The notes beneath the pieces were generated by a model. That model did no database searches. It was not told the origin of the DNA and saw only the letters and a list, made by a program, of their open reading frames with translations. A DNA stretch of 64,000 nucleotides, from the NCBI RefSeq assembly GCF_017168335.1, contig NZ_JABFAU010000003.1, positions 74,589 to 138,588 of the forward strand, written 5' to 3'. Of the stretch, positions 1 through 64,000 are shown in pieces. Both the position numbers and the translations under genes were made by a program. This DNA is from Rhodococcus sp. KRD162 (GTDB taxonomy: Bacteria; Actinomycetota; Actinomycetes; Mycobacteriales; Mycobacteriaceae). Numbering within the stretch: position 1 is the first letter of the stretch; each line of letters begins with the position of its first letter.

Positions 1-40
1 TCGACAGGCCGGTGAACAACTGTCCGATCACGACGTCCAT
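1..40 (-). CDS. urtB: UrtB, urea ABC transporter permease (N-terminal fragment)
   Basis: Only the first 13 codons are inside the window; the gene continues past the left edge. They read MDVVIGQLFTGLS, which resembles the start of branched-chain/urea-type ABC permeases of the UrtB family. An AAGGAG ribosome site lies a few bases before the ATG, inside a small stem-loop. It is the next gene after urtA on the same strand, the usual order for urea importers. The identification rests mostly on this position. Confidence 0.6.
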   Translation of the reverse strand, partial: MDVVIGQLFTGLS

Positions 41-46
41 AGGAAA

Positions 47-104
47 GCTCCTTCGGAGCATGTGAGTGGAACTTCGGAGCAGGCTCCGAAGTTCCACTCA
101 CATG
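47..104 (-). promoter_or_regulatory. urtA-urtB intercistronic hairpin with a possible alternative fold over the urtB ribosome site
   Basis: Positions 59-80 and 83-104 form a perfect 22-bp inverted repeat with a 2-base loop. A second small stem, 47-51 with 55-59, contains the urtB Shine-Dalgarno sequence. In the mRNA, CTTCGGAGC of the first arm can pair with GCTCCGAAG either in the second arm (72-80) or in the copy next to the ribosome site (51-59). Long intercistronic hairpins after a binding-protein gene commonly stabilise the upstream mRNA and lower expression of the membrane components; that role is inferred here. Confidence 0.7.
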
Positions 105-112
105 GGTGGTGG

Positions 113-1369
113 TCAGTTGAGGTCGGAGGCCCAGTCGTAGGTCTCGAGGAACGGGTCGGGCTCGATCGGCTCCGGTGACTCGGAGACGGTGTAGATCAAA
201 CCGTCCGGACGAATCTCACCGATACGCGCAGTCTTGGAAATGTGGTGATTGTCGCCGTTGATGACGACCTCACCCTCGGGAGCGGCGAAACTGACACCAC
301 CAGCAGCATCCTGAATATCCGCCACCGCAAACGAATCAGCCTTCTCGACCGTGTTCTTCCACAGATAGACGGCTGTATATGCCGACTCCATAGGATCCGA
401 GGTCACGCGGTTCTGTCCATACATGTCTTTGAAACTGGAGACGAACGTGTTGTTGGTCGGTGTGTCCAGCGTCTGGAAGTAATTCCAGGCAGCCAACTGG
501 CCTGCCACGTTCTGAACACCGATGCTGCGGACCTCTTCCTCACCTACACACATCGACATCACCGGCATATCGGCAGCTTTGAGGCCGGCATTGGTGTACT
601 CACGGAAGAAGGCGACAAGCGAATCGCCGACTACGACGTTGAATACAGCATCGGCATTCGCGGTGCGGACCTTGTTGATGATGGTGGAGAAGTCCGTCGA
701 ACCCAGCGGGGTGTAATCCTCACCGAGGATCTCGATACCGTTCGCGGCCGCGTAGGCCTTGACGATCGCATTCGATGTCCGAGGGAAGACGTAGTCGCTA
801 CCGACCAGGTAGAGGGACTTCACGCCCTGGTCCTTGAGATAGTCCAGAGCCGGAATGATCTGCTGGTTGGTCGTCGCGCCCGTGTAGAACACGTTCTTCG
901 AGGCCTCGAGGCCCTCGTACTGTTGGCCGTAGTACAGCAGAGCATTGTTGTCCTCGAACACCGGCAGCATGGCCTTGCGGCTCGCAGACGTGTACCCGCC
1001 GAAAACGGCTGCGACACAGTCGCTGCTGATCAGCTTCTCGGCCTTCTCCGCGAACACGGTCGGCTCGGACGCCCCGTCCTCGGCCAGCAGATCGAGTTGC
1101 TTGCCCAGCACTCCACCGGAGGCGTTGATCTCATCGACGGCCATCGTAATTGCGTCGCGAATGACGGTCTCGTTGATGGCCGTGGGCCCGGACAGCGAGT
1201 TGATCGCGCCGACCTTGACGGTGTCGCCGGATGTGTCGACGCAACTCGGGGCGCCCATGGCGCCGTCGGCTGAGGTGCCGTCGCCTGTCCGGCTGCCGCA
1301 TGACGAAAGTACGAGGGTGGCACCGAGCAGCAGCGCCGTGGCGGCGGTGCGATGTGAGAGACGTTCCAT
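113..1369 (-). CDS. urtA: UrtA, urea ABC transporter substrate-binding lipoprotein
   Basis: A 418-residue type I periplasmic-binding protein that would deliver urea to the UrtBCDE importer. The chosen ATG gives a lipoprotein signal: two Arg/His-rich residues near the start, a hydrophobic stretch and a lipobox LSSC at about residues 22-25. A longer open frame upstream (to 1870) only overlaps ureF and is not used. The mature part begins with VKVGAINSLSGPTA and contains LLYYGQQYEG, typical of UrtA/AmiC/FmdD-like binders. It starts 17 bases after ureF ends and is followed by urtB, so uptake and hydrolysis of urea appear to share one transcript. Short-chain amide binding cannot be excluded. Confidence 0.88.
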   Translation of the reverse strand: MERLSHRTAATALLLGATLVLSSCGSRTGDGTSADGAMGAPSCVDTSGDTVKVGAINSLSGPTAINETVIRDAITMAVDEINASGGVLGKQLDLLAEDGASEPTVFAEKAEKLISSDCVAAVFGGYTSASRKAMLPVFEDNNALLYYGQQYEGLEASKNVFYTGATTNQQIIPALDYLKDQGVKSLYLVGSDYVFPRTSNAIVKAYAAANGIEILGEDYTPLGSTDFSTIINKVRTANADAVFNVVVGDSLVAFFREYTNAGLKAADMPVMSMCVGEEEVRSIGVQNVAGQLAAWNYFQTLDTPTNNTFVSSFKDMYGQNRVTSDPMESAYTAVYLWKNTVEKADSFAVADIQDAAGGVSFAAPEGEVVINGDNHHISKTARIGEIRPDGLIYTVSESPEPIEPDPFLETYDWASDLN

Positions 1370-1386
1370 GTCAGAACCTTTCAGGA

Positions 1387-2076
1387 TCAGGTGGTAAACA
1401 AGCGGGACGAGTTGGTTTCGTGTTGCATGGCGTAGATTTCGAGCTCCGGGACGAAGGCCATGGCATCGGCCCATTCGGTCCGGATCGCGCGCTGTGCGCA
1501 TGTATCGAGAAAGTAGCGGTCGTCGAAAAGTTGCTGCTGCACCCACATCGGGCCGGCACGTCCGAGACGGACTGCGGCCGAGAGCAATCCGGAGTACGCC
1601 GACCTCAGGTAGCCCACTACCGCGAGATGCCGATCGATGCCGAGGCATCGATGCACTATCCCTTCGACCACAGCTTGATTTCCGGGCGTCGAGTTGTCGA
1701 GTACACGGGCCAGGTAGTCCAATGCCGCGGTCGGAGCGAGCACACGCTGGGCAACGAGCGCTAATTGTCGCCCGCACAACGTCGAGGACAGGCGGGCCGA
1801 TTCGGACAGCTTGTGCGTCGACAGGGCCGAATCGAGGGCGAGAGAGTCGTCGATATCCTCGTGACTCCATGCCAATGCGAGAGCGACGGCGTCGAGGGTG
1901 GTCACGGACTCGGAGATGTACGACTGAACCAGCGCTGCGATGTCGCGTTCACGCGCTGCGGAATTGCCGGCGAGCCACGCTTCGAGACCGTTCGAGTGTA
2001 CGAATCGGCCGGAAGGAAATGCGCTGTCGCACAGCTGCATCCAGCTGAGGTAGGCGATGGTTCCAGTATCAGTCAT
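1387..2076 (-). CDS. ureF: UreF, urease accessory protein (cluster 1)
   Basis: A 229-residue UreF, the partner that joins UreD and UreG in the complex that loads nickel and carbamylates the urease lysine. The N-terminus has the family signature LCDSAFPSGRFVHSNGLEAW, and the rest is predicted all-helical, as usual for UreF. Its ATG overlaps the end of ureE by eight bases, so translation is probably coupled. It is clearly a different lineage from the UreF at 42596-43282, which shares only the SLADSRLPTGGHVHSGG-type motif. Confidence 0.93.
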   Translation of the reverse strand: MTDTGTIAYLSWMQLCDSAFPSGRFVHSNGLEAWLAGNSAARERDIAALVQSYISESVTTLDAVALALAWSHEDIDDSLALDSALSTHKLSESARLSSTLCGRQLALVAQRVLAPTAALDYLARVLDNSTPGNQAVVEGIVHRCLGIDRHLAVVGYLRSAYSGLLSAAVRLGRAGPMWVQQQLFDDRYFLDTCAQRAIRTEWADAMAFVPELEIYAMQHETNSSRLFTT

Positions 2077-2563
2077 GGCTGTGGCCGTGGTGGTGATCGG
2101 CGGAGGTGTTAGACCATCCGTTCCGAGCGAGCTCCACCTGCGACACCTGGCCGGTGATGTGCAACGCCTTCAACGTGGCCTCGGCCGTTTCCGGACTCGT
2201 CATCAACGGCGTTGCGACGCGCTCTGCCGTGACATCGAGCGGTGCATGCTGGTTACCGAGAAGATAACCGAGTAGCAGAGCTCGTCGCACGGCATCGGCA
2301 CCGACGTTGTCCGCGAACTGGACGACGATCGCGTCTTCTTCCGGCCGCTCGACCGCGACGATCGTCTCTCCGTCGTCCCACAACACCGTGTCGACTTCGA
2401 GAAACGTCCCACGGGGTAGCCGCAACGCCAGTTCACGATCGCCCGCGGTCCGAACGAACTGCCGGTGTTTCTTGGAATCACCCCATGGGATGTGGACCGG
2501 GTCCACGATGCGCCCGCTGTACTTCTCGTCCGAGCGGGACCCGAGAACTTCTGTTGCTTCCAT
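2069..2563 (-). CDS. ureE: UreE, urease nickel metallochaperone
   Basis: A 164-residue UreE that carries nickel to the urease maturation complex. The N-terminal peptide-binding domain is followed by the metal-binding domain, where GYLLGNQHAPLDV supplies the conserved histidine region. The protein ends in a His-rich tail (HHHGHSHD), as in many nickel chaperones. It starts one base after ureD stops and overlaps ureF. Only this urease cluster has a ureE; the second (41163-45635) has none, so this protein could serve both enzymes. Confidence 0.93.
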   Translation of the reverse strand: MEATEVLGSRSDEKYSGRIVDPVHIPWGDSKKHRQFVRTAGDRELALRLPRGTFLEVDTVLWDDGETIVAVERPEEDAIVVQFADNVGADAVRRALLLGYLLGNQHAPLDVTAERVATPLMTSPETAEATLKALHITGQVSQVELARNGWSNTSADHHHGHSHD

Positions 2564-2564
2564 G

Positions 2565-3404
2565 TCACATCCTTGCTCTGAGGGGGCCGCGACCGAGGAC
2601 GACGCGTCGAACGTCGGTCCTGAGTGCCTCGTAGGTGGCCTGCATCGTCGGTGCTCGGTCGGTGAGAAATCGGGCCGATATCCCGATCGAGTTCGGCAAC
2701 ATACTGGCCGCGCCCACGACGCCGGGGGTATCGCGCAGAATTGAATTGAAGCCGGTTTTCAATACCTCGAGCTCTCGCTTCGGTGCGACGACGAGCAATG
2801 TGGAGTAGTAGTTCGACGCCGCCACAACGCCCGGACCGAAAGGACGCTCTGCTGGTTCGAGCCGAACGTTGTCGACAGCCTCGATGCTGCCGTCTATCCG
2901 AATCGAAGTACGAGATCGATACATGTCGTACAGAAACCGCTCGCCGTGACCGATTCGACCGGACGCAACGCTTTCGGACCCGACGAACACCGAATCGCCT
3001 GTCATGTCGAGCGTGACGGTCTGTGAACTTCTCGAACGGGCGTGCGGTATGGATACCTTCGGGACATGTTCGACGAAACTCCCGTCGGACAACGTGAATC
3101 GGTAGTCGTGCACGGCCTCGCCGTCGCCTGCGTAGATCTGTGTCGCCGATTGGGTGGTCAGATGCAGTCGAGTGCCGACCCGAGCATTGACGTCGGTGCG
3201 GATGCGGTCGCCGGGAAAGACGCCTCCCGTCGGATTCTGAACGCATAGAAAGGCCATGCCGGGATCGTCTGGATCGAGGTACATGGGCACCGTGATCCGT
3301 TGAGGGAAACGCTGTTCGAGCGTTGCGATCTGCGTTCGATCGCGCCGGCCGCACACCACATCGACGGCGAGGATGCCCTCGACAATGGGCGCGGAGGCGG
3401 TCAC
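2565..3404 (-). CDS. ureD: UreD (UreH), urease accessory protein (cluster 1)
   Basis: A 279-residue UreD, the scaffold that docks on the urease apoenzyme and channels nickel from UreG through UreF. Recognisable stretches are NPTGGVFPGDRI near residues 57-68 and HLTTQSATQIYAGDG, both hallmarks of the family. It overlaps the end of ureG by four bases (ATGA). It is some 57 residues longer than the compact UreD at 41163-41831 and its sequence is very different, consistent with two independently acquired urease systems. Confidence 0.92.
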   Translation of the reverse strand: MTASAPIVEGILAVDVVCGRRDRTQIATLEQRFPQRITVPMYLDPDDPGMAFLCVQNPTGGVFPGDRIRTDVNARVGTRLHLTTQSATQIYAGDGEAVHDYRFTLSDGSFVEHVPKVSIPHARSRSSQTVTLDMTGDSVFVGSESVASGRIGHGERFLYDMYRSRTSIRIDGSIEAVDNVRLEPAERPFGPGVVAASNYYSTLLVVAPKRELEVLKTGFNSILRDTPGVVGAASMLPNSIGISARFLTDRAPTMQATYEALRTDVRRVVLGRGPLRARM

Positions 3405-4024
3405 GTCGAGACATTCGGCGTCAACATCGCGCCTCGTACGACAGTGTCGAATACCTCGTTCAAACCGGAACCGCTGCGCAGATCCGTGAAGACGGTTGGA
3501 CGGTCCGGTCGTGCTACCGCACAGTCGCTGCGCATGCGATCGAGATCGGCTCCGACCATCGGGGCGAGATCGATCTTGTTCACCACCAACAGATCTGCCT
3601 GAAGCAGACCGATTCCTTTCTTACGAGGGATATCGTCCCCCGCCGCCGTGTCGATAACGAAAATCCAGTAGTCGACCAGGTCGGAAGTGAAGGTCGCTGC
3701 CAGATTGTCTCCGCCCGATTCGATCAACACCACCGACAGGCCCGGATACGTCTTCTGCAGCGTCATCACCGCACTCAGATTGGCCGACGGGTCCTCGCGA
3801 ATTGCGGTGTGTGGGCACGCTCCGGTTTCGACGCCCGTAACGCGTGCGGGGTCGATCAGACCGCTTCGGCGGACTCGCTGCGCGTCCTCGTCGGTGACCA
3901 GGTCGTTCGTGATGACTGCAATATCGATTCCGGACGCGGCGAACATCGGCAGCAGCCGTTCGACGAGTCGTGTCTTTCCGGAACCGACCGGTCCGCCGAT
4001 TCCGATTCGAGTTGCTTCGTTCAT
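3401..4024 (-). CDS. ureG: UreG, urease accessory GTPase (cluster 1)
   Basis: A 207-residue SIMIBI GTPase that powers nickel insertion into urease. The P-loop GGPVGSGKT lies at about residues 10-18, the nickel-binding CPH motif occurs in ETGACPHTAIRED, and NKID is the guanine-specificity motif. The start MNEATRIG was chosen because the P-loop normally sits about ten residues in; a 16-residue upstream extension is open but has no ribosome site. It begins 13 bases after the ureC stop. Unlike the second UreG (41838-42542) it has no His-rich tails, in keeping with the presence of a separate UreE in this operon. Confidence 0.95.
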   Translation of the reverse strand: MNEATRIGIGGPVGSGKTRLVERLLPMFAASGIDIAVITNDLVTDEDAQRVRRSGLIDPARVTGVETGACPHTAIREDPSANLSAVMTLQKTYPGLSVVLIESGGDNLAATFTSDLVDYWIFVIDTAAGDDIPRKKGIGLLQADLLVVNKIDLAPMVGADLDRMRSDCAVARPDRPTVFTDLRSGSGLNEVFDTVVRGAMLTPNVST

Positions 4025-4037
4025 GTAAGTCCCACTC

Positions 4038-5753
4038 CTATTTGATCGTGTAGCGGCGGCCCAGCGGGACACGCATCATGGGCTGGCTGGTGCACACCTC
4101 ACCGTCGACCTCGACGCGGTAGGTATCAGGATCGATGGAGATCGAAGGAAGGTAGTCGTTGTGCAGCAGAGACGCTTTACTCAGAGAACGGGCACCGACG
4201 CAGGGCACCAGAGGCGTGGACAACCCGAGACGATCACCCAGCCCGTCCGCAATCGCAGCCTGCGCAACGAAATTGACCGAGACGTCCGACGGAGTCTTTC
4301 CGAATGCTGCCCACTGCGGGCGATATTTCAGGGGCTCGCAAGTCATGAGCGACGCGTTGGACTCGCCCATCACCGACCACGCCGGGAATCCGCCTTTGAA
4401 CACCACTTCGGGGCGTATTCCGAAAAACTTCGGATCCCACAGCACGATGTCGGCCATCTTCCCGGGTTCGAGTGAACCGACGGTGTGGTCGATACCGAAC
4501 ATCCGTGCCGGATTTATCGTGATTTTCGCAAGATAGCGAAGGATTCTCGCGTTATCGGCGCCAGTGCCGATGTCATCCGCAAGCGGACCACGGGTCGCGC
4601 GCATGTGTGACGCCAACTGCCATGTTCGCGCAATTGTCTCACCGATCCTGCCCATGCCCTGGGAGTCGGATCCCATCGCGGAGATCGCACCCATGTCGTG
4701 CAGAACATCCTCTGCCGCAATAGTTTCGCGCCTGATACGCGACTCGGCAAAGGCGACATCCTCGGGAATACGTGGGTTGAGGTGGTGGCACACCATGACC
4801 ATGTCGAGGTGTTCGTCGAAGGTGTTGCGAGTGTAGGGATTCGTCGGATTGGTCGAGGACGGTAGGCAATTGCTCTCACCGACGACACGCATCACGTCGG
4901 GTGCGTGGCCGCCGCCCGCACCTTCGGCGTGATAGGTGTGGATGACGCGACCGTCGATGGCTCGCATCGTGTCCTCGAAGAAGCCACCCTCGTTGAGGGT
5001 GTCGCTGTGAATCTGAATCTGCAGATCCAGTTCGTCGCCCGCATCCAGGGACGCGCGGATCGCTGCAGCCGTCGCACCCCAATCTTCGTGGATCTTGAAG
5101 CCGATTGCGCCTGCGAGACCCTGCTCGATGATCGGGGCCGGGTCGGCTGCACTGCCGTTGCCGAGGAACCCGAAGTTCATCGGGAAAGCTTCGACCGAGC
5201 GCATCATTCGAGCGAGGTTGTTCGGACCGGAACTCGTGATGCCGACGGTAACCGGGCCGAGACCTCCACCGATCATCGTGGTGATACCGCTGGAGATCGC
5301 TTCTTCCACAAGGCCGGCACTGTCGAAGTGCACGTGCACGTCGATCGCGCCTGCCGTCGCTATCATTCCTTCGCCGGAACGGACGTCGGTTCCGGTTCCG
5401 ATGATCAACCCCGGGTCGACGCCGTCCATCAGTCTCGGATTTCCTGCATTGCCCACACCGGCGATCTTGCCGTCCTTGATTCCGATGTCGGCCTTGCGAA
5501 TTCCCAGAATTGCGTCCATCACGAGGACGTTCGTGATGACGAAATCCAGTGCACCGTCGTTGTTGGTGATCGAGTTGTGCACGGCCATGCCTTCGCGCAT
5601 GGTCTTGCCGCCGCCGAAGACCGCCTCGTCGCCGTAAACAGTGTCGTCTCGTTCCACCTTTGCGATGAGATCTGTATCTGCCAGGCGGATTCGGTCGCCG
5701 ACAGTGGGGCCGAAGAGCTCGGCGTACTGCCGCCGGGGAATGCGGAGTGCCAT
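4038..5753 (-). CDS. ureC: UreC, urease catalytic alpha subunit, divergent type (cluster 1)
   Basis: A 571-residue urease alpha subunit. Nickel ligands are in place: HVH at residues 140-142, the carbamylated lysine at about 220 in GFKIHEDWG, HSDTLNE and [12 protein letters not shown], and SDSQGMGR with the aspartate ligand. The mobile flap MVCHHLNP keeps its cysteine and catalytic histidine. Several usually invariant stretches differ: after HVHF the usual ICPQ is replaced by DSAG, and the N-terminal segment reads [15 protein letters not shown]. It is therefore divergent but should be active. It starts 30 bases after ureAB and is the core of the urea operon. Confidence 0.94.
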   Translation of the reverse strand: MALRIPRRQYAELFGPTVGDRIRLADTDLIAKVERDDTVYGDEAVFGGGKTMREGMAVHNSITNNDGALDFVITNVLVMDAILGIRKADIGIKDGKIAGVGNAGNPRLMDGVDPGLIIGTGTDVRSGEGMIATAGAIDVHVHFDSAGLVEEAISSGITTMIGGGLGPVTVGITSSGPNNLARMMRSVEAFPMNFGFLGNGSAADPAPIIEQGLAGAIGFKIHEDWGATAAAIRASLDAGDELDLQIQIHSDTLNEGGFFEDTMRAIDGRVIHTYHAEGAGGGHAPDVMRVVGESNCLPSSTNPTNPYTRNTFDEHLDMVMVCHHLNPRIPEDVAFAESRIRRETIAAEDVLHDMGAISAMGSDSQGMGRIGETIARTWQLASHMRATRGPLADDIGTGADNARILRYLAKITINPARMFGIDHTVGSLEPGKMADIVLWDPKFFGIRPEVVFKGGFPAWSVMGESNASLMTCEPLKYRPQWAAFGKTPSDVSVNFVAQAAIADGLGDRLGLSTPLVPCVGARSLSKASLLHNDYLPSISIDPDTYRVEVDGEVCTSQPMMRVPLGRRYTIK

Positions 5754-5783
5754 CGGGACTCGTTCCTGATTCGTAGTGGGTTG

Positions 5784-6488
5784 TCAGTCGGTCACGGCGC
5801 CGAGGAATCCGGCGGCATGAAGAGCGTGCAATTGTTCGGTGGAGGGGCCCGCCGTGTCGATGGTCGTGTTGGTCATGTTGTTCAGGCCGTAGACCTCTCG
5901 GGTTCCGCCGAAGGCGACGAGTTGGACGACGCGTTCTTCCCCGGGCTCGAATCGAACTGCCGTCCCTGCGGGAATGTCGAGGCGCATGCCGTATCCGACG
6001 GCTCGCGGAAACTCGAGCGCCCTGTTGACCTCGAAGAAGTGGAAGTGCGAACCGACCTGCACGGGCCGGTCGCCGGTATTGACGACCGAGGCCGTTGCAG
6101 TCGCCCGGCCGGAGTTGAGCTCGATCTCTCCGTCCTCGACGAAGAGTTGTCCAGGTTGGACGTCGGGTTCCGAGGTGTTGGTGCCCGGCCTGATGGGATC
6201 GTGGATGGTGACGAGCTTCTGTCCGTCGTCGAAGAACCCTTCGACCTGCACAGTTCCCACCAGGTCGGCAACGCCCGGCAGCAGGTCGTCCTCGGTGAGC
6301 AGGTTTGCACCCGCTTCGGTGGCCTCGGGAACCGTCGCACCGGCACGCGCTGCTTCGACGACCTCGTCGGCGATGAGCGCACGCGCTTCCGGATAGCTCA
6401 GCTTCAGCCCTCGGTCTCGGTGCCTACGTGCGAGTTCGGCCGAGAGGAAGAGCATCAGGCGATCCTCGTCCTTGGGCGTCAAATGCAC
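5784..6488 (-). CDS. ureAB: UreAB, fused urease gamma-beta subunit (cluster 1)
   Basis: A 234-residue fusion of the urease gamma (UreA, about residues 1-100) and beta (UreB, about 105-215) subunits. [13 protein letters not shown] starts the UreA part; [11 protein letters not shown] and [17 protein letters not shown] mark UreB. The GTG at 6488 is chosen because a strong AAGGAGG site lies six bases before it; an upstream ATG would add an Arg-rich leader with no ribosome site. A C-terminal tail of about 30 residues follows the normal UreB end. It is the first gene of the operon. Fused UreAB is known from other bacteria, for example Helicobacter; here both clusters have it. Confidence 0.92.
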
Positions 6489-6518
6489 CTGGAACCTCCT
6501 TCTTCGAATCTTGATCCC

Positions 6519-6542
6519 CATATGGAATATCTTCATATGGAA
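6519..6542 (-). promoter_or_regulatory. Direct repeat in the ureAB promoter region
   Basis: The nonamer CATATGGAA occurs twice, at 6519-6527 and 6534-6542, 15 bp apart, 31-54 bases before the ureAB start. Each copy contains the palindrome CATATG. It could be a regulator site or an AT-rich promoter element in otherwise GC-rich DNA. No known factor is assigned. Confidence 0.4.
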
Positions 6543-6592
6543 GTAGATTGGATGAACGTAAGGCACAGGCGAAGGTGCTGCAAGTTTCGTCT

Positions 6593-6610
6593 CCGGTATT
6601 CACATACCGG
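6593..6610. terminator. Short inverted repeat after the sensor gene
   Basis: CCGGTAT (6593-6599) and ATACCGG (6604-6610) form a 7-bp stem with a 4-base loop, about 17 bases past the stop of the cytoplasmic sensor gene and ahead of ureAB. It may be a weak terminator or an operator; there is no T-run. Confidence 0.35.
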
Positions 6611-6626
6611 TTACACGCCGGAAATA

Positions 6627-7703
6627 TCAGATGCGAGAAAGAACTTCGAAGTCGTAGCCGTCGGCCCGGGCGAGATGTACGTCGTGGAACCCTTGCGCGC
6701 CTTGGTACTCCACGACGCCGCGAGGTCCGTCGTACGCGAGCCCCGCAATCGAGGCTTTGATCGCCGTCATGTCGGTCGACCCGGCCCGCTCGACGAGATG
6801 CGCGAGCGTCAACATCCCCTCGTAGCAACTCTCGGCGGTATTGTTCAGAGGCGGCGCGAACGGGCCGTGGAATCCGGCATAGCGACTTTGCAGGTCGATC
6901 GTATTGGCTGAGACCAGCGAACGATAGTAGCCGGCAGAGGAATACAGGTTCTCGGTTGCATCGACACCGCTGCCCATCAACATGCTTTCGTCCATCAACG
7001 GGCTGTATCTGAGAATGTCTCGATCGAGCCCACGGCTCGCGAATTCGCGATTGAACAACACTGCGTCCTGCCCGACGAGGAACATGGCCACGGCGTCAGG
7101 CCTGTCGCGCTCGATGGTGTCGACGAGCGAGGTCAATGCCCGTTCGTCACCGAAGGCTGCGAAACCGATCGAAGACACGGTTATGCCGAGTGTCGGAGCA
7201 GCATCGATCACGAATCGAGAGGAAAAATGCGGCCATACGTAATCGTTGCCGACGACTGCCCAGCTGGCCACTGGAAAATTCTCGCGCAGCCAGGCAAGAG
7301 CGGGGGCCACTTGGACTGCAGGAACCTCGCCGACGTTGACCACGTCGGCACCAGGCAAGCCCTCGTGTAACGCGGTGAAGACATACGGGATACGACCGGC
7401 AACAGCCCCGACGATTGCATCGCGCACCAACGATGTATGCCAACCGGTGACGGCATGGATGTGACCGCGCTCGATCAGGGCGTCGAGTTCACGCGCTACC
7501 AGATGAGGCGCTCTGCCGGAATCGAGAACGACCGATGACACTTCTCGCCCGAGGACTCCCCCCTGGGAATTGATCTCGTGGACAGCGAGATCGACCACCG
7601 AACGGCACGAAGGCCCGAAAATTCCTCCGGAACCTTGCATCGGAATCGCGACACCGACAGCGAAGCGATCGCCCATGGGCGTCGTGTCGATTATCGTGGT
7701 CAT
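6627..7703 (-). CDS. Cytoplasmic UrtA/AmiC-like ligand-binding sensor
   Basis: A 358-residue protein with the fold of type I periplasmic-binding proteins of the UrtA/AmiC group: it begins almost at once with VGVAIPMQGSGGIFGPS and continues with VDLAVHEINSQGGVLGREV. There is no signal peptide or lipobox, so it should stay in the cytoplasm. AmiC of Pseudomonas is such a cytoplasmic sensor, releasing the antiterminator AmiR when amide binds. Sitting just upstream of ureAB on the same strand, it may sense urea or an amide and control the operon. No AmiR (ANTAR) partner is visible; the divergent MarR gene is the nearest regulator. The function is inferred. Confidence 0.75.
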   Translation of the reverse strand: MTTIIDTTPMGDRFAVGVAIPMQGSGGIFGPSCRSVVDLAVHEINSQGGVLGREVSSVVLDSGRAPHLVARELDALIERGHIHAVTGWHTSLVRDAIVGAVAGRIPYVFTALHEGLPGADVVNVGEVPAVQVAPALAWLRENFPVASWAVVGNDYVWPHFSSRFVIDAAPTLGITVSSIGFAAFGDERALTSLVDTIERDRPDAVAMFLVGQDAVLFNREFASRGLDRDILRYSPLMDESMLMGSGVDATENLYSSAGYYRSLVSANTIDLQSRYAGFHGPFAPPLNNTAESCYEGMLTLAHLVERAGSTDMTAIKASIAGLAYDGPRGVVEYQGAQGFHDVHLARADGYDFEVLSRI

Positions 7704-7814
7704 CGTGATCCGTTCCTTGTCTTCGAAGAGCCTACGGTCACGGTGTATCTCCGACGTAAATTATCTGTATCGTGACGGCATACCTCCGTACGAAACTATT
7801 TCGATTGGAAGCAC

Positions 7815-8228
7815 GTGAGCAGAGGGACAACCCGGCCACGCGAACGGCCTACGCTGGCGCTTCTGCGGGCATCACGCTCGGCGGCCGATGCAATCGGTGC
7901 AGTCACGGCACAGGTCGGACTGACGATCGACCAATGGCTGTTACTCGAATTACTGGTCGATCACCGAACGACCGGATTATCCATGACCCAACTGCGCGAA
8001 CTGACCGGCCTGACCGGACCCACATTGACTCGTGTGGTCGACCACCTGATCGCCAACGCACTGGCACACCGCGAAGTCGACCCGCTCGATCGGCGTCGGG
8101 TACTGGTCCACGTCTCCGTCGACGGAGCACACACCTACCGTTCGTCGGTCGATTCGGTCGACTACGAAGAAGCACAACTCGCCGTCGATTCCAACCATGC
8201 ACCGACCCTCGACCACACGCGATCCTGA
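7815..8228 (+). CDS. MarR-family transcriptional regulator
   Basis: A 137-residue winged-helix protein. GLTIDQWLLLELLVDH, LTGLTGPTLTRVVDHLI (recognition helix) and HREVDPLDRRRVLVHVS (wing) follow the MarR pattern. The C-terminal dimer helix looks short. It starts with GTG, transcribed away from the sensor and urea operon, with a 111-bp shared promoter region (7704-7814) that contains AT-rich stretches. It is a candidate regulator of the adjacent genes; the ligand is unknown. Confidence 0.8.
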   Translation: MSRGTTRPRERPTLALLRASRSAADAIGAVTAQVGLTIDQWLLLELLVDHRTTGLSMTQLRELTGLTGPTLTRVVDHLIANALAHREVDPLDRRRVLVHVSVDGAHTYRSSVDSVDYEEAQLAVDSNHAPTLDHTRS

Positions 8229-8348
8229 ATCGACACGCCGTAGCGCACGGCGACCTGCCCCGGGTCGTTGGAACCGGTGCCGATATCGCCGCCGACGTAG
8301 TTCCTGCAGCGCTTGCAGATCGGCCCTGGCGGCGTGTTGTGTATCACT

Positions 8349-8810
8349 GTGGACTGGGTCGAGAAAGAACTGAGGGTCGCCGGTGCTACCGGTGCGGTCA
8401 CGGGTGCGGGCGTCATGCTCCCCTGGGCTCTCGAGGGATCGATGTCCTGGTTGGCATTGTTGGTGTTTCCTGCGTTCTGCGGTGCGGTGGCCGGGCTGTT
8501 GGTCGGCGTGGTCGCGGTCGGCGGGGGTCGCTACGCGTTGTGGTCGAATCGCGTGTGGCCGGCACGATCACACAGGACTTGGCGACACCGATTCGCCGCG
8601 TGCACCGCGGCAGCAGTCACGCTGGTGACCGCCCTCGCCCTGTGCTGGTTGTTCGCCGCGGCCGGTGAGATCTCCACCGGAACGGACGAATTGCTGCCCT
8701 GGTGGATCGCACTGGCAGTGATCGCAGCGTCGAGTTACCTGTTCGCCTATGCGCTCGCTCCTACGACAGACCGCACCGCCCGATCACAGGACTGCCTCGG
8801 ACAGGATTGA
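8349..8810 (+). CDS. Small hypothetical membrane protein
   Basis: About 153 residues with four probable membrane segments: near the start (ATGAVTGAGVMLPWAL), LALLVFPAFCGAVAGLLVGVVAVGG, FAACTAAAVTLVTALALCWLFAAAG and WIALAVIAASSYLFAYALA. A basic segment (RSHRTWRHR) lies between the second and third. I do not recognise the family. The start is uncertain: the GTG at 8349 gives the most compact protein, but upstream GTG and TTG codons are also open and none has a good ribosome site. Confidence 0.55.
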   Translation: MDWVEKELRVAGATGAVTGAGVMLPWALEGSMSWLALLVFPAFCGAVAGLLVGVVAVGGGRYALWSNRVWPARSHRTWRHRFAACTAAAVTLVTALALCWLFAAAGEISTGTDELLPWWIALAVIAASSYLFAYALAPTTDRTARSQDCLGQD

Positions 8811-8865
8811 GCCCTGACGTTGGCTGAGCGCAGACTCGACCCGCGGTGTCACCTCGAGCTCGACA

Positions 8866-10104
8866 CTACGCATCTCGTGAATCGGGTAGCGCCCGGATGT
8901 GTCGGAGAAAGCAGCGAGCGGCGTCGAGTCGATCGGCGTCGTAGTCCTGCCATTTCGAGGCAGGAACGTCCTGGTGCGCAACCTCGACGAACCCCCGTCT
9001 CGCGAAGAACTCTGCAGCCTCCCCGCTGACCGTCACCGCAAACAGGTTGCTGACCCCTCGCTCACGGCAAATTCTCACCAGCCCGTCCATCAGTAGTCCG
9101 CCCGCGCCCAGCCCCGAGAACTCGGCCACTGTGATCAATCCGGAGACCTCTCCGAATCCCGTTCCGGCATAACGGTCCACCTCGAGACCGACGATTCCGG
9201 CAAGGTGTCCGGTGCGAAGGACCCGCGCACCGAGCCCGCCGACAGCCATTCTCGCAATCTCGATCCGGCTGCGCGGCTTGAGTACCCCTTCGTGTACCCC
9301 TTGCGCCACCAACGATTCGATGGCGGGAAAATCGTCCACTTGGAGTGCGGCGAGGTGAAGGTACCGACCCTGGGTCAAGACGGTCCCGCGGCCGTCGAAA
9401 GTGAGTAGTTCGAATTCGAGATCTTCTGCACAGCAGAGGTTTACGCTGTATGCGCCGCCTGCGAGAGCCTCTTGAGCAGCGGGTAGGAAATCGTCGAGCC
9501 CTCGTTCGGCCAGATGAGCGCCGAGACGCTCGCGGTGCACGTCGATATCCGCAAAGCTGCGGGGTGGGTTTCCCCAACCGCCGCCCGGATCGGTCAGCAC
9601 CGTCTTCGATGCACGAACGCTCGCCGACACGAAACCTGCCGTGCGCGCGACAGCGGAAGCCTCGGCACCGACAACAACGCATTGCGAGTCCGCGGTAGCG
9701 AGCCATAGATCGGCTACTCTGTCGTCGCTCCACACCGAGGACGCGTCCATTGTCAGACCACCGACGGCGTCGACGGTGGCCGAAACGCTGTCGACCGGTA
9801 CCACGAAGATGAAGCGCGTATCGCGAGCACCGAACTCGCCGACCGTGCGTGCCACCGTTTCCAACGCAACAGATCCCAGCACGGGAAGCGCGACAACGAT
9901 CGTGACCCCGCGGAACTCCTCGATGAAGAAGTCGCGCTCTGGAACAGGCACACCGCTCGATGTCAGTTCCACCGCGGCCTCGCGCGGTACAGGTCGTCTA
10001 GGACGCGGCACACGCGGATTCGTCCGCAGATCGTCGCTCGTCACGATCGGCCCAGATCCGATGGCCCGCGACCGTCTGGGTTCCCAACCTCGGTTCGGTG
10101 CCAC
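8866..10104 (-). CDS. ArgA-like two-domain protein (kinase-like domain + GNAT acetyltransferase)
   Basis: A 412-residue protein. Residues about 60-250 resemble the non-catalytic amino-acid-kinase-like domain of ArgA-type N-acetylglutamate synthases. The linker (ELLTFDGRGTVLTQGRY, then REIARMA-like RIEIARMAVGG) and the C-terminal GNAT domain (GLGAGGLLMDGLVRICRERG, the acetyl-CoA loop) follow the same order. It could make N-acetylglutamate for arginine synthesis, but many actinobacteria use ArgJ or a short ArgA, and no arg gene is nearby, so another amino-acid acetylation is possible. The first 60 residues are Arg/Pro-rich; a GTG at 10044 is an alternative start. Confidence 0.65.
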   Translation of the reverse strand: MAPNRGWEPRRSRAIGSGPIVTSDDLRTNPRVPRPRRPVPREAAVELTSSGVPVPERDFFIEEFRGVTIVVALPVLGSVALETVARTVGEFGARDTRFIFVVPVDSVSATVDAVGGLTMDASSVWSDDRVADLWLATADSQCVVVGAEASAVARTAGFVSASVRASKTVLTDPGGGWGNPPRSFADIDVHRERLGAHLAERGLDDFLPAAQEALAGGAYSVNLCCAEDLEFELLTFDGRGTVLTQGRYLHLAALQVDDFPAIESLVAQGVHEGVLKPRSRIEIARMAVGGLGARVLRTGHLAGIVGLEVDRYAGTGFGEVSGLITVAEFSGLGAGGLLMDGLVRICRERGVSNLFAVTVSGEAAEFFARRGFVEVAHQDVPASKWQDYDADRLDAARCFLRHIRALPDSRDA

Positions 10105-10247
10105 ATATATCGGTTCCAGGTCGGTGTACTCACCGGATCGAATTTACACCGGTGCCCGCCCGGCCGATGCTTCGGAGAAGTCGACGGTGGTGCGCTCCCT
10201 GGCACGAACCCGGGCGCTCCTCGATACCTGTGGCGTCGACCGAGTAG

Positions 10248-10547
10248 ATGCCCACCCCGACACAGGGCGACGACGTTGCCACGGTCGATCCGATTGTGCA
10301 CGCTCCCAACGGCATACAGTTCGATGTCGCTGTACGCTACGACTGCGAGATCGTCGTCACGATTGTCGGCGTCCCTACGGCGTGGGGCTGGGTCGATGAC
10401 GGCGGGCTCGACCTCCACTCCCCTGCACTTCGAGCTCTCGTTGACGAGATCGCATCGATCATCAACAGCTACAACCACTCCGGCCAAGACATCACCAACC
10501 GATTCTTCGGTCGAGTTCGCGTCGGAGACGCCACCGTCGTGTGGTGA
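10248..10547 (+). CDS. Hypothetical 99-residue protein
   Basis: A small soluble protein with no recognised domain. Its composition (acidic, with VAVRYDCEIVVTIVGVPTAWGW and a helical ALRALVDEIASIINSYN segment) looks protein-like, not like an antisense frame. It lies between the ArgA-like gene and the TetR gene, convergent with the latter. There is no clear ribosome site before the ATG, so the gene call itself is uncertain. Confidence 0.4.
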   Translation: MPTPTQGDDVATVDPIVHAPNGIQFDVAVRYDCEIVVTIVGVPTAWGWVDDGGLDLHSPALRALVDEIASIINSYNHSGQDITNRFFGRVRVGDATVVW

Positions 10548-10621
10548 CCGAAACGGGCGACCGTCAGCAAGGCGGAGGTTCTCGAAACGTCGGCAGTACA
10601 CCATGCTCCACTGCCAGAGAG

Positions 10622-11290
10622 CTACTTCTCGGTTGCGCGGGCCGCAAGCCCTGCGATGATCAGGTCGAGTCCCACGTCGAACTCGTCGCCGAAGTCGTAG
10701 CCGGGGCGCAGTGCACGGCCGAGAGCAAACTCCTTGAAATACGGCAGGACGCCGTCGGGAATAGACGCGAGGATTGTCTCGCCGAGCTCGGCGAGGTCGC
10801 GTTCACCATCGAAAGCCAAACTCAGTTCCTGTATCAAGAACCCGTACAGGTGAGCGTCGAGAACGGCGAACGCGTGCCCGGTCAACTCGAGTGACAGTCC
10901 ACCCTCGCGTAGACACCCGATCACCGCATCGTGGTGTTGCAACGTGGCGAATCCGGCGTTGCGTCGTGAGTCCATGAGGCCCACTGCCCATGGGTGCTTC
11001 TTGAGGACCCCCCGGGCCGACTGCGACCTCAGCCGCATTTCCGACTGCCAGTCAGCTCCGATGCGTGGCGCGTGAAATTCCGAGAACACCTCGTCGACCA
11101 TGCCGTCGAGCATGTCTTCCTTGTTCTTGACGTGGTGGTACAGCGACATCGCCTCCACGCCCAGTCGAGTGGCCACTCCACGCATCGAGACCGCGCGCAA
11201 CCCCTGACTGTCGGCGAGATCCATTGCGGACCGCACGATCTCGTCGCGGCCCAATGCGCTACCACGATGGATCTTTCTGCTGTCGGTCAT
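10622..11290 (-). CDS. TetR/AcrR-family repressor
   Basis: A 222-residue TetR protein. The DNA-binding domain is residues about 15-65 (RDEIVRSAMDLADSQG, VATRLGVEAMSLYHHVKNKEDML) and the C-terminal part is of the TetR_C type (HAFAVLDAHLYGFLIQEL). A longer upstream extension is open, but MTDSRKI is the sensible start. It is divergent from a quinone-reductase gene. Two identical-architecture operators, CTTAC-N3-GTAAG, lie between them, so autorepression and repression of the reductase are likely. Confidence 0.9.
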   Translation of the reverse strand: MTDSRKIHRGSALGRDEIVRSAMDLADSQGLRAVSMRGVATRLGVEAMSLYHHVKNKEDMLDGMVDEVFSEFHAPRIGADWQSEMRLRSQSARGVLKKHPWAVGLMDSRRNAGFATLQHHDAVIGCLREGGLSLELTGHAFAVLDAHLYGFLIQELSLAFDGERDLAELGETILASIPDGVLPYFKEFALGRALRPGYDFGDEFDVGLDLIIAGLAARATEK

Positions 11291-11329
11291 TTCTTCGCTT
11301 CCTCGATGTGTGCTGCAACCGTTGACGTT

Positions 11330-11342
11330 CTTACATCGTAAG
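11330..11342. promoter_or_regulatory. TetR operator copy 1 (CTTACATCGTAAG)
   Basis: A perfect 5-bp inverted repeat with a 3-base spacer, 40 bases before the repressor start. A second copy with the same half-sites lies at 11361-11373; the 31-bp offset is close to three helical turns, placing both on the same face of the DNA. Confidence 0.7.
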
Positions 11343-11360
11343 TCTATCGTCAGGATATGA

Positions 11361-11373
11361 CTTACAGTGTAAG
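11361..11373. promoter_or_regulatory. TetR operator copy 2 (CTTACAGTGTAAG)
   Basis: The second CTTAC-N3-GTAAG site lies 16 bases before the reductase ATG chosen here (11390). Its position argues against the upstream ATG at 11357 as the translation start, because the site would then be inside the coding region. Confidence 0.7.
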
Positions 11374-11389
11374 ACCACGAGCTGGGACC

Positions 11390-12355
11390 ATGCGGGCAGT
11401 CACTCAAAGCACCTACGGCGGCACCGACACACTGCATGTGAACGAGATACCGGTGCCGACCCCGGGGCCGCGCGAGGCCTTGGTCCGCGTCCGTGCCGTC
11501 GGGATCGACCGCGGAACCGTCCACCTCATGACCGGATTGCCGTATGCCGTCAGACTCGGATTCGGCCTGCGTCGGCCGAAAGCTGCCGTGATCGGCCGAG
11601 ATCTGGCCGGTGTGGTCGAGGCAGTCGGGGACGAGGTCACCTCCGTCGCTGTCGGTGACGAGATCATCGGCTCTGCCCGCGGGTCGCTGGCACAGTTCGC
11701 GGTGGTACCGGAGTCTCGCTTGTCCCCCAAGCCCGCGAGCTTGTCTTTCGAGGAGGCGTCCGTCCTACCGATCTCGGGCAGCACTGCGCTGCAAGCAGTT
11801 CGAGACGCAGGACGCGTCGAGCCCGGCAACCGAGTCCTGGTGATCGGCGCCTCCGGCGGTGTGGGATCGTTCGCCGTCCAGATCGCTGCGGCGCACGGCG
11901 CGGAGGTGATCGGCGTAGCGAGCGCGGCAAAAGCCGATCTCGTTCGAGCCCTCGGAGCCAACCGCGTCATCGACTACACCCGCGAGGACATCGACGTCCA
12001 TGGACCCTACGACGTGATCATCGACCTGGCGGGTCTCCGAACGATCGCTCGACTTCGACGCAGTCTGACCGCGAACGGAACGCTGGTGATCGCAGGCGGC
12101 GAGGGCGGAGACCGATGGCTGGGCGGAGCCCACCGCCAAATCGGGGCAGCGGCCCTCTCCCCCTTCGTCAGGCACCGGATCACAGCCCTGATCAGCAAAG
12201 AACGCGCAGCCGACTTCGCCGAACTGGCCTCGCTGGTCGAGGCCGGCTCAGTCCGACCTGCACTCGACCGCGTCTACTCCCTCGACCGAACGGCCGACGC
12301 AGTGGCAGACCTGGCCGCAGGCAAGGTCCGCGGGAAGACGGCAGTTCGGCTGTGA
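11390..12355 (+). CDS. NADPH:quinone reductase-like zinc-independent oxidoreductase (MDR family)
   Basis: A 321-residue medium-chain dehydrogenase/reductase lacking the zinc ligands. The N-terminal GroES-like domain (MRAVTQSTYGGTDTLHV; EALVRVRAVGIDRGTVH) is followed by a Rossmann domain with GASGGVGSFAVQIAAAHG at about residue 150. Family members typically start MRAV, which supports the ATG at 11390 over the one at 11357. It is controlled, by position, by the divergent TetR repressor. A role in detoxifying quinones or reactive carbonyls is plausible; the substrate is unknown. Confidence 0.85.
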   Translation: MRAVTQSTYGGTDTLHVNEIPVPTPGPREALVRVRAVGIDRGTVHLMTGLPYAVRLGFGLRRPKAAVIGRDLAGVVEAVGDEVTSVAVGDEIIGSARGSLAQFAVVPESRLSPKPASLSFEEASVLPISGSTALQAVRDAGRVEPGNRVLVIGASGGVGSFAVQIAAAHGAEVIGVASAAKADLVRALGANRVIDYTREDIDVHGPYDVIIDLAGLRTIARLRRSLTANGTLVIAGGEGGDRWLGGAHRQIGAAALSPFVRHRITALISKERAADFAELASLVEAGSVRPALDRVYSLDRTADAVADLAAGKVRGKTAVRL

Positions 12356-12429
12356 GCCACCCGACCGAACGACGACCGGGGCGGTCGAGCGCTGAGCGGA
12401 CAGCACGGCATCGATCGAGGACGTGAAAG

Positions 12430-12801
12430 TCAGTCGGAGGCAGGCGGAAACAAGTTGTGCAGTGTTCTGCGCAACGATTCGGAACTGACCGGTTTCGTGA
12501 GCTCGCCGGCCAGCCGAGCCGAGATGTCTGCCGACAGAGTCGAGTATTCGAGGATTCCTGTGACCAGCACGAAGGCCGGGGGGTCGTCGCGACGCTCCAC
12601 TTCTTCGAGGACGTCGATTCCCGTTCCCGATGGCAGGTGGAAGTCGGAAATCACCAAATCGTGGTGGGAGTCGACGACGGAATCGATCGCCTCGGTGGAG
12701 TCCGCAGCCTGATCTACCGCCCAACCGAGTCGACGCAGCATATGGCACAAGACCAGACGGCTGACGGCGTCGTCGTCGACCACGAGGGCAACGCGCGTCA
12801 T
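12430..12801 (-). CDS. Stand-alone CheY-like response regulator
   Basis: A 123-residue receiver domain with no output domain. Phospho-acceptor Asp53 (VISDFHLPSG), the acidic pair D10/D11 and K103 in TKPV are all present. It is the last gene of the eight-gene polysaccharide/partner-switching operon; its ATG shares one base with the stop of the preceding STAS gene. It could receive phosphate from the HPt domain of the hybrid kinase at 18879-21410 and act by protein contact, for example on the phosphatase or a STAS protein. That link is inferred. Confidence 0.88.
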   Translation of the reverse strand: MTRVALVVDDDAVSRLVLCHMLRRLGWAVDQAADSTEAIDSVVDSHHDLVISDFHLPSGTGIDVLEEVERRDDPPAFVLVTGILEYSTLSADISARLAGELTKPVSSESLRRTLHNLFPPASD

Positions 12802-13166
12802 CAGGTGGACCCGCTCTCGGTTGGATCCAACATCACGAAGATCTGGTCGAACTGAGTGAGCCGGAACACCCGCATTGCGTCGTCGGACCGAGGGCGAACC
12901 AACGTCACGGTTCCCCCTTCGAGCACGCGATCCCGACGGGCACGCGCGAGAACCGCAAGACCCGCACTGTCCACGAAGGTGACGGCAGCGAGGTCGATCA
13001 CCAAGTACTGCGCCGAAACGAGATCGTCCTGGGAGAGCCGTTCTCGCACGGTCACAGCTTCGACCATGTCCAATCGTCCACCGAGCACGAGAGTTGCTTC
13101 GCCTCTGCCCGCAGTGGAGACACTCATGCTGATTGCGGGAAATTCGGCCGCATCGAAATTCGTCAC
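12801..13166 (-). CDS. STAS-domain anti-sigma-factor antagonist (second of two)
   Basis: A 121-residue STAS protein. VTFVDSAGLAVLARARR carries the serine expected to be phosphorylated by the cognate kinase and dephosphorylated by the PP2C phosphatase. In partner switching the unphosphorylated STAS binds the kinase and frees its other target. The gene overlaps the kinase gene by four bases. With another STAS at 14967-15290, the operon offers two competing partners for one kinase. Confidence 0.9.
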   Translation of the reverse strand: MTNFDAAEFPAISMSVSTAGRGEATLVLGGRLDMVEAVTVRERLSQDDLVSAQYLVIDLAAVTFVDSAGLAVLARARRDRVLEGGTVTLVRPRSDDAMRVFRLTQFDQIFVMLDPTESGST

Positions 13167-13588
13167 TGACCACTGCTCCTGATGTCGATCCGTAACTCGA
13201 GGTGATTTCCGGATCCGATCCGTTCGTACGCGATCTCGCTGACGAGCGAGCGGATGATTCGCAGGCCGTAGCCACGGTCACTGAGCTCACCGGGCGAACG
13301 AACCGTCGGTCCCGGCAGTTCGAACACATCGCCCTGATCAGTCACACGCACTATGAGTCGGTCCGAACTGAGCACCAGACTCAGTTCGATCACTCCCCCC
13401 TCGGGAAGATTCGCATGGTCGATCACATTCATGCAGGCCTCGTGCACGGCCAGTTCGGCCCGGGGGAAAACATCCGCTGCCGCATCGGGTTCCAGCTGAT
13501 CCGTCGCAGCTTTGAGCCATCCACCGACCGCGCGCACGGCCAAAGCGTTCGGTTGCAGTTCCAGACGCGATTGCGAGAGTGTGGTCAT
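13163..13588 (-). CDS. RsbW/SpoIIAB-type anti-sigma kinase (HATPase_c)
   Basis: A 141-residue GHKL ATPase of the anti-sigma-factor type. The N-box is HEACMNVIDHAN at about residues 48-59, the G1 box is VTDQGDVFELP and a G2-like DRGYGLRIIRSLV follows. It would phosphorylate the STAS proteins encoded on either side and bind a target when they are phosphorylated. Classical targets are sigma factors, but none is encoded in this locus. It overlaps both neighbours by four bases. Confidence 0.9.
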   Translation of the reverse strand: MTTLSQSRLELQPNALAVRAVGGWLKAATDQLEPDAAADVFPRAELAVHEACMNVIDHANLPEGGVIELSLVLSSDRLIVRVTDQGDVFELPGPTVRSPGELSDRGYGLRIIRSLVSEIAYERIGSGNHLELRIDIRSSGQ

Positions 13589-14970
13589 GCCGGTGTACTC
13601 GAGTTCTTGAAGATCACGAGCGTGCAATCGTCGGAGGCCGTGCTGCCGGCCGCGAACGCATGGACCGCGTCGAGGATCGATTCCCCCACTGCAGAGGAGC
13701 GCTCGAGGTACAGCCTGTGGCACAACTGGTCGAACCGGTCGTATCCGAACAGGTTCCCGTTCGGGTCGGCCTGCTCGGTCAAGCCGTCGGAACCGAGGAT
13801 CAACCAGTGGCCGAGGTCGAGGTCGACCGTCGAAACGGTGGGCACCCGGCCTCGGATCACCCCGAGCGGCGGCACGGTCGCCGCAACAGGTTCTACTCCC
13901 GACGCCCGCACCGCGACGATCGGCGAGTGCCCGGCATTGACCAGGGAGATCGAGCGGCTCCGCTCGTCGACCACACCGAGGGCGAGGGTGATGAACATAC
14001 CCACCTCGTCCAAATGTTCGTACAGTTCGTCTTCGACACGACCGAAGACATCCACCACCGACGCTTCGGAATGGGCGAGGAAGGCCACTCTGCACGCAGC
14101 TACCGCGCGAGTCATCAACATTGCAGCTGGCAGGCCTTTACCTGCGACGTCTCCGACCGCGAACCAGATCGAGTTCTGTGTCTTACCGAACACGTAGAAA
14201 TCTCCACCGGTGAGCGAAGCAGGAGTGGTGCTGGCGAACACCTCGACCGCGCTCGACCGAGGTGGCTGCTCGATGATGACCGACTGCGCGAGCGCCGAAG
14301 CGAGTTGATGCTCACGCTCGACCGCCGCCCTCTCGAGTTCGTATCGATGCAGCTCGTTGAACGCGATCATCACGCCGAGCGCTGACACGATCGCGTCGAC
14401 GATCGGTAGATCCACTGTCGAAAACGGTTGGCCGGTCCGCCTGTAGAACCCGATGAAATTCCCGCCCTCGCCCTCGGGATCGAGCGTGGCAATGACTGCG
14501 TGGTCACCGTCGGTGGTGCGCAGCAATTGGCCGGGTGCCGCAGCGAGGCTGCGCCGAGCAGTCTCTGTACACGCATCGAGCCTCGCCGTGTCGCCCGCAG
14601 TAGCTCTGACCGTGCGTTCGGTGAACAATACGACGAGAAAGGAACTCGTCAACGCAAGCGCCTCGTCGAGCAACAGTCCGATAGTTTCGTCGCTCGCAGC
14701 ACCCTGGACATTGATCTGGGCCAGGGTCTTCATGGCATGGATGCGGTCCTGGCTGGCGATGAGGGCCTCGGTCAGTTCACCCTGCATCGACTGGAGGCCT
14801 CGGACCTCTGCACGTACCCGGCCAGCCAGACGGTCCACCTCCGCAACAGGCGTCGACTCCGACGTCCGATTTCCGGAAGCGTGCGCGATGAGCAGATCGA
14901 CCGCTTCGTCGAGCGACGTCGGTTCGATGGCCGCACGCTCACGACGAACCTGTGACGACGTCGTACTCAC
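13585..14970 (-). CDS. SpoIIE/RsbU-type PP2C phosphatase with GAF-like sensor domain
   Basis: A 461-residue protein. A coiled coil (about 45-85, DRLAGRVRAEVRGLQSMQ) leads into a GAF-like domain (about 90-220) and a SpoIIE-type PP2C domain (about 245-455). Metal-binding aspartates appear in TGGDFYVFGK, VGDVAGKGLPAAM, LGSDGLTEQ and ASDDCTLVIF. It would dephosphorylate STAS proteins in response to a cytoplasmic signal. It starts with GTG overlapping the upstream STAS stop. Confidence 0.92.
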   Translation of the reverse strand: MSTTSSQVRRERAAIEPTSLDEAVDLLIAHASGNRTSESTPVAEVDRLAGRVRAEVRGLQSMQGELTEALIASQDRIHAMKTLAQINVQGAASDETIGLLLDEALALTSSFLVVLFTERTVRATAGDTARLDACTETARRSLAAAPGQLLRTTDGDHAVIATLDPEGEGGNFIGFYRRTGQPFSTVDLPIVDAIVSALGVMIAFNELHRYELERAAVEREHQLASALAQSVIIEQPPRSSAVEVFASTTPASLTGGDFYVFGKTQNSIWFAVGDVAGKGLPAAMLMTRAVAACRVAFLAHSEASVVDVFGRVEDELYEHLDEVGMFITLALGVVDERSRSISLVNAGHSPIVAVRASGVEPVAATVPPLGVIRGRVPTVSTVDLDLGHWLILGSDGLTEQADPNGNLFGYDRFDQLCHRLYLERSSAVGESILDAVHAFAAGSTASDDCTLVIFKNSSTPA

Positions 14971-15290
14971 GACGCGCTCGTATCCGCGTCGTCGATGGTG
15001 AACACCTCTGCGAGGTCGGTGATTTCGAGGATGACGCGGACCGGGTCGGAGAGCTGGGTCAAGATGACCTCACCACCGAGCGCCGCGGCCGCCTTCTGCA
15101 GCCGCACGAGTTCGGCGAGCGCGGAAGAATCCACGAAGGCGACCTGCGACAGGTCGATGCGCACAGTGTTGTTCTCGGCTGTCACCAAAGGGAAAACGGC
15201 AGTTCGGAATCCATCGGTCTCGTGAGCGTCGAATCGGCCGACCAGGTGTACGAGCCGTTGTGACGGCTCGATTTCGGTTCTGATGATCAC
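14967..15290 (-). CDS. STAS-domain anti-sigma-factor antagonist (first of two)
   Basis: A 107-residue STAS protein; VAFVDSSALAELVRLQ contains the predicted phospho-serine. The GTG at 15290 is chosen because AAGGAG lies eight bases before it and because it overlaps the stop of the glycosyltransferase gene by four bases. This junction is where the polysaccharide genes pass directly into the signalling genes. A longer upstream frame merely overlaps the glycosyltransferase. Confidence 0.88.
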   Translation of the reverse strand: MIIRTEIEPSQRLVHLVGRFDAHETDGFRTAVFPLVTAENNTVRIDLSQVAFVDSSALAELVRLQKAAAALGGEVILTQLSDPVRVILEITDLAEVFTIDDADTSAS

Positions 15291-16126
15291 GGGCAGGTCT
15301 CCTTGTCGTTCGGCGTGGACGTCGCGGCTCGCGCGAGCGAGGAGTCGGGGCGCGTATATCGACCGCTGAGGTCGTAGCGGCGAATACGAATCAGGTCGCG
15401 TAGGAACTGCATGCTGACCTTGGCGGCCTCTACGGTCGAACCCGGAGCATCGATCCATTCGACCGGCACTTCGGCCGCACGATAGCCGACTTTGTTCGCG
15501 AGATAGAGGATTTCGAGGTCGAACGAGAAGCCATCGACGATCTGCATCGTGAACAGCGTCGATGCCGCATCTGCGGTGAAGAGCTTGAATCCACATTGGG
15601 TGTCGGACACCGTCACACCGAACCCTCTCGACACGACGACGCGAAGTGTCTTGCTCAGCACTCGCCGCGTCAGGCTCTTTCCGCTGACCGCTGCGCCCTT
15701 GGCTGCACGGGAGCCCACGACCACATCGAAGCCCTCGTCGATGAGCGAGTAGAGGCGGTCGAACTGTTCGATCGGCGTCGACTGGTCAGCGTCGGCGAAC
15801 AACACCACTTCTCCACGCGCAGCGAGCATTCCTCGTCGAACCGCGTCACCCTTCCCGGTGTTCTTCTCGGCGACGACGAGGGTCAAGTTGGCGAATCGCA
15901 GGTCTTCGACGAGTGCGACGGTCGTATCGGTCGAACCGTCGTCGGAGACGATCAGCTCCCAGGGCTCACTGCGGGCACTCATGTGCGTAGCGATCGCGCC
16001 GATGGTGGGAAGGATGCGCCATTCTTCGTTGTAGGCCGGAATGACCACGGATACAACGGGCTTGGCGCACAACGGCTCGGTGACCCACTTTCGGTAGGCA
16101 CGGTATGCGGACGAATCCTCGCTCAT
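15287..16126 (-). CDS. GT2 family glycosyltransferase (dolichyl/polyprenyl-phosphate sugar transferase-like)
   Basis: A 279-residue GT-A fold enzyme. VVSVVIPAYNEEWRI is the nucleotide-sugar-binding start, SDDGSTD and FADADQSTP (the DXD-type metal site) follow, and SDTQCGFKLF is typical of DPM1-like transferases. It would transfer a sugar to a polyprenyl phosphate or lipid carrier on the inner membrane face. The start at 16126 overlaps the flippase gene by four bases; a longer open extension upstream lies inside that gene and is not used. Confidence 0.88.
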   Translation of the reverse strand: MSEDSSAYRAYRKWVTEPLCAKPVVSVVIPAYNEEWRILPTIGAIATHMSARSEPWELIVSDDGSTDTTVALVEDLRFANLTLVVAEKNTGKGDAVRRGMLAARGEVVLFADADQSTPIEQFDRLYSLIDEGFDVVVGSRAAKGAAVSGKSLTRRVLSKTLRVVVSRGFGVTVSDTQCGFKLFTADAASTLFTMQIVDGFSFDLEILYLANKVGYRAAEVPVEWIDAPGSTVEAAKVSMQFLRDLIRIRRYDLSGRYTRPDSSLARAATSTPNDKETCP

Positions 16127-17406
16127 TGGAGGGCCTCTTTTCGGCTGCGGTTGGAAATCCACGTGCGCGTCATCGACCGGCTCCCGAGAGCGAGGATCAG
16201 GAACGCCATGGCAATGCCTTGCATCGCGATCAACGTCGTCATGTCGCTGTGCCAGATCAAGACCAGGACGAGTTGAAGCACAGCAGCGCCGAGGAGATAC
16301 CAGGATTCGGTCACCAGTGACTGCGAAAGTCTGTAGCTCGCCACGAGATTGCCGATCGCGAACAGTGTGGTCGTCCCGGCGTAGGCGGCCAATGGAATCG
16401 AGAGATCGGAGTACTCGGGGCCGAGGACGAATCCGAGCGCAGGTCCGCCGAGCCAGAGCGCTCCTACTGCGCACGTGGCGCCGATGCCGATGACGGCCAG
16501 GATGCCGAATCGGAGGACCTCCGATGACTCACGGCCTGCCGCATGACGCCGGGCAACGACCGGGAAAATCACCGTGGCAACCGACCATGCCAAGAAGAAC
16601 ACAGCACGGCCCACCAGCGCGACGGCAGCGTAGATGCCGGCATCGGTAGGGGTGAAATAAGCTTTCGCGACGAATATGTCGCTGTTGTTGGCGATGATCT
16701 GACCGATCAGGAGAACCGACACGAGACCGGCGTACGCCCGCACCTCGGCTCGATCGATACCGTTCCCGGTGCGTGGACTGCGAGACCTGCTCGCGATACC
16801 CACCACCACAGTGGTGACGACGAATGATGCTGTCAGAGCTACCGTCGCTCCTTCGACGCCGAAACCCATGGTCACCAGCAGCACGCCCAATCCGAGGCGA
16901 GTAACCATCTCCACGACGAACGAGAGAGCAAGGGGTCCGAACATCAAACGTGCTTGCATGACGCCGCGTCCGACCGCTTGGACGAGCCAGAACGGGATTC
17001 CCACGGCCAGTATCACGAACGGCCACGATGATGCCGTCTGAAAGATCGTCGACCAGAACGAGGATGCACCTGCAAGCACTACTGCGGTGACGACTCCGGA
17101 CCCGAGAGCGATGCGTCGGAGTCGACGAGCGAGGAGATCCGAGTCGCCCTCGAACCCCAGTTCGTCGGATCGTGAGATGAATCGTGCTGCTACCAACTGC
17201 AGACACAAAGCGATGGAGGTCAGACTGAACAGAAACGTCACCATGAGGTTGGCGTCCGAGAACTCCGCCGGTGTCAGCACGCGTCCGAGAAAGAGATTGA
17301 GTCCGTAGTTTCCGATGTTGGCGACCAGCATCGCGATCGCCAACATCGATCCACCGCCCACGAGCCTGCGACCGACCCTCGACGATGCCAATTCGGGAGC
17401 AGTCAT
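16123..17406 (-). CDS. Wzx-like polysaccharide flippase (MOP superfamily)
   Basis: A 427-residue protein with about twelve to fourteen hydrophobic helices. The N-terminus (GGGSMLAIAMLVANIGNYGLNLFLGRVLTPAEFSDAN, shown here only as position 10-45) is typical of oligosaccharide/teichoic-type flippases, which move lipid-linked sugars to the outer face. It is flanked and overlapped by GT4 and GT2 genes. No Wzy polymerase is obvious; the large GT-C-like protein encoded divergently could perform the extracellular step. Confidence 0.88.
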   Translation of the reverse strand: MTAPELASSRVGRRLVGGGSMLAIAMLVANIGNYGLNLFLGRVLTPAEFSDANLMVTFLFSLTSIALCLQLVAARFISRSDELGFEGDSDLLARRLRRIALGSGVVTAVVLAGASSFWSTIFQTASSWPFVILAVGIPFWLVQAVGRGVMQARLMFGPLALSFVVEMVTRLGLGVLLVTMGFGVEGATVALTASFVVTTVVVGIASRSRSPRTGNGIDRAEVRAYAGLVSVLLIGQIIANNSDIFVAKAYFTPTDAGIYAAVALVGRAVFFLAWSVATVIFPVVARRHAAGRESSEVLRFGILAVIGIGATCAVGALWLGGPALGFVLGPEYSDLSIPLAAYAGTTTLFAIGNLVASYRLSQSLVTESWYLLGAAVLQLVLVLIWHSDMTTLIAMQGIAMAFLILALGSRSMTRTWISNRSRKEALQ

Positions 17407-18617
17407 CTCGTCGTCCGCTTCGCGAGCAACCGCTGGATGTGCGCGACGTGCCACTGCACTACCTCGGACATGGGGATTCCGGTGGCGGCCGCAAAATTCC
17501 GCCGACCGAGCGCGGCGCGTTTGACCGGATCGTCGAGAACCTCGGCGATCGCGTCCGCGAGGCTCGATGGGTCACCCGGGCGGAAGTACACGCCGAGAAA
17601 ACCCTCCTCCTCGACGATGTCGACGAGATCACCGATCCGGGGTAGGACCGCAGCCCGCCCGTACTCCCCCGCCTGGTGAAGTACACCGGAACTTCCCGTG
17701 GTCGACGTGTACGGGAACGCAACGACGGACGCCGACAGAAACAGCGGTCCCACTTCGTTCTCGGCGATGTAGCCGGGGAACTCCAGATTCGGCACGTCCG
17801 CGTAGCGCTGCGCCGCCGATTCCATGTATCCGGCCGAGTTCGGACTATCGGTGCCTGCGAGCACGAGCCGAGTGTCGTCGTACCCCCGCGCCAGCAATTC
17901 TCGGTAGGCCTCCACCAGCATGTCGACGGTTTTGTACGTACCCCATTTACCGAACGCCATGATGGTCCGACGCCCCGGAGGGACCGAGAAAGTGGGCATT
18001 GCAACGTCCTCGAAGCTCCCGTGCGGGGCGAGGACGGCATTGTTCGCCCCATACTCTTCGCGGAGAAACTCGACGTATCGCGGGATCGTCAGCGCAACCA
18101 GGTCAGCGCGCAACAGAGCGCGCGTCAGAGCTCGACCAGCCGAAGTCATCAACTTGGCAGTCAGGGCTGAGCCTGCGAATCCCGCGTCCTTCATGTCGAC
18201 GTTGTCGGCAAGGTTGTGCAGTACTACCAGCGTCGGCACTCGCCACAGGCGAAGAGCTGCGGGAATCAGCAGTCCCAATGCTCCCGCAATCCGCTTGTCG
18301 CCGAAGGTCGCGAACTGCAGGTTGAGCAACACCGCGTCCGGATTCGATCGTTTGATCTCGCGTGGGACACGCCAGAGGTTGGTCAGAGCGTTGAAACGCC
18401 AGCATGGACGGAACGAGACGTTCTCCATGTGCTCAGATGCACCCTCAACGGTGTGGTCGGCGTACACGAGGACCTCGTCGACCTCCTCGAGACGAGAGAG
18501 GTGTTTGACCAAGTGGTAACCGAACTCGTTCAAGCTGTTGCGGCTCGGTGGGAAAGCCGAGACAACGCCGAGTCGCAGACCCTGCATTTCCGGCTGATCA
18601 TGCCGTCCATTCGTCAT
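17403..18617 (-). CDS. GT4 family glycosyltransferase
   Basis: A 404-residue GT-B enzyme. The N-terminal half starts LGVVSAFPPSRNSLNEFGYHL; the C-terminal nucleotide-sugar domain includes AFGKWGTYKTVDMLVEAYREL and VVAFPYTSTTGSSGVLHQAGEYG, the usual GT4 E-x7-E region being modified. It is the first gene of the leftward eight-gene operon and is read from the 261-bp region shared with the hybrid kinase gene. The sugar is unknown. Confidence 0.87.
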   Translation of the reverse strand: MTNGRHDQPEMQGLRLGVVSAFPPSRNSLNEFGYHLVKHLSRLEEVDEVLVYADHTVEGASEHMENVSFRPCWRFNALTNLWRVPREIKRSNPDAVLLNLQFATFGDKRIAGALGLLIPAALRLWRVPTLVVLHNLADNVDMKDAGFAGSALTAKLMTSAGRALTRALLRADLVALTIPRYVEFLREEYGANNAVLAPHGSFEDVAMPTFSVPPGRRTIMAFGKWGTYKTVDMLVEAYRELLARGYDDTRLVLAGTDSPNSAGYMESAAQRYADVPNLEFPGYIAENEVGPLFLSASVVAFPYTSTTGSSGVLHQAGEYGRAAVLPRIGDLVDIVEEEGFLGVYFRPGDPSSLADAIAEVLDDPVKRAALGRRNFAAATGIPMSEVVQWHVAHIQRLLAKRTTR

Positions 18618-18878
18618 TCGCCACGTCCCGACCTCGTCACACTGCAGGCAAAGTCCTTGCCGGCCGCCCAGTCCATTTCGTTCTTTGCCGCCGTCTCGTG
18701 AGACTCGAACGCCTCAACGCTGTTTGGGCAGTATCATAACGCCCAGTCGCTATTTTGGTTTCCAGTCACAGTTCGTATCGCTGAATCCGTTGCGTTTTCG
18801 GAGATTCGGCGTGCGGCGTGGCCCGATATGCCGAGTCCGGGTTTCGACTGCAACAGCGAGGGGAGGGGGCTCGAGGCA
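18618..18878. promoter_or_regulatory. Divergent promoter region of the polysaccharide locus
   Basis: This 261-bp region separates the leftward eight-gene operon from the rightward kinase operon and must hold the promoters of both. An AT-richer stretch around 18727-18760 (ATCATAACGCCC to CTATTTTGG) is a likely promoter site. I see no strong palindrome. A short extension of the kinase frame (ATG at 18828) is open but lacks a ribosome site. Confidence 0.5.
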
Positions 18879-21390
<2,512 letters not shown>

Positions 21391-21410
<20 letters not shown>

Positions 21411-24400
21411 ACGCTCGACGCCTGCCACTGCAGACGAAGCGATAGCACCCATCGTTCGGCCGGTCGGCGTCGACGGTCTGTCCACGAAGTGGATCACATT
21501 GGCCGTCGGCACGATCTATTACGTGGCATCGCTGGTCATCTTCCGGGACGTACTCACCGCGATACCGTCGGTGCTGCGGGGCGACGCGGTGATCGCGGGC
21601 GACGAACTGGTGCCGTTCTTCAACTGGCACAGCCAGTTGCTCGATCAAGCGGCCGGTGAGTTCAACGAGCTGGTCAACGGGTACGAGTTCCGGGTTCGAT
21701 ACTCGTTCCTCACCACCTGGTTTCGGTTCTACAAGGTTCTGCCGTTCGCCATCTTGCTCGTTCTCCCCACCCTGTTCTGGATCGCGTACCTCACGGTGAC
21801 GCGATTCATGGACAAGGTGTTCACCTCGCTGTCCTCGCAGGCGATCTACCTCGCGACGTTCTTTCCGATCTCCTTGATCTACCTGATCATGGTGTACTCC
21901 AAGGTCACCCACTTCTACACCCTGATCCTCGGCCTTGTCCTGCTGCTGATCTCCTCGCTGTGGATGCTCTACGCGCTGCTGTTCGCCGGACGCCCGTGGA
22001 AGCGCTACATGGTGCTCGCCTGCGTGAGTACCCTGTTCAACCCCGCGATCCACTACCTGGTGCTGTTCACGCTGTTTTTCGCGATCACCGGCGTCACCCT
22101 CCTCGCCGGTGAGGTCGGACGGTGGATACGGCGCGGCGGTCCCGCTCGCGCGCGGCATCTGCCGAAACGTGTGCGCACCTTGATCACCCGATCCGGCCGA
22201 GTCCAACGACTGCGGGCATGGCTCCATGTGGTCGGCGGCACCACGACCGGACGCCTGGTGGTCGCCGGTGTGCTGTACGTGATGATCACCCTGGTGCCCT
22301 ACGCCTTGTTCGTGAAGTACGTGGCGCTCGCGGGAGTGACCAATCTGAGCGACACGGTGCCCGGCGACTTCTACTTCATCCAGGACGCGTCGGTGTCGTG
22401 GCTGCACCTGTTGTCCTGGGATCTGGCCGGCATCACCGACAAGATCCTCTTCGGTGACTATCTGGCCAAGGTGCCGCGATATCCCAACGCGCTGTACACG
22501 ATTCTGATCTTCGTTCCCCTGATCGTTCCGCCGGTGCGCCGACGACTGTTCAACACCCGGTCACATCGGCAACTACTCGCGGTGATCTATGTGGCCATCG
22601 TCTTCGCGATGTGGGCCACTATCGGTTACGGCGAGCCCTTGTGGTTCCCGACCTTCCACCGCACCCTGGCCGCGCTGGCCATCACCGCCAACGAAAGCCA
22701 TTCCGCCATAGGCAACCTGGTGGTCACCGCCGCCGGCACCGTGGTGCAGATTCTGCGCTTCCCCCATCGGTTCCAGCTGATTCTGTTCATGCTCGCACCG
22801 CTGGTGATGTCGCTGACGTTGGCCTATCTGATCGACAGTGTCAGCGGCCGGTGGATGCGCATGCCGGCTCGCACCTCCAGGTCGACCCGCGCTGCCAGTT
22901 CGACCAGCACCGCCGGTTCGCGACTTCGACGGCGCCCCCGACCGAGCGCAGCGACCACGCACACCCGCAGCGCACTGCTCATCAAGCTGGTGGCAACGGC
23001 CTGCATCGGGCAAGTGTTCTTCACACCGTTCTGGGCCAACGATCCCTACCGAATGGTGTTCGCATCCGGCAACATGTCCGGATTCATGTCGCCCTTTCCC
23101 CTTCAGGATCTCAAGGAGTTGAAACAGGCGCTCAACGAGCTTCCCGAGGGCAAGACCGTCGTGATTCCGCCCACCGAGACCGCAAAGTTGGTCGAAGACT
23201 CCAACGGCATCGACCACAAGTTCATCGACAAGTTCTTCATCTACTACCTCGACAAACCGAGCTACTACTACGGGCTCACCGGCGACGTGAAGAACAAGTT
23301 CGAGTTCTTTCTCATCCTCCGCGGTCTCTACTACCAGCAGGACTGGTGGATCAACGAGGCGCGCGACATCGAGGTCAAGTACATCGTCGTCAACCGAAAG
23401 ATCCACGACAACGGAGGAATCGGTGCCGAATACCTCCCCGACGTCGAAAGCTACGTCGAGCCAGGATTGGCCAGACTCGGCGACGACGTGGCTCTGCGAT
23501 TCGAGAACGACAGCTACGCACTGTACGAGATCACCGATCAGCCTCGGCCCGAGCGCGAGACGCTGCTGGTGGACTCGAGTTGGCAGACCTACCTCGATCT
23601 GGTGTTCAACCGTCGAAACCTCAGTCGCTGCTACAAGTTCGAGTTCACACCGTATTTCGACCCGGCCAGCGTTCCCGCCGATGCACCGATACAGCTCATC
23701 ACCGACGACGAACGTACGTCGGCGCTGAACCTGTACCTGCTGAACAACCCCGATGCGATCTCGAGCCCCGACACCCGGATGTTCGCGTTCAATCCCGACG
23801 TCGTGGCGTCGAATTACTATCTGTCACCGATGTTTCGGTCGTTTCTGCTGTTCTCGAACACCAAGTGGAATCGCACGGGCATGATCACCCCGGGGGTGTT
23901 CGGTTCGCTGCGCGGATCGTTCATCGGCCTCCCCCGCGCCACCGAGATCGGCGTGCCCGTCGACGTCACCACCGCCGGAAAGTACCGAGTGCTGATGCGC
24001 TCGGCCAACACCGCGAACACCCTGCACATCACGTCACCGTCGCTGGCCTACGACCGGACGATCGAGCTTCGATCGCCCGCATCGAACGTGAAGCTTTTTC
24101 CCACCGACGACGTCTACACCAGCAATCGTGTGGCTGCCGACACCAGCGGCATGTCCGTCCAGGACTTGGAGAAGGCGATACCCGATCAGCTGGTGCCCGT
24201 GAACTCGGGCTTCAGCTATCAAGACCTGGGGACGGTGGACGCCGACGTCGGTGCGCACACGTTCGCCATCGACAAGACCGACACCAACCCGATGCTGTTC
24301 GAGGGGATGATGCTCATTCCCGAAGACGTCTACCAGAAGGTCACGCTGCCCTCGAACGTGAAACCCGTGCTCGATCCGAACACACTCGGATGCTCCGAAC

Positions 24401-24672
24401 GCACCAGGAGCGCGGGCGCGACCGACGGGTACGTCGACCCGGCCGCCAACCCGGCCAACGCGAATCTGACCCAGGACGAGCTACTGAATCTCGCGGCCGC
24501 CGACGTTCAGGACCTCGCACCGCCGGAGGGCGGCGTGGTGGGATCGAGCTGGCTGGGTGTCGCACTGACCGCCGTACTGCTCTTCGTCAGCGGACTCCTC
24601 GTTCGGTGGCGCGCGCGACTTCGACCCGACGAGTTCGACGACCCCCCAACAGAAAAGGAGAACTCGCCATGA
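21391..24672 (+). CDS. Large GT-C-like membrane protein with extracytoplasmic C-terminal domain
   Basis: A 1093-residue protein. About twelve membrane helices occupy residues 30-550 and a single helix (SSWLGVALTAVLLFVSGLLV) lies near residue 1060; between them is a long, probably extracytoplasmic beta-rich domain. The first loop has GDELVPFFNWHSQ, an acidic motif placed like the catalytic loop of GT-C enzymes that use polyprenyl-phosphate sugars. Size and layout recall mycobacterial arabinosyl or mannosyl transferases, but I cannot assign it to a family. Genes for a kinase upstream and a pyruvyltransferase downstream overlap it. It may polymerise or decorate the exported polysaccharide. Confidence 0.7.
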
Positions 24673-25823
24673 CCGAGCCCGCACGCAGAATCGTCTTCCT
24701 CGGAACCCACGGCCAGTACAACATCGGCGACGAGCTGCTCCTGGACACCTTCCTCACCCAGCTCGGGTCGCAGCACCACTACGTGGTGAACAGCTACGAC
24801 CCCGAGTTCACCAGGGCCCAGCTGGCGGGGCGCTTCGACGTCGAGGTCATCGACACCGCAGGTGACCGCCGAAGGTTACTGCGTGAGCTGATGCGTTGTG
24901 ACGTACTGTGTTTCGGAGGTGGATCGATCGTCAAGGAGCTCTACGCGTCGACCGGTCGCAATCGCTACTCGACTCTGCTGATGATTCTCGCGATCGTCAC
25001 CTTCACCCACCGCATCGCTCGCAAGCCCATCACCATGCTCAACGTCGGGGTCGGGCCGGTGCGCACTCCCCGCGGACGGCGACTCGCTCGAATGATCCTG
25101 TCTCAGGTCGACGAGCTCACGGTGCGCGACGAAAAGTCCCGCGCACTGTGCGCGTCGATCGGTATCACCCCGGTTCTGGCCACCGACGCGGTCTTCTCAG
25201 TAGACGCCGGATCACTTCTCGGTGGAACCGAAGCCGACCCTGTGGCAGATGGTTCCGATCCGGTTCGGGTAGCGCTGAACCTCAACTTCGATATCGAGAA
25301 CCCGGACAACTGGGAGTTGTTCCTCGACCGGCTCGCCACCGCCCTGGTGCGGGTCCACGAGCAGCGTCCGATCGAGCTGCACGCACTGCCCATGCAGGCC
25401 GGGTTCAAAGAGCACGACGACGCCGAGGTCTTGCAGGAGTTCTCCACCCGCGTTCCGTCCATCCGATTCGTCGAGCACGAGTTGACCTCGCCCGCCGACG
25501 CCGCCCGACTGATCCACAGTTGCGACGTCCTGGTGAGCGAACGGCTGCACGCCATCGTCATGGCATCGATCCTCGGAGTTCCGTCCTTCGTGCTCGCCTA
25601 CGACGTCAAGGTGCGCGAGCTGGCGTCGATGCTGGGGCTGGTTCCCTGGAGCGTCGACATCAACGAGCCCTTCGACGCCGACGACGTCGGTGACCGAATC
25701 CTCGACCTCATCGAGCAACGCGAGTCCGTCGCGGCCGAGGTGCATCGACATAGCGCAGAACTGGGGCAGAGGGCCAGGCGCAACTTCGAGTCAGCCAGAC
25801 AGTGGGTTGCAGCCGCCCGATGA
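24669..25823 (+). CDS. Polysaccharide pyruvyl transferase family protein (CsaB/WcaK-like)
   Basis: A 384-residue member of the polysaccharide pyruvyl transferase family, which adds ketal pyruvate from PEP to sugars of cell-wall or exopolysaccharides. GTHGQYNIGDELLLDTF is the N-terminal signature; CFGGGSIV and SERLHAIVMASILGVPSF are conserved motifs of the second half. It starts at an ATG overlapping the stop of the GT-C-like gene, with AAAAGGAG before it. Pyruvylation would give the product a negative charge. Confidence 0.88.
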   Translation: MTEPARRIVFLGTHGQYNIGDELLLDTFLTQLGSQHHYVVNSYDPEFTRAQLAGRFDVEVIDTAGDRRRLLRELMRCDVLCFGGGSIVKELYASTGRNRYSTLLMILAIVTFTHRIARKPITMLNVGVGPVRTPRGRRLARMILSQVDELTVRDEKSRALCASIGITPVLATDAVFSVDAGSLLGGTEADPVADGSDPVRVALNLNFDIENPDNWELFLDRLATALVRVHEQRPIELHALPMQAGFKEHDDAEVLQEFSTRVPSIRFVEHELTSPADAARLIHSCDVLVSERLHAIVMASILGVPSFVLAYDVKVRELASMLGLVPWSVDINEPFDADDVGDRILDLIEQRESVAAEVHRHSAELGQRARRNFESARQWVAAAR

Positions 25824-25869
25824 GCGAACCGGGCCGCGGCGAGGGCAACTCGAACGCCGCACGATGCAA

Positions 25870-25899
25870 CCTCGTACTGGCGATATCGGAAGTACGAGG
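25870..25899. other. Inverted repeat between the pyruvyltransferase and feoA genes
   Basis: CCTCGTACT (25870-25878) and AGTACGAGG (25891-25899) are perfect inverted repeats with a 12-base spacer. It may be a weak terminator for the upstream operon or an operator for feoAB. No T-run follows. A poor match to the iron box lies nearby at 25920-25938 (11 of 19). Confidence 0.4.
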
Positions 25900-25978
25900 A
25901 TATGGTTGCCTATGTTCACCAAGGTGAGCCTGTGCTGCTCTGGCGGTGCATGACAGCCGTTTCGAGGAGGGCCCGCCG

Positions 25979-26302
25979 ATGTCCGTCATGACAACGCAAC
26001 TCGAGGCGCGGCGTATCTCGACCGAACGGCCCGGGGCTGGGTCGTCCGAGTCGGCGGACTCCGCTGTCACCACATTGGCCGATATGCGAAAAGGGCAGAC
26101 CGCACACGTGGTCGATGTCTGCGATGAGCTCGATCCTGCATCGGCGCGCCGGATGTTCGATCTGGGATTCGCGCCCGGAGCAGAGGTCGAGATGCTGCGC
26201 AAAGCGCCGATGGCCGACCCGGTCGTGTTTCGCATTGCCGGCTACGACATCGCGCTCCGACGGGTTCAAGCTCGCTGCATCCACGTGGCGATCACGACGT
26301 GA
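25979..26302 (+). CDS. feoA: FeoA, ferrous iron transport accessory protein
   Basis: A 107-residue protein with a C-terminal SH3-like FeoA domain (TTLADMRKGQTAHVVDV; ARRMFDLGFAPGAEVEML). FeoA is a small cytoplasmic partner needed for FeoB function. The ATG at 25979 is preceded by GAGGAGG; an upstream in-frame start has no such site. The 40-residue N-terminal extension is unusual and probably disordered. It overlaps feoB by four bases. Confidence 0.9.
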   Translation: MSVMTTQLEARRISTERPGAGSSESADSAVTTLADMRKGQTAHVVDVCDELDPASARRMFDLGFAPGAEVEMLRKAPMADPVVFRIAGYDIALRRVQARCIHVAITT

Positions 26303-28251
26303 CCTGCGGGCCTCACGGGGCCAGCGAACCGTCAGACGCGGGATCGATCGGAACCGACACTCGTATCGCGCTGGTCGGAAGCCCGAACTCCGGCAAGACA
26401 ACGCTGTTCAACGCGCTTACCGGACTGCGCGCGAAGACCGGAAACTACCCCGGAATCACGGTCGCCAGATACGAGGGCCGGACGCGAGTCGGTGACCGCG
26501 ACGTTCTCGTCGAAGACCTTCCCGGCACGTACAGCCTCGACGCGATCAGCCCTGACGAGCAGATCGTCGCGGATGTTCTCGATCAGGACGATCTCGTCAC
26601 CAGCACCCCGAACGGATTGATCGTCACCCTCGATGCGACGACCCTTCGTCGATCGCTCGGCATGCTCGCGCAGGTCTTGAACACCGACCTACCAGTGTGT
26701 GTGGTTGTCACGTTCACCGATGAGTTGGCTCGCAGACAGGGCTCGCTCGATATCGAGGCGTTCTCTCGGGCTCTGACCGTTCCCGTGGTGGCAGTCATCG
26801 GCGGCAGACGTCAGCAACTCGATCAACTACGCCGCTTACTGCCGTCCCCCGGCGCTTGGCAGCGCCCTCCGGTTCTGCCTCCTACCGCTCCACGGGAGGT
26901 GACGAGCTGGATCGAATCGATCCTGGACACTGCGGGGTATCGGTTACCCGAGGTCGATGCCCGCACCCGGCGCATCGACTCGATTCTGTTGCATCCGGTC
27001 CTCGGCACCGTCGTGTTCTTCGTGACGATGTTCGCCTTCTTTCAGATCATCTTCTCCGTCGCGGCTCCCTTGCAGGGCTACATCGAGGACTTCTTCGCCT
27101 ACCTCGGAGATCGAGTGGACCGCTTGGTCACCATCGGGTGGCTGTCCAGTTTCTTGTCCGACGCCATCCTGAGCGGGGTGGGCGGGGTTCTGGTGTTCCT
27201 CCCCCAGATCGCCCTGCTGTTCATCCTCGTCTCCTTCCTCGAAGGAGTCGGATACATGGCGCGGGCGGCGTTTCTGATGGATCGCGTCATGTCCAAGGCA
27301 GGTCTGGAAGGGCGTGCTTTCGTCGCCCTCCTGTCCTCGCTCGCATGCGCCATCCCCGGCATCATGGCCACCCGAACACTGCCATCGACGCGCGACAGAA
27401 TCGCCACCATGATGGGCGCCCCGTTGATGACGTGTTCTGCGCGTCTTCCCGTGTATGTGCTGCTCATCGGCCTGCTGGTCACTCCCGACAAACGCGTCGG
27501 CCCGTTCGGAGCCCAGGGCGTGGTGATGTTCGGCCTCTACCTCGTGGGCGCTCTGTCGGCGATGGCCACGGCCTGGTTGTTCTCCCGGATCGGACGTGGG
27601 TCGGGGCCACTGTTGCCGTTCTACATGGAGATGCCTCCCTATCGGCTGCCGTCATTGCGATCGGTGGCGTTGTCGGTGTGGGATGCCTGCAAGGGATTCC
27701 TCCGTAAGGTCGGCAAGATCATCCTCGTCACCACAATCATCCTGTGGGTGTTGCTCACTGTTCCGTTCCGCAGCGACGCCGACCTCCAGGCTGCGGGTGT
27801 CGATCCGACCGACCAAGCGGCTGCCTCGAGTTATGTCATCGACCACAGCGCAGGTGCCGCTGTCGGCCGGTTCGTCGAACCCGTCTTCGAGCCGCTCGGC
27901 TTCGACTGGCAGATCAACGTGGCCGTCCTCGCCTCGCTGTCTGCTCGCGAAGTCTTCGTCGCGACGATCGGCCAGGTCGCGTCCGCGCAGGATCCGGACA
28001 ATCCAGGGACTGCACTCGAGAACATGACAGCTCAGTCCGGTCCGAGGGCCGGTGAGAAGCTCTTCACTCCCCCGGTCATCGCCGCGCTTCTCGCCTTCTT
28101 TCTCTATGCGTTGCAGTGCATGTCGACGATAGGCGTCATGCGCCGGGAGTCGGGCACGTGGAAATGGCCCGCGATAGCCTTCGGGTACATGTTCGTCGTT
28201 GCCTGGGTGATGGCGTTCGCCGCCAAAACCGTCGTCGGGGCTTTCGTATGA
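26299..28251 (+). CDS. feoB: FeoB, ferrous iron transporter
   Basis: A 650-residue FeoB. The N-terminal G domain has G1 GSPNSGKTT (about residues 28-36), a G2 threonine in GNYPGITV and G3 DLPGTYSLD. The G4 position reads TFTDE, not the usual N-x-x-D. A helical spacer leads to the membrane domain with two Gate motifs (VGYMARAAFLMD, then the C-terminal ALQCMSTIGVMRRE). It imports ferrous iron across the cytoplasmic membrane. GTG start overlapping the feoA stop. No feoC is seen; the next gene is NifU-like. Confidence 0.93.
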   Translation: MTCGPHGASEPSDAGSIGTDTRIALVGSPNSGKTTLFNALTGLRAKTGNYPGITVARYEGRTRVGDRDVLVEDLPGTYSLDAISPDEQIVADVLDQDDLVTSTPNGLIVTLDATTLRRSLGMLAQVLNTDLPVCVVVTFTDELARRQGSLDIEAFSRALTVPVVAVIGGRRQQLDQLRRLLPSPGAWQRPPVLPPTAPREVTSWIESILDTAGYRLPEVDARTRRIDSILLHPVLGTVVFFVTMFAFFQIIFSVAAPLQGYIEDFFAYLGDRVDRLVTIGWLSSFLSDAILSGVGGVLVFLPQIALLFILVSFLEGVGYMARAAFLMDRVMSKAGLEGRAFVALLSSLACAIPGIMATRTLPSTRDRIATMMGAPLMTCSARLPVYVLLIGLLVTPDKRVGPFGAQGVVMFGLYLVGALSAMATAWLFSRIGRGSGPLLPFYMEMPPYRLPSLRSVALSVWDACKGFLRKVGKIILVTTIILWVLLTVPFRSDADLQAAGVDPTDQAAASSYVIDHSAGAAVGRFVEPVFEPLGFDWQINVAVLASLSAREVFVATIGQVASAQDPDNPGTALENMTAQSGPRAGEKLFTPPVIAALLAFFLYALQCMSTIGVMRRESGTWKWPAIAFGYMFVVAWVMAFAAKTVVGAFV

Positions 28252-28296
28252 GTGCGGTGCGACAATGACCATGGTGCTGCAATGACCATGGTGCCG
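28248..28296 (+). repeat. 17-bp tandem duplication creating two mini-ORFs before the NifU-like gene
   Basis: CAATGACCATGGTGCTG at 28263-28279 is repeated at 28280-28296 with one change. Together with the feoB stop it makes a chain: a 6-codon ORF MSAVRQ (28248-28268) whose ATG overlaps the feoB stop, a 6-codon ORF MTMVLQ (28265-28285), then the NifU-like ATG at 28282, each joined by ATGA. Translation could pass from feoB to the next gene by stop-start relay. Confidence 0.6.
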
Positions 28297-28869
28297 ACGC
28301 ACCCCGAGTCGGTGGTCGGTGAACCGTCGGTGCTCCGCTGGATCATTCCGGCGGGCCTACTGCCGTTCGTCGGCCCCGTTACCATCGCTCCTGTCGCACT
28401 TCAGAGTTCGATCGACGACGGCACGATCGCTCGGATCGACGTCGAACCGACGGCGATACGGATCAGGCTGAACGCCGGTCGATCATGGCGGACCGAGGGT
28501 GATCGAATTCGGATGGCTCTGCAAGGCGCTCTCGCGGTGCCCGACGCATGGATGCCGCAGGTCGACGCCTCTCCTGACGCGATCCTTCGAATGGCAGTGC
28601 TCGAGGTCATCGACGGTGACGTCGGCGACTACATTCGATCTCACGGTGGGATCATCGAACTCGTCGGTGTTTCCGACGGACGAGTCCGATTGTCGCTGAA
28701 CGGTTCCTGCGCTCACTGCCCCGCGTCCGACGTGACACTGACCGAACGAGTCGAACGCGCGGTGCGTACCCGGTTTCCCGCCGTACGGGAGGTGACCGCG
28801 GAGAGCGACAAAGGCCTCGCAGGCGGTCGACGGCTCCTCGGAATCATCCCGACCAGACGCGCGCGGTAA
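28282..28869 (+). CDS. NifU-like (Nfu C-terminal domain) iron-sulfur protein
   Basis: A 195-residue protein. Its second half is a NifU C-terminal-type domain with the CxxC cluster-binding motif in LNGSCAHCPASDVTLTERVE (here residues about 148-167). Residues 20-120 look like a second, Cys-free Nfu-related domain, with a double-layer layout. Nfu proteins hold and hand on Fe-S clusters. It follows feoB directly, where feoC, often a small Fe-S-linked regulator, may be found in other genomes. Start chosen at 28282; 28288 is also possible. Confidence 0.75.
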   Translation: MTMVPTHPESVVGEPSVLRWIIPAGLLPFVGPVTIAPVALQSSIDDGTIARIDVEPTAIRIRLNAGRSWRTEGDRIRMALQGALAVPDAWMPQVDASPDAILRMAVLEVIDGDVGDYIRSHGGIIELVGVSDGRVRLSLNGSCAHCPASDVTLTERVERAVRTRFPAVREVTAESDKGLAGGRRLLGIIPTRRAR

Positions 28870-28961
28870 CCGATCGGCGGGGACCGAAGCTGTGGTCTAC
28901 TTCATCGTCCGGTGTGGTCCAGTCGACCGACACGAGCGTAGAACTTCGAGGGTGTGGTCCG

Positions 28962-30152
28962 GTGGCATTCGTCACGACTTTCGGTGTGGCTCTGCTGGCC
29001 GCGGTGCTGTTGTCCAGCTTGTCCGCGCGCAGCCCTCTGTCGACCTCGGGCATATTCCTGTTCGCGGGCCTGATTGCCGGCCCGTTGGTCTTCGATGCCG
29101 AACGGCTCGGCAGCGACACCGTTCGTGAGATCGCCTCGGTGACACTGTTCGCAGTATTGTTCGCCGACGGTCAGCGCGCGCCGATCTCCAAGTTGCGCCA
29201 CCAGTGGATGGATCCGACCCGAGCGCTGTTCATCGGGATGCCACTGACCTTTGCCGTCGTCGCTGTGCTGGCACATCTGTTGATCGGTTTCGATTGGACG
29301 ACCTCGTTGCTCATCGGTGCCATTCTGGCTCCGACGGATCCGGTGTTCGCTGCCGCGCTGGTCGGCCGCGACGACTTACCGTCCCGTCTTCGAAGTCTGC
29401 TCAACATCGAGAGCGGGCTCAACGACGGTCTCGCGCTTCCGGTGGTGCTCATTCTGATCGGCACGCTGGGCGGCCAGATCGACGAGACCACGTCACTGGG
29501 CCCCGTGTTGTTCGAAGTCGTGCTCGGCGTCGTTCTCGGCATCGTGGCACCGGTTGTCGGTTCCCTCCTGGTTCGGCTTCCAGTACTCGGTGTGACACCC
29601 CGCGCGCAGTCGGCCGGGCCCCTGGCCATCGCGATTCTGTTGTTCGTCCTCACCGACACGATCGGTGCCAATCCCTACATCGCGGCGTTCACCGCAGGAA
29701 TCACACTGGCGAGCGTCGCCCCGCACGCATCGGAATCGTTCGCGCCCGTGGGTGAGTTGACCAGTGAGCTGGCGAAGAATGCCGCCTTGCTGGCGTTCGG
29801 CGCGCTCATCACCCCGGCTCTGCTCGGTCAGGTCGGCGTCACCGGATGGATTTTCGCGGTACTCGTCCTCGTGGTCGGCCGACCGATACCGGTGTTGCTG
29901 TCGTTGATCGGCAGTCATCGGCTCGCGCGCAACGAGCGATTGTCGGCAGCGTGGTTCGGGCCCAAAGGATTTGCGAGCGTCGTGTACGGGTTGTTGGTGC
30001 TGTCGTCCGGAATCGATTCTGCGGAGAAAGTGTTCGCCATCATCGCGGGAACCGTCATCGTCTCGATCGCTCTGCACAGCGCAACCGACACGCCCGTGGC
30101 AATTCTGCTGCACGAGGAACCGGCCGAACCACCGGTGACGGGTGCCCGATGA
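28962..30152 (+). CDS. CPA1/NhaP-type cation:proton antiporter
   Basis: About 396 residues and twelve membrane helices. ILAPTDPVFAAALVG and ESGLNDGLALPVVLI carry the paired acidic residues (TDP and ND) of monovalent cation/proton antiporters; WFGPKGFASVVYGLLVL is the conserved GPKG segment. It exchanges Na+ or K+ for H+; which one cannot be told. A GTG 48 bases upstream (28914) would add 16 residues that do not look like a membrane protein start. The preceding gene ends 92 bases before. Confidence 0.88.
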   Translation: MAFVTTFGVALLAAVLLSSLSARSPLSTSGIFLFAGLIAGPLVFDAERLGSDTVREIASVTLFAVLFADGQRAPISKLRHQWMDPTRALFIGMPLTFAVVAVLAHLLIGFDWTTSLLIGAILAPTDPVFAAALVGRDDLPSRLRSLLNIESGLNDGLALPVVLILIGTLGGQIDETTSLGPVLFEVVLGVVLGIVAPVVGSLLVRLPVLGVTPRAQSAGPLAIAILLFVLTDTIGANPYIAAFTAGITLASVAPHASESFAPVGELTSELAKNAALLAFGALITPALLGQVGVTGWIFAVLVLVVGRPIPVLLSLIGSHRLARNERLSAAWFGPKGFASVVYGLLVLSSGIDSAEKVFAIIAGTVIVSIALHSATDTPVAILLHEEPAEPPVTGAR

Positions 30153-30372
30153 GCCGGAAGCGGCCCGCTGGTTCGTGATATCGTCCCGTCCAGAGCTACT
30201 CGCATAGCCACCCCAGCTGCAGCAGGTGCCCGCGTCGCCTGGGTCAGCGCTCGACGGGCAAGGTCCGATGGATCTGCGATAAGACCTTGTCACACTGTGT
30301 TGTACGCCGTGTCCCTGACTTCCGACCGGTGCAGCAATGCGCGGGAGTGCTGCACACAGGATTGGAACTCCA

Positions 30373-30789
30373 GTGACCAAGAACCATTCCGACAAGCGTG
30401 CCGCACGATCGTATGCGCAGGCCCACGCGCTTTCCTATCGTCAGGCTCTGACGAAAGTTCGAGCGGCCCGCGCCGACCGCACGTCGCTGTCACCCTTCGC
30501 GCAACGCCTCTTGATCGAGGCGGTCGAGGGATGCGGTATCCGCCATTGGGCATCGGTGGAGGAATGGGATGGCGTCGGTCGGGCGACGGTCACCGACCTC
30601 GGCGGCGAGAGGTTCGTACTTACCGTCGACAGCGTCCTGCTCGTACTCTGCGAGCACCTGGCCGACAACCCCACACTGCAGCCGAACGACATCGACAGCT
30701 ATTTCGCCGACGAGGCAGTGCAACGGCTCCTGTTCGGCAGCGTCATCTACAGACTGGATCTACATCGAGGCCGGGGCCTCGTCGCGTGA
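30373..30789 (+). CDS. Hypothetical protein (138 residues)
   Basis: The N-terminus (KNHSDKRAARSYAQAHALSYRQALTKVRAAR) is a short basic helical segment of the kind found repeatedly in actinobacterial plasmid and stress proteins. The rest (LTVDSVLLVLCEHLADNP, DIDSYFADEAVQRLLF) is not recognised. GTG start. It precedes the rifamycin-associated element and helR in the same direction, but the element lies between them so they are probably separate units. Confidence 0.6.
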   Translation: MTKNHSDKRAARSYAQAHALSYRQALTKVRAARADRTSLSPFAQRLLIEAVEGCGIRHWASVEEWDGVGRATVTDLGGERFVLTVDSVLLVLCEHLADNPTLQPNDIDSYFADEAVQRLLFGSVIYRLDLHRGRGLVA

Positions 30790-30867
30790 GATACGCACGG
30801 AACCATTGGCAAGAATCTTGGAACGCGAGACATCGTCTCTTTCCACCTTCAACATATAGCGCACCCC

Positions 30868-30887
30868 GGGGCTTGCGGCAAGACCCC
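30868..30887 (+). promoter_or_regulatory. Rifamycin-associated element (RAE) upstream of helR
   Basis: GGGGCTTGCGGCAAGACCCC is a near-perfect inverted repeat, 53 bases before the helR start. It matches the described actinobacterial RAE (GGGGCTTGCGGCAAGGCCC) at all but one position, as I recall that consensus. A possible -10 box (TATAGC, 30855-30860) sits just upstream, so the element would overlap the transcription start. RAEs make downstream genes inducible by rifamycins. Confidence 0.88.
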
Positions 30888-30940
30888 GTGCAGGGCTCAG
30901 AATGACTCGCTGTTGCCAATGAACAGCTGATCGGAGTTCT

Positions 30941-33121
30941 GTGAAACCCACCGCCCCAAGCGTCTTCGATTTACCGGATAATCTGGCGCTCGAGCGCGAT
31001 CGGACGTTGATCGGGCATGACCAGGAACATTTTTCAGCACTCCTTTCGAGTATCGAGCAGTCTCGATCCGATACCGAGGCGCGGTTGGCGGCCGTTCGTA
31101 AATCGACGGGCCGGATGGGGCAAGAGGTGATGGAGCGGGATTTCGAGATTCATCGTCTGAGCGCGCGCTTGCGCTCCCTCCGCCGCTACGGGGCAGATCT
31201 GTGCCTGGGTCGTGCTGACACCCTCGACTCCGACGCACCCGTGTACATCGGCCGCCTCGCAATGTTGGGACCCTCTGGCGAACAGCTCCTCGTGGACTGG
31301 CGCTCCCCCGCCGCAGAGCCGTTCTTCGGCGCCACCCACGCGAACCCCATGGGGCTGAGAAGTCGGCGTCGGTATCGATGGACCAACGGCCGAATCACCG
31401 ACTACTGGGACGAGGTGTTCGACTCGACGGGACTGGGCACCGATGCCGCCCTCGACGATCAGTCTGCCTTCATCGCCAGTTTGGGCACCGCGCGATCACC
31501 GCGGATGCGAGACGTGCTCGGCACAGTCCAAGCTGATCAGGACGCGATCATCCGAGCAGATGCGCACGGAGCACTCGTGGTAGACGGAGGGCCCGGGACA
31601 GGCAAAACGGTTGTCGCTCTTCACCGCACCGCCTACCTGCTCTACGCGGACTCGCGCCTCGGTCACAACCAAGGCGGCGTGCTGTTCGTCGGCCCCCACG
31701 AGCCCTACCTGGCGTATGTCTGCGATGTACTGCCGAGCCTCGGCGAAGACGGCGTACAGACATGCACCCTTCGTGACCTCGTCGTCGAAGGAGAGCAGGC
31801 CGTCGAGGAGGCCGATCATGCGGTCGCACAGCTCAAGGCCTCCGTCGACATGAACGCGACGATCGAGGCGGCGATCGCATTCTACGAGCAGCCACCCACG
31901 CAGAACATGACTGTGGAAACGCAGTGGGCGGACCTGAACCTCACACCGGACGATTGGATCGAGGCGTTCCGCGCACCTGAGCCCGGCACCCCGCACAACG
32001 AAGCTCGTGAGCAGATCTGGGACCTGCTGGTGACCATTCTGACCGACCGATATTCGGGCGACGACGCCACCACCGAGGAGGTGCGAAGATCGTTGCAGCG
32101 TCACGAGGACCTTCGCAACGAACTCGAACGGTCCTGGACGATCGTCGGCGCTGCCGACCTCGTCGCCGATCTCTGGAGCGTGCCTGCCTACCTCCGCCGG
32201 TGTGCGCCCTGGCTCAGCGCGGAGGACGTTCGCGCACTACAACGACCGGATCCGACGCGATGGACGACGGCAGATCTGCCGTTGCTCGACGCCGCCCGGA
32301 TGCGGCTCGGCGATCCAGAGCACGCCCGGCGTACTCGGCGTCGAGAGCTGGCGGCGGCCGCCGAGCGCGCGCGGATGGATCGCGTCATCGCAGAACTCAT
32401 CGCTGCCGACGACGACGAGATGATGGCAGCCCAGCTGCGCCAGGAGGGAATTCGTGATGCCCTCGTCGATGAATCCGGATTCGAGGAGATCCCCGGAGAT
32501 CGACTGGCAGGGCCGTTCGCGCACATCGTGGTCGACGAAGCGCAGGAGTTGACCGACGCCCAGTGGCAGATGATTCGGCGACGGTGTCCGTCGGGCAGCA
32601 TCACCGTCGTCGGAGACCGCGCGCAATCGCGTCGAGGCTTCTCCGAATCCTGGCGCGAACGCCTCGATCGGGTGGGAATCGACCGGGTCGACATCGCCAC
32701 TCTCGGTGTCAATTACCGCACACCCCGGGAGGTGATGGCGGCCGCCGAGCCGATGATCCGGACGGTCCTGCCCGACGCCAACGTTCCGGTCTCGATCCGA
32801 AGCAGCGGGATACCCGTCGAATACGGCGATGCGGCCGATCTGTCATCGCTGATCGACAGTTGGCTCAGCACGAACGCCAACGGAATCGGCTGCGTGATAG
32901 GCGATCCGGCCTTTCCCGAATCCGCCCGCATTCGGTCGTTGGTGCCGCAGTTGGCGAAGGGACTCGAATTCGACCTGGTCGTCGTCATCGATCCGCACTC
33001 GTTCGGGTCGGGAATCGCAGGTGCCGTCGACCGGTATGTCGCAATGACCCGAGCGACGGGTCGGCTGATAGTTCTGACCTCTCATCCCGATGCCGAGCTC
33101 AGTGAGTCCAGCACCGCATGA
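30941..33121 (+). CDS. helR: HelR, RNA-polymerase-recycling helicase-like ATPase
   Basis: A 726-residue superfamily 1 helicase-like protein of the HelD/HelR type. Residues 29-85 form an antiparallel coiled coil, followed by a domain with VYIGRLAMLGPSGEQLLVDWRSP. Walker A GGPGTGKT is at 216-223, Walker B HIVVDEAQEL near 525 and TRATGRLIV at the end. HelD-type proteins release stalled RNA polymerase; HelR also protects it from rifamycins. The RAE upstream supports HelR over HelD. GTG start with a GGAG site. The last 40 bases overlap the convergent LysR gene. Confidence 0.9.
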   Translation: MKPTAPSVFDLPDNLALERDRTLIGHDQEHFSALLSSIEQSRSDTEARLAAVRKSTGRMGQEVMERDFEIHRLSARLRSLRRYGADLCLGRADTLDSDAPVYIGRLAMLGPSGEQLLVDWRSPAAEPFFGATHANPMGLRSRRRYRWTNGRITDYWDEVFDSTGLGTDAALDDQSAFIASLGTARSPRMRDVLGTVQADQDAIIRADAHGALVVDGGPGTGKTVVALHRTAYLLYADSRLGHNQGGVLFVGPHEPYLAYVCDVLPSLGEDGVQTCTLRDLVVEGEQAVEEADHAVAQLKASVDMNATIEAAIAFYEQPPTQNMTVETQWADLNLTPDDWIEAFRAPEPGTPHNEAREQIWDLLVTILTDRYSGDDATTEEVRRSLQRHEDLRNELERSWTIVGAADLVADLWSVPAYLRRCAPWLSAEDVRALQRPDPTRWTTADLPLLDAARMRLGDPEHARRTRRRELAAAAERARMDRVIAELIAADDDEMMAAQLRQEGIRDALVDESGFEEIPGDRLAGPFAHIVVDEAQELTDAQWQMIRRRCPSGSITVVGDRAQSRRGFSESWRERLDRVGIDRVDIATLGVNYRTPREVMAAAEPMIRTVLPDANVPVSIRSSGIPVEYGDAADLSSLIDSWLSTNANGIGCVIGDPAFPESARIRSLVPQLAKGLEFDLVVVIDPHSFGSGIAGAVDRYVAMTRATGRLIVLTSHPDAELSESSTA

Positions 33122-33981
33122 ACAGCGGGGCTCGCGTCGGCGCTGCGTCTCCAGGCCGCCTGCACCTCACGCGTGGGCGTGCGTACCGGCGCAACTGCGA
33201 TCAGACCGTCGCTCAGGGTCGGCCTGGCGAGCCGGGGAACGAGCGCGAGAACATCGTCACCCTCGACCAGTGCGAGCTGCGTGGAGAAATCGTCGACGAG
33301 ATGGCGCACATCGATCTCGGTGGGCGTGTCGGCGAACAAACGCCGAAACCACTGGTGGCACACCGTTCCCGCGGGGCTGGTCACCCACGGGTAGCGGGCC
33401 AGATCCTCGTGGTTCAGCGCAGACCGGCGTCGGGCGAGCGGATGGGTTCGCTTCATGATCACGTCGCCGTGGTCGGTGAGGATCGTCTGCCGAACGATCG
33501 AGGGTGGTGACGCCGCAGGAACTCCGTCGGCGTCGTGTATCAATGCCAGATCGGCAGTCCCGGCGTGCACACTGTGCAGCGCCCGATCGGGATCTTCTTC
33601 GCGGGTGATCACAGTCAGATCGGGATACTGCATGCTCAGACGACGCAGTGCAGGGGCAACGATGCCGCGAAGGGCCGTCGAGAAACCGACGAGGCGGACC
33701 ACTCCACGTGGGACGCCTCCGTCCACCGACCTCGCCGCCTCGACGCATCGCTCTAGGGCGTGGAACACCTCGTCCGCCGCCTCGACCACCGCCCGACCGG
33801 CCGGGGTGAGTACGACGCCCCGTCCCGCCTGAGCGAGCACCGGCGTGCCGATCTGCCGTTCGAGCCTCTTGATCTGTTGAGAGATCGCCGAAGCCGTGTA
33901 GCCGAGCTCGTCGGCCGCACTGGCCAGCGTGCCGAGGGCTGCCACCGCGCGGAGGGCATGCAGTGCGCTCACGTCGATCAT
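33082..33981 (-). CDS. LysR-family transcriptional regulator
   Basis: A 299-residue LysR protein. The helix-turn-helix is in residues 1-60 (ALRAVAALGTLASAADELG; ASAISQQIKRLERQIG). A substrate-binding domain fills the rest. It is divergent from a dapA-like gene with 74 bases between the starts (33982-34055), the classical arrangement for a LysR regulator and its target. It overlaps the 3' end of helR tail to tail. Confidence 0.9.
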   Translation of the reverse strand: MIDVSALHALRAVAALGTLASAADELGYTASAISQQIKRLERQIGTPVLAQAGRGVVLTPAGRAVVEAADEVFHALERCVEAARSVDGGVPRGVVRLVGFSTALRGIVAPALRRLSMQYPDLTVITREEDPDRALHSVHAGTADLALIHDADGVPAASPPSIVRQTILTDHGDVIMKRTHPLARRRSALNHEDLARYPWVTSPAGTVCHQWFRRLFADTPTEIDVRHLVDDFSTQLALVEGDDVLALVPRLARPTLSDGLIAVAPVRTPTREVQAAWRRSADASPAVHAVLDSLSSASG

Positions 33982-34055
33982 GAAGCAAATCTACGCAATA
34001 ATGACGAAAATGCATTGCTGGACCGGATTGATTTCACGGTTCACACTCTCCCTTT

Positions 34056-34997
34056 GTGACCAGCATTCATTCGGCCTCGTCGATCTTCGGTACCAACCTC
34101 GTCGCCATGGTGACCCCCATGCACCGGGACGGGAGGGTGAGTCGAGCAGGCGTCGATGCACTTGTCGACCACCTGCTGGCGACCGGGTGCGATGGCGTGG
34201 TCGTTGCCGGCACCACCGGCGAAGCGCCGACCCTGACCACCCACGAGATCTCGGAACTACTGGCGCAGGTCCGAGATCGCTCGAACCACGCGTTGAGGGT
34301 GATCGCAGGAGTTGGAACCAATGACACCTCGGCGGGAATCGACATGGCACGCTCCGCTGCGGCCGCCGGTGCCGACGCCCTGCTCATCACCGCCCCCTAT
34401 TACTCCCGTCCAACTCAGGCCGGCATCACAGCGCACATTCTCGACATCGCCGATGCCGGCGGGCTACCGGTCATGGTGTACGACGTTCCGGTGCGCACCG
34501 GCGTCGCCATCGAGGGGTCGACGTTGATCGAGCTGTCACAGCATCCATCGATCATGGCCGTCAAGGACGCGAAGGGCGACCTGTACGAGGCGATGACTGT
34601 CATGGCGTCGTCGGACCTCGCCTACTACTGCGGAATCGACGAGCTTGCATTGCCCTATCTCACCTGCGGGGCAACAGGATTGATCAGCGTCACCGGCAAT
34701 CTCGTGTCCGACCGGAACGCCGAGCTGATCGCTGCCGTCCGCGCCGGAGATCTGGCGAGGGCGAACGCGGTACAGCGGTCGCTGTTGCCGTTGACCGCCT
34801 CTGTCATGCGCACGACGCAGGGCGCCATCATGGCGAAGGCGGCGTTGGTCGGGATCGGCGTTCTCTCGGACGCCACCGTCCGCCGACCACTCCTGGAATC
34901 CTCCGCCGCCGATCTCGAGCGACTCCATGAGGCGCTGTGCGCGACCGGAATCGATCAGGAATCGATAAGCGCTCGCGTATCGATACGACTAGCGTGA
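34056..34997 (+). CDS. dapA: DapA-like 4-hydroxy-tetrahydrodipicolinate synthase family aldolase
   Basis: A 313-residue class I aldolase of the DapA/NAL family. GTTGEAPTL, YDVPVRTG (tyrosine plus the arginine that binds the aspartate-semialdehyde carboxylate) and the Schiff-base lysine in AVKDAKGD are present, so true HTPA synthase activity is possible. The gene stands apart from lysine genes and next to a LysR regulator, so it may be a paralogue with another substrate. GTG start. Confidence 0.8.
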   Translation: MTSIHSASSIFGTNLVAMVTPMHRDGRVSRAGVDALVDHLLATGCDGVVVAGTTGEAPTLTTHEISELLAQVRDRSNHALRVIAGVGTNDTSAGIDMARSAAAAGADALLITAPYYSRPTQAGITAHILDIADAGGLPVMVYDVPVRTGVAIEGSTLIELSQHPSIMAVKDAKGDLYEAMTVMASSDLAYYCGIDELALPYLTCGATGLISVTGNLVSDRNAELIAAVRAGDLARANAVQRSLLPLTASVMRTTQGAIMAKAALVGIGVLSDATVRRPLLESSAADLERLHEALCATGIDQESISARVSIRLA

Positions 34998-35070
34998 GCG
35001 CATACACAACTCGGTGCAATCGACGATGTGAATCTCGATTGCCGCGAACGATCAGGGAGACACCGCGAGC

Positions 35071-37455
35071 ATGGCTACGAAGAAGGTCACGCAGGACTCG
35101 GCTCTGCACGCCGCCGACAGTCACGATCTGATTCGTGTGCAGGGTGCACGGCAGAACAACCTTCAGGACATCAGCGTCGACTTGCCCAAGCGGCGACTGA
35201 CCGTCTTCACCGGCGTGTCCGGCTCGGGCAAGAGCTCGTTGGTCTTCAGTACCATCGCCGCCGAGTCGCAACGGATGATCAACGAGACCTACAGTGCCTT
35301 CGTCCAGGGCTTCATGCCGACTCTGGCTCGCCCCGACGTCGACGTCATGGACGGACTCACCACGGCCATCATCGTCGATCAGCAGCGCATGGGAGCCAAT
35401 CCCCATTCCACAGTCGGCACTGCCACCGACGCCAATGCCATGCTCCGCATTCTGTTCAGCCGTGTCGGAAAGCCGTATATCGGTTCAGCACAGGCATTTT
35501 CGTTCAACGTGGCGTCGGTGTCGGGTGCCGGGGCATACAAGGTGGACAAGGGCGGCCGTCAGACCACGGAGAAGAAGTCCTTCTCCGTGACCGGCGGCAT
35601 GTGTCCGCGCTGCGAGGGACGAGGCTCGGTCAGCGATTTCGATCTGACCGCCCTGTACGACGCGAGTAAGTCGCTCAACGAGAGCGCGATCACGATTCCC
35701 GGTTACAGCATGGAAGGCTGGTACGGCCGAATATTTCGTGGCTGTGGATATTTCGATCCCGACAAGCCGATCTCGAAGTACACCAAGAAGGAACTCGACG
35801 ATCTGCTGTACCGCGAGCCGACGAAGATCAAGGTCGAAGGCATCAATCTGACCTATTCGGGGCTGGTGCCTCAGATTCAGAAGTCGTTCCTGTCCAAGGA
35901 CGTCGACGCCATGCAGCCTCACATTCGAGCTTTCGTCGATCGCGCGATCACCTTCACCACCTGCCCGGACTGCGACGGAACCAGGCTCAACGAGGGGGCT
36001 CGGTCGTCGAAGATCAAGGGCGTCAACATCGCCGACGCATGTTCGATGCAAATCACCGATCTGGCGGATTGGGTGGGCGGCGTGAAGGAACCGTCGGTTG
36101 CACCGCTGCTGACCACACTCGGCGAAACTCTCGACTCGTTCGTGGAGATCGGACTCGGCTACTTGAGCCTGGATCGTCCCTCGGGAACCTTGTCCGGTGG
36201 AGAAGCTCAGCGCATCAAGATGATTCGTCATCTCGGGTCGTCGTTGACGGATGTGACCTATGTGTTCGACGAGCCGACCACCGGCCTGCACCCGCACGAC
36301 ATCGAGCGAATGAACAACCTGCTGCTGCAGTTGCGAGACAAGGGCAACACGGTTCTGGTGGTCGAACACAAGCCGGAGACGATTTCCATTGCAGACCACG
36401 TCGTCGATCTCGGCCCCGGTGCCGGAAGTTCCGGCGGGCATGTCTGTTTCGAGGGCACCGTCGACGGGTTGCGGCGCAGCGATACCGTCACCGGCCGCCA
36501 TTTCGACGATCGGGCGGCATTGAAAGAATCGGTGCGCGAATTCTCCGAGGTACTCGAAATTCGCGGCGCGGACTCCCACAACCTGCGCGACGTCGACGTC
36601 GACGTTCCGCTCGGTGTGTTGGTTGTGGTCACCGGCGTCGCAGGCTCCGGCAAGAGCTCACTCATTCACGGATCGCTCTCGGCAACAGACGATGTGGTCT
36701 CGGTCGATCAGGGGGCGATACGGGGGTCGAGGCGAAGCAACCCAGCGACGTACACCGGGTTGCTCGATCCGATTCGCAAGGCTTTCGCCAAGGAGAACGG
36801 CGTCAAACCCGCGCTGTTCAGCTCCAATTCGGAGGGTGCATGCCCGACGTGCAACGGCGCCGGCGTCATCTACAGCGATCTCGCGATGATGGCCGGAGTC
36901 GCCACGGTGTGCGAAGAGTGCGAGGGCAAGCGATTCCAAGCCTCGGTACTCGAGTACCACTTCGGCGGTCGCAACATCGACGAGGTCTTGTCCATGTCGG
37001 TCGCCGACGCCGAGGAGTTCTTCTCCGGCGGCCCAGCGAAACTGCTACCGGCACACAAGATTCTGCAGCGTTTGAACGATGTGGGACTCGGCTACCTGAA
37101 GATCGGACAGCCATTGACCACACTGTCCGGTGGAGAACGGCAACGCCTCAAACTGGCCACACACATGGCCGACAAAGGCGGGATCTACGTGCTCGACGAA
37201 CCCACCACCGGACTGCATCTCGCCGATGTGGACAAGCTGCTCGCTCTGCTCGACCGGCTGGTCGACTCGGGCAAGTCGGTGATCGTGATCGAGCATCATC
37301 AAGCCGTCATGGCCCACGCCGACTGGATAATCGATCTCGGTCCAGGCGCCGGGCACGACGGCGGCCTCGTGGTGTTCGAAGGAAAACCGTCCGACCTGGT
37401 CGCAGACGGTTCCACGCTGACAGGACAACACCTGGCCGCGTACGTCGGGAGCTGA
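35071..37455 (+). CDS. Short UvrA-like ABC ATPase (UvrA2/DrrC type)
   Basis: A 794-residue tandem ABC ATPase of the UvrA family, about 150-200 residues shorter than housekeeping UvrA and lacking the UvrB-binding region. First cassette: GVSGSGKSS, LSGGEAQRIKM, DEPTTGLHPHD. Second cassette: GVAGSGKSS, LSGGERQRLKL, DEPTTGLHLAD. Zinc-finger pairs are CPRCEGRG with CPDCDGTR, and CPTCNGAG with CEECEGKR. Such proteins are linked with resistance to DNA-binding drugs (DrrC). Being next to helR, it adds to an apparent drug-tolerance group. Confidence 0.87.
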   Translation: MATKKVTQDSALHAADSHDLIRVQGARQNNLQDISVDLPKRRLTVFTGVSGSGKSSLVFSTIAAESQRMINETYSAFVQGFMPTLARPDVDVMDGLTTAIIVDQQRMGANPHSTVGTATDANAMLRILFSRVGKPYIGSAQAFSFNVASVSGAGAYKVDKGGRQTTEKKSFSVTGGMCPRCEGRGSVSDFDLTALYDASKSLNESAITIPGYSMEGWYGRIFRGCGYFDPDKPISKYTKKELDDLLYREPTKIKVEGINLTYSGLVPQIQKSFLSKDVDAMQPHIRAFVDRAITFTTCPDCDGTRLNEGARSSKIKGVNIADACSMQITDLADWVGGVKEPSVAPLLTTLGETLDSFVEIGLGYLSLDRPSGTLSGGEAQRIKMIRHLGSSLTDVTYVFDEPTTGLHPHDIERMNNLLLQLRDKGNTVLVVEHKPETISIADHVVDLGPGAGSSGGHVCFEGTVDGLRRSDTVTGRHFDDRAALKESVREFSEVLEIRGADSHNLRDVDVDVPLGVLVVVTGVAGSGKSSLIHGSLSATDDVVSVDQGAIRGSRRSNPATYTGLLDPIRKAFAKENGVKPALFSSNSEGACPTCNGAGVIYSDLAMMAGVATVCEECEGKRFQASVLEYHFGGRNIDEVLSMSVADAEEFFSGGPAKLLPAHKILQRLNDVGLGYLKIGQPLTTLSGGERQRLKLATHMADKGGIYVLDEPTTGLHLADVDKLLALLDRLVDSGKSVIVIEHHQAVMAHADWIIDLGPGAGHDGGLVVFEGKPSDLVADGSTLTGQHLAAYVGS

Positions 37456-37487
37456 CAACCTACGAACATGACGGGAAGGACGATGCC

Positions 37488-38054
37488 GTGACCATCCTGC
37501 CGCACCGGACTGCAACCGCACTGGTGGTCGTCGACGTGCAGAACGACGTGATGGCAAGCGTCCACGACAGACAGCGCGTCATCGACAACATCCTGGTCTT
37601 GGTGTCCAGGGCACGGGACACCAAGACGCCGGTGATCTGGGTGCAGCATTCATCGGACAAGGAGCTGTTCTTCGGAACCGACGGTTGGCAGCTCCTCGAC
37701 GAATTGCCCGTGGCGCCGAGCGATCCGATTGTTCACAAGAAGCACGGCGATGCCTTCGAGGGCACCGGTCTCGAAGCCGACCTCGCTGCGTTCGGTGTGG
37801 GCCACGTCGTCATCGCCGGCGCACACACGGACTTCTGCATCAGGTCCACGCTGCACGGAGCCCTGGTCCGCGGATACGACGTGACGCTGGTGAGCGATGC
37901 CCATACCGCGGAGGACATGACCGAGTGGGGTGCGCCGCCACCTGCGCAGGTCATCGCGCACACCAACATGTACTGGGACAATCAGACCGCTCCTGGCCGG
38001 ACTGCCGCGGCCGTCGTCACCGAGAGGGTCGCCTTCAGCGCACCGATACGCTGA
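37488..38054 (+). CDS. Isochorismatase-family cysteine hydrolase
   Basis: A 188-residue hydrolase of the isochorismatase/nicotinamidase fold. The catalytic triad is suggested by VVDVQNDVM (Asp), HKKHGDAFEGT (Lys) and IAGAHTDFCIRSTLHGALVRGY (Cys, in the loop with the cis-peptide). It starts with GTG after a GGGAAGG site, 32 bases after the UvrA-like gene, so it is probably cotranscribed. The substrate is unknown; amide hydrolysis is likely. Confidence 0.85.
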   Translation: MTILPHRTATALVVVDVQNDVMASVHDRQRVIDNILVLVSRARDTKTPVIWVQHSSDKELFFGTDGWQLLDELPVAPSDPIVHKKHGDAFEGTGLEADLAAFGVGHVVIAGAHTDFCIRSTLHGALVRGYDVTLVSDAHTAEDMTEWGAPPPAQVIAHTNMYWDNQTAPGRTAAAVVTERVAFSAPIR

Positions 38055-38061
38055 ACTCTCC

Positions 38062-38739
38062 ATGGTCACCTTGTTGCTTGCCCTAGTCGGCTTCGCGCTA
38101 CTCGATTCTCTCGACGTGTTGCTGATCGGCGTGACTGCTGCCCTCGCGGTGCACTCGAGAACCGCCCGCCGGTCTCCGTTTCCCTCCGGGCTGGCCTTCG
38201 TCGGCGGAGTGTTCACGGCGACGACCACATTCGGCATCTTGACCGTTCTCGGCATCGACTTGTTCACCGAGCTGTTCGACTTCACCATCACACCCACGGT
38301 TCGGTATCGGACAGAACTCGTGGTCGGTCTTGTCCTGATCACTCTCGGCGGCGTCCGGACCACCGAACGCCGCCCACCCGAGTGGGCAGCTCGAGTCGGC
38401 TCGAGTATTCCCGTCCTCGCCCTCACCGGGCTGACGATCGGTCTGGTGCAAGGTCCCACGGCCGTACCGTATCTCGCTGGGCTGACGATGCTCTCGACGT
38501 ACGATCCCCGTCCGACGTGGTGGCCCGCCATTGTCGTCGCCTACTGCCTGATCGGGTTGCTACCGCCCATCCTCGTGCTGATTCTGGCGTCCAGGAAGGG
38601 CCGACGCGCCAGGCGGGCGTTCACCGCGACCGTCCGGGCGCTCACCCGCTACGGCCCGCCGACGGTGCGCGTCGTCTTCATCGTGCTCGGTGTCGTGTTC
38701 GTCGGCGATGCGCTCGTTCATGCCCGAGCTCTCGTGTAG
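38062..38739 (+). CDS. Sap/GAP-family membrane protein (LysE-like fold)
   Basis: A 225-residue protein with six predicted membrane helices: MVTLLLALVGFALLDSLDVLLIGV, AFVGGVFTATTTFGILTVLG, TELVVGLVLITLGGV and three more. It resembles the Sap/GAP proteins of mycobacteria, which help export cell-wall glycolipids, and more distantly LysE exporters. It starts seven bases after the hydrolase stop. The lipid or solute is unknown. Confidence 0.7.
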   Translation: MVTLLLALVGFALLDSLDVLLIGVTAALAVHSRTARRSPFPSGLAFVGGVFTATTTFGILTVLGIDLFTELFDFTITPTVRYRTELVVGLVLITLGGVRTTERRPPEWAARVGSSIPVLALTGLTIGLVQGPTAVPYLAGLTMLSTYDPRPTWWPAIVVAYCLIGLLPPILVLILASRKGRRARRAFTATVRALTRYGPPTVRVVFIVLGVVFVGDALVHARALV

Positions 38740-38762
38740 ATAACCGTCGTAAGCTCGTGCAC

Positions 38763-39563
38763 ATGGCACTCGATCACGGCGATCCCGGTGACGCACCGTC
38801 CATTCCTCCTCCCCTGTCTCCGGTGGTCGACGATCGGCGTCCCTCCGCTGCCGAGGAGGCGCGCACGATCGCTGCGTCCACCAACATGGCGACACTTGGC
38901 AGTCTGACGGCGGACGGCGATCCCTGGGCCTCGTTCGTCACCTATGGCTTGCTCGAAGGCGCTCCGGTTCTCTGTGTCTCGCGGATGGCCGAGCACGGCC
39001 GCAATCTCGACGGTGACCAGCGGGCGAGTCTGTCGATCGTGGCACCGCGATCGCAGACCGACCCGCTGGCGTCGGGCCGCATCACATTGGCGGGTGTGGT
39101 CGAGCGACCCCAAGGAGACGAGTTGTCAGCGGCGCGGGAGGCGCATCTGGCGGGGGTACCGGCTGCGCGGTACTACCTCGAGTACAGCGATTTCACCGTG
39201 TGGGTCATGCGCGTGCAGCGAGTCCGATGGGTCGGCGGTTACGGTCGCATGGATTCTGCAACCGCCGAGGCGTATGCCGTGGCCGAACCGGATCCGGTGT
39301 CGCCGACCTCCGCGTACGCAATCGACCATCTCAACGCAGATCACTCGGCGTCTCTGGCTGCGATGGCCCGCGAGCTGGGCGGCTACCCGGACGCGACCTC
39401 CGCCGAGTGCGAGGCGGCCGATCGGTACGGACTGGATCTGAAGGTGCTCACACCCCGCGGTGTCGCCTACACAAGAGTCGGTTATGCGACACCGATCGAC
39501 TCGGCTGCCGAACTGCGTGCTGCAACCGTGGAACTGGCGAAGCGGGCCGTAGGCGGGCGGTAG
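38763..39563 (+). CDS. HugZ-like split-barrel protein with DUF2470 domain
   Basis: A 266-residue protein. Residues about 25-165 form an FMN-binding split barrel of the pyridoxamine-phosphate-oxidase type (ARTIAASTNMATLGSLTADGDPW). The C-terminal 85 residues are a DUF2470 domain (AIDHLNADHSASLAAMARELGG) as in HugZ heme-degrading proteins, where HxxxH residues contact heme. It may bind heme or flavin; its role is unproven. It is 23 bases after the Sap-like gene. Confidence 0.82.
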   Translation: MALDHGDPGDAPSIPPPLSPVVDDRRPSAAEEARTIAASTNMATLGSLTADGDPWASFVTYGLLEGAPVLCVSRMAEHGRNLDGDQRASLSIVAPRSQTDPLASGRITLAGVVERPQGDELSAAREAHLAGVPAARYYLEYSDFTVWVMRVQRVRWVGGYGRMDSATAEAYAVAEPDPVSPTSAYAIDHLNADHSASLAAMARELGGYPDATSAECEAADRYGLDLKVLTPRGVAYTRVGYATPIDSAAELRAATVELAKRAVGGR

Positions 39564-39670
39564 GGTTTCACTGCGAACTTCCGTCTGGACCGGTACAGAC
39601 ACCTTGCCGAGACGCCACAGTGGATGGCGACTACCGTTGTCCCCACACAGCAATCGTTAGGGAGCAGGTA

Positions 39671-41074
39671 ATGAGCATCCAACCGCTCGAATCGAAGCGT
39701 CACCGTGTCGTCGTCATCGGTTCCGGGTTCGGAGGACTTTTCGGCGTCAAGGCACTCAAGAGAGCCGACGTCGACATCACCCTCGTCGCCAAGACGACAC
39801 ATCATCTCTTCCAGCCCCTCCTGTACCAGGTCGCGACCGGCATCCTGTCCGTCGGCGAAATCGCTCCGACCACGCGCGTCATCCTGCGTAAGCAGAAGAA
39901 CGCCGAGGTTCTGTTGGGCGACGTGTTGAACATCGATCTCGACTCGAAGACGGTCACCTCCAAACTGCTCGAACGCGTCACCGTCACCCCCTTCGACAGC
40001 TTGATCGTCGCGGCCGGCGCACAGCAGTCCTACTTCGGCAACGATCACTTCGCCGAGTTCGCGCCGGGAATGAAGACCATCGACGACGCACTCGAACTGC
40101 GCGGACGCATCCTCGGTGCTTTCGAACAGGCAGAGCTGTCCGACGATCAGGAGGAGAAGGACCGTCTGATGACGTTCGTCGTCGTCGGCGCGGGCCCGAC
40201 CGGGGTCGAGCTCGCGGGCCAGATCGCCGAGCTCGCCGACCGCACCCTCGACGGGGCCTTCCGCAACATCGACCCGCGCGACGCCCGCGTCATTCTGCTC
40301 GACGCTGCACCTGCCGTGCTCCCGCCCATGGGCGAGAAGCTCGGACGCAAGGCCGCCGAGCGGCTCGAGAAGCTCGGTGTCGAGATCCAGCTCAACGCGA
40401 TGGTCACCGACGTCGACAACGACGGCCTGACCGTCAAGGAGAAGGACGGCACGACTCGTCGCATCGAGGCGCAGTGCAAGGTGTGGTCCGCGGGTGTCCA
40501 GGGCAGCCCCCTGGGCAAGCAGCTCGCTGATCAGTCCGGCTCGGAAACCGACCGCGCCGGTCGTGTGCTGGTCGAACCGGACCTGACGGTCAAGGGCCAC
40601 CCGAACGTGTTCGTGATCGGCGACCTCATGGCGGTCAAGGACGTACCCGGCATGGCGCAGGGAGCGATCCAGGGAGCCACGTATGCAGCCAAGCTGATCA
40701 AGGCGTCGGTCAAAGGCGAGGACGATCCCACCCAGCGGGCCCCGTTCAAGTACTTCGACAAGGGCTCGATGGCAACGGTGTCTCGGTTCAACGCGGTCGC
40801 CAAGGTCGGCAAGCTCGAGTTCGGCGGCTTCATCGCATGGCTCATGTGGCTGGCACTGCACCTGTATTACCTCGTGGGCTACCGCAGCCGAATCACGACC
40901 GTCATCTCGTGGTTCGTGACGTTCCTCGGTAGAGGCCGAGCTCAGATGGCGTCGACCGAGCAGCAGGTGTTCGCTCGCCTGGCCATCGAGCAACTCAACT
41001 CTCTCGAACGCGCGAACGCGATCGACGAGGACAAGGTCGAGGAAGCTCAGGAACGCGAGAAAGCTGCAGGCTGA
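39671..41074 (+). CDS. ndh: Type II NADH dehydrogenase (NDH-2)
   Basis: A 467-residue FAD enzyme that passes electrons from NADH to menaquinone without pumping protons. Dinucleotide folds are VVVIGSGFGGLFGVKAL (FAD, residue 13 on) and FVVVGAGPTGVELAGQI (NADH, about 170). HLFQPLLYQVATG and the second FAD contact VFVIGD are typical. The C-terminal hydrophobic helix (GGFIAWLMWLALHLYYLVG) anchors it to the membrane. ATG after GGGAG. It ends at a strong terminator. Confidence 0.95.
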   Translation: MSIQPLESKRHRVVVIGSGFGGLFGVKALKRADVDITLVAKTTHHLFQPLLYQVATGILSVGEIAPTTRVILRKQKNAEVLLGDVLNIDLDSKTVTSKLLERVTVTPFDSLIVAAGAQQSYFGNDHFAEFAPGMKTIDDALELRGRILGAFEQAELSDDQEEKDRLMTFVVVGAGPTGVELAGQIAELADRTLDGAFRNIDPRDARVILLDAAPAVLPPMGEKLGRKAAERLEKLGVEIQLNAMVTDVDNDGLTVKEKDGTTRRIEAQCKVWSAGVQGSPLGKQLADQSGSETDRAGRVLVEPDLTVKGHPNVFVIGDLMAVKDVPGMAQGAIQGATYAAKLIKASVKGEDDPTQRAPFKYFDKGSMATVSRFNAVAKVGKLEFGGFIAWLMWLALHLYYLVGYRSRITTVISWFVTFLGRGRAQMASTEQQVFARLAIEQLNSLERANAIDEDKVEEAQEREKAAG

Positions 41075-41089
41075 CAGGCTGCCCACTCT

Positions 41090-41137
41090 CGTCGTGCGCC
41101 TTTTGCGTACTCATAGGTACGCAAAAGGCGCACGACG
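41090..41137. terminator. Bidirectional terminator between ndh and the second urease cluster
   Basis: Positions 41090-41110 and 41117-41137 are a perfect 21-bp inverted repeat with a 6-base loop. The stem includes TTTT and AAAA tracts, so it can serve both converging transcripts (ndh and ureD). Confidence 0.85.
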
Positions 41138-41162
41138 AAGCGCAGCGAGTCGACTGGCGTTC

Positions 41163-41831
41163 TCACCCACCTGATCCGGCGGGCACCAGACGACGTCCCA
41201 CCGATGTACTCAGCGACCCGCCTCCGGGCAGGGCCAATCGCATCGACCCGTCGGATAGATCCACCGCGGACGGCCGACTATCGGGATACTGCAACGTGCT
41301 CGACATCGACAGCGGTGCCGACAACATGTCGTGAGCAACCGATCCCTCACCCAGTTCCACTCGATGGCGCAGTAACGGGCTGCCTCCCACGTCACATCGC
41401 ATCGAACTGCTCCAGCTTCCCGACGCCTCCTCGAACCGTCCGATCTGGGTCCTCTCACGCAACCACAGTGCCGAATCCTCGTGCACTACCACTGTATTGA
41501 CCACCGAATGCGAGGCGTCGGAAACGACGACCATCGGCTCGGGGTCGAAGACCAGCGACGCGCCTTCCCCGACCTCGAAATACCATTGCGCCGACGAATG
41601 ACGATTCAGCGCGCCGGGCATCGCCAACGATGCCGCCACGCTGCGCACCTCCAGACGCGCTCCTGCGGCCACGGAAATTCTGACCACGATGGTGTCACCG
41701 CCCAGTGGAGTTGCGGCGGTGCCGATCAGGTGGACGGTGTCTGGTCCCGTCTGTCGGCCGGCGAGCCCGCCCACCGAGGTGATGCGTGGGCTGCGATCGC
41801 GGCTCGCATCGATGCAGAGCTCGGTGTGCAT
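41163..41831 (-). CDS. ureD: UreD (UreH), urease accessory protein (cluster 2)
   Basis: A compact 222-residue UreD. Family features are the beta-rich layout with VVRISVAAGARLEVRSVAASLA, YFEVGEGASLVFDPEPMVV and EDSALWLRERTQIGR. It acts with UreF and UreG in nickel insertion. It starts six bases after ureG and is the last gene of the cluster. It is far from the cluster 1 UreD in length and sequence. Confidence 0.9.
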   Translation of the reverse strand: MHTELCIDASRDRSPRITSVGGLAGRQTGPDTVHLIGTAATPLGGDTIVVRISVAAGARLEVRSVAASLAMPGALNRHSSAQWYFEVGEGASLVFDPEPMVVVSDASHSVVNTVVVHEDSALWLRERTQIGRFEEASGSWSSSMRCDVGGSPLLRHRVELGEGSVAHDMLSAPLSMSSTLQYPDSRPSAVDLSDGSMRLALPGGGSLSTSVGRRLVPAGSGG

Positions 41832-41837
41832 CGACGC

Positions 41838-42542
41838 TCAGTGCGTATGGGTATGCGCGTCGGCGTCGGCAACGAGCGCGAGCTGCTTGCGCACCCACGC
41901 GAGAACCGTACTCGCCGTCGGATCGTCGGTGAGCGAGATCAGCGCAGTCGGCCGGTCCTCACGCACCTGTGCAGCATCGCGTTCCATGACGCCGAGATCG
42001 GCACCCACATACGGTGCCAGGTCCGTCTTGTTGACGACGAGCAGATCGGAGAACGTGACGCCGGGGCCACCCTTGCGCGGAACTTTGTCTCCGCCTGCGA
42101 CATCGACGACGAATATCTGCACATCGATCAGACCGGACGAGAACGTGGCGGTGAGGTTGTCTCCGCCCGACTCGACGAGAATCAGATCCAACGGTGGGTT
42201 GTTCTCGATCAGGTCGTCGATGGCATCCAAGTTGGCTGTGATGTCGTCGCGAATCGCGGTGTGCGGACATCCGCCGGTCTGCACCGCAGTGATGCGCTCG
42301 TCCGGCAGCACAGCGTGTCGCCGCAGGAAGTCCGCATCCTCGGTGGTGTAGATGTCGTTGGTGAGAACCGCCAGCGACAGCTCGTCTCGCAACTGGCGAC
42401 ACAGTGCTGCCACCAGAGCGGTCTTACCGGAACCAACGGGCCCGCCGATTCCCACCCGCAGCGCCTCGCCTGGCACCCGCGCGCGCTTGGGCCGATCCAG
42501 CCCGTGGTCGTGGGGCTCACCGTCGATCAGGTGCGGGGGCAT
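41838..42542 (-). CDS. ureG: UreG, urease accessory GTPase with His-rich ends (cluster 2)
   Basis: A 234-residue Ure[15 protein letters not shown] is the P-loop (about residues 32-40), [11 protein letters not shown] holds the nickel-binding CPH, ESGGDNL and NKTD follow. Both ends are His-containing: [13 protein letters not shown] at the start and DADAHTHTH at the end. This cluster lacks ureE, and the tails may replace some nickel storage; that is inferred. It lies 53 bases after ureF. Confidence 0.93.
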
Positions 42543-42595
42543 GACATCTCCTAGTCGGTCGAGAACAGTCGATCACAGAACAGAGGATCGGTATT

Positions 42596-43282
42596 TCAGG
42601 ATACGAACAGCGGACGCTCACGAACGGAGTGGGCTTCGGCGAACATGTCCAGCAGCGGGTCCGACAATTCCATCAACTCGGGCAGAGAGCGACACACGGC
42701 GGCGGTGACGTCATCGCAGAGACCACCCAAGCGGATGGTGCATGCAGCGACCTCGGCCGGGTCGAGCGCCAACAGACGTTGCGCCGCGATCGCCGAGCCC
42801 GTCATGGTGATGTAGACCTGAACGGCCGCGATGTCTTCGACCGACAGGCCAGCGGCCAGCCCGACGTGCCCGGCAGCGACAGCCAAGTGCGGCTTCCGGC
42901 CGATCGACGTCCAATCATGCCCAGGCCACGTCGATTTGGCCAGACGGAGCAGCCCGCGGCCCTGCGAACGGGAGGCGGCTCTGGCAGCCGGGGACGGAGT
43001 TCGTGCGTCGCATTCGGCGTTGGCCTCGGCCGCGCAGAGCGAACCGCCGACGAGCGCTGCTGCCACCGACGCCGTCATGGCTCCGGAGGTCCGAATACGG
43101 CGTCGCAGGAACGACTCGAGGGTCGCGATATCGCGAACGAAACCCGAAGCGATCGCTTCCTCCACCCCGCCGGAATGCACGTGCCCGCCGGTAGGAAGAC
43201 GTGAATCGGCAAGTGAGAGAACCGTTGTCACCTGGAGACGGGCAGACGAGGTGTCCGCGGCCGGAAGTGGAACAGCCGCCAT
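42596..43282 (-). CDS. ureF: UreF, urease accessory protein (cluster 2)
   Basis: A 228-residue helical protein. LSLADSRLPTGGHVHSGGVEEAI is the UreF signature in residues 22-44. Its ATG shares one base with the ureC stop (TGATG), so expression is coupled. It bridges UreD and UreG during urease activation. Confidence 0.92.
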   Translation of the reverse strand: MAAVPLPAADTSSARLQVTTVLSLADSRLPTGGHVHSGGVEEAIASGFVRDIATLESFLRRRIRTSGAMTASVAAALVGGSLCAAEANAECDARTPSPAARAASRSQGRGLLRLAKSTWPGHDWTSIGRKPHLAVAAGHVGLAAGLSVEDIAAVQVYITMTGSAIAAQRLLALDPAEVAACTIRLGGLCDDVTAAVCRSLPELMELSDPLLDMFAEAHSVRERPLFVS

Positions 43283-45003
43283 CAGAAGAGAAAGTATCGC
43301 TGCGCCATCGGCAATTCGGTCGCCGGCTGCTCTTTCCACACGTCGCCGTCGATGCGCACGGTGAACGTATCCGGATCCACTTCTATGCTGGGCAGAGCGT
43401 CGTTGAGGGCCATATCGGCCTTCCTGATTCCGCGCACGTTCTTGACCGGAACCAACCGTCGATCGCAGTTCAAACGCCCCGCAAGCCCGTCCTCGATGGC
43501 CTGAGGGGCCACGAAGTGCAGCGATGTCGCTGCCGCCGCTTTGGGTGAGGCGCCGAACATCGGGCGCGGAAGTTCCGGTTGCGGAGTCGGAATGGAGGCG
43601 TTGGCATCGCCCATCGCTGCCCACGCGATCATGCCTCCCTTGATGACCATGTGGGGTCGGACGCCGAAGAAGGCCGGGTCCCACAACACCAGATCGGCAA
43701 GCTTGCCCGGCTCGATCGAGCCGATCTCGTCATCCAAACCGTGAGCAACCGCGGGGCAGATCGTGTACTTGGCGACGTAGCGCATGACGCGGTTGTTGTC
43801 TGCGCCATCGTCTCCGGCCAGGAAGCCACGACGAGCCTTCATCACGTGCGCCGTCTGCCAGGTGCGCAGTACGACCTCGCCGATACGCCCCATTGCCTGC
43901 GAATCGCTGCCGATCATCGAGATCGCGCCCATATCGTGCAAGAGATCCTCGGCTGCGATCGTCGACGGCCGGATGCGACTCTCGGCGAAGGCCAGATCCT
44001 CCGGGATCGAAGGACTGAGGTGATGGCACACCATGAGCATGTCGAGATGCTCGTCCAGAGTGTTGACGGTGTGCGGACGCGTCGGGTTGGTCGAACTGGG
44101 CAGCACGTGCCCCTGGGCCGCGACGGTGATGATGTCGGGTGCGTGCCCGCCGCCTGCCCCCTCGGTGTGATAGGCGTGAATTCCGCGGCCCTTGATGGCA
44201 CCGAGGGTGGTCTCGACGAATCCGGCCTCGTTCAGGGTGTCCGAATGCAACGCGGCTTGCACCCCGGCGTCCTCGCACACTCGCAGACACGCATCGATGG
44301 CGGCAGGGGTGGAACCCCAGTCCTCGTGCAGCTTGAAACCCGATGCGCCCGCTCGCAGTTGCTCCCACATTGCTGCGGGATTGACCGTGTTGCCCTTTCC
44401 GAGCAGCACGATGTTCATCGGCCAGTCGTCGAGAGACTCGAGCATCCTGGACAGGTGCCATGCACCCGGGGTGACGGTGGTGGCCTTACTGCCTTCGGCG
44501 GGGCCGGTGCCGCCTGCGATCACGGTGGTGATGCCGCCACCGAGCGCTTCCTCCTTGATCTGCGGACAGATCAAGTGGACGTGACAGTCGATGCCACCAG
44601 CGGTGACGATCTTCCCGTTGCCCGCGATGATCTCGGTCGACGGGCCGATGACCAGATCCGGGTGCACGCCGGTCATGGTGTCCGGGTTGCCTGCCTTGCC
44701 CAGCGCAACGATTCGGCCGTCGCGAATTCCGATATCGGCCTTGATGATCCCCCAGTAGTCGACGACGACGACCCCGGTGATCACCGTGTCCGGAGCACCG
44801 TCCGCTCGGGACGCCCGCGATTGCCCCATCGATTCACGAATCACCTTGCCGCCGCCGAACACCGCTTCTTCGCCTGCGTTTCCCGGTCCACCACTACGGT
44901 CCTCGGTGACCTCGATCAGAAGATCGGTGTCTGCCAGGCGAATTCGATCACCGGTAGTGGGTCCGAACAACTGGGCGTATCGACTGCGACTCATCCGTGC
45001 CAT
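43282..45003 (-). CDS. ureC: UreC, urease catalytic alpha subunit, canonical type (cluster 2)
   Basis: A 573-residue canonical urease alpha subunit. Nickel-site residues: HVH at 141-143 followed by the usual LICPQ, carbamylated Lys224 in [28 protein letters not shown] and SDSQAMGR. The flap [13 protein letters not shown] has the conserved cysteine and histidine. It overlaps ureAB by one base. Compared with UreC of cluster 1 it follows the common bacterial consensus much more closely. Confidence 0.96.
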
Positions 45004-45635
45004 CAGCTGTCCAACTTTCCGGGAGGCGTCATGCTCAATCCGTGGACCTCGCGCGTGCCGCCGAGAGGCACGAGCCGAACCACCTGTTCTATGCCGGGCT
45101 CGAATCGCACGGCCGTTCCCGCCGGAATATCGAGGCGATGGCCGTGCGCGCGCTCGCGATCGAATTGCAGGGCATCGTTGGACTGCGGAAAATGCACGTG
45201 AGATCCCACCTGGACCGGCCTGTCCCCGGCGTTCACGACGGTGACGCTGATCGATTCCGAACCCTCGTTGATCTCGATATCGCCTGCGACGGTGATGATC
45301 TCCCCCGGAATCAGGTGGCCGTCATCCCGCTTCGGTGAAATCGGCTCGTGCACGGTGATCAGCTTGGTGCCGTCGGGAAAAGTCGCTTCGACCATCACCT
45401 CGGGAAGTAGCTCGGCAACGCCGTCGAGGACGTCATCGGCGCTCAAGACCTCGCGACCGGAGGCCATCAGGTCAGCAACAGATCTCCCGTCGCGGGCTCC
45501 CTCGAGGAGGTGGTCGGTGATGACGGCGATCGCCTCGGGATGATTGAGCCGGAGGCCGCGAGCCTGGCGACGCCGCGCGAGTTCGGCGGCATAGCTGACG
45601 AGCAGTCGATCCTGCTCGTGGGGAGACAACCGCAT
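45003..45635 (-). CDS. ureAB: UreAB, fused urease gamma-beta subunit (cluster 2)
   Basis: A 210-residue UreA-UreB fusion. [23 protein letters not shown] starts the gamma part and [31 protein letters not shown] mark beta. The start at 45635 gives the normal UreA N-terminus; the longer open frame upstream to 45848 runs into the neighbouring gene. It is the first gene of the cluster and ends at the ureC start. It lacks the 30-residue tail of the cluster 1 homologue. Confidence 0.93.
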
Positions 45636-45720
45636 TGGAGGACTCCGTCCCGATCGGTGATGGTGCTCGGCAATTCTGACACGGCGACGACAGCGTGGCA
45701 GCGGAGCGCGCCGCCGCGCC

Positions 45721-47007
45721 TCATCCGAGAGGCACCGTGACCGATCGATCGAGCAATCCGCGCAGAACAGTTCGATCGACAGCGGAGGCCACCTCTTGCA
45801 GCTCAGCGATGCCGAATGCGCCCGAGTCCAGTCCTCGAACCAGAACACCTGCCAGCGCCTGAGCCGTGGCGGGCTCGTCCATCACCGCACCGCCCTGCCG
45901 CTCGAGGTAGCTACCCAGCCGAGCCGCCGCGACGGGCATCGCGCGGCGGAAGAATCCGAAGGTGGCCAACCATCGCGTCACCAGGTGTCCGGGGTGCATG
46001 TCCCAGCCCTGATAGAAGCCGCGTTCGAGCGACCTCGTCACCAGATCTGCATGCCGCCGCGCAGAAGCCGCCACCTGCTCGGCGTCGCCGGTCGGCACCA
46101 CCTGGGTAGAGCCGTCGCACACCCATACTCCGGTCTGCGCAGCGGCGACCAGCATGACGTTCTTGGCGTGGTCCGCCACGGGATGAGCCAGCGACTGCTG
46201 CGCCGAGGTGATCCCGCATGCAGCGCTGTAGTCGTAGGTTCCGTAATGCAGGGACGTGCAGCGGCCGTCGGCTTCGGTGATCGCCCGCGCGAGCGTCGTC
46301 GTCCCGTCGGCCCCGATCACGGCTTGGGGGCTTTCGATCTGCAACTCGAATCGCAGTGCATGGTCGGCGAGGCCGTGGGCCCGCTCGAGTTCCTCGCACA
46401 GGGCGACCACCGCGGCCACCTGCGAGGCGGCGCGCAGCTTGGGGACGGTGAAGACGAAACCGTCGGGCACTCCCCCTGCACCGTCCAGAACGAGCTCGAG
46501 CGTTCGAATACCGCGTCGACGCTCGTGTGCTGCCAACCCCTTGGCGCGAATGCCGAGCCAGGTCGGGCCGGCGGAGTCCCGCGCCAACGCCGACAGCGCT
46601 TCTCCCGCTGCGATCGCGTGGCGGTCCTCTACTGCGTCCGAACGCCACCCGTAGCCGTCCTCGAAATCGAACCGAAGGTCCTGGACGGGAGCACTGATCA
46701 GTCGCTCACGCACCAGCGGAAGAACGTTCGAGGTGTCGAGTTCGGCGAATGCTTCGGGGTGTGCATCCAGAATCGCCGTCGCGGCAGCGCCCCATTCGGC
46801 CGGCACATCCGATGATGCCTCCGAGGCCGAGACGTAGACGGTGTGCGAGGGCTGACCGCCGATCCGGTCACCCGGGTAGTGCCGCGCGAGATCTTCGTCG
46901 ATCGGAGCGAAGAGCGACTCGAGTCGATCGAGTGCGTCGGGGGTCAGCGCCGTGCCCCTGGATCCGAAAGCAGATTCGGCGCTGTCGCTGTGTCCGGTCA
47001 TAGGCAT
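45721..47007 (-). CDS. HpcH/HpaI aldolase-like (DUF6986) protein
   Basis: A 428-residue protein related to the citrate-lyase beta/HpcH aldolase superfamily. [20 protein letters not shown] (metal-binding glutamate) and [14 protein letters not shown] are in the expected places. These enzymes cleave or form C-C bonds in acyl-CoA or oxo-acids with Mg2+. The ATG at 47007 overlaps the stop of the thioesterase by one base, so the pair is coupled. It is on the same strand as, and 85 bases ahead of, the second urease cluster. Confidence 0.75.
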
Positions 47008-47468
47008 CACTGTCCCAGATGAGCGGTGTTTTCGATATTTGCCAGCCGGACCTTCCCCTGGGCAACCAGGCGTCCGCTGTCGTCGGTGATATCGACCTGC
47101 CACAGCTGCTGCGTGCGTCCACGGTGAATCGGATGTCCCAGTGCGGTCAGGGTTCCCGAGCGCGTGGCGCGGAGAAAATCGGTGCTGTTGTTGACTCCGA
47201 CGACGTGACCACGAGATCCGAACCAGGCCGATCCGGCGATGCTGGCCACCGATTCCACCACTGCACACAGCACGCCGCCGTGCATGATTCCGGCCGGTTG
47301 ATGCAGTTGCGGGGTCACGTCCCACTCGGCGCGAACGACGTCTGCGGTCACTTCCTTGTACGTCAGTCCGACCACACCATCGAAGCCACGGCCGCAGAGT
47401 TCGGTCAGTTGCTCCGGGGTGAGGGTCTCGAAGGAAGTCGCTTCGGTGGTTCCGCTCGAATCGGTCAT
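47007..47468 (-). CDS. PaaI-like hotdog-fold thioesterase
   Basis: A 153-residue hotdog protein. HQPAGIMHGGVLCAVVESVASIAG is the family signature, with the HGG and the acidic residue on the long helix. It probably hydrolyses acyl-CoA thioesters. MTDSSGTT is chosen as the start; the open extension upstream runs through the preceding terminator. It is coupled with the HpcH-like gene. Confidence 0.87.
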   Translation of the reverse strand: MTDSSGTTEATSFETLTPEQLTELCGRGFDGVVGLTYKEVTADVVRAEWDVTPQLHQPAGIMHGGVLCAVVESVASIAGSAWFGSRGHVVGVNNSTDFLRATRSGTLTALGHPIHRGRTQQLWQVDITDDSGRLVAQGKVRLANIENTAHLGQ

Positions 47469-47559
47469 GTGCTCCGCTTCCGGGTCGCGTGTGTCGAGGA
47501 TTCTCGTCGACCGTCGTCGACTCATCACCAGGAATACACGACTGTCGACCCGAGAAAAT

Positions 47560-47598
47560 CGGTGGGCCTGTCGTTCGAGACGAACGACAGGCCCACCG
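47560..47598 (-). terminator. Terminator after the iron-regulated gene
   Basis: Positions 47560-47577 and 47581-47598 form a perfect 18-bp stem with a 3-base loop. On the minus strand it is followed by GATTTTC. It separates the iron-regulated gene from the thioesterase operon. Confidence 0.85.
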
Positions 47599-47659
47599 CG
47601 GCAAGGACCGGGAGTCACTGCAGCCCTCAGGACTCCGGCTCGGTCCGGTTGTCAGAAAC

Positions 47660-47678
47660 TTAGCATAGGCATGCCTTA
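47660..47678. promoter_or_regulatory. Possible weak second iron box
   Basis: TTAGCATAGGCATGCCTTA agrees with the DtxR/IdeR consensus at about 13 of 19 positions. It overlaps the stop codon of the iron-regulated gene. With the hairpin just downstream, its role is doubtful. Confidence 0.3.
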
Positions 47679-48454
47679 CTGCCAAGGAATGGTGCTCGAG
47701 AAACTCGCAGCCGCTGCCGGTCCGACCCGACACGCGACCGCACCGGCAACCCGACAGCAACCATGGCGTCGAGCAACAACTGACCCCGACGAGCGCTGTC
47801 GGACGCGTTCGCACCCGCAAGGATCGGTACATACGTGGAGGCACCGAGAATCGCATCGCCGACCAGCGCCCAGAACAGTCGATCATCGAGCGGAGCGTGC
47901 TCCGACATCGCCGTCAACACCAGCTCCAAGGACGTGATGCACCGGTGCGCCGTCCATACCAGCAGCGCCTCTTCACATGGCAGGGTGACGGAACCTGACG
48001 CACCCGAGGCGGGATCCTGCGGTAACACTCTCAGAATCGGCGATGCGACGCCGGCCCAGTCGATTCCGCCGTCGCTGTCCATATGTATCCACAGATTCTC
48101 GACACCCGGATCCCAGGCACGGGCTTGCACGGCGAGCAGCGCGGTAACTCGCCCGACGACGGCGTGAATCAGGGCAGTCGCCACCTGAACTGCTGCAGCC
48201 TCCGGCACACGGAGATCCTCGAGCGACCGGCGGTACATCTGCTCGAAGCGTCCCGATGTCGGTCCGGAACCCAACTGCCACCAACGCCGTTTGCTCTCGT
48301 TGGCCATGGCGGCCACGGCGTACATCCGCGGGTATTCGGGATTGAGCGCTCTCAGCATGGCGCACGAGTCGTCGAGCACTGCCGTTCCGCCGACTCGGCC
48401 CGAGAATCGATACACATCCGGCCAACCTGTGGATCTCGAAGTTACCGCTGACAC
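47660..48454 (-). CDS. Iron-regulated protein of unknown function
   Basis: A 264-residue soluble protein that I do not recognise. It is rich in Trp, Ala and helices (RVTALLAVQARAWDPGVENLWIHMD), loosely like proteins found next to siderophore importers. It ends in KACLC. The GTG at 48454 is chosen because AAGGAG lies seven bases before it; an upstream ATG at 48538 would put the iron box inside the gene. The IdeR box upstream and the divergent siderophore importer suggest a role in iron uptake or release from siderophores. FhuF-type reductases are a possibility, but the usual four-Cys motif is missing. Confidence 0.65.
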   Translation of the reverse strand: MSAVTSRSTGWPDVYRFSGRVGGTAVLDDSCAMLRALNPEYPRMYAVAAMANESKRRWWQLGSGPTSGRFEQMYRRSLEDLRVPEAAAVQVATALIHAVVGRVTALLAVQARAWDPGVENLWIHMDSDGGIDWAGVASPILRVLPQDPASGASGSVTLPCEEALLVWTAHRCITSLELVLTAMSEHAPLDDRLFWALVGDAILGASTYVPILAGANASDSARRGQLLLDAMVAVGLPVRSRVGSDRQRLRVSRAPFLGSKACLC

Positions 48455-48508
48455 CTGAACGCTCCTTCTTTCAGAGACCGGGCGAACCAGTCGTGCTGTC
48501 CGTCGATA

Positions 48509-48527
48509 GTAGGTTAGCCTAACCAGA
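48509..48527. promoter_or_regulatory. IdeR/DtxR iron box
   Basis: GTAGGTTAGCCTAACCAGA matches the IdeR consensus TTAGGTTAGSCTAACCTAA at 16 of 19 positions, with a perfect core. It lies 55 bases before the iron-regulated gene and 106 before the RDD-FecCD permease gene, so it can repress both when iron is plentiful. Confidence 0.85.
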
Positions 48528-48632
48528 GTATCAGTCACTCAGGTACCGCTACCCTTACCTCGCCGCACATCCGAGGAAAGGGTTCCGTAACCTAAGACCC
48601 GCCCTTCGATACAGCGAGGAGTCACCACCACA

Positions 48633-50108
48633 GTGACCACACGTCCGCTACTCGGCCGCCACGACGCACGCCGACCCGACGGAGAACGGTGCGGGGTCGA
48701 GAACGTTCCCGTTGCGCCGCCGCAGCGGAGTTCGCGTATGGCCGCTGCGGCCATCGACGCCCTGATCGTTCTGATTCCGCTCTTCATCGGTTGGTCGATC
48801 GTCGACGCTCTCGGTGACGACAACGGCGGCGGCCAGGCAGACCGATTCGTGTTCGGAACGATTGCCGTGCTCGTCTCGTCGGCACTGTTCGTCTGGAATC
48901 GGGGATACCGCGACGGCAACGAGGGGCAGAGCACCGGTCGACGCTGGCTCGGGCTGACACTGCGAGACAGTCACACCCGTGGACCCGTCGGCGCGCGCCG
49001 CGCCCTGTGCCGTCATGTCGGGATCGGCACTGCATCAGCCGAGGTAGTTCGGGTAAAGCGGGCTGCCGCTGAGGGATTCGAGCCGATCCCCCAAGACGGC
49101 TCGGTCGCAGCCATTCGACGGCGAAGGTTGCTCGGCCTGGCCGTGTTGGTCGTCGCACTCGTGGCCGGCGTCCTCGCCAGCGTCGCCATCGGCGCGCGAC
49201 CGATGACCTTCGCCGAGATCGCCCACGCCCTCATCGACTCGACGGGCACCGACACCGACATCATCGTCCGCACCTTGCGTGTACCTCGTACGGTCCTCGC
49301 GCTCGTCGTCGGTATCGCACTGGGCATCGCAGGTGCCCTGATCCAGGGACACACTCGAAACCCGCTGGCCGACGCCAGTTTGCTCGGGCTCAACTCCGGA
49401 GCAGCGTTCTTCGTCGTGATGGCTATCTACCTGTTCCGATTCACCTCACCGAGCCAATACCTGTGGTTCGCGTTCGCCGGTTCGGCGGCAGCGAGCATCG
49501 TCGTGTTCGGCCTGTCGTCGATCGGCTCAGGCAGATCCAGCCCGATCAATCTGGCGTTGGCGGGCGCGGGCGTCGCATTCTTCCTGTCGGCGATGACCAA
49601 CGCTGTCGTGCTCCTCGATCAGACGAGCCTCGACGGCTACCGCTTCTGGGTGGTCGGATCCGTCGCTGGTCGTGGACTCGACGTGCTGTGGCAGGTACTT
49701 CCCTTCCTGGTGATCGGGGTCCTCATCGCGCTCGCGAGTACCCCCGGATTGAACGTCATGAGCCTGGGCGAGGACGTCGCCCGCTCGCTCGGGACCAATA
49801 TCGCACTCACCCGCACCGTCGGCATTCTCGCGATCACGCTGCTGACCGGTGCCGCGACCGCCGCGTGCGGGCCCATTGCCTTCGTCGGCCTCGTCGTTCC
49901 GCATATCGCCCGCGCGGTGACCGGGCCCGACTACCGCTGGCTCGTCCCCTATGCAGGCCTCATGGGTGGTGTGATGCTGATGGTCGCCGACGTCATCGGC
50001 CGCGTCGTCGTGCGCCCTGGCGAGTTGCAGGTCGGCATTGTTCTCGCCCTCGTCGGTGCGCCGTTCTTCATTGCGCTCGTACGCCGGAGAAAGCTGGCGA
50101 GCCTGTGA
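48633..50108 (+). CDS. RDD-FecCD fusion: iron-siderophore ABC permease
   Basis: A 491-residue protein. Residues about 34-130 are an RDD domain (RMAAAAIDALIVLIPLFIGW; GYRDGNEGQSTGRRWLGL) with two to three helices. Residues 165-490 are a full FecCD permease (RTLRVPRTVLALVVGIALGIAGALIQ, GPIAFVGLVVPHIAR). FecCD proteins form the channel for Fe-siderophores. The fusion is unusual; no frameshift or stop separates the two parts. GTG start; it overlaps the second permease by four bases. Confidence 0.85.
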   Translation: MTTRPLLGRHDARRPDGERCGVENVPVAPPQRSSRMAAAAIDALIVLIPLFIGWSIVDALGDDNGGGQADRFVFGTIAVLVSSALFVWNRGYRDGNEGQSTGRRWLGLTLRDSHTRGPVGARRALCRHVGIGTASAEVVRVKRAAAEGFEPIPQDGSVAAIRRRRLLGLAVLVVALVAGVLASVAIGARPMTFAEIAHALIDSTGTDTDIIVRTLRVPRTVLALVVGIALGIAGALIQGHTRNPLADASLLGLNSGAAFFVVMAIYLFRFTSPSQYLWFAFAGSAAASIVVFGLSSIGSGRSSPINLALAGAGVAFFLSAMTNAVVLLDQTSLDGYRFWVVGSVAGRGLDVLWQVLPFLVIGVLIALASTPGLNVMSLGEDVARSLGTNIALTRTVGILAITLLTGAATAACGPIAFVGLVVPHIARAVTGPDYRWLVPYAGLMGGVMLMVADVIGRVVVRPGELQVGIVLALVGAPFFIALVRRRKLASL

Positions 50109-51202
50109 CCGCCGGCCTCGGATCCCCCACACCGTCGACATCGAGACCCGGTGCCGTCCCCGCACGGCCGGCAGTGCGCGTGGGCCGCGTGTCCCTCGTC
50201 CGGCGTCCACTCATGGTCGTCACCACCGTGTTGTTGGCCGCCGCACTGGTTCTCATCATGTGCGTGAACATCGGCCGCGGCGATTTTCCGCTCTCTATCG
50301 CGCAGGTGCTCGACGTACTTCTCGGCGGCGGCTCGAGGATCGAGCGGTTCATCGTGATGGACCTACGCCTCCCGCGATCGCTGACCGGTCTGCTCGTGGG
50401 TGCGGCGCTCGGCATCTCCGGTGCGATCACACAGTCGATCTCGCGCAACTCGCTGGCCAGCCCTGACATCCTGGGCATCACCGCCGGTTCCAGTGCAGCA
50501 GCTGTCGCGTTGATCGTACTCGGCGGCGGCATCGGCGGAATGCTCGCCACCGTGGGGCTTCCCATTGCGGCGCTGATCGGCGGCGTCCTCACCGCGATCG
50601 CGATCTACACCTTGGCGTGGCGCAAAGGCGTGGACGGGTTCCGCCTCATTCTGGTGGGCATCGCTGTCAACGCCATGCTCACCGCAGTGATCGGCTGGTT
50701 GCTGGTCAGTGCCGACATCAACGATGTCTCGCGGGCGCAGGTCTGGCTCAACGGCTCACTCAACGGCGCCAACTGGTCCACGGTCTGGCCAGTCGCGATC
50801 GCCGTCGTTCTCGTCGGCGGCGGCACCGTCGTCGCGACGTTCACGCTGGGCGCGCTACGCCTGGGTGACGACAACGCACGATCACTCGGCGTACGCCTCC
50901 AACACAGCCAGGCAATGATGCTCTTGGCTGCCGTCGGCCTCGCCGCCATCGCCACCGCCGCTGCAGGTCCCATCGGATTCGTTGCGCTCGCAGCGCCACA
51001 GATCGCACTTCGAATCCTGCGAACACCCGGTCCGCCGATCATCGGGTCGGCGCTGATCGGCGGTGTGTTGGTGGTGTCGAGCGATCTGATCGCTCGCACG
51101 ATTCTGCCGGTGGAGCTACCGGTGGGCATCGTCACCTCGGCGCTCGGTGGACCGTTCCTTCTGTACCTTCTCGTGCGCAGTAATCGAAAGGCCTCCGTAT
51201 GA
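50105..51202 (+). CDS. FecCD-family iron-siderophore ABC permease
   Basis: A 365-residue permease. MDLRLPRSLTGLLVGAALGISGAITQ and AAGPIGFVALAAPQIALRI are the family motifs; about nine to ten membrane helices. It pairs with the RDD-FecCD protein as a heterodimer (as FepD-FepG). The GTG overlaps the upstream stop by four bases and the end overlaps the ATPase gene by four bases. Confidence 0.93.
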   Translation: MTAGLGSPTPSTSRPGAVPARPAVRVGRVSLVRRPLMVVTTVLLAAALVLIMCVNIGRGDFPLSIAQVLDVLLGGGSRIERFIVMDLRLPRSLTGLLVGAALGISGAITQSISRNSLASPDILGITAGSSAAAVALIVLGGGIGGMLATVGLPIAALIGGVLTAIAIYTLAWRKGVDGFRLILVGIAVNAMLTAVIGWLLVSADINDVSRAQVWLNGSLNGANWSTVWPVAIAVVLVGGGTVVATFTLGALRLGDDNARSLGVRLQHSQAMMLLAAVGLAAIATAAAGPIGFVALAAPQIALRILRTPGPPIIGSALIGGVLVVSSDLIARTILPVELPVGIVTSALGGPFLLYLLVRSNRKASV

Positions 51203-52068
51203 CAATCAGCCATGCCTCTCGCTTGGTCGCAGACGATCTCACCCTCGGGTACGGCGATCGAACGATCGTCGAAAACCTCGATCTGGCGATTCACACCGGG
51301 TTGATCACCACCGTCATCGGCCCGAACGGCTGCGGGAAGTCCACCCTGCTGCGTTCTCTCGGACGCTTGCTCAAGCCGAAAGCCGGAGGCGTGCTGCTCG
51401 ACGGCCGTGCGATTTCGTCGATGAAGACGAAAGAGGTTGCCAAAACCCTCGGCATGCTGCCGCAGGCACCGACGGCTCCGGAGGGATTGACCGTCGCGGA
51501 CCTGGTCTCTCGTGGTCGTCATCCGCATCAGTCGTGGATCCGACAGTGGAGCTCGGACGACGAGTCGGAGGTGGCAAACGCACTCGAACTCACCGGCGTG
51601 GGTGACCTCGCCGACCGCCCCGTCGACGAGCTCTCCGGTGGCCAAAGGCAACGCGCGTGGATCTCGATGGCGTTGGCGCAGGGCACCGATATCCTGCTTC
51701 TGGACGAGCCGACCACCTACCTCGACCTGGCCCATTCCGTGGAAGTGCTCGATCTCGTCGATCGACTGCATGCCGAACTGGGCCGCACGATCGTCATGGT
51801 GCTGCACGATCTCAACCTCGCACTGCGGTACAGCGACCAGTTGATCGTCATGAAGGACGGACGCATCGTCACGTCCGGTCGCCCTCAGGACGTCATTTCC
51901 CAGGAACTGCTGCTCGACGTCTTCGGCCTCGAAGCCGCCGTGATCGAGGATCCGATGTCGGATCGTCCCCTCGTCGTCCCGATCGGTACCCGGCACGTCT
52001 ACGGATCGGTGGGCGGTCCGGTGAAGTCCGAAAAGCATGGCGCGGCACCGGATTCTCGGGCTGTGTGA
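51199..52068 (+). CDS. FepC-like iron-siderophore ABC ATPase
   Basis: A 289-residue ATPase. Walker A GPNGCGKST (about residues 41-49), Q-loop MLPQAPTAPEG, signature LSGGQRQRAW, Walker B ILLLDEPTTYLD and a H-loop in VLHDLNLA. It energises the two FecCD permeases. The locus has no substrate-binding lipoprotein gene, so the binding component must be encoded elsewhere. It ends nine bases from the convergent MprF-like gene with no visible terminator between. Confidence 0.94.
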   Translation: MTISHASRLVADDLTLGYGDRTIVENLDLAIHTGLITTVIGPNGCGKSTLLRSLGRLLKPKAGGVLLDGRAISSMKTKEVAKTLGMLPQAPTAPEGLTVADLVSRGRHPHQSWIRQWSSDDESEVANALELTGVGDLADRPVDELSGGQRQRAWISMALAQGTDILLLDEPTTYLDLAHSVEVLDLVDRLHAELGRTIVMVLHDLNLALRYSDQLIVMKDGRIVTSGRPQDVISQELLLDVFGLEAAVIEDPMSDRPLVVPIGTRHVYGSVGGPVKSEKHGAAPDSRAV

Positions 52069-52077
52069 CCCGATCCT

Positions 52078-54723
52078 TCACCTCTCGATCATGGTGCGGA
52101 CAAGTTTGAACCCCTGGCCGATGGAGACATCGGGCAGGTAGGCCCTACCGATCGCGTTTCCGATACTGGGTAATGCGGCCGGGTCCGCGAAGGTCATGTG
52201 CATCGATTCGTATCGAGGCTGGAACTTGGATTTGAACGCCAGCAGCGAACGGAACCCGTAGACCGGTTCCAGAGTGCGTCCGAGCACGTCGAGCAAGCGG
52301 TCGAGTAGACCGGACAACGTCGACTGCTCGGCACTGGACACATGCTCGGGCTGCTTCTCGTCGACTTTGGCCAAGGGCGCGCCCGAGAGACTGAGGAACC
52401 GGGCACCCTCCTGCTCGAGAAGCAGGGCGGCCGAGGCGATCAGGAATTCCATGGTCGGTCGGAAGCCCTCCGAGCGCCGACGCATGAAGTCGAGCGTCCA
52501 CCCGACGATCACACCCTCCTCGTAGACGGGCATCCACGAGGTCACACCGTGCACGGTTCGATGCTCGTCGACGGCGATCAGACACCGCACGTTCTCGTCG
52601 TCCACCTCTTCGAGCCCGCCGAGAGTGAAGCCCATCTCCGGCATTCCCTTGTCGGCAACCCACTCCTCGGAGATCGCCGTTATCTGATCGGTGATAGCGA
52701 GAGGAGCTGTCGGGAACCGAATCCACTCGGCCACGACGCCCGCCTTCTTGGCACGGTTGAGTGCCGTTCGGACATCCTGGAATCGCTTGCCGGTGAAGGC
52801 AATTTGTTCCAAGTCCAGGACCGTCTCCTCGCCGACCTGAATGCCGCCCCAGCCGAGCGAGTCGGTGATCCGGCGAACATCGGGGGTGACGGAGTAGAAG
52901 CACGGGACCCAGCCGTTTTTCGATGCGAACTCCGCAAAATCGACGACGTTGTCTCGCAGCGACTCTCGCGGACCGACCGGATCTCCGGTGGTGAGCGCAA
53001 CGCCGGAGATGACACGGTAGGCGACGTAACTTCGCCCGTCCGGACCGAACCAGTACTTGTTTCCGCGCCATGTCGTCATCCACGACAGAGCCGATCCACT
53101 GCTCGCCATCAACAGCCCTCGTGCCCGTTCGGTGGCATCTGTCTCGGTTCCGTACACCGGGGTGAGGAAGGTGCCTGCGGCGAGCACGCAGACCAACACC
53201 CAGAAAGCCACTCCGGTCCACTCGAACAACAAGGTGGTGGGGACGCTCTGCGGCAGCAGGGCGGGCTCGAGCCACTGCAGATAGACCGGCGGCACCAAGC
53301 GCTGCGGAAAGTCGGTCAGTAGTCCGCCGAACGAGGGTGAATCGGCGAAACCGCCTCGCGCCAGGTACCCACCGATCGAGTAAACCAGCGCCAGTGCAGC
53401 GCCGACGCCGACCACCGAGGCCGCCCACCGCCTGTAAGTACCGGCCGGAGCCGACACATCGAAGAATCGACGGGTGACGATCAGGACCACCAAGACGATC
53501 AGGGGCAGTAGAAACGGCGCGATGGTGCGATATGCGGTCGGTGATTCCAGTCCGTAGAACATCGACTCGTCGTCACCGGACTCCAAGAACCGAATCCCGA
53601 AGTTGGCCAACGAGAGTCCGAGCAGAACCACCTGAGAGACGACCGCCATCGCCCACGCAAACCGTCTCCCCCGGCGCAGTCCGTCGCTGACCACCAGCAA
53701 GAACAGGGACGGCATGATGCTCAAGATGGTGGGGCCCACTCCCCCCAGCCTCAGATCGAGCAGGCCGCGGCGACATTCCGCCGGATCGGTCGTCGCATCG
53801 GCACAGATTTCACGCACCTCCGCGGCCGTGTACGGAACTCCACGCACCACATCTCGAAGTACCGCGAACGGACCGACTGCATTGGGGCTCAATGCCGCCA
53901 GTACCGGCCCGAGGGCACTCGCGGCGACGATCAACGCAACCAAGACGCGTCCTTCTCGTTGGGTGCCCGCCAGTCGCGGTCCGCGGGCCGAACGGCCGAC
54001 GATCCACGGGCCCGCCACCAGACCGATGACGGCGGCAGCAAGCCGGATCACATCCTGCAAGTGGCCACCGAAGAGGGCCAACGTCACGAGCAGGGCCAGA
54101 ATTCCGACGCGAAGCCGCCTGCGCCACAACGTATCCATGCGCGAAGTGGCCACCAACACCACGCCGAAGATCCAGGTCGTCGGACCGACAGCCGTCCCGA
54201 CGTGCAACCGGAAGCCCCAGTCGGCGTCGAACGTCTTGGCCAGGGCCGCCAGACCGAGACCGAGCAGCGAACCGGCCACCTGAGTGACGAACGCAGCGAC
54301 GGCGAAACGAGCCGACCCGATCCGACGTTCGATGGGCGCGGCGGCGAGGAGAACCGCAATCGTCGCCACGACACACCCGGCGATGTTCGGGGCCACCAAT
54401 CCCGAGGTCAGTGGGGTCCACAGGTGCCAGCGCTCGAATGGCATGATCCCGACCGCGAAGTACCTGTCCAGCTGGCCGCGGTCATCGATGACGGCAGCGG
54501 CGATGCCGGTGGCCCACACGACGGCGAGCAAGACGAAACCGACCGGGGCTCCGACGGCTCCGAAGAGAACGAGTGACCAGACGCGCCGCAACTGCCGCAT
54601 CACTGCAGATGCAAGCGCCGCGAGGGACGTCCTCCGCTTCGACATCCACGTCGGCCCCACCGAATCGTGTGTCTCGGCGCCAGACGTCGCTGCCGTCGAC
54701 TGCTCGGGATCGGTCGCGCTCAC
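52078..54723 (-). CDS. MprF-like aminoacyl-lipid synthase with rhomboid-like membrane domain
   Basis: An 881-residue protein. Residues about 45-260 are hydrophobic and rhomboid-like (FERWHLWTPLTSGLVAPN) but I see no GxSG serine. More helices follow to about 540. The C-terminal 340 residues are the DUF2156 aminoacyl-tRNA-dependent synthase domain (WFGPDGRSYVAYRV, GDPVGPRESL, EEWVADKGMPEMGFTLG). These enzymes put lysine or alanine on phosphatidylglycerol or diacylglycerol. GTG at 54723 overlaps the esterase stop. No fused LysRS part is present. Confidence 0.87.
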   Translation of the reverse strand: MSATDPEQSTAATSGAETHDSVGPTWMSKRRTSLAALASAVMRQLRRVWSLVLFGAVGAPVGFVLLAVVWATGIAAAVIDDRGQLDRYFAVGIMPFERWHLWTPLTSGLVAPNIAGCVVATIAVLLAAAPIERRIGSARFAVAAFVTQVAGSLLGLGLAALAKTFDADWGFRLHVGTAVGPTTWIFGVVLVATSRMDTLWRRRLRVGILALLVTLALFGGHLQDVIRLAAAVIGLVAGPWIVGRSARGPRLAGTQREGRVLVALIVAASALGPVLAALSPNAVGPFAVLRDVVRGVPYTAAEVREICADATTDPAECRRGLLDLRLGGVGPTILSIMPSLFLLVVSDGLRRGRRFAWAMAVVSQVVLLGLSLANFGIRFLESGDDESMFYGLESPTAYRTIAPFLLPLIVLVVLIVTRRFFDVSAPAGTYRRWAASVVGVGAALALVYSIGGYLARGGFADSPSFGGLLTDFPQRLVPPVYLQWLEPALLPQSVPTTLLFEWTGVAFWVLVCVLAAGTFLTPVYGTETDATERARGLLMASSGSALSWMTTWRGNKYWFGPDGRSYVAYRVISGVALTTGDPVGPRESLRDNVVDFAEFASKNGWVPCFYSVTPDVRRITDSLGWGGIQVGEETVLDLEQIAFTGKRFQDVRTALNRAKKAGVVAEWIRFPTAPLAITDQITAISEEWVADKGMPEMGFTLGGLEEVDDENVRCLIAVDEHRTVHGVTSWMPVYEEGVIVGWTLDFMRRRSEGFRPTMEFLIASAALLLEQEGARFLSLSGAPLAKVDEKQPEHVSSAEQSTLSGLLDRLLDVLGRTLEPVYGFRSLLAFKSKFQPRYESMHMTFADPAALPSIGNAIGRAYLPDVSIGQGFKLVRTMIER

Positions 54724-56021
54724 GAAATCAACCCTGTTCTCGTTGCCAGCCAAGGAAGTTCACGTCGTAAGCCTTCCGCCCAGACCTCGAAGCTGTGGCC
54801 GCCCGGTACCTCCACGTACTGCACATCCATTCCGGCGGCCTTCGCCGCGTCGTACATCTCTTGCTGTCCCGGTTTGAAGTCCTTGTCATCGGTACCCACG
54901 ACGAAAATACCGGCCGAGTCCGGGTACCGACGCGATTTCAGCAGGTCGAGCGGGTTGACAGCAGTGAACGCTGCAGCGTCTCCGCCGAAAGCCTGCTGCA
55001 CAGTGCGATTTCGATCGCCGAGGGTCGGCTCGCGCTGGCCGGACAGGTCGAGGAACGTGGGGTACACGTCGGGATGATTGGTCGCCATCTGAATCGAGCA
55101 GGTTCCGCCGTAGGACAATCCGCCGATGGCCCAGTGCGCACGATTTTCATCGATTTGCAGTGCACTGTCGATCCAGTCGGGAACGTCGCGGGACAGATAG
55201 GTGTCGACGTTGCCGAGGGGCGAATCGACACAGAGCGGATTGGCTATCGACGATCCCGTGCCGTCGGCAACGACCACCACCGGTGCCAGACCGGCGTGCT
55301 CACGTGCGAAATTATCCATGGTCAGCGCCAGCCTTCCGCCGTTGAGCCAGTCCTCGGGCGCACCCGGCTGACCAGCGAGCAACACCAGAACCGGCAGCAG
55401 TGGGCGAGGATCTGCGAAGTAGGCGGGCGGCAGATAGATCTCTGCGTCTCGGGCGGAGAAACCGGACACGGTACCCGGAATCGCCGCCGAGGTGATCTTC
55501 CCTGCCGCCGGCAGATCGGCAGGTGCGGTCCAGACCGAGTCGAGCGGTGTTCCCGTGACGGTCTGCGCGACAGCGGCCGGCACATCCGAGAACGGAATCC
55601 GAGCAGCCGACTCCACGCCCAGTGCATTTCCCACAGTGGGATACGCGTCGAATTCGAGGTTCACGTGCAGGGCGGCCGCAGCCACCACCGCGAGCGCAGC
55701 GAGCACCGATACGAGCTTGCCCAGCACCCTCCGTGCCGCGAGCAGACGGGGGACCAGCGCGAACAGCGATGCCAGACCTACCCCGATCCATACGTAGATG
55801 GAAGTAGCGATCGGATCAGGAAACGGTCGCCATACCTTTTCGACGACGACGTAGCCGATTCCGGTGACGACTATCGCGGTCGTCACCGCGATCGGCAATG
55901 CCCGTGCGGTGTAGCTTCTCGATCTCGACACGAGCAGCCACACACCGCCGAGAGCGCCGAGCACGGAGACGATCACCGGAACCGGGCCGTCGATCAACGA
56001 CAAAGAATCGAACCAGTCCAC
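54720..56021 (-). CDS. Membrane-anchored alpha/beta-hydrolase (esterase), candidate aminoacyl-lipid hydrolase
   Basis: A 433-residue protein. Four N-terminal helices (residues 10-120) precede an alpha/beta-hydrolase of the esterase/antigen-85 type. Nucleophile serine is in GGLSYGGTC (about residue 290); VGTDDKDFKPG and the late GGHSFEVW supply probable acid and histidine. It is upstream of, and overlaps, the MprF-like gene. In Corynebacterium an esterase (AhyD) next to such a synthase removes the alanine from the lipid; the same pairing is inferred here. Confidence 0.82.
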   Translation of the reverse strand: MDWFDSLSLIDGPVPVIVSVLGALGGVWLLVSRSRSYTARALPIAVTTAIVVTGIGYVVVEKVWRPFPDPIATSIYVWIGVGLASLFALVPRLLAARRVLGKLVSVLAALAVVAAAALHVNLEFDAYPTVGNALGVESAARIPFSDVPAAVAQTVTGTPLDSVWTAPADLPAAGKITSAAIPGTVSGFSARDAEIYLPPAYFADPRPLLPVLVLLAGQPGAPEDWLNGGRLALTMDNFAREHAGLAPVVVVADGTGSSIANPLCVDSPLGNVDTYLSRDVPDWIDSALQIDENRAHWAIGGLSYGGTCSIQMATNHPDVYPTFLDLSGQREPTLGDRNRTVQQAFGGDAAAFTAVNPLDLLKSRRYPDSAGIFVVGTDDKDFKPGQQEMYDAAKAAGMDVQYVEVPGGHSFEVWAEGLRRELPWLATRTGLIS

Positions 56022-56168
56022 GCGATGACTCCACTCACTTCTCGAAAGTCGGGCCGCGGGGCGGCACGATCACGAGTGAAGGATATTCGCCTCGAGCCTT
56101 CTGCGGTCGCGACCCGCCTATTCGAGCCGATGGGAGCTATGACGGAACACACACCGCCCGAACTCCGG

Positions 56169-56187
56169 GTACTACTGCCAGTAGTAC
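56169..56187. promoter_or_regulatory. BlaI-type operator
   Basis: GTACTACTG, one base, CAGTAGTAC: a perfect 9-bp inverted repeat, 35 bases before the BlaI start. The TAC/GTA half-sites resemble BlaI/MecI operators. Autorepression of blaI and the M56 gene is likely; the divergent esterase gene begins 148 bases away. Confidence 0.75.
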
Positions 56188-56221
56188 GCATGTGCGTCGG
56201 ACTAGCCGTAGACTCGGTGAA

Positions 56222-56650
56222 ATGGCTGGTCTTGGTGAACTAGAGCGCGCAGTGATGGACCATCTGTGGGAATCCTCGGATCCGCAGACCGTTCGGCAGG
56301 TCCACGAGGCGCTGGCGAAACATCGCGAACTCGCCTACACGACGGTGATGACGGTGCTGCAGCGATTGGCGAAGAAGAAGTTGGTCGTTCAGCAGCGTGA
56401 TGATCGAGCGCACCGCTACGCTCCGCTGCATGGACGCGACGAGTTGGTCGCCAGCCTCATGGTCGACGCGTTGTCACAGGCTCCGGCATCGGGCGGGCGG
56501 GCGGCGGCCCTGGTCCATTTCGTCGGGCAGGTGGGGGCAGACGAAGCCGCCGCACTGCGTGAGGCACTTGCCGCTCTCGAAGTGGCACAATCGAGCGGAG
56601 AATCGCCTTCGGCCGAAGAAGGCCGTCCAACGAATCGACGCTCGCCGTAG
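56222..56650 (+). CDS. BlaI/MecI-family repressor
   Basis: A 142-residue winged-helix repressor: GELERAVMDHLWESSDPQTVRQVHEAL and YTTVMTVLQRLAKKKLVVQQRDDRAHRY are typical. The C-terminal dimer part follows. It is normally inactivated by proteolysis after the partner BlaR1/M56 protein is triggered. A palindromic operator lies just upstream. Mycobacterial BlaI also controls genes besides beta-lactamase; no beta-lactamase is seen here. Confidence 0.92.
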   Translation: MAGLGELERAVMDHLWESSDPQTVRQVHEALAKHRELAYTTVMTVLQRLAKKKLVVQQRDDRAHRYAPLHGRDELVASLMVDALSQAPASGGRAAALVHFVGQVGADEAAALREALAALEVAQSSGESPSAEEGRPTNRRSP

Positions 56651-56661
56651 TAAGTGAGGAC

Positions 56662-57618
56662 ATGAACTCGACGACTGCGCTGGCCTTCGCGGTGCTCGCG
56701 CTTGTTTTGGCGGGGCCGATCCCAGCGGTGCTCGCTCGCGCCCGCTGGCCTTACCGGTCTCCGCGTGCAGCGCTCGTGCTGTGGCAGGCAATCGCACTCG
56801 CCGCTGTGCTGTCGGCGTTCAGTTCCGGCCTCGCGATCGGCGGCCTGCTCCTTGTTCCCGGTGCAGACGGTCGCCCGACAACGGCACCCACCGACGAGAT
56901 CGACGCACTCGGTCTTCCCCTCTGGATCTTCTACGTCGCCGTCTTGGCGATCACGCTGGGGATCGGCGCCAAGCTGATGTTCTCCGTCGTCCAGGTAGCC
57001 GTGAGAACCCGACGCCGACGTTCCCGTCACCGCATGCTGGTCGATCTGCTCGACCGAAACAGTTCGATCGAGAATGCCTTTCGCGGTCTTCGCGATGCAG
57101 ACATCCGGGTGCTCGACGCGGCCGAGCCGATCGCCTACTGCCTCCCTGGCCTGCGCCAGAGAGTGGTGCTGAGCCGAGGAACGCTCGCGGAGCTGTCCGA
57201 GGCAGAGGTCACGGCAATACTCAGCCACGAACGTTCGCACCTGCGTGCCCGTCACGACCTGGTTCTCGAGGCATTCACCGCGGTCAACGAAGCCTTCCCC
57301 AGAATCGTGCGAAGCAAATCGGCACTCGGCAGCGTGCAACTGCTCGTCGAACTCCTCGCCGACGACTCGGCCGTGAAGGTCACCGGACCCACTCCACTGG
57401 CCAGAGCATTGGTCACGTGCGCGGGGTCGACCGCACCGAGGGGTGCGATGGCGGCAGGCGGTCCGCACACGTTGATTCGGGTGCAGCGATTGAGCGGGCC
57501 CGGCAGCGATATCCGGATTGCTGCGGTTGCCTACGGGACCGCCGTGGTGATTCTGGTTCTGCCGACGATCTATGTGGCAATGCCCTGGCTGGAAGAACTG
57601 AGCAAACTCGTCGGGTGA
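56662..57618 (+). CDS. M56-family membrane zinc metalloprotease (BlaR1-like, no sensor domain)
   Basis: A 318-residue protein with four membrane helices. The zinc motif is HERSH in ILSHERSHLRARHD (about residue 195), with a likely third ligand further on (ELLADDSAV). It lacks the extracellular penicillin-binding domain of BlaR1, as in many actinobacterial M56 proteins. It starts 11 bases after blaI and probably cleaves it. Confidence 0.9.
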   Translation: MNSTTALAFAVLALVLAGPIPAVLARARWPYRSPRAALVLWQAIALAAVLSAFSSGLAIGGLLLVPGADGRPTTAPTDEIDALGLPLWIFYVAVLAITLGIGAKLMFSVVQVAVRTRRRRSRHRMLVDLLDRNSSIENAFRGLRDADIRVLDAAEPIAYCLPGLRQRVVLSRGTLAELSEAEVTAILSHERSHLRARHDLVLEAFTAVNEAFPRIVRSKSALGSVQLLVELLADDSAVKVTGPTPLARALVTCAGSTAPRGAMAAGGPHTLIRVQRLSGPGSDIRIAAVAYGTAVVILVLPTIYVAMPWLEELSKLVG

Positions 57619-57892
57619 GTCGGTGTTCGAGAGGGGTCGCGCAGGTCACACCGAATGAGTGTGAACAATGTGCGGCGAGTCCCGTACAGTGGATCTCGGT
57701 CGCCATCGCGACTTAGCAATCGAAATGGCACAAACAGCCCCACTTTATGCAGTTCCCTGCGTATCGATGGCCAGGTGACAGTGCCCTGGCTCGTATCAAT
57801 GTGTTCTGGCTGTTTTTCCGTGTTTCCCGATTTTCGGGTGCTCTCAGCTTCGGGCTTATTGGCGTGCCCGTAATCCGGAGAGGCTTTACTGC
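57619..57892 (+). promoter_or_regulatory. 274-base leader region of the first DEAD-box helicase gene
   Basis: No gene is visible here. The stretch 57770-57870 is locally rich in T (CTGTTTTTCCGTGTTTCCCG; ATTTTCGGG), unlike the flanks, and would form a long 5' untranslated leader. Leaders of this kind before DEAD-box RNA helicase genes are often sites of cold or autogenous control; that is inference. Confidence 0.4.
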
Positions 57893-59590
57893 GTGACCCA
57901 CGCTGTTTCCAACACACCCGTTTCCAACACACCGATCTCCACCGCGTCCGACGCCGCGGTCACCGCGGCACCCGTCTCGGCACCGGCGTTCACCTTCGCC
58001 GATCTCGGACTGCCCGAGGCCGTTGTCGCCGCCCTGGCACGCAACTCGATCACCGTGCCCTCCCCCATTCAGGAGAAAGCGCTGCCCGACGCCATTGCGG
58101 GCAAGAACGTTCTCGGTCGTGCGCAGACAGGTTCGGGCAAGACCCTCGCGTTCGGCCTGCCGATTCTGCAGCGTCTGTCGCTGCACACCGATCGACCGGC
58201 GGCCAAGCGCCCTCGTTCGCTCGTACTGGTTCCGACGCGCGAGCTCGCTTTTCAGGTCGTCGAATCTCTCGCGCCCTACGCCAACGCGCAGGGTCTACGA
58301 GTCATGCCTGCTGTCGGCGGCACCCCGTTCAACAAGCAGGTCGAACAGCTACGTCGCGGCGTCGATGTCCTCGTCGCCACACCGGGCCGCCTCGCCGATC
58401 ATCTGCGCCAGGGCACATGCATCCTCGACGCTATCGAGATCACCGCACTCGACGAGGCCGACCAGATGGCAGACATGGGCTTCCTTCCCGAGGTTCGGGC
58501 CGTTCTCGCCGATACTCCGGCGGACGGTCAGCGCATGCTGTTCTCGGCCACCCTCGACCGTGAGGTTCAGTCGCTGGTACGCCAGTTCCTGCCCGATCAC
58601 GTCGAGCACTCCACCCAGGACGGCAAGGCCAGCGTCCGAACGATGGACCACTACGTTCTGATGGTCGATCGGGGTCAGAAGGACCTGGTTCTCTCCGAGA
58701 TCGGTGCACGCGAGGGCGGCCGCACCATCATGTTCGCTCGGACGAAGCTGGGCTGCGACGGCATCACCGATCGCCTGCGGGCGCTCGGCATCGCCGCGGA
58801 GTCTTTGCACGGTGGAAAGGCCCAGAACCAGCGCACCCGCGTGCTCGAGCGCTTCAAGAACGGGCGCACGCCCGTCCTCGTCGCCACCGACGTCGCCGCG
58901 CGCGGCATCCACGTCGACGGTATCGATCTGGTCGTGCACGTCGATCCGCCAGCCGATCACAAGGATTACCTGCACCGTGCAGGACGCACCGCACGGGCGG
59001 GCGAGAAGGGCACAGTCGTCGCGATCGTGCTCCCCAACCAGCGCCGCCAGGTGCTACGCCTGACCGGAATGGCAGGCGTCAAGGCCACGGCCGTCAACGT
59101 CTCGCCGGGTTCGACCGAGCTCAACAGCATCACCGGCGCGAAGAAGCCGACCGGTGAGCCGCTGCGCGCCGAGTCCGCGCCCCGTGACCGAAACAGCCGT
59201 CCCCGCAGCGGCGGATACCAGGGATCCAACCCGCGCAGCAGCGGCGGATACCAGGGATCCAACCCGCGCAGCAGCGGCGGCTACCAGGGATCCAACCCGC
59301 GCAGCAGCGGCGGGTACCAGGGTGACCGCCCGCGTACCGGCTACCAAGGATCCAACCCGCGCAGCAGCGGCGGATACCAGGGATCCAACCCCCGTAGCGA
59401 AGGCGGATACCAGGGCGATCGCCCACGTCGCAGCGACTCGAGTGCATACCGCGGCTCGGACAGCCGGGGTTCCGACAACCGCCGCCCGGCATCTACGTCC
59501 CGCCAGGACGAACACCGGTCGGGAGGCTTCCGCAGCCGCACCGAGCGTCGCTCCTACGACGGATTCGACGGTCCGGCTCGCAGCCACTGA
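57893..59590 (+). CDS. DEAD-box RNA helicase with Gly/Tyr/Gln/Ser repeat tail
   Basis: A 565-residue helicase. Motifs: Q-motif SPIQEKALPDA, I AQTGSGKT, Ia PTRELA, Ib TPGR, II DEAD (LDEADQMADMG), III SAT, V ATDVAARGIH, VI HRAGRTAR. After residue 420 comes a low-complexity tail with seven YQG repeats (SGGYQGSNPRS type) and an Arg-rich end, which probably binds RNA. GTG start. It is related to RhlE/DeaD proteins acting in ribosome assembly and mRNA decay. A second such gene lies at 61913-63232. Confidence 0.93.
   Translation: MTHAVSNTPVSNTPISTASDAAVTAAPVSAPAFTFADLGLPEAVVAALARNSITVPSPIQEKALPDAIAGKNVLGRAQTGSGKTLAFGLPILQRLSLHTDRPAAKRPRSLVLVPTRELAFQVVESLAPYANAQGLRVMPAVGGTPFNKQVEQLRRGVDVLVATPGRLADHLRQGTCILDAIEITALDEADQMADMGFLPEVRAVLADTPADGQRMLFSATLDREVQSLVRQFLPDHVEHSTQDGKASVRTMDHYVLMVDRGQKDLVLSEIGAREGGRTIMFARTKLGCDGITDRLRALGIAAESLHGGKAQNQRTRVLERFKNGRTPVLVATDVAARGIHVDGIDLVVHVDPPADHKDYLHRAGRTARAGEKGTVVAIVLPNQRRQVLRLTGMAGVKATAVNVSPGSTELNSITGAKKPTGEPLRAESAPRDRNSRPRSGGYQGSNPRSSGGYQGSNPRSSGGYQGSNPRSSGGYQGDRPRTGYQGSNPRSSGGYQGSNPRSEGGYQGDRPRRSDSSAYRGSDSRGSDNRRPASTSRQDEHRSGGFRSRTERRSYDGFDGPARSH
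59202..59430 (+). repeat. 33-bp coding repeats in the helicase tail
   Basis: The unit encodes 11 residues, GGYQGSNPRSS, in five full or near-full copies with two shorter GDRPR variants, seven YQG in all. Copies are almost identical at DNA level, so copy number may vary between strains. It is a coding repeat, not CRISPR. Confidence 0.85.
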
Positions 59591-59610
59591 TCGGTCCCTC
59601 GGCGGCCACT

Positions 59611-59700
59611 GATCGGTTCACCATCGAGCGATCGTGAACCGATCTGCGTACATCCACGACACGAGGTGTCGCATTCTTCGCGAATGCGACACCTCGTGTC
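59611..59700 (+). terminator. Two tandem hairpins after the helicase gene
   Basis: The first stem is 59611-59621 with 59634-59644 (11 bp, 12-base loop). The second is 59658-59676 with 59682-59700 (19 bp, perfect, 5-base loop), followed by TTTGTG. The second is a strong intrinsic terminator. The sequence around the helicase stop, CCACTGATCGGT, is also repeated 28 bases on. Confidence 0.85.
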
Positions 59701-59775
59701 TTTGTGCGCGGGCAGGTTTCACATCTGCTCGGGGGTTGGCTCGCGCTCGATCGCTCGGCAAGGAAAGCTGTCTGT

Positions 59776-61227
59776 ATGACCTCAGCAGCAGAACCGACAG
59801 AACTGGCTCAGATCGGAGTCACCGGACTCGCCGTCATGGGCTCCAACATCGCACGTAACTTCGCCCATCACGGACACACCGTCGCATTGCACAACCGCAG
59901 CATCGCGAAGACCGATGCGCTGATCGACGAGCACGGCACCGAAGGCACGTTCATCCGCACCGAAACCATCGAGGAATTCGTGGCAGCGCTCGCGAAGCCG
60001 CGCCGGGTTCTCATCATGGTCAAGGCAGGAGATCCGACCGACGCCGTCATCGAGGAGCTCGCCGACGCGATGGAAGAGGGCGATATCATCATCGACGGTG
60101 GTAATGCGCTCTACACCGACACCATCCGCCGAGAGGCTGCGATGAAGGAGCGCGGTCTGCTCTTCGTCGGGGCCGGTATCTCGGGCGGCGAGGAAGGCGC
60201 GCTCAACGGCCCTTCCATCATGCCCGGAGGTCCGGCCGAGTCCTACAAGGCGCTCGGCCCGCTGCTGGAATCCATTGCAGCGCAGGTGGACGGCACCCCC
60301 TGCTGTACTCACATCGGACCGGACGGCTCCGGTCACTTCGTCAAGATGGTGCACAACGGCATCGAATACGCCGATATGCAGCTCATCGGTGAGGCGTACA
60401 ACCTCTTCCGCGACGCACTCGGCTACAACCCGGCGCAGATTGCCGACGTGTTCAGCGAGTGGAACAACGGCGATCTGGAGAGCTATCTGGTCGAGATCAC
60501 CGCCGAGGTGCTTCGCCAGGTCGACGCCAAGACGGGTCAGCCTCTGGTGGACGTGATCGTCGACGCCGCCGAGCAGAAGGGCACCGGACGCTGGACGGTC
60601 AAGGCTGCTCTCGACCTCGGAGTTCCCGTCACGGGTATCGCCGAGGCTGTTTTTGCTCGGGCTCTGTCGGGCTCGCGGTCCCAGCGTAAGGCCGCCGTAG
60701 GCCTTGCCTCCGGAACTCTGGCCGACAAGCCCACCGACGCAGAGCAGTTCACACACGACATCAGCCGGGCCCTGTACGCGTCCAAGATCGTCGCTTATGC
60801 ACAGGGTTTCGATCAGATCGCTGCGGGCAGCGCCGAGTACGACTGGAATCTGCATCCCGGCGACCTCGCCACGATCTGGCGCGGTGGTTGCATCATCCGG
60901 GCGCGGTTCCTCAACCGGATCAAGGACGCCTACGACGACGACGCCGAACTCCCCAGCTTGATCCTGGCACCGTACTTCCGCGACGCGATCGAGGACGCCA
61001 TCGACAGCTGGCGTCGGGTCGTGATCACCGCGGCCTCACTGGGCATTCCGGTACCGGCGTTCGCCTCCTCGCTGTCGTACTACGACGCGCTGCGGGCCGA
61101 GCGGTTGCCCGCTGCGTTGACGCAGGGCCAGCGTGACTTCTTCGGAGCGCACACGTACGAGCGCACTGATTCCGACGGCAAATTCCACACTCTGTGGAGT
61201 GGCGATCGCTCCGAGGTCCAGGCCTGA
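59776..61227 (+). CDS. gnd: 6-phosphogluconate dehydrogenase, decarboxylating
   Basis: A 483-residue enzyme of the oxidative pentose-phosphate pathway: 6-phosphogluconate + NADP to ribulose 5-phosphate, CO2 and NADPH. GVTGLAVMGSNIARN and NRSIAKTD form the cofactor site, ISGGEEGALNGPSIMPGG is the signature and FVKMVHNGIEY holds the catalytic lysine. Length is that of the long dimeric form. ATG at 59776; an upstream extension crosses the terminator. It ends at a hairpin. Confidence 0.96.
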   Translation: MTSAAEPTELAQIGVTGLAVMGSNIARNFAHHGHTVALHNRSIAKTDALIDEHGTEGTFIRTETIEEFVAALAKPRRVLIMVKAGDPTDAVIEELADAMEEGDIIIDGGNALYTDTIRREAAMKERGLLFVGAGISGGEEGALNGPSIMPGGPAESYKALGPLLESIAAQVDGTPCCTHIGPDGSGHFVKMVHNGIEYADMQLIGEAYNLFRDALGYNPAQIADVFSEWNNGDLESYLVEITAEVLRQVDAKTGQPLVDVIVDAAEQKGTGRWTVKAALDLGVPVTGIAEAVFARALSGSRSQRKAAVGLASGTLADKPTDAEQFTHDISRALYASKIVAYAQGFDQIAAGSAEYDWNLHPGDLATIWRGGCIIRARFLNRIKDAYDDDAELPSLILAPYFRDAIEDAIDSWRRVVITAASLGIPVPAFASSLSYYDALRAERLPAALTQGQRDFFGAHTYERTDSDGKFHTLWSGDRSEVQA

Positions 61228-61243
61228 CAAGGCTCGCACTCAC

Positions 61244-61278
61244 GCGGTGGCGCTGACCTCGTCGTCCAGCGCCACCGC
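61244..61278. terminator. Hairpin between gnd and the DUF4262 gene
   Basis: GCGGTGGCGCTG (61244-61255) and CAGCGCCACCGC (61267-61278) form a 12-bp stem with an 11-base loop between converging genes. Confidence 0.7.
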
Positions 61279-61297
61279 AGTGCATGGCGATGCTCTG

Positions 61298-61768
61298 TCA
61301 GTGTGGAATCGGGCCGAAGATCGGCTGCACCACGATCGAGGGGATGCCCTCCCATGGCAACGACCCGTCGAGGTCTCGCCAGACCGTCTGCACGGCACCG
61401 AATCGACCGTTTCCGTACACGTCGGAGGCGGCATGGAGGATGTCGGCGCAGTCCGGTACATCGATGGTGAACAACTCGAACCCTGCTGCCGAGCAACCCA
61501 TCCCGGCCTCGATGTCGAGCATTCCGGAGGCCACGAAGCTACCGAGCGAATTCAGGATCCGCGAGGACTCCTGCGGCCCGCGGCCCGTCACAACGATCTC
61601 CGGACTACCCAGATCGGTGAGTCCTACCGTGTAGCAGAAGGCCGGGTGAATTCCATACCGGTCGACCTCCGATTCGACATACTGCAGTGCCCACCCGAAT
61701 TCGTCGATCGAGCGCTTCAGATCCTGGACGTACTCGTCGGCACTGCGCCCCTGACACATTTTGCACAT
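61298..61768 (-). CDS. DUF4262 protein
   Basis: A 156-residue protein with the DUF4262 pattern: WALQYVESEVDRYGIHPAFCYTVGLTDLGSPEIVVTG near residues 27-63. The N-terminus MCKMCQG holds a CxxC. ATG 61768 is preceded by GGGGGAG. Function is unknown in the family. Confidence 0.8.
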   Translation of the reverse strand: MCKMCQGRSADEYVQDLKRSIDEFGWALQYVESEVDRYGIHPAFCYTVGLTDLGSPEIVVTGRGPQESSRILNSLGSFVASGMLDIEAGMGCSAAGFELFTIDVPDCADILHAASDVYGNGRFGAVQTVWRDLDGSLPWEGIPSIVVQPIFGPIPH

Positions 61769-61912
61769 AGCTCCCCCAACTCGGCATGCAACCGCCCCCT
61801 CGGCGATCACGGTCGTGGAACTCACTTCGAACATGCGTTCCAACGGCAGTATTGCGGCGGGTACCGACAAGAAGGGTCCGGGCGTCTTCGACGCAGCGGT
61901 AAGGTCACAGCC

Positions 61913-63232
61913 ATGCCGGGTCATTCCGCTCCATCGTTCGCAGACCTCGGCCTGCCGGTAGTTCTCGTGCACGCACTGGACAAGGCGGGTGTACGGACAC
62001 CGTTTCCGATCCAGATCGCTGCCTTGCCGGATGCGCTCGCCGGCCGCGACATCCTCGGGCGCGCACCGACCGGCTCGGGCAAGACGCTCGCATTCGGACT
62101 GCCTCTGCTCGTGCGGCTGGCCGGGCGCCGAAGCGAACCGGGCGCACCGCGCGGGCTCGTGCTGGCTCCGACTCGGGAACTCGCGCTTCAGATCCACGAG
62201 GTACTGGACCTACACGGTGCCGTCTTCGGTCTGCGCACGGTCGCGGTCGTGGGAGGAGTGCCACTCGAGCGCAACGTCCGCGACATTCAGCGCGGTATCG
62301 ACATCGTGGTCGCCACCCCCGGCCGACTCCGAGATCTGCTCGAGCGGCGGTCGATCACGTTGCGCCAGGTCGAGATGACCGTGATCGACGAAGCGGATCG
62401 GATGGTGGACATGGGATTTCTGCCCCAGGTCGAAGCCCTGCTCGCCGCGACACCCGCCGACGGCCAGCGGTTGCTGTTCTCGGCCACCCTCGATCAAGAC
62501 ACCGACCGACTGGTCGAGAAGTTCCTGACCGACCCCGCCGAACATTCACTTGCCGAATCGGTGAGTGAACCCGACATCGTGCACTACGTGTTTCGCGTCG
62601 ACGCTGCCCGCAAGACCGAAATAGCTGCCGCCGTTGCCAACAGAGACGGTCGCACGCTGCTGTTCGTCCGCACGACTCACGCGGTCGATCGACTCGCCGA
62701 CGAATGCCGCCGGCTGGGCGTTCCGATATCGTCGTTGCACGGCAACAAAACTCAGGCACACCGCACGCGTGCACTGGCCGAATTCGCTGACGGTAGCTCG
62801 CTCGCCCTGATCGCGACAGACGTCGCTGCGCGTGGCGTTCACGTCGATGACGTCACGCTGGTCGTGCACGTCGATCCGCCTCTCGATTCCAAGGATTACC
62901 AGCATCGAGCAGGCCGCACTGCCCGGGCCGGAGCGAGCGGGACAGTCGTGACGTTGGCCACTGCAGAGCAACTGGATCTCGTGTGCGCTATGGCGGAGGA
63001 GGCCGGTGTCCTTCCCATTGTGGTCGACACCGACACCGATTCGACCTCGTGGCGTCAGGCAACCGGTGCGCGAACGCCCTCCGGTCGGCCGACGCTCGCG
63101 CCCTCACGAACCTCCGGGGTCGACGGCGGCAATCGCCGATCGCGCGGGTCACGCGGCTCCGTGCCCTCCCGGCACGAGCGAAGCGGGCGCACCGGGGGCA
63201 GGCGGGGCGAGCGCCGAGGACGGCGCAGGTGA
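61913..63232 (+). CDS. DEAD-box RNA helicase (second)
   Basis: A 439-residue helicase with a full motif set: TPFPIQIAALPDA, APTGSGKT, PTRELA, TPGR, DEAD (VIDEADRMVDMG), SAT, ATDVAARGVH and HRAGRTAR. The C-terminal 60 residues are Arg/Gly/Ser-rich (GGRRGERRGRRR) and probably bind RNA. It is a shorter relative of the helicase at 57893-59590, without the YQG repeats, which suggests an old duplication. ATG after AAGG. It overlaps the next gene by four bases. Confidence 0.93.
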   Translation: MPGHSAPSFADLGLPVVLVHALDKAGVRTPFPIQIAALPDALAGRDILGRAPTGSGKTLAFGLPLLVRLAGRRSEPGAPRGLVLAPTRELALQIHEVLDLHGAVFGLRTVAVVGGVPLERNVRDIQRGIDIVVATPGRLRDLLERRSITLRQVEMTVIDEADRMVDMGFLPQVEALLAATPADGQRLLFSATLDQDTDRLVEKFLTDPAEHSLAESVSEPDIVHYVFRVDAARKTEIAAAVANRDGRTLLFVRTTHAVDRLADECRRLGVPISSLHGNKTQAHRTRALAEFADGSSLALIATDVAARGVHVDDVTLVVHVDPPLDSKDYQHRAGRTARAGASGTVVTLATAEQLDLVCAMAEEAGVLPIVVDTDTDSTSWRQATGARTPSGRPTLAPSRTSGVDGGNRRSRGSRGSVPSRHERSGRTGGRRGERRGRRR

Positions 63233-64000
63233 ACTCGCTCTGGTTGTCGATCACGCTCGCGCTGGTCTCGGCGTTTCTGTTCGCGTGTGCGTCGGTAGCG
63301 CAGCAGAGCGCCGCGGCCTCCGTGCCGGAAGGCACGTCCCTGGTATCGGCCCTCATCCGTAACCCCAGATGGTGGGTGGGGGTGATCGGAGACGGAGGCG
63401 GCTACGCAGTGCAGATCGCTGCGCTCTGGGTCGGTTCGGTGCTGGTCGTTCAGCCGTTGCTGGTCACCGCACTACTGTTCGCACTCCCGATGTCGGCGAA
63501 GTTGACGGGCCGAGCCCTTCCCGGCTCCACGTGGGCACTTGCGTTCCTGTTGGCGGCGGCGCTGGCCGTGTTCATAGTGGTCGGCGATCCCAGCGAGGGG
63601 AACACCGACGCACCCCTGTCCGACTGGATCGTTCCGCTGATCATCGCGGCCGTCGTGATCGGCGGCGCGGTGGCGGGCGGACTGCTGGCCAGGGCCCCCG
63701 GAGCCAGGGCGCTACTTCTCGGGGCGGCAGGAGGATTGCTGTTCGGCCTGGCTGCAGCTCTGACGAAGTTCGTCACCGACCTCGTCGAGACCGAGTTGTT
63801 CGGCGCGCTGACAGCCTGGCAGACCTACGCATTGGTCGGCTGCGGGGTTCTGGGGTTCTATCTGCAGCAACGCGCATTCCAGGTCGGCCCACTGTCGGCA
63901 TCGATGCCTGCCATCACTATCAGCGAACCTCTCGGCGCTGCATTCATCGGTGTCACGGTGCTGGACGAACGAATCCGAACCGACGGCGGCGCACTGGCGA
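63229..64000 (+). CDS. DMT-family transporter (3' end outside the window)
   Basis: The first 257 codons of a membrane protein of the drug/metabolite transporter type, with about eight helices inside the window: LWLSITLALVSAFLFACASV, VVQPLLVTALLFALPMSA, WALAFLLAAALAVFIVV and others. LSASMPAITISEPLGAAFIGVTVLDE is the typical end-helix motif (E-x-x-x-A-x-x-G). GTG start overlaps the helicase stop. The substrate is unknown. Confidence 0.8.
   Translation, partial: MNSLWLSITLALVSAFLFACASVAQQSAAASVPEGTSLVSALIRNPRWWVGVIGDGGGYAVQIAALWVGSVLVVQPLLVTALLFALPMSAKLTGRALPGSTWALAFLLAAALAVFIVVGDPSEGNTDAPLSDWIVPLIIAAVVIGGAVAGGLLARAPGARALLLGAAGGLLFGLAAALTKFVTDLVETELFGALTAWQTYALVGCGVLGFYLQQRAFQVGPLSASMPAITISEPLGAAFIGVTVLDERIRTDGGALA

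Follow-up and report, generated by a model that had tools for sequence, protein, structure and literature searches.

A partner-switching cassette with no linked sigma gene in a polysaccharide operon of Rhodococcus and its relatives

Partner switching is textbook knowledge for the control of sigma factors. In the 64,000-nucleotide stretch of Rhodococcus sp. KRD162 DNA analyzed here (the window), the proteins of such a switch are encoded in one operon with glycosyltransferases and a flippase, raising the question of what the switch acts on. Our comparison of this locus with its relatives suggests a sigma-free switch that probably acts directly on lipid-linked glycan export.

The operon and the genes divergent from it

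The cassette consists of eight open reading frames (ORFs) on the minus strand, from position 18617 to 12430, and each of the eight proteins matched Pfam above the curated cut-off. The sugar genes encode a GT4 glycosyltransferase (17403..18617; PF13692, 63.7 bits with a cut-off of 27), 47-81% identical to 25 aligned relatives, a Wzx-like MOP-family flippase (16123..17406), and a GT2 glycosyltransferase (15287..16126; PF00535, 94 bits) that resembles polyprenyl-phosphate sugar synthases. Structure matches assigned the flippase to the MOP fold, and a sequence search of solved structures with the window protein returned no flippase. By sequence, the nearest solved chains to GT2 were the ArnC-type transferase 9bhc and, lower, dolichol-phosphate mannose synthase 5mlz. 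These genes are followed by those for a single-domain STAS protein (STAS1, 14967..15290; PF01740, 58.8 bits), a SpoIIE/RsbU-type PP2C phosphatase (13585..14970; PF07228, 132.8 bits) whose N-terminal region had no Pfam match, an RsbW-type HATPase_c_2 serine kinase (13163..13588; PF13581, 61.4 bits), a second single-domain STAS protein (STAS2, 12801..13166; PF01740, 50.1 bits), and a lone receiver (REC) domain protein (12430..12801; PF00072, 60.9 bits). STAS1, the phosphatase, and STAS2 have GTG starts.

The sequence features of partner-switching proteins were all present, namely STAS proteins with the D-S serine, a HATPase_c_2 kinase with the N-box, and a SpoIIE-type PP2C with its Asp. The predicted phospho-serine, which we take to be the phosphorylation site after SpoIIAA/RsbV, lies in FVDSSAL of STAS1 and FVDSAGL of STAS2, and the D-S motif was kept in 37 of 37 and 38 of 38 aligned rows, respectively. 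The N-box Glu and Asn of the kinase were found in all 39 rows (two rows of the free kinase deviate from D-x-G at the G1 motif), the metal-binding Asp in GGD of the phosphatase in 38 of 39, the remaining row being incomplete, and the phospho-acceptor Asp of the receiver in all 36.

The first six junctions are 4-nt overlaps (ATGA or GTGA), and the junction of STAS2 and REC is a 1-nt overlap (TGATG). The overlapping eight-gene operon described in an earlier note on this DNA was thus recovered in full. The same note had also held that the overlaps fix the stoichiometry of the products, and this was not supported: among unfused genes whose ends lie within 3 kb, a 4- or 1-nt overlap was possible at just 116 of 227 junctions in relatives, indicating that the gene order is conserved and the overlap is not.

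A divergent operon on the plus strand (18828..25823), overlooked in the earlier note, seems to complete the system. Its first gene encodes a hybrid histidine kinase with the domains HisKA-HATPase-REC-Hpt (18828..21410), all four above the Pfam cut-off; the start is uncertain, at 18828 or 18879. The family of this kinase was found in 18 loci, the window counted, and an H-NOX gene adjoins the relay in several lineages. The second gene encodes a large membrane protein with a C-terminal beta-sandwich domain (21391..24672), predicted to be a GT-C glycosyltransferase; it has the GT-C membrane fold, and a sequence search of solved structures gave no match. The third, which has a 4-nt overlap with the second, encodes a polysaccharide pyruvyl transferase family protein (24669..25823; PF04230, 104 bits).

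Distribution and gene order in relatives

We next consider where the cassette occurs. It is rare, being present in 1 of 37 genomes of the genus and 4 of 394 genomes of the class (own genome counted), and most sampled relatives of the window's genome lack it. A genome of the same genus has 2.1 kb in place of 15.8 kb of the window. A pattern scan gave 52 loci, a lower bound, of which 38 were retained and 14 (L051, L076, L079-L081, L083-L085, and L087-L092) were excluded. The excluded loci had no flippase or GT2 match, and a GT4-type match was obtained only in L079, at a weak 25-27 bits. A kinase-type ATPase lies beside or near PP2C in L051, L076, L079, L080, L081, L083, L084, and L085, with STAS also in all of these except L051, indicating that there are distant switches that lack these sugar genes. 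In a plasmid search with PP2C, the matches, in 211 records, were all below 60% identity.

The gene order of the window recurred in 26 of the 38 related loci, Acidimicrobiales among them, which is more than expected by chance, and four loci in Chloroflexi had a rearranged form. A search with GT4 only, in which the phosphatase was not used, yielded five further loci, two of them with the identical order and all five with GT2, flippase, and two STAS genes alongside GT4. L052, on a 4.5-kb contig, lacks STAS1 and the sugar genes but has PP2C, kinase, STAS2, and REC. The recurrence in related loci rules out a curiosity of one strain, so the first refuting outcome named in the earlier note, synteny in this strain only, did not come about. 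The framing of the cassette in that note as a Nocardiaceae or actinobacterial matter proved too narrow, since the cassette is wider than one family and also occurs outside actinomycetes.

Among the 30 rows holding all eight proteins, distance correlations between the genes ranged from r 0.73 to 0.95, and none of 300 permutations was as high; in this set, five GT2 rows and one PP2C row run past a stop codon, and the same fused chain of L056-L058 was counted as both flippase and GT2. The main clades of the GT4 and PP2C trees also agreed. We gave these results little weight because shared ancestry of the cluster would suffice to produce them without contact between the proteins, and because of the faults in the rows.

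Candidate targets of the switch

An RsbW-type ATPase domain was fused to the flippase in at least 49 proteins among the 120 matches listed, of 250 that passed. Among the matches listed, the domain is N-terminal in 47 proteins, and P0191 and P0203 carry it at the C-terminus, suggesting that the fusion arose twice. The fused flippases with a named source came from Chloroflexi-type relatives; no ATPase domain is fused to the flippase of the window itself. L077 also has an RsbW-type domain fused to its flippase. Domain B of the N-terminal fusions retained the N-box in 35 of 35 rows, indicating that the domain is not plainly dead. The structure matches of P0121 span the flippase part alone (258-678), so the identity of the fused ATPase part rests on Pfam. 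P0127, once considered a REC-ATPase-flippase chain, was rejected as such since, in an alignment of 37 of the 120 listed proteins, both the REC end and the C-terminal tail of this chain appear to be frame-shifted; it is still counted among the 49. Other fusions join the flippase to GT2 (L056) and PP2C to the kinase (L062).

Three of the five loci found with GT4 lack the kinase and the phosphatase, and the two STAS genes remain there with GT4, GT2, and flippase. In both STAS proteins of these three loci, of which two come from a single genus, another residue stands in place of the serine: STAS1 reads D-R, D-R, and D-T, and STAS2 has a residue other than Ser. The genomes have PF07228 matches on other contigs. 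The Thr of L123 could itself be phosphorylated, and ~2.7 kb beyond the L123 stretch there is a 683-aa ATPase-like frame (PF13581, 33 bits). The fusion of RsbW-type domains to the flippase and the presence of STAS genes at sugar loci that lack kinase and phosphatase favor direct action on the sugar machinery, which the earlier note had raised and which is the best-supported reading of the locus.

Which sugar protein would be contacted is less clear-cut. The direct target could be GT4 (or GT2), with the flippase fusion a lineage-specific addition, a serious possibility to which we give somewhat less than an even chance. GT4 is present in 34 of the 38 loci, and in the Cellulomonas loci L054 and L055, which have GT4 and the whole switch, it is the sole sugar gene of the three found; the DNA examined at these loci showed neither flippase nor GT2, so the flippase cannot be the sole target. 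GT4 and GT2 also showed the highest conservation (mean pairwise identity 0.65 and 0.62 in 30 rows, five GT2 rows being overlong), and STAS1 comes after GT2 or GT4 in most loci. A precedent for a physical STAS-glycosyltransferase link is all4160 of Anabaena, in which an N-terminal STAS domain is fused to a glycosyltransferase, as cited in PMC8256260. In contrast to all4160 as described there, the STAS proteins of the cassette stand alone, and what is fused in relatives is the ATPase, to the flippase; the switch-sugar fusions among the matches listed, from a search that covered flippase relatives, involve the flippase only.

It is unlikely that the RsbW-type kinase serves instead as the anti-sigma factor of an unlinked SigB/SigF-type sigma that transcribes the operon, so that sugar control would be transcriptional. 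The same three protein families do govern sigma factors elsewhere, and among solved structures the kinase is closest to RsbW (6m36, the nearest chain, E 1.4e-5) and SpoIIAB. However, the kinase scored 33.6 bits against the NCBIfam RsbW equivalog, for which the cut-off is 145, and the linked SigB/SigF-type sigma gene that would mark an RsbW/SpoIIAB anti-sigma factor was lacking. No sigma gene was present among the ORFs of window positions 5001-32000, and local profiles found no SigA- or SigB/F/G-type sigma gene in the 38 loci and the window, in agreement with the earlier note, which had reported no sigma factor at the locus. The local SigB/F/G profile, built from 5 proteins, gave three weak matches (18.7-30.9 bits) in the 38 loci and the window, in L055, L056, and L064; these ORFs lie outside the cassette and fit an ECF-type profile better, the group names SigA-type and ECF-type being assigned from size and mutual similarity. 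A leave-one-out result of 20/20 applies to phmmer among 20 sequences, not to the profiles. Single-sequence phmmer added one weak match outside the cassette, in L061 (one query, 3.4e-6). A sigma factor near the cassette in relatives was rejected, as the local profiles gave weak matches outside the cassette only.

Genome-wide, 4 of the 11 cassette genomes checked have a SigB/F/G-type sigma that passes the curated cut-off and 7 have none that does, the genomes of L042 (Agreia bicolorata) and L048 (Homoserinibacter) being among the latter. The window's genome has 15 Sigma70_r2 matches and one SigB/F/G-type sigma (C56, 291.8 bits) on another contig, so the switch may act on an unlinked sigma there. 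The ATPase-flippase fusions and the two STAS genes that accompany sugar genes without a kinase also count against this explanation. That the switch and sugar genes are mere neighbors that spread jointly by gene transfer and have no functional contact would suit the patchy distribution and the short interval in the same-genus genome but is very improbable, since sugar genes and five switch genes are linked in two phyla (the L070 and L082 receivers included), the switch genes keep one order across both, there are three kinds of fusion, and kinase, phosphatase, and phospho-serine are absent together.

Proposed mechanism and known systems

For direct action on glycan export, domains and gene order suggest that phosphate would travel from the divergent histidine kinase, by way of that kinase's REC and Hpt domains, to the lone receiver. 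The receiver may then tip the opposing activities of the RsbW-type kinase and the PP2C phosphatase toward one or the other. From the conserved motifs and the known chemistry of the families, these two enzymes would set the phosphorylation of the conserved serines of STAS1 and STAS2. An unphosphorylated STAS protein may dock on the flippase or an adjoining glycosyltransferase and alter export, comparable to sigma release in the classical switch. In Chloroflexi, STAS would dock on the altered RsbW-type domain of the flippase, in which case the free kinase and the flippase would be competitors for STAS binding. In the sugar arm, GT2 is predicted to make a polyprenyl-phosphate sugar, the flippase to carry a lipid-linked sugar to the outer side, and the GT-C enzyme to use it there. 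We tentatively propose, from sequence comparison and as a version that may hold but falls a little short of being probable, that the flippase replaces the sigma factor, that STAS proteins shuttle between the kinase and a kinase-derived flippase domain, and that a histidine phosphorelay gates surface-glycan export post-translationally.

The cassette shares the PP2C phosphatase, the D-S STAS protein, and the HATPase_c_2 kinase with RsbU-RsbV-RsbW and SpoIIE-SpoIIAA-SpoIIAB (SigB, SigF). It differs from them in that no sigma gene is linked to it, that a receiver and two STAS proteins are present, that the operon also encodes glycosyltransferases and a flippase, and that some lineages have the ATPase-flippase fusion. 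In the CsbB/GtcA/YfhO glycosylation systems, the parts act as GT2, flippase, and GT-C transferase. The predicted sugar arm of the cassette follows the same three-step logic, but its linked flippase is MOP-type, and GT4, the pyruvyl transferase, and the partner switch are added. Multi-component transmembrane glycosylation systems of this kind are the subject of PMC8035078 and PMC7389260. SypA/SypE of Vibrio fischeri is likewise a STAS switch at a polysaccharide locus (PMC8256260, PMC4517449, and PMC10120452). Unlike the cassette, it uses SypE as a single dual kinase/phosphatase protein, and the excerpts consulted from PMC8256260 mention no flippase fusion such as that in the cassette's relatives. 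The same excerpts tie HmpU/HmpV/HmpW of Nostoc punctiforme, likewise a phosphatase, a STAS protein, and a kinase, to motility and polysaccharide, describe no arrangement of GT4-flippase-GT2 with a receiver there, and give the direct target of SypA and HmpV as unknown. A literature search of open-licence papers found none on the cassette.

In this cassette, the operon that encodes the switch also encodes the candidate target, which in Chloroflexi-type relatives shares one polypeptide with an RsbW-type domain, so that direct contact by a sigma-free STAS switch becomes testable with few proteins. If the proposal is true, a serine-phosphorylation switch would gate bacterial lipid-linked glycan export post-translationally.

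Operon structure and distribution

The sequence was read directly on the minus strand of the window from 18617 to 12430, and the eight-gene overlapping operon proposed in the earlier note was borne out and extended. The genes for GT4, a MOP flippase, GT2, STAS1, a SpoIIE-type phosphatase (PP2C), an RsbW-type kinase, STAS2, and a lone receiver overlap by 4 nt at six junctions and by 1 nt at the seventh, STAS2-receiver, and each of the eight proteins gave a Pfam match over the cut-off. The N-terminal region of PP2C (13585-14970; residues ~12-200) weakly matched (28-32%) longer open frames, mostly from another genus of the family (g18), and is perhaps a shared sensor domain. An intergenic region (18618-18827) separates the cassette from a divergent plus-strand group of three genes. 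The first encodes a hybrid histidine kinase (HisKA, HATPase, REC, and Hpt domains), the next a membrane protein of 1093 residues, and the last, which shares 4 nt with the gene before it, a polysaccharide pyruvyl transferase. The group is followed by FeoB at 26299.

Of the 151 family genomes sampled, the other 150 yielded no close relative of PP2C, and their best matches were ≤35% identical over part of the protein. Among 37 genus genomes, the only ortholog-level match to GT2 was the window itself, and the others among the strong matches were ≤33% identical. PP2C relatives of 50-67% identity were detected in Microbacteriaceae, Pseudonocardiaceae, and others, and in one genome bin that bears the name Rhodococcus. 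In a genome of the same genus (G157), the flanking genes are present (FeoB, 95% identical), and the 15.8 kb of the window that include the cassette (10062-25868) correspond to only ~2.1 kb (7418-9508 of its locus, L124). The block is thus present in the window and absent in G157, and behaves like a present/absent island.

Conservation of gene order and of the STAS motif

Scanning the species genomes collection by pattern yielded 52 loci, of which 38 hold the whole or partial cassette. Homologs of the window's GT4 were present in 34 of these, flippase in 33, GT2 in 33, STAS1 in 36, PP2C and kinase in all 38, STAS2 in 37, and the receiver in 35, a count that omits L070 and L082, which have a receiver-family gene, and L041, which ends before the receiver. 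The order GT4-flippase-GT2-STAS1-PP2C-kinase-STAS2-REC recurs in 26 of the 38 loci (L074 among them), all actinobacterial in a broad sense that includes Acidimicrobiales and Ilumatobacter, so the synteny is not confined to this strain. Four Chloroflexi loci have the order GT2-GT4-STAS1-PP2C-kinase-STAS2-REC-flippase, and the flippase is placed apart in L073. Two Cellulomonas loci (L054 and L055) carry a minimal form, in which GT4 and the five switch genes are accompanied by a histidine kinase; neither flippase nor GT2 was found within the locus DNA examined. L041, L060, L063, and L086 are incomplete owing to contig ends, and the 4.5 kb contig of L052 carries PP2C-kinase-STAS2-REC but lacks both STAS1 and the sugar genes.

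In a test independent of the phosphatase, 26 aligned GT4 proteins served as the query against 394 genomes of the class and 396 of the phylum, with a threshold of 1e-60. Matches were obtained in four and three genomes, respectively, the own genome being counted in both, and gave five new loci (L119-L123). The eight-gene order is complete in L119 and L122. In the fetched DNA of the other three (L120, L121, and L123), GT4, GT2, and flippase are accompanied by two STAS genes, and neither PP2C nor kinase was matched; every PF07228 match of these genomes sits on other contigs, and an ATPase-like frame (683 aa; PF13581, 33 bits) is located ~2.7 kb outside the fetched stretch of L123. D-S, the motif holding the predicted phospho-Ser, is present in every STAS1 and STAS2 row from the 38 loci and the window. 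In L120, L121, and L123, STAS1 has D-R, D-R, and D-T instead, respectively, and STAS2 has no Ser at the motif position.

Sigma factors

The earlier note had seen no sigma gene in the operon, and the profile searches found none within the cassette at the related loci. Profiles were built from 20 fetched proteins (6 SigA-like and 14 ECF-like in our own grouping) and searched against 4202 ORFs from the 38 loci and window positions 5001-32000. The SigA-like profile gave zero matches in this set, and the ECF-like profile matched only outside the cassette, in L055, L056, and L064. A profile of five proteins retrieved with the SigB/F/G model of NCBIfam (TIGR02980) matched those three ORFs weakly and had no other match, L119-L123 included. 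The model itself was searched against 11 cassette genomes, and four have a match over the curated cut-off: the window's genome and those of L044 (G181), L056 (G189), and L072 (G197). The other seven, including Agreia (L042) and Homoserinibacter (L048), had no match over it, which makes a SigB/F/G-type target unlikely there, if the assemblies are complete. In the Agreia and Homoserinibacter genomes, the best matches (130 bits; cut-off, 234) belong to frames as long as a primary sigma factor (455 and 494 aa).

Fusions, proposed inputs, and the putative target

In the flippase gene of L077, the first ~260 residues match HATPase_c_2 in two stretches (PF13581, 3.4e-17), followed by the flippase. 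Among 120 listed relatives of this protein, 49 have ATPase and flippase domains together, with the ATPase part N-terminal in 47. P0191 and P0203 have a single ATPase domain C-terminal to the flippase, a placement that points to a separate fusion event. By eye, domain A of the N-terminal pair lacks the N-box and domain B stops short of the last motif; the N-box Glu and Asn are kept in all 35 aligned domain B rows having it, and Tyr replaces the Asn in P0191 and P0203. The fused domains resemble kinases that have been altered, perhaps with STAS binding retained. Other fusions are flippase-GT2 in L056 and PP2C-kinase in L062. P0127, a 935-residue chain reading as receiver, RsbW-type domains, and flippase, is doubtful as a receiver fusion, given signs of a frameshift.

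The histidine kinase parts near the cassette differ between loci. The hybrid kinase of the window's family occurs in 18 loci, window included; in L045 the receiver is followed by a lone Hpt protein; and 10 Acidimicrobiales loci contain a second kinase family (F10, one member scanned). These parts agree with a putative phosphorelay ending on the lone receiver. H-NOX genes are grouped with histidine kinases near the cassette in L121, which also encodes a DNA-binding response regulator, and in the loci of family F9 (10 Acidimicrobiales loci, including L061 4589-5140 and L059 843-1394); the haem-NO-binding assignment (PF07700) was made by Pfam scans of the L061 and L121 (6316-6852) members. This association suggests nitric oxide as one input. 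Downstream of the receiver, an endonuclease/exonuclease/phosphatase-family gene (F12, assigned from one scanned member, L049) is found in seven actinomycete loci (L042, L046-L050, and L053), and L121 8409-9269 appears by eye to be another. Some loci encode other large proteins (F11, ~1100 residues; F15; F18), e.g., L050 13458-17627 and L049 13440-16868; the members scanned gave no Pfam match over the cut-off, and they are possibly alternative output enzymes.

Our literature search, judged by title and start of abstract, found no publication describing the cassette. Passages of PMC8256260 give the direct targets of SypA (Vibrio fischeri) and HmpV (Nostoc punctiforme), STAS proteins of polysaccharide-linked switches, as unknown, and cite a STAS-glycosyltransferase fusion. 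The direct action on the sugar machinery proposed in the earlier note stands as the best reading, namely, a sigma-free partner switch directly controlling lipid-linked glycan synthesis or export. Among the sugar proteins, the fusions point to the flippase as target and the Cellulomonas loci to GT4. We infer that the receiver would act on the kinase or phosphatase and that, with a direction of control likewise inferred, STAS would act on the target.
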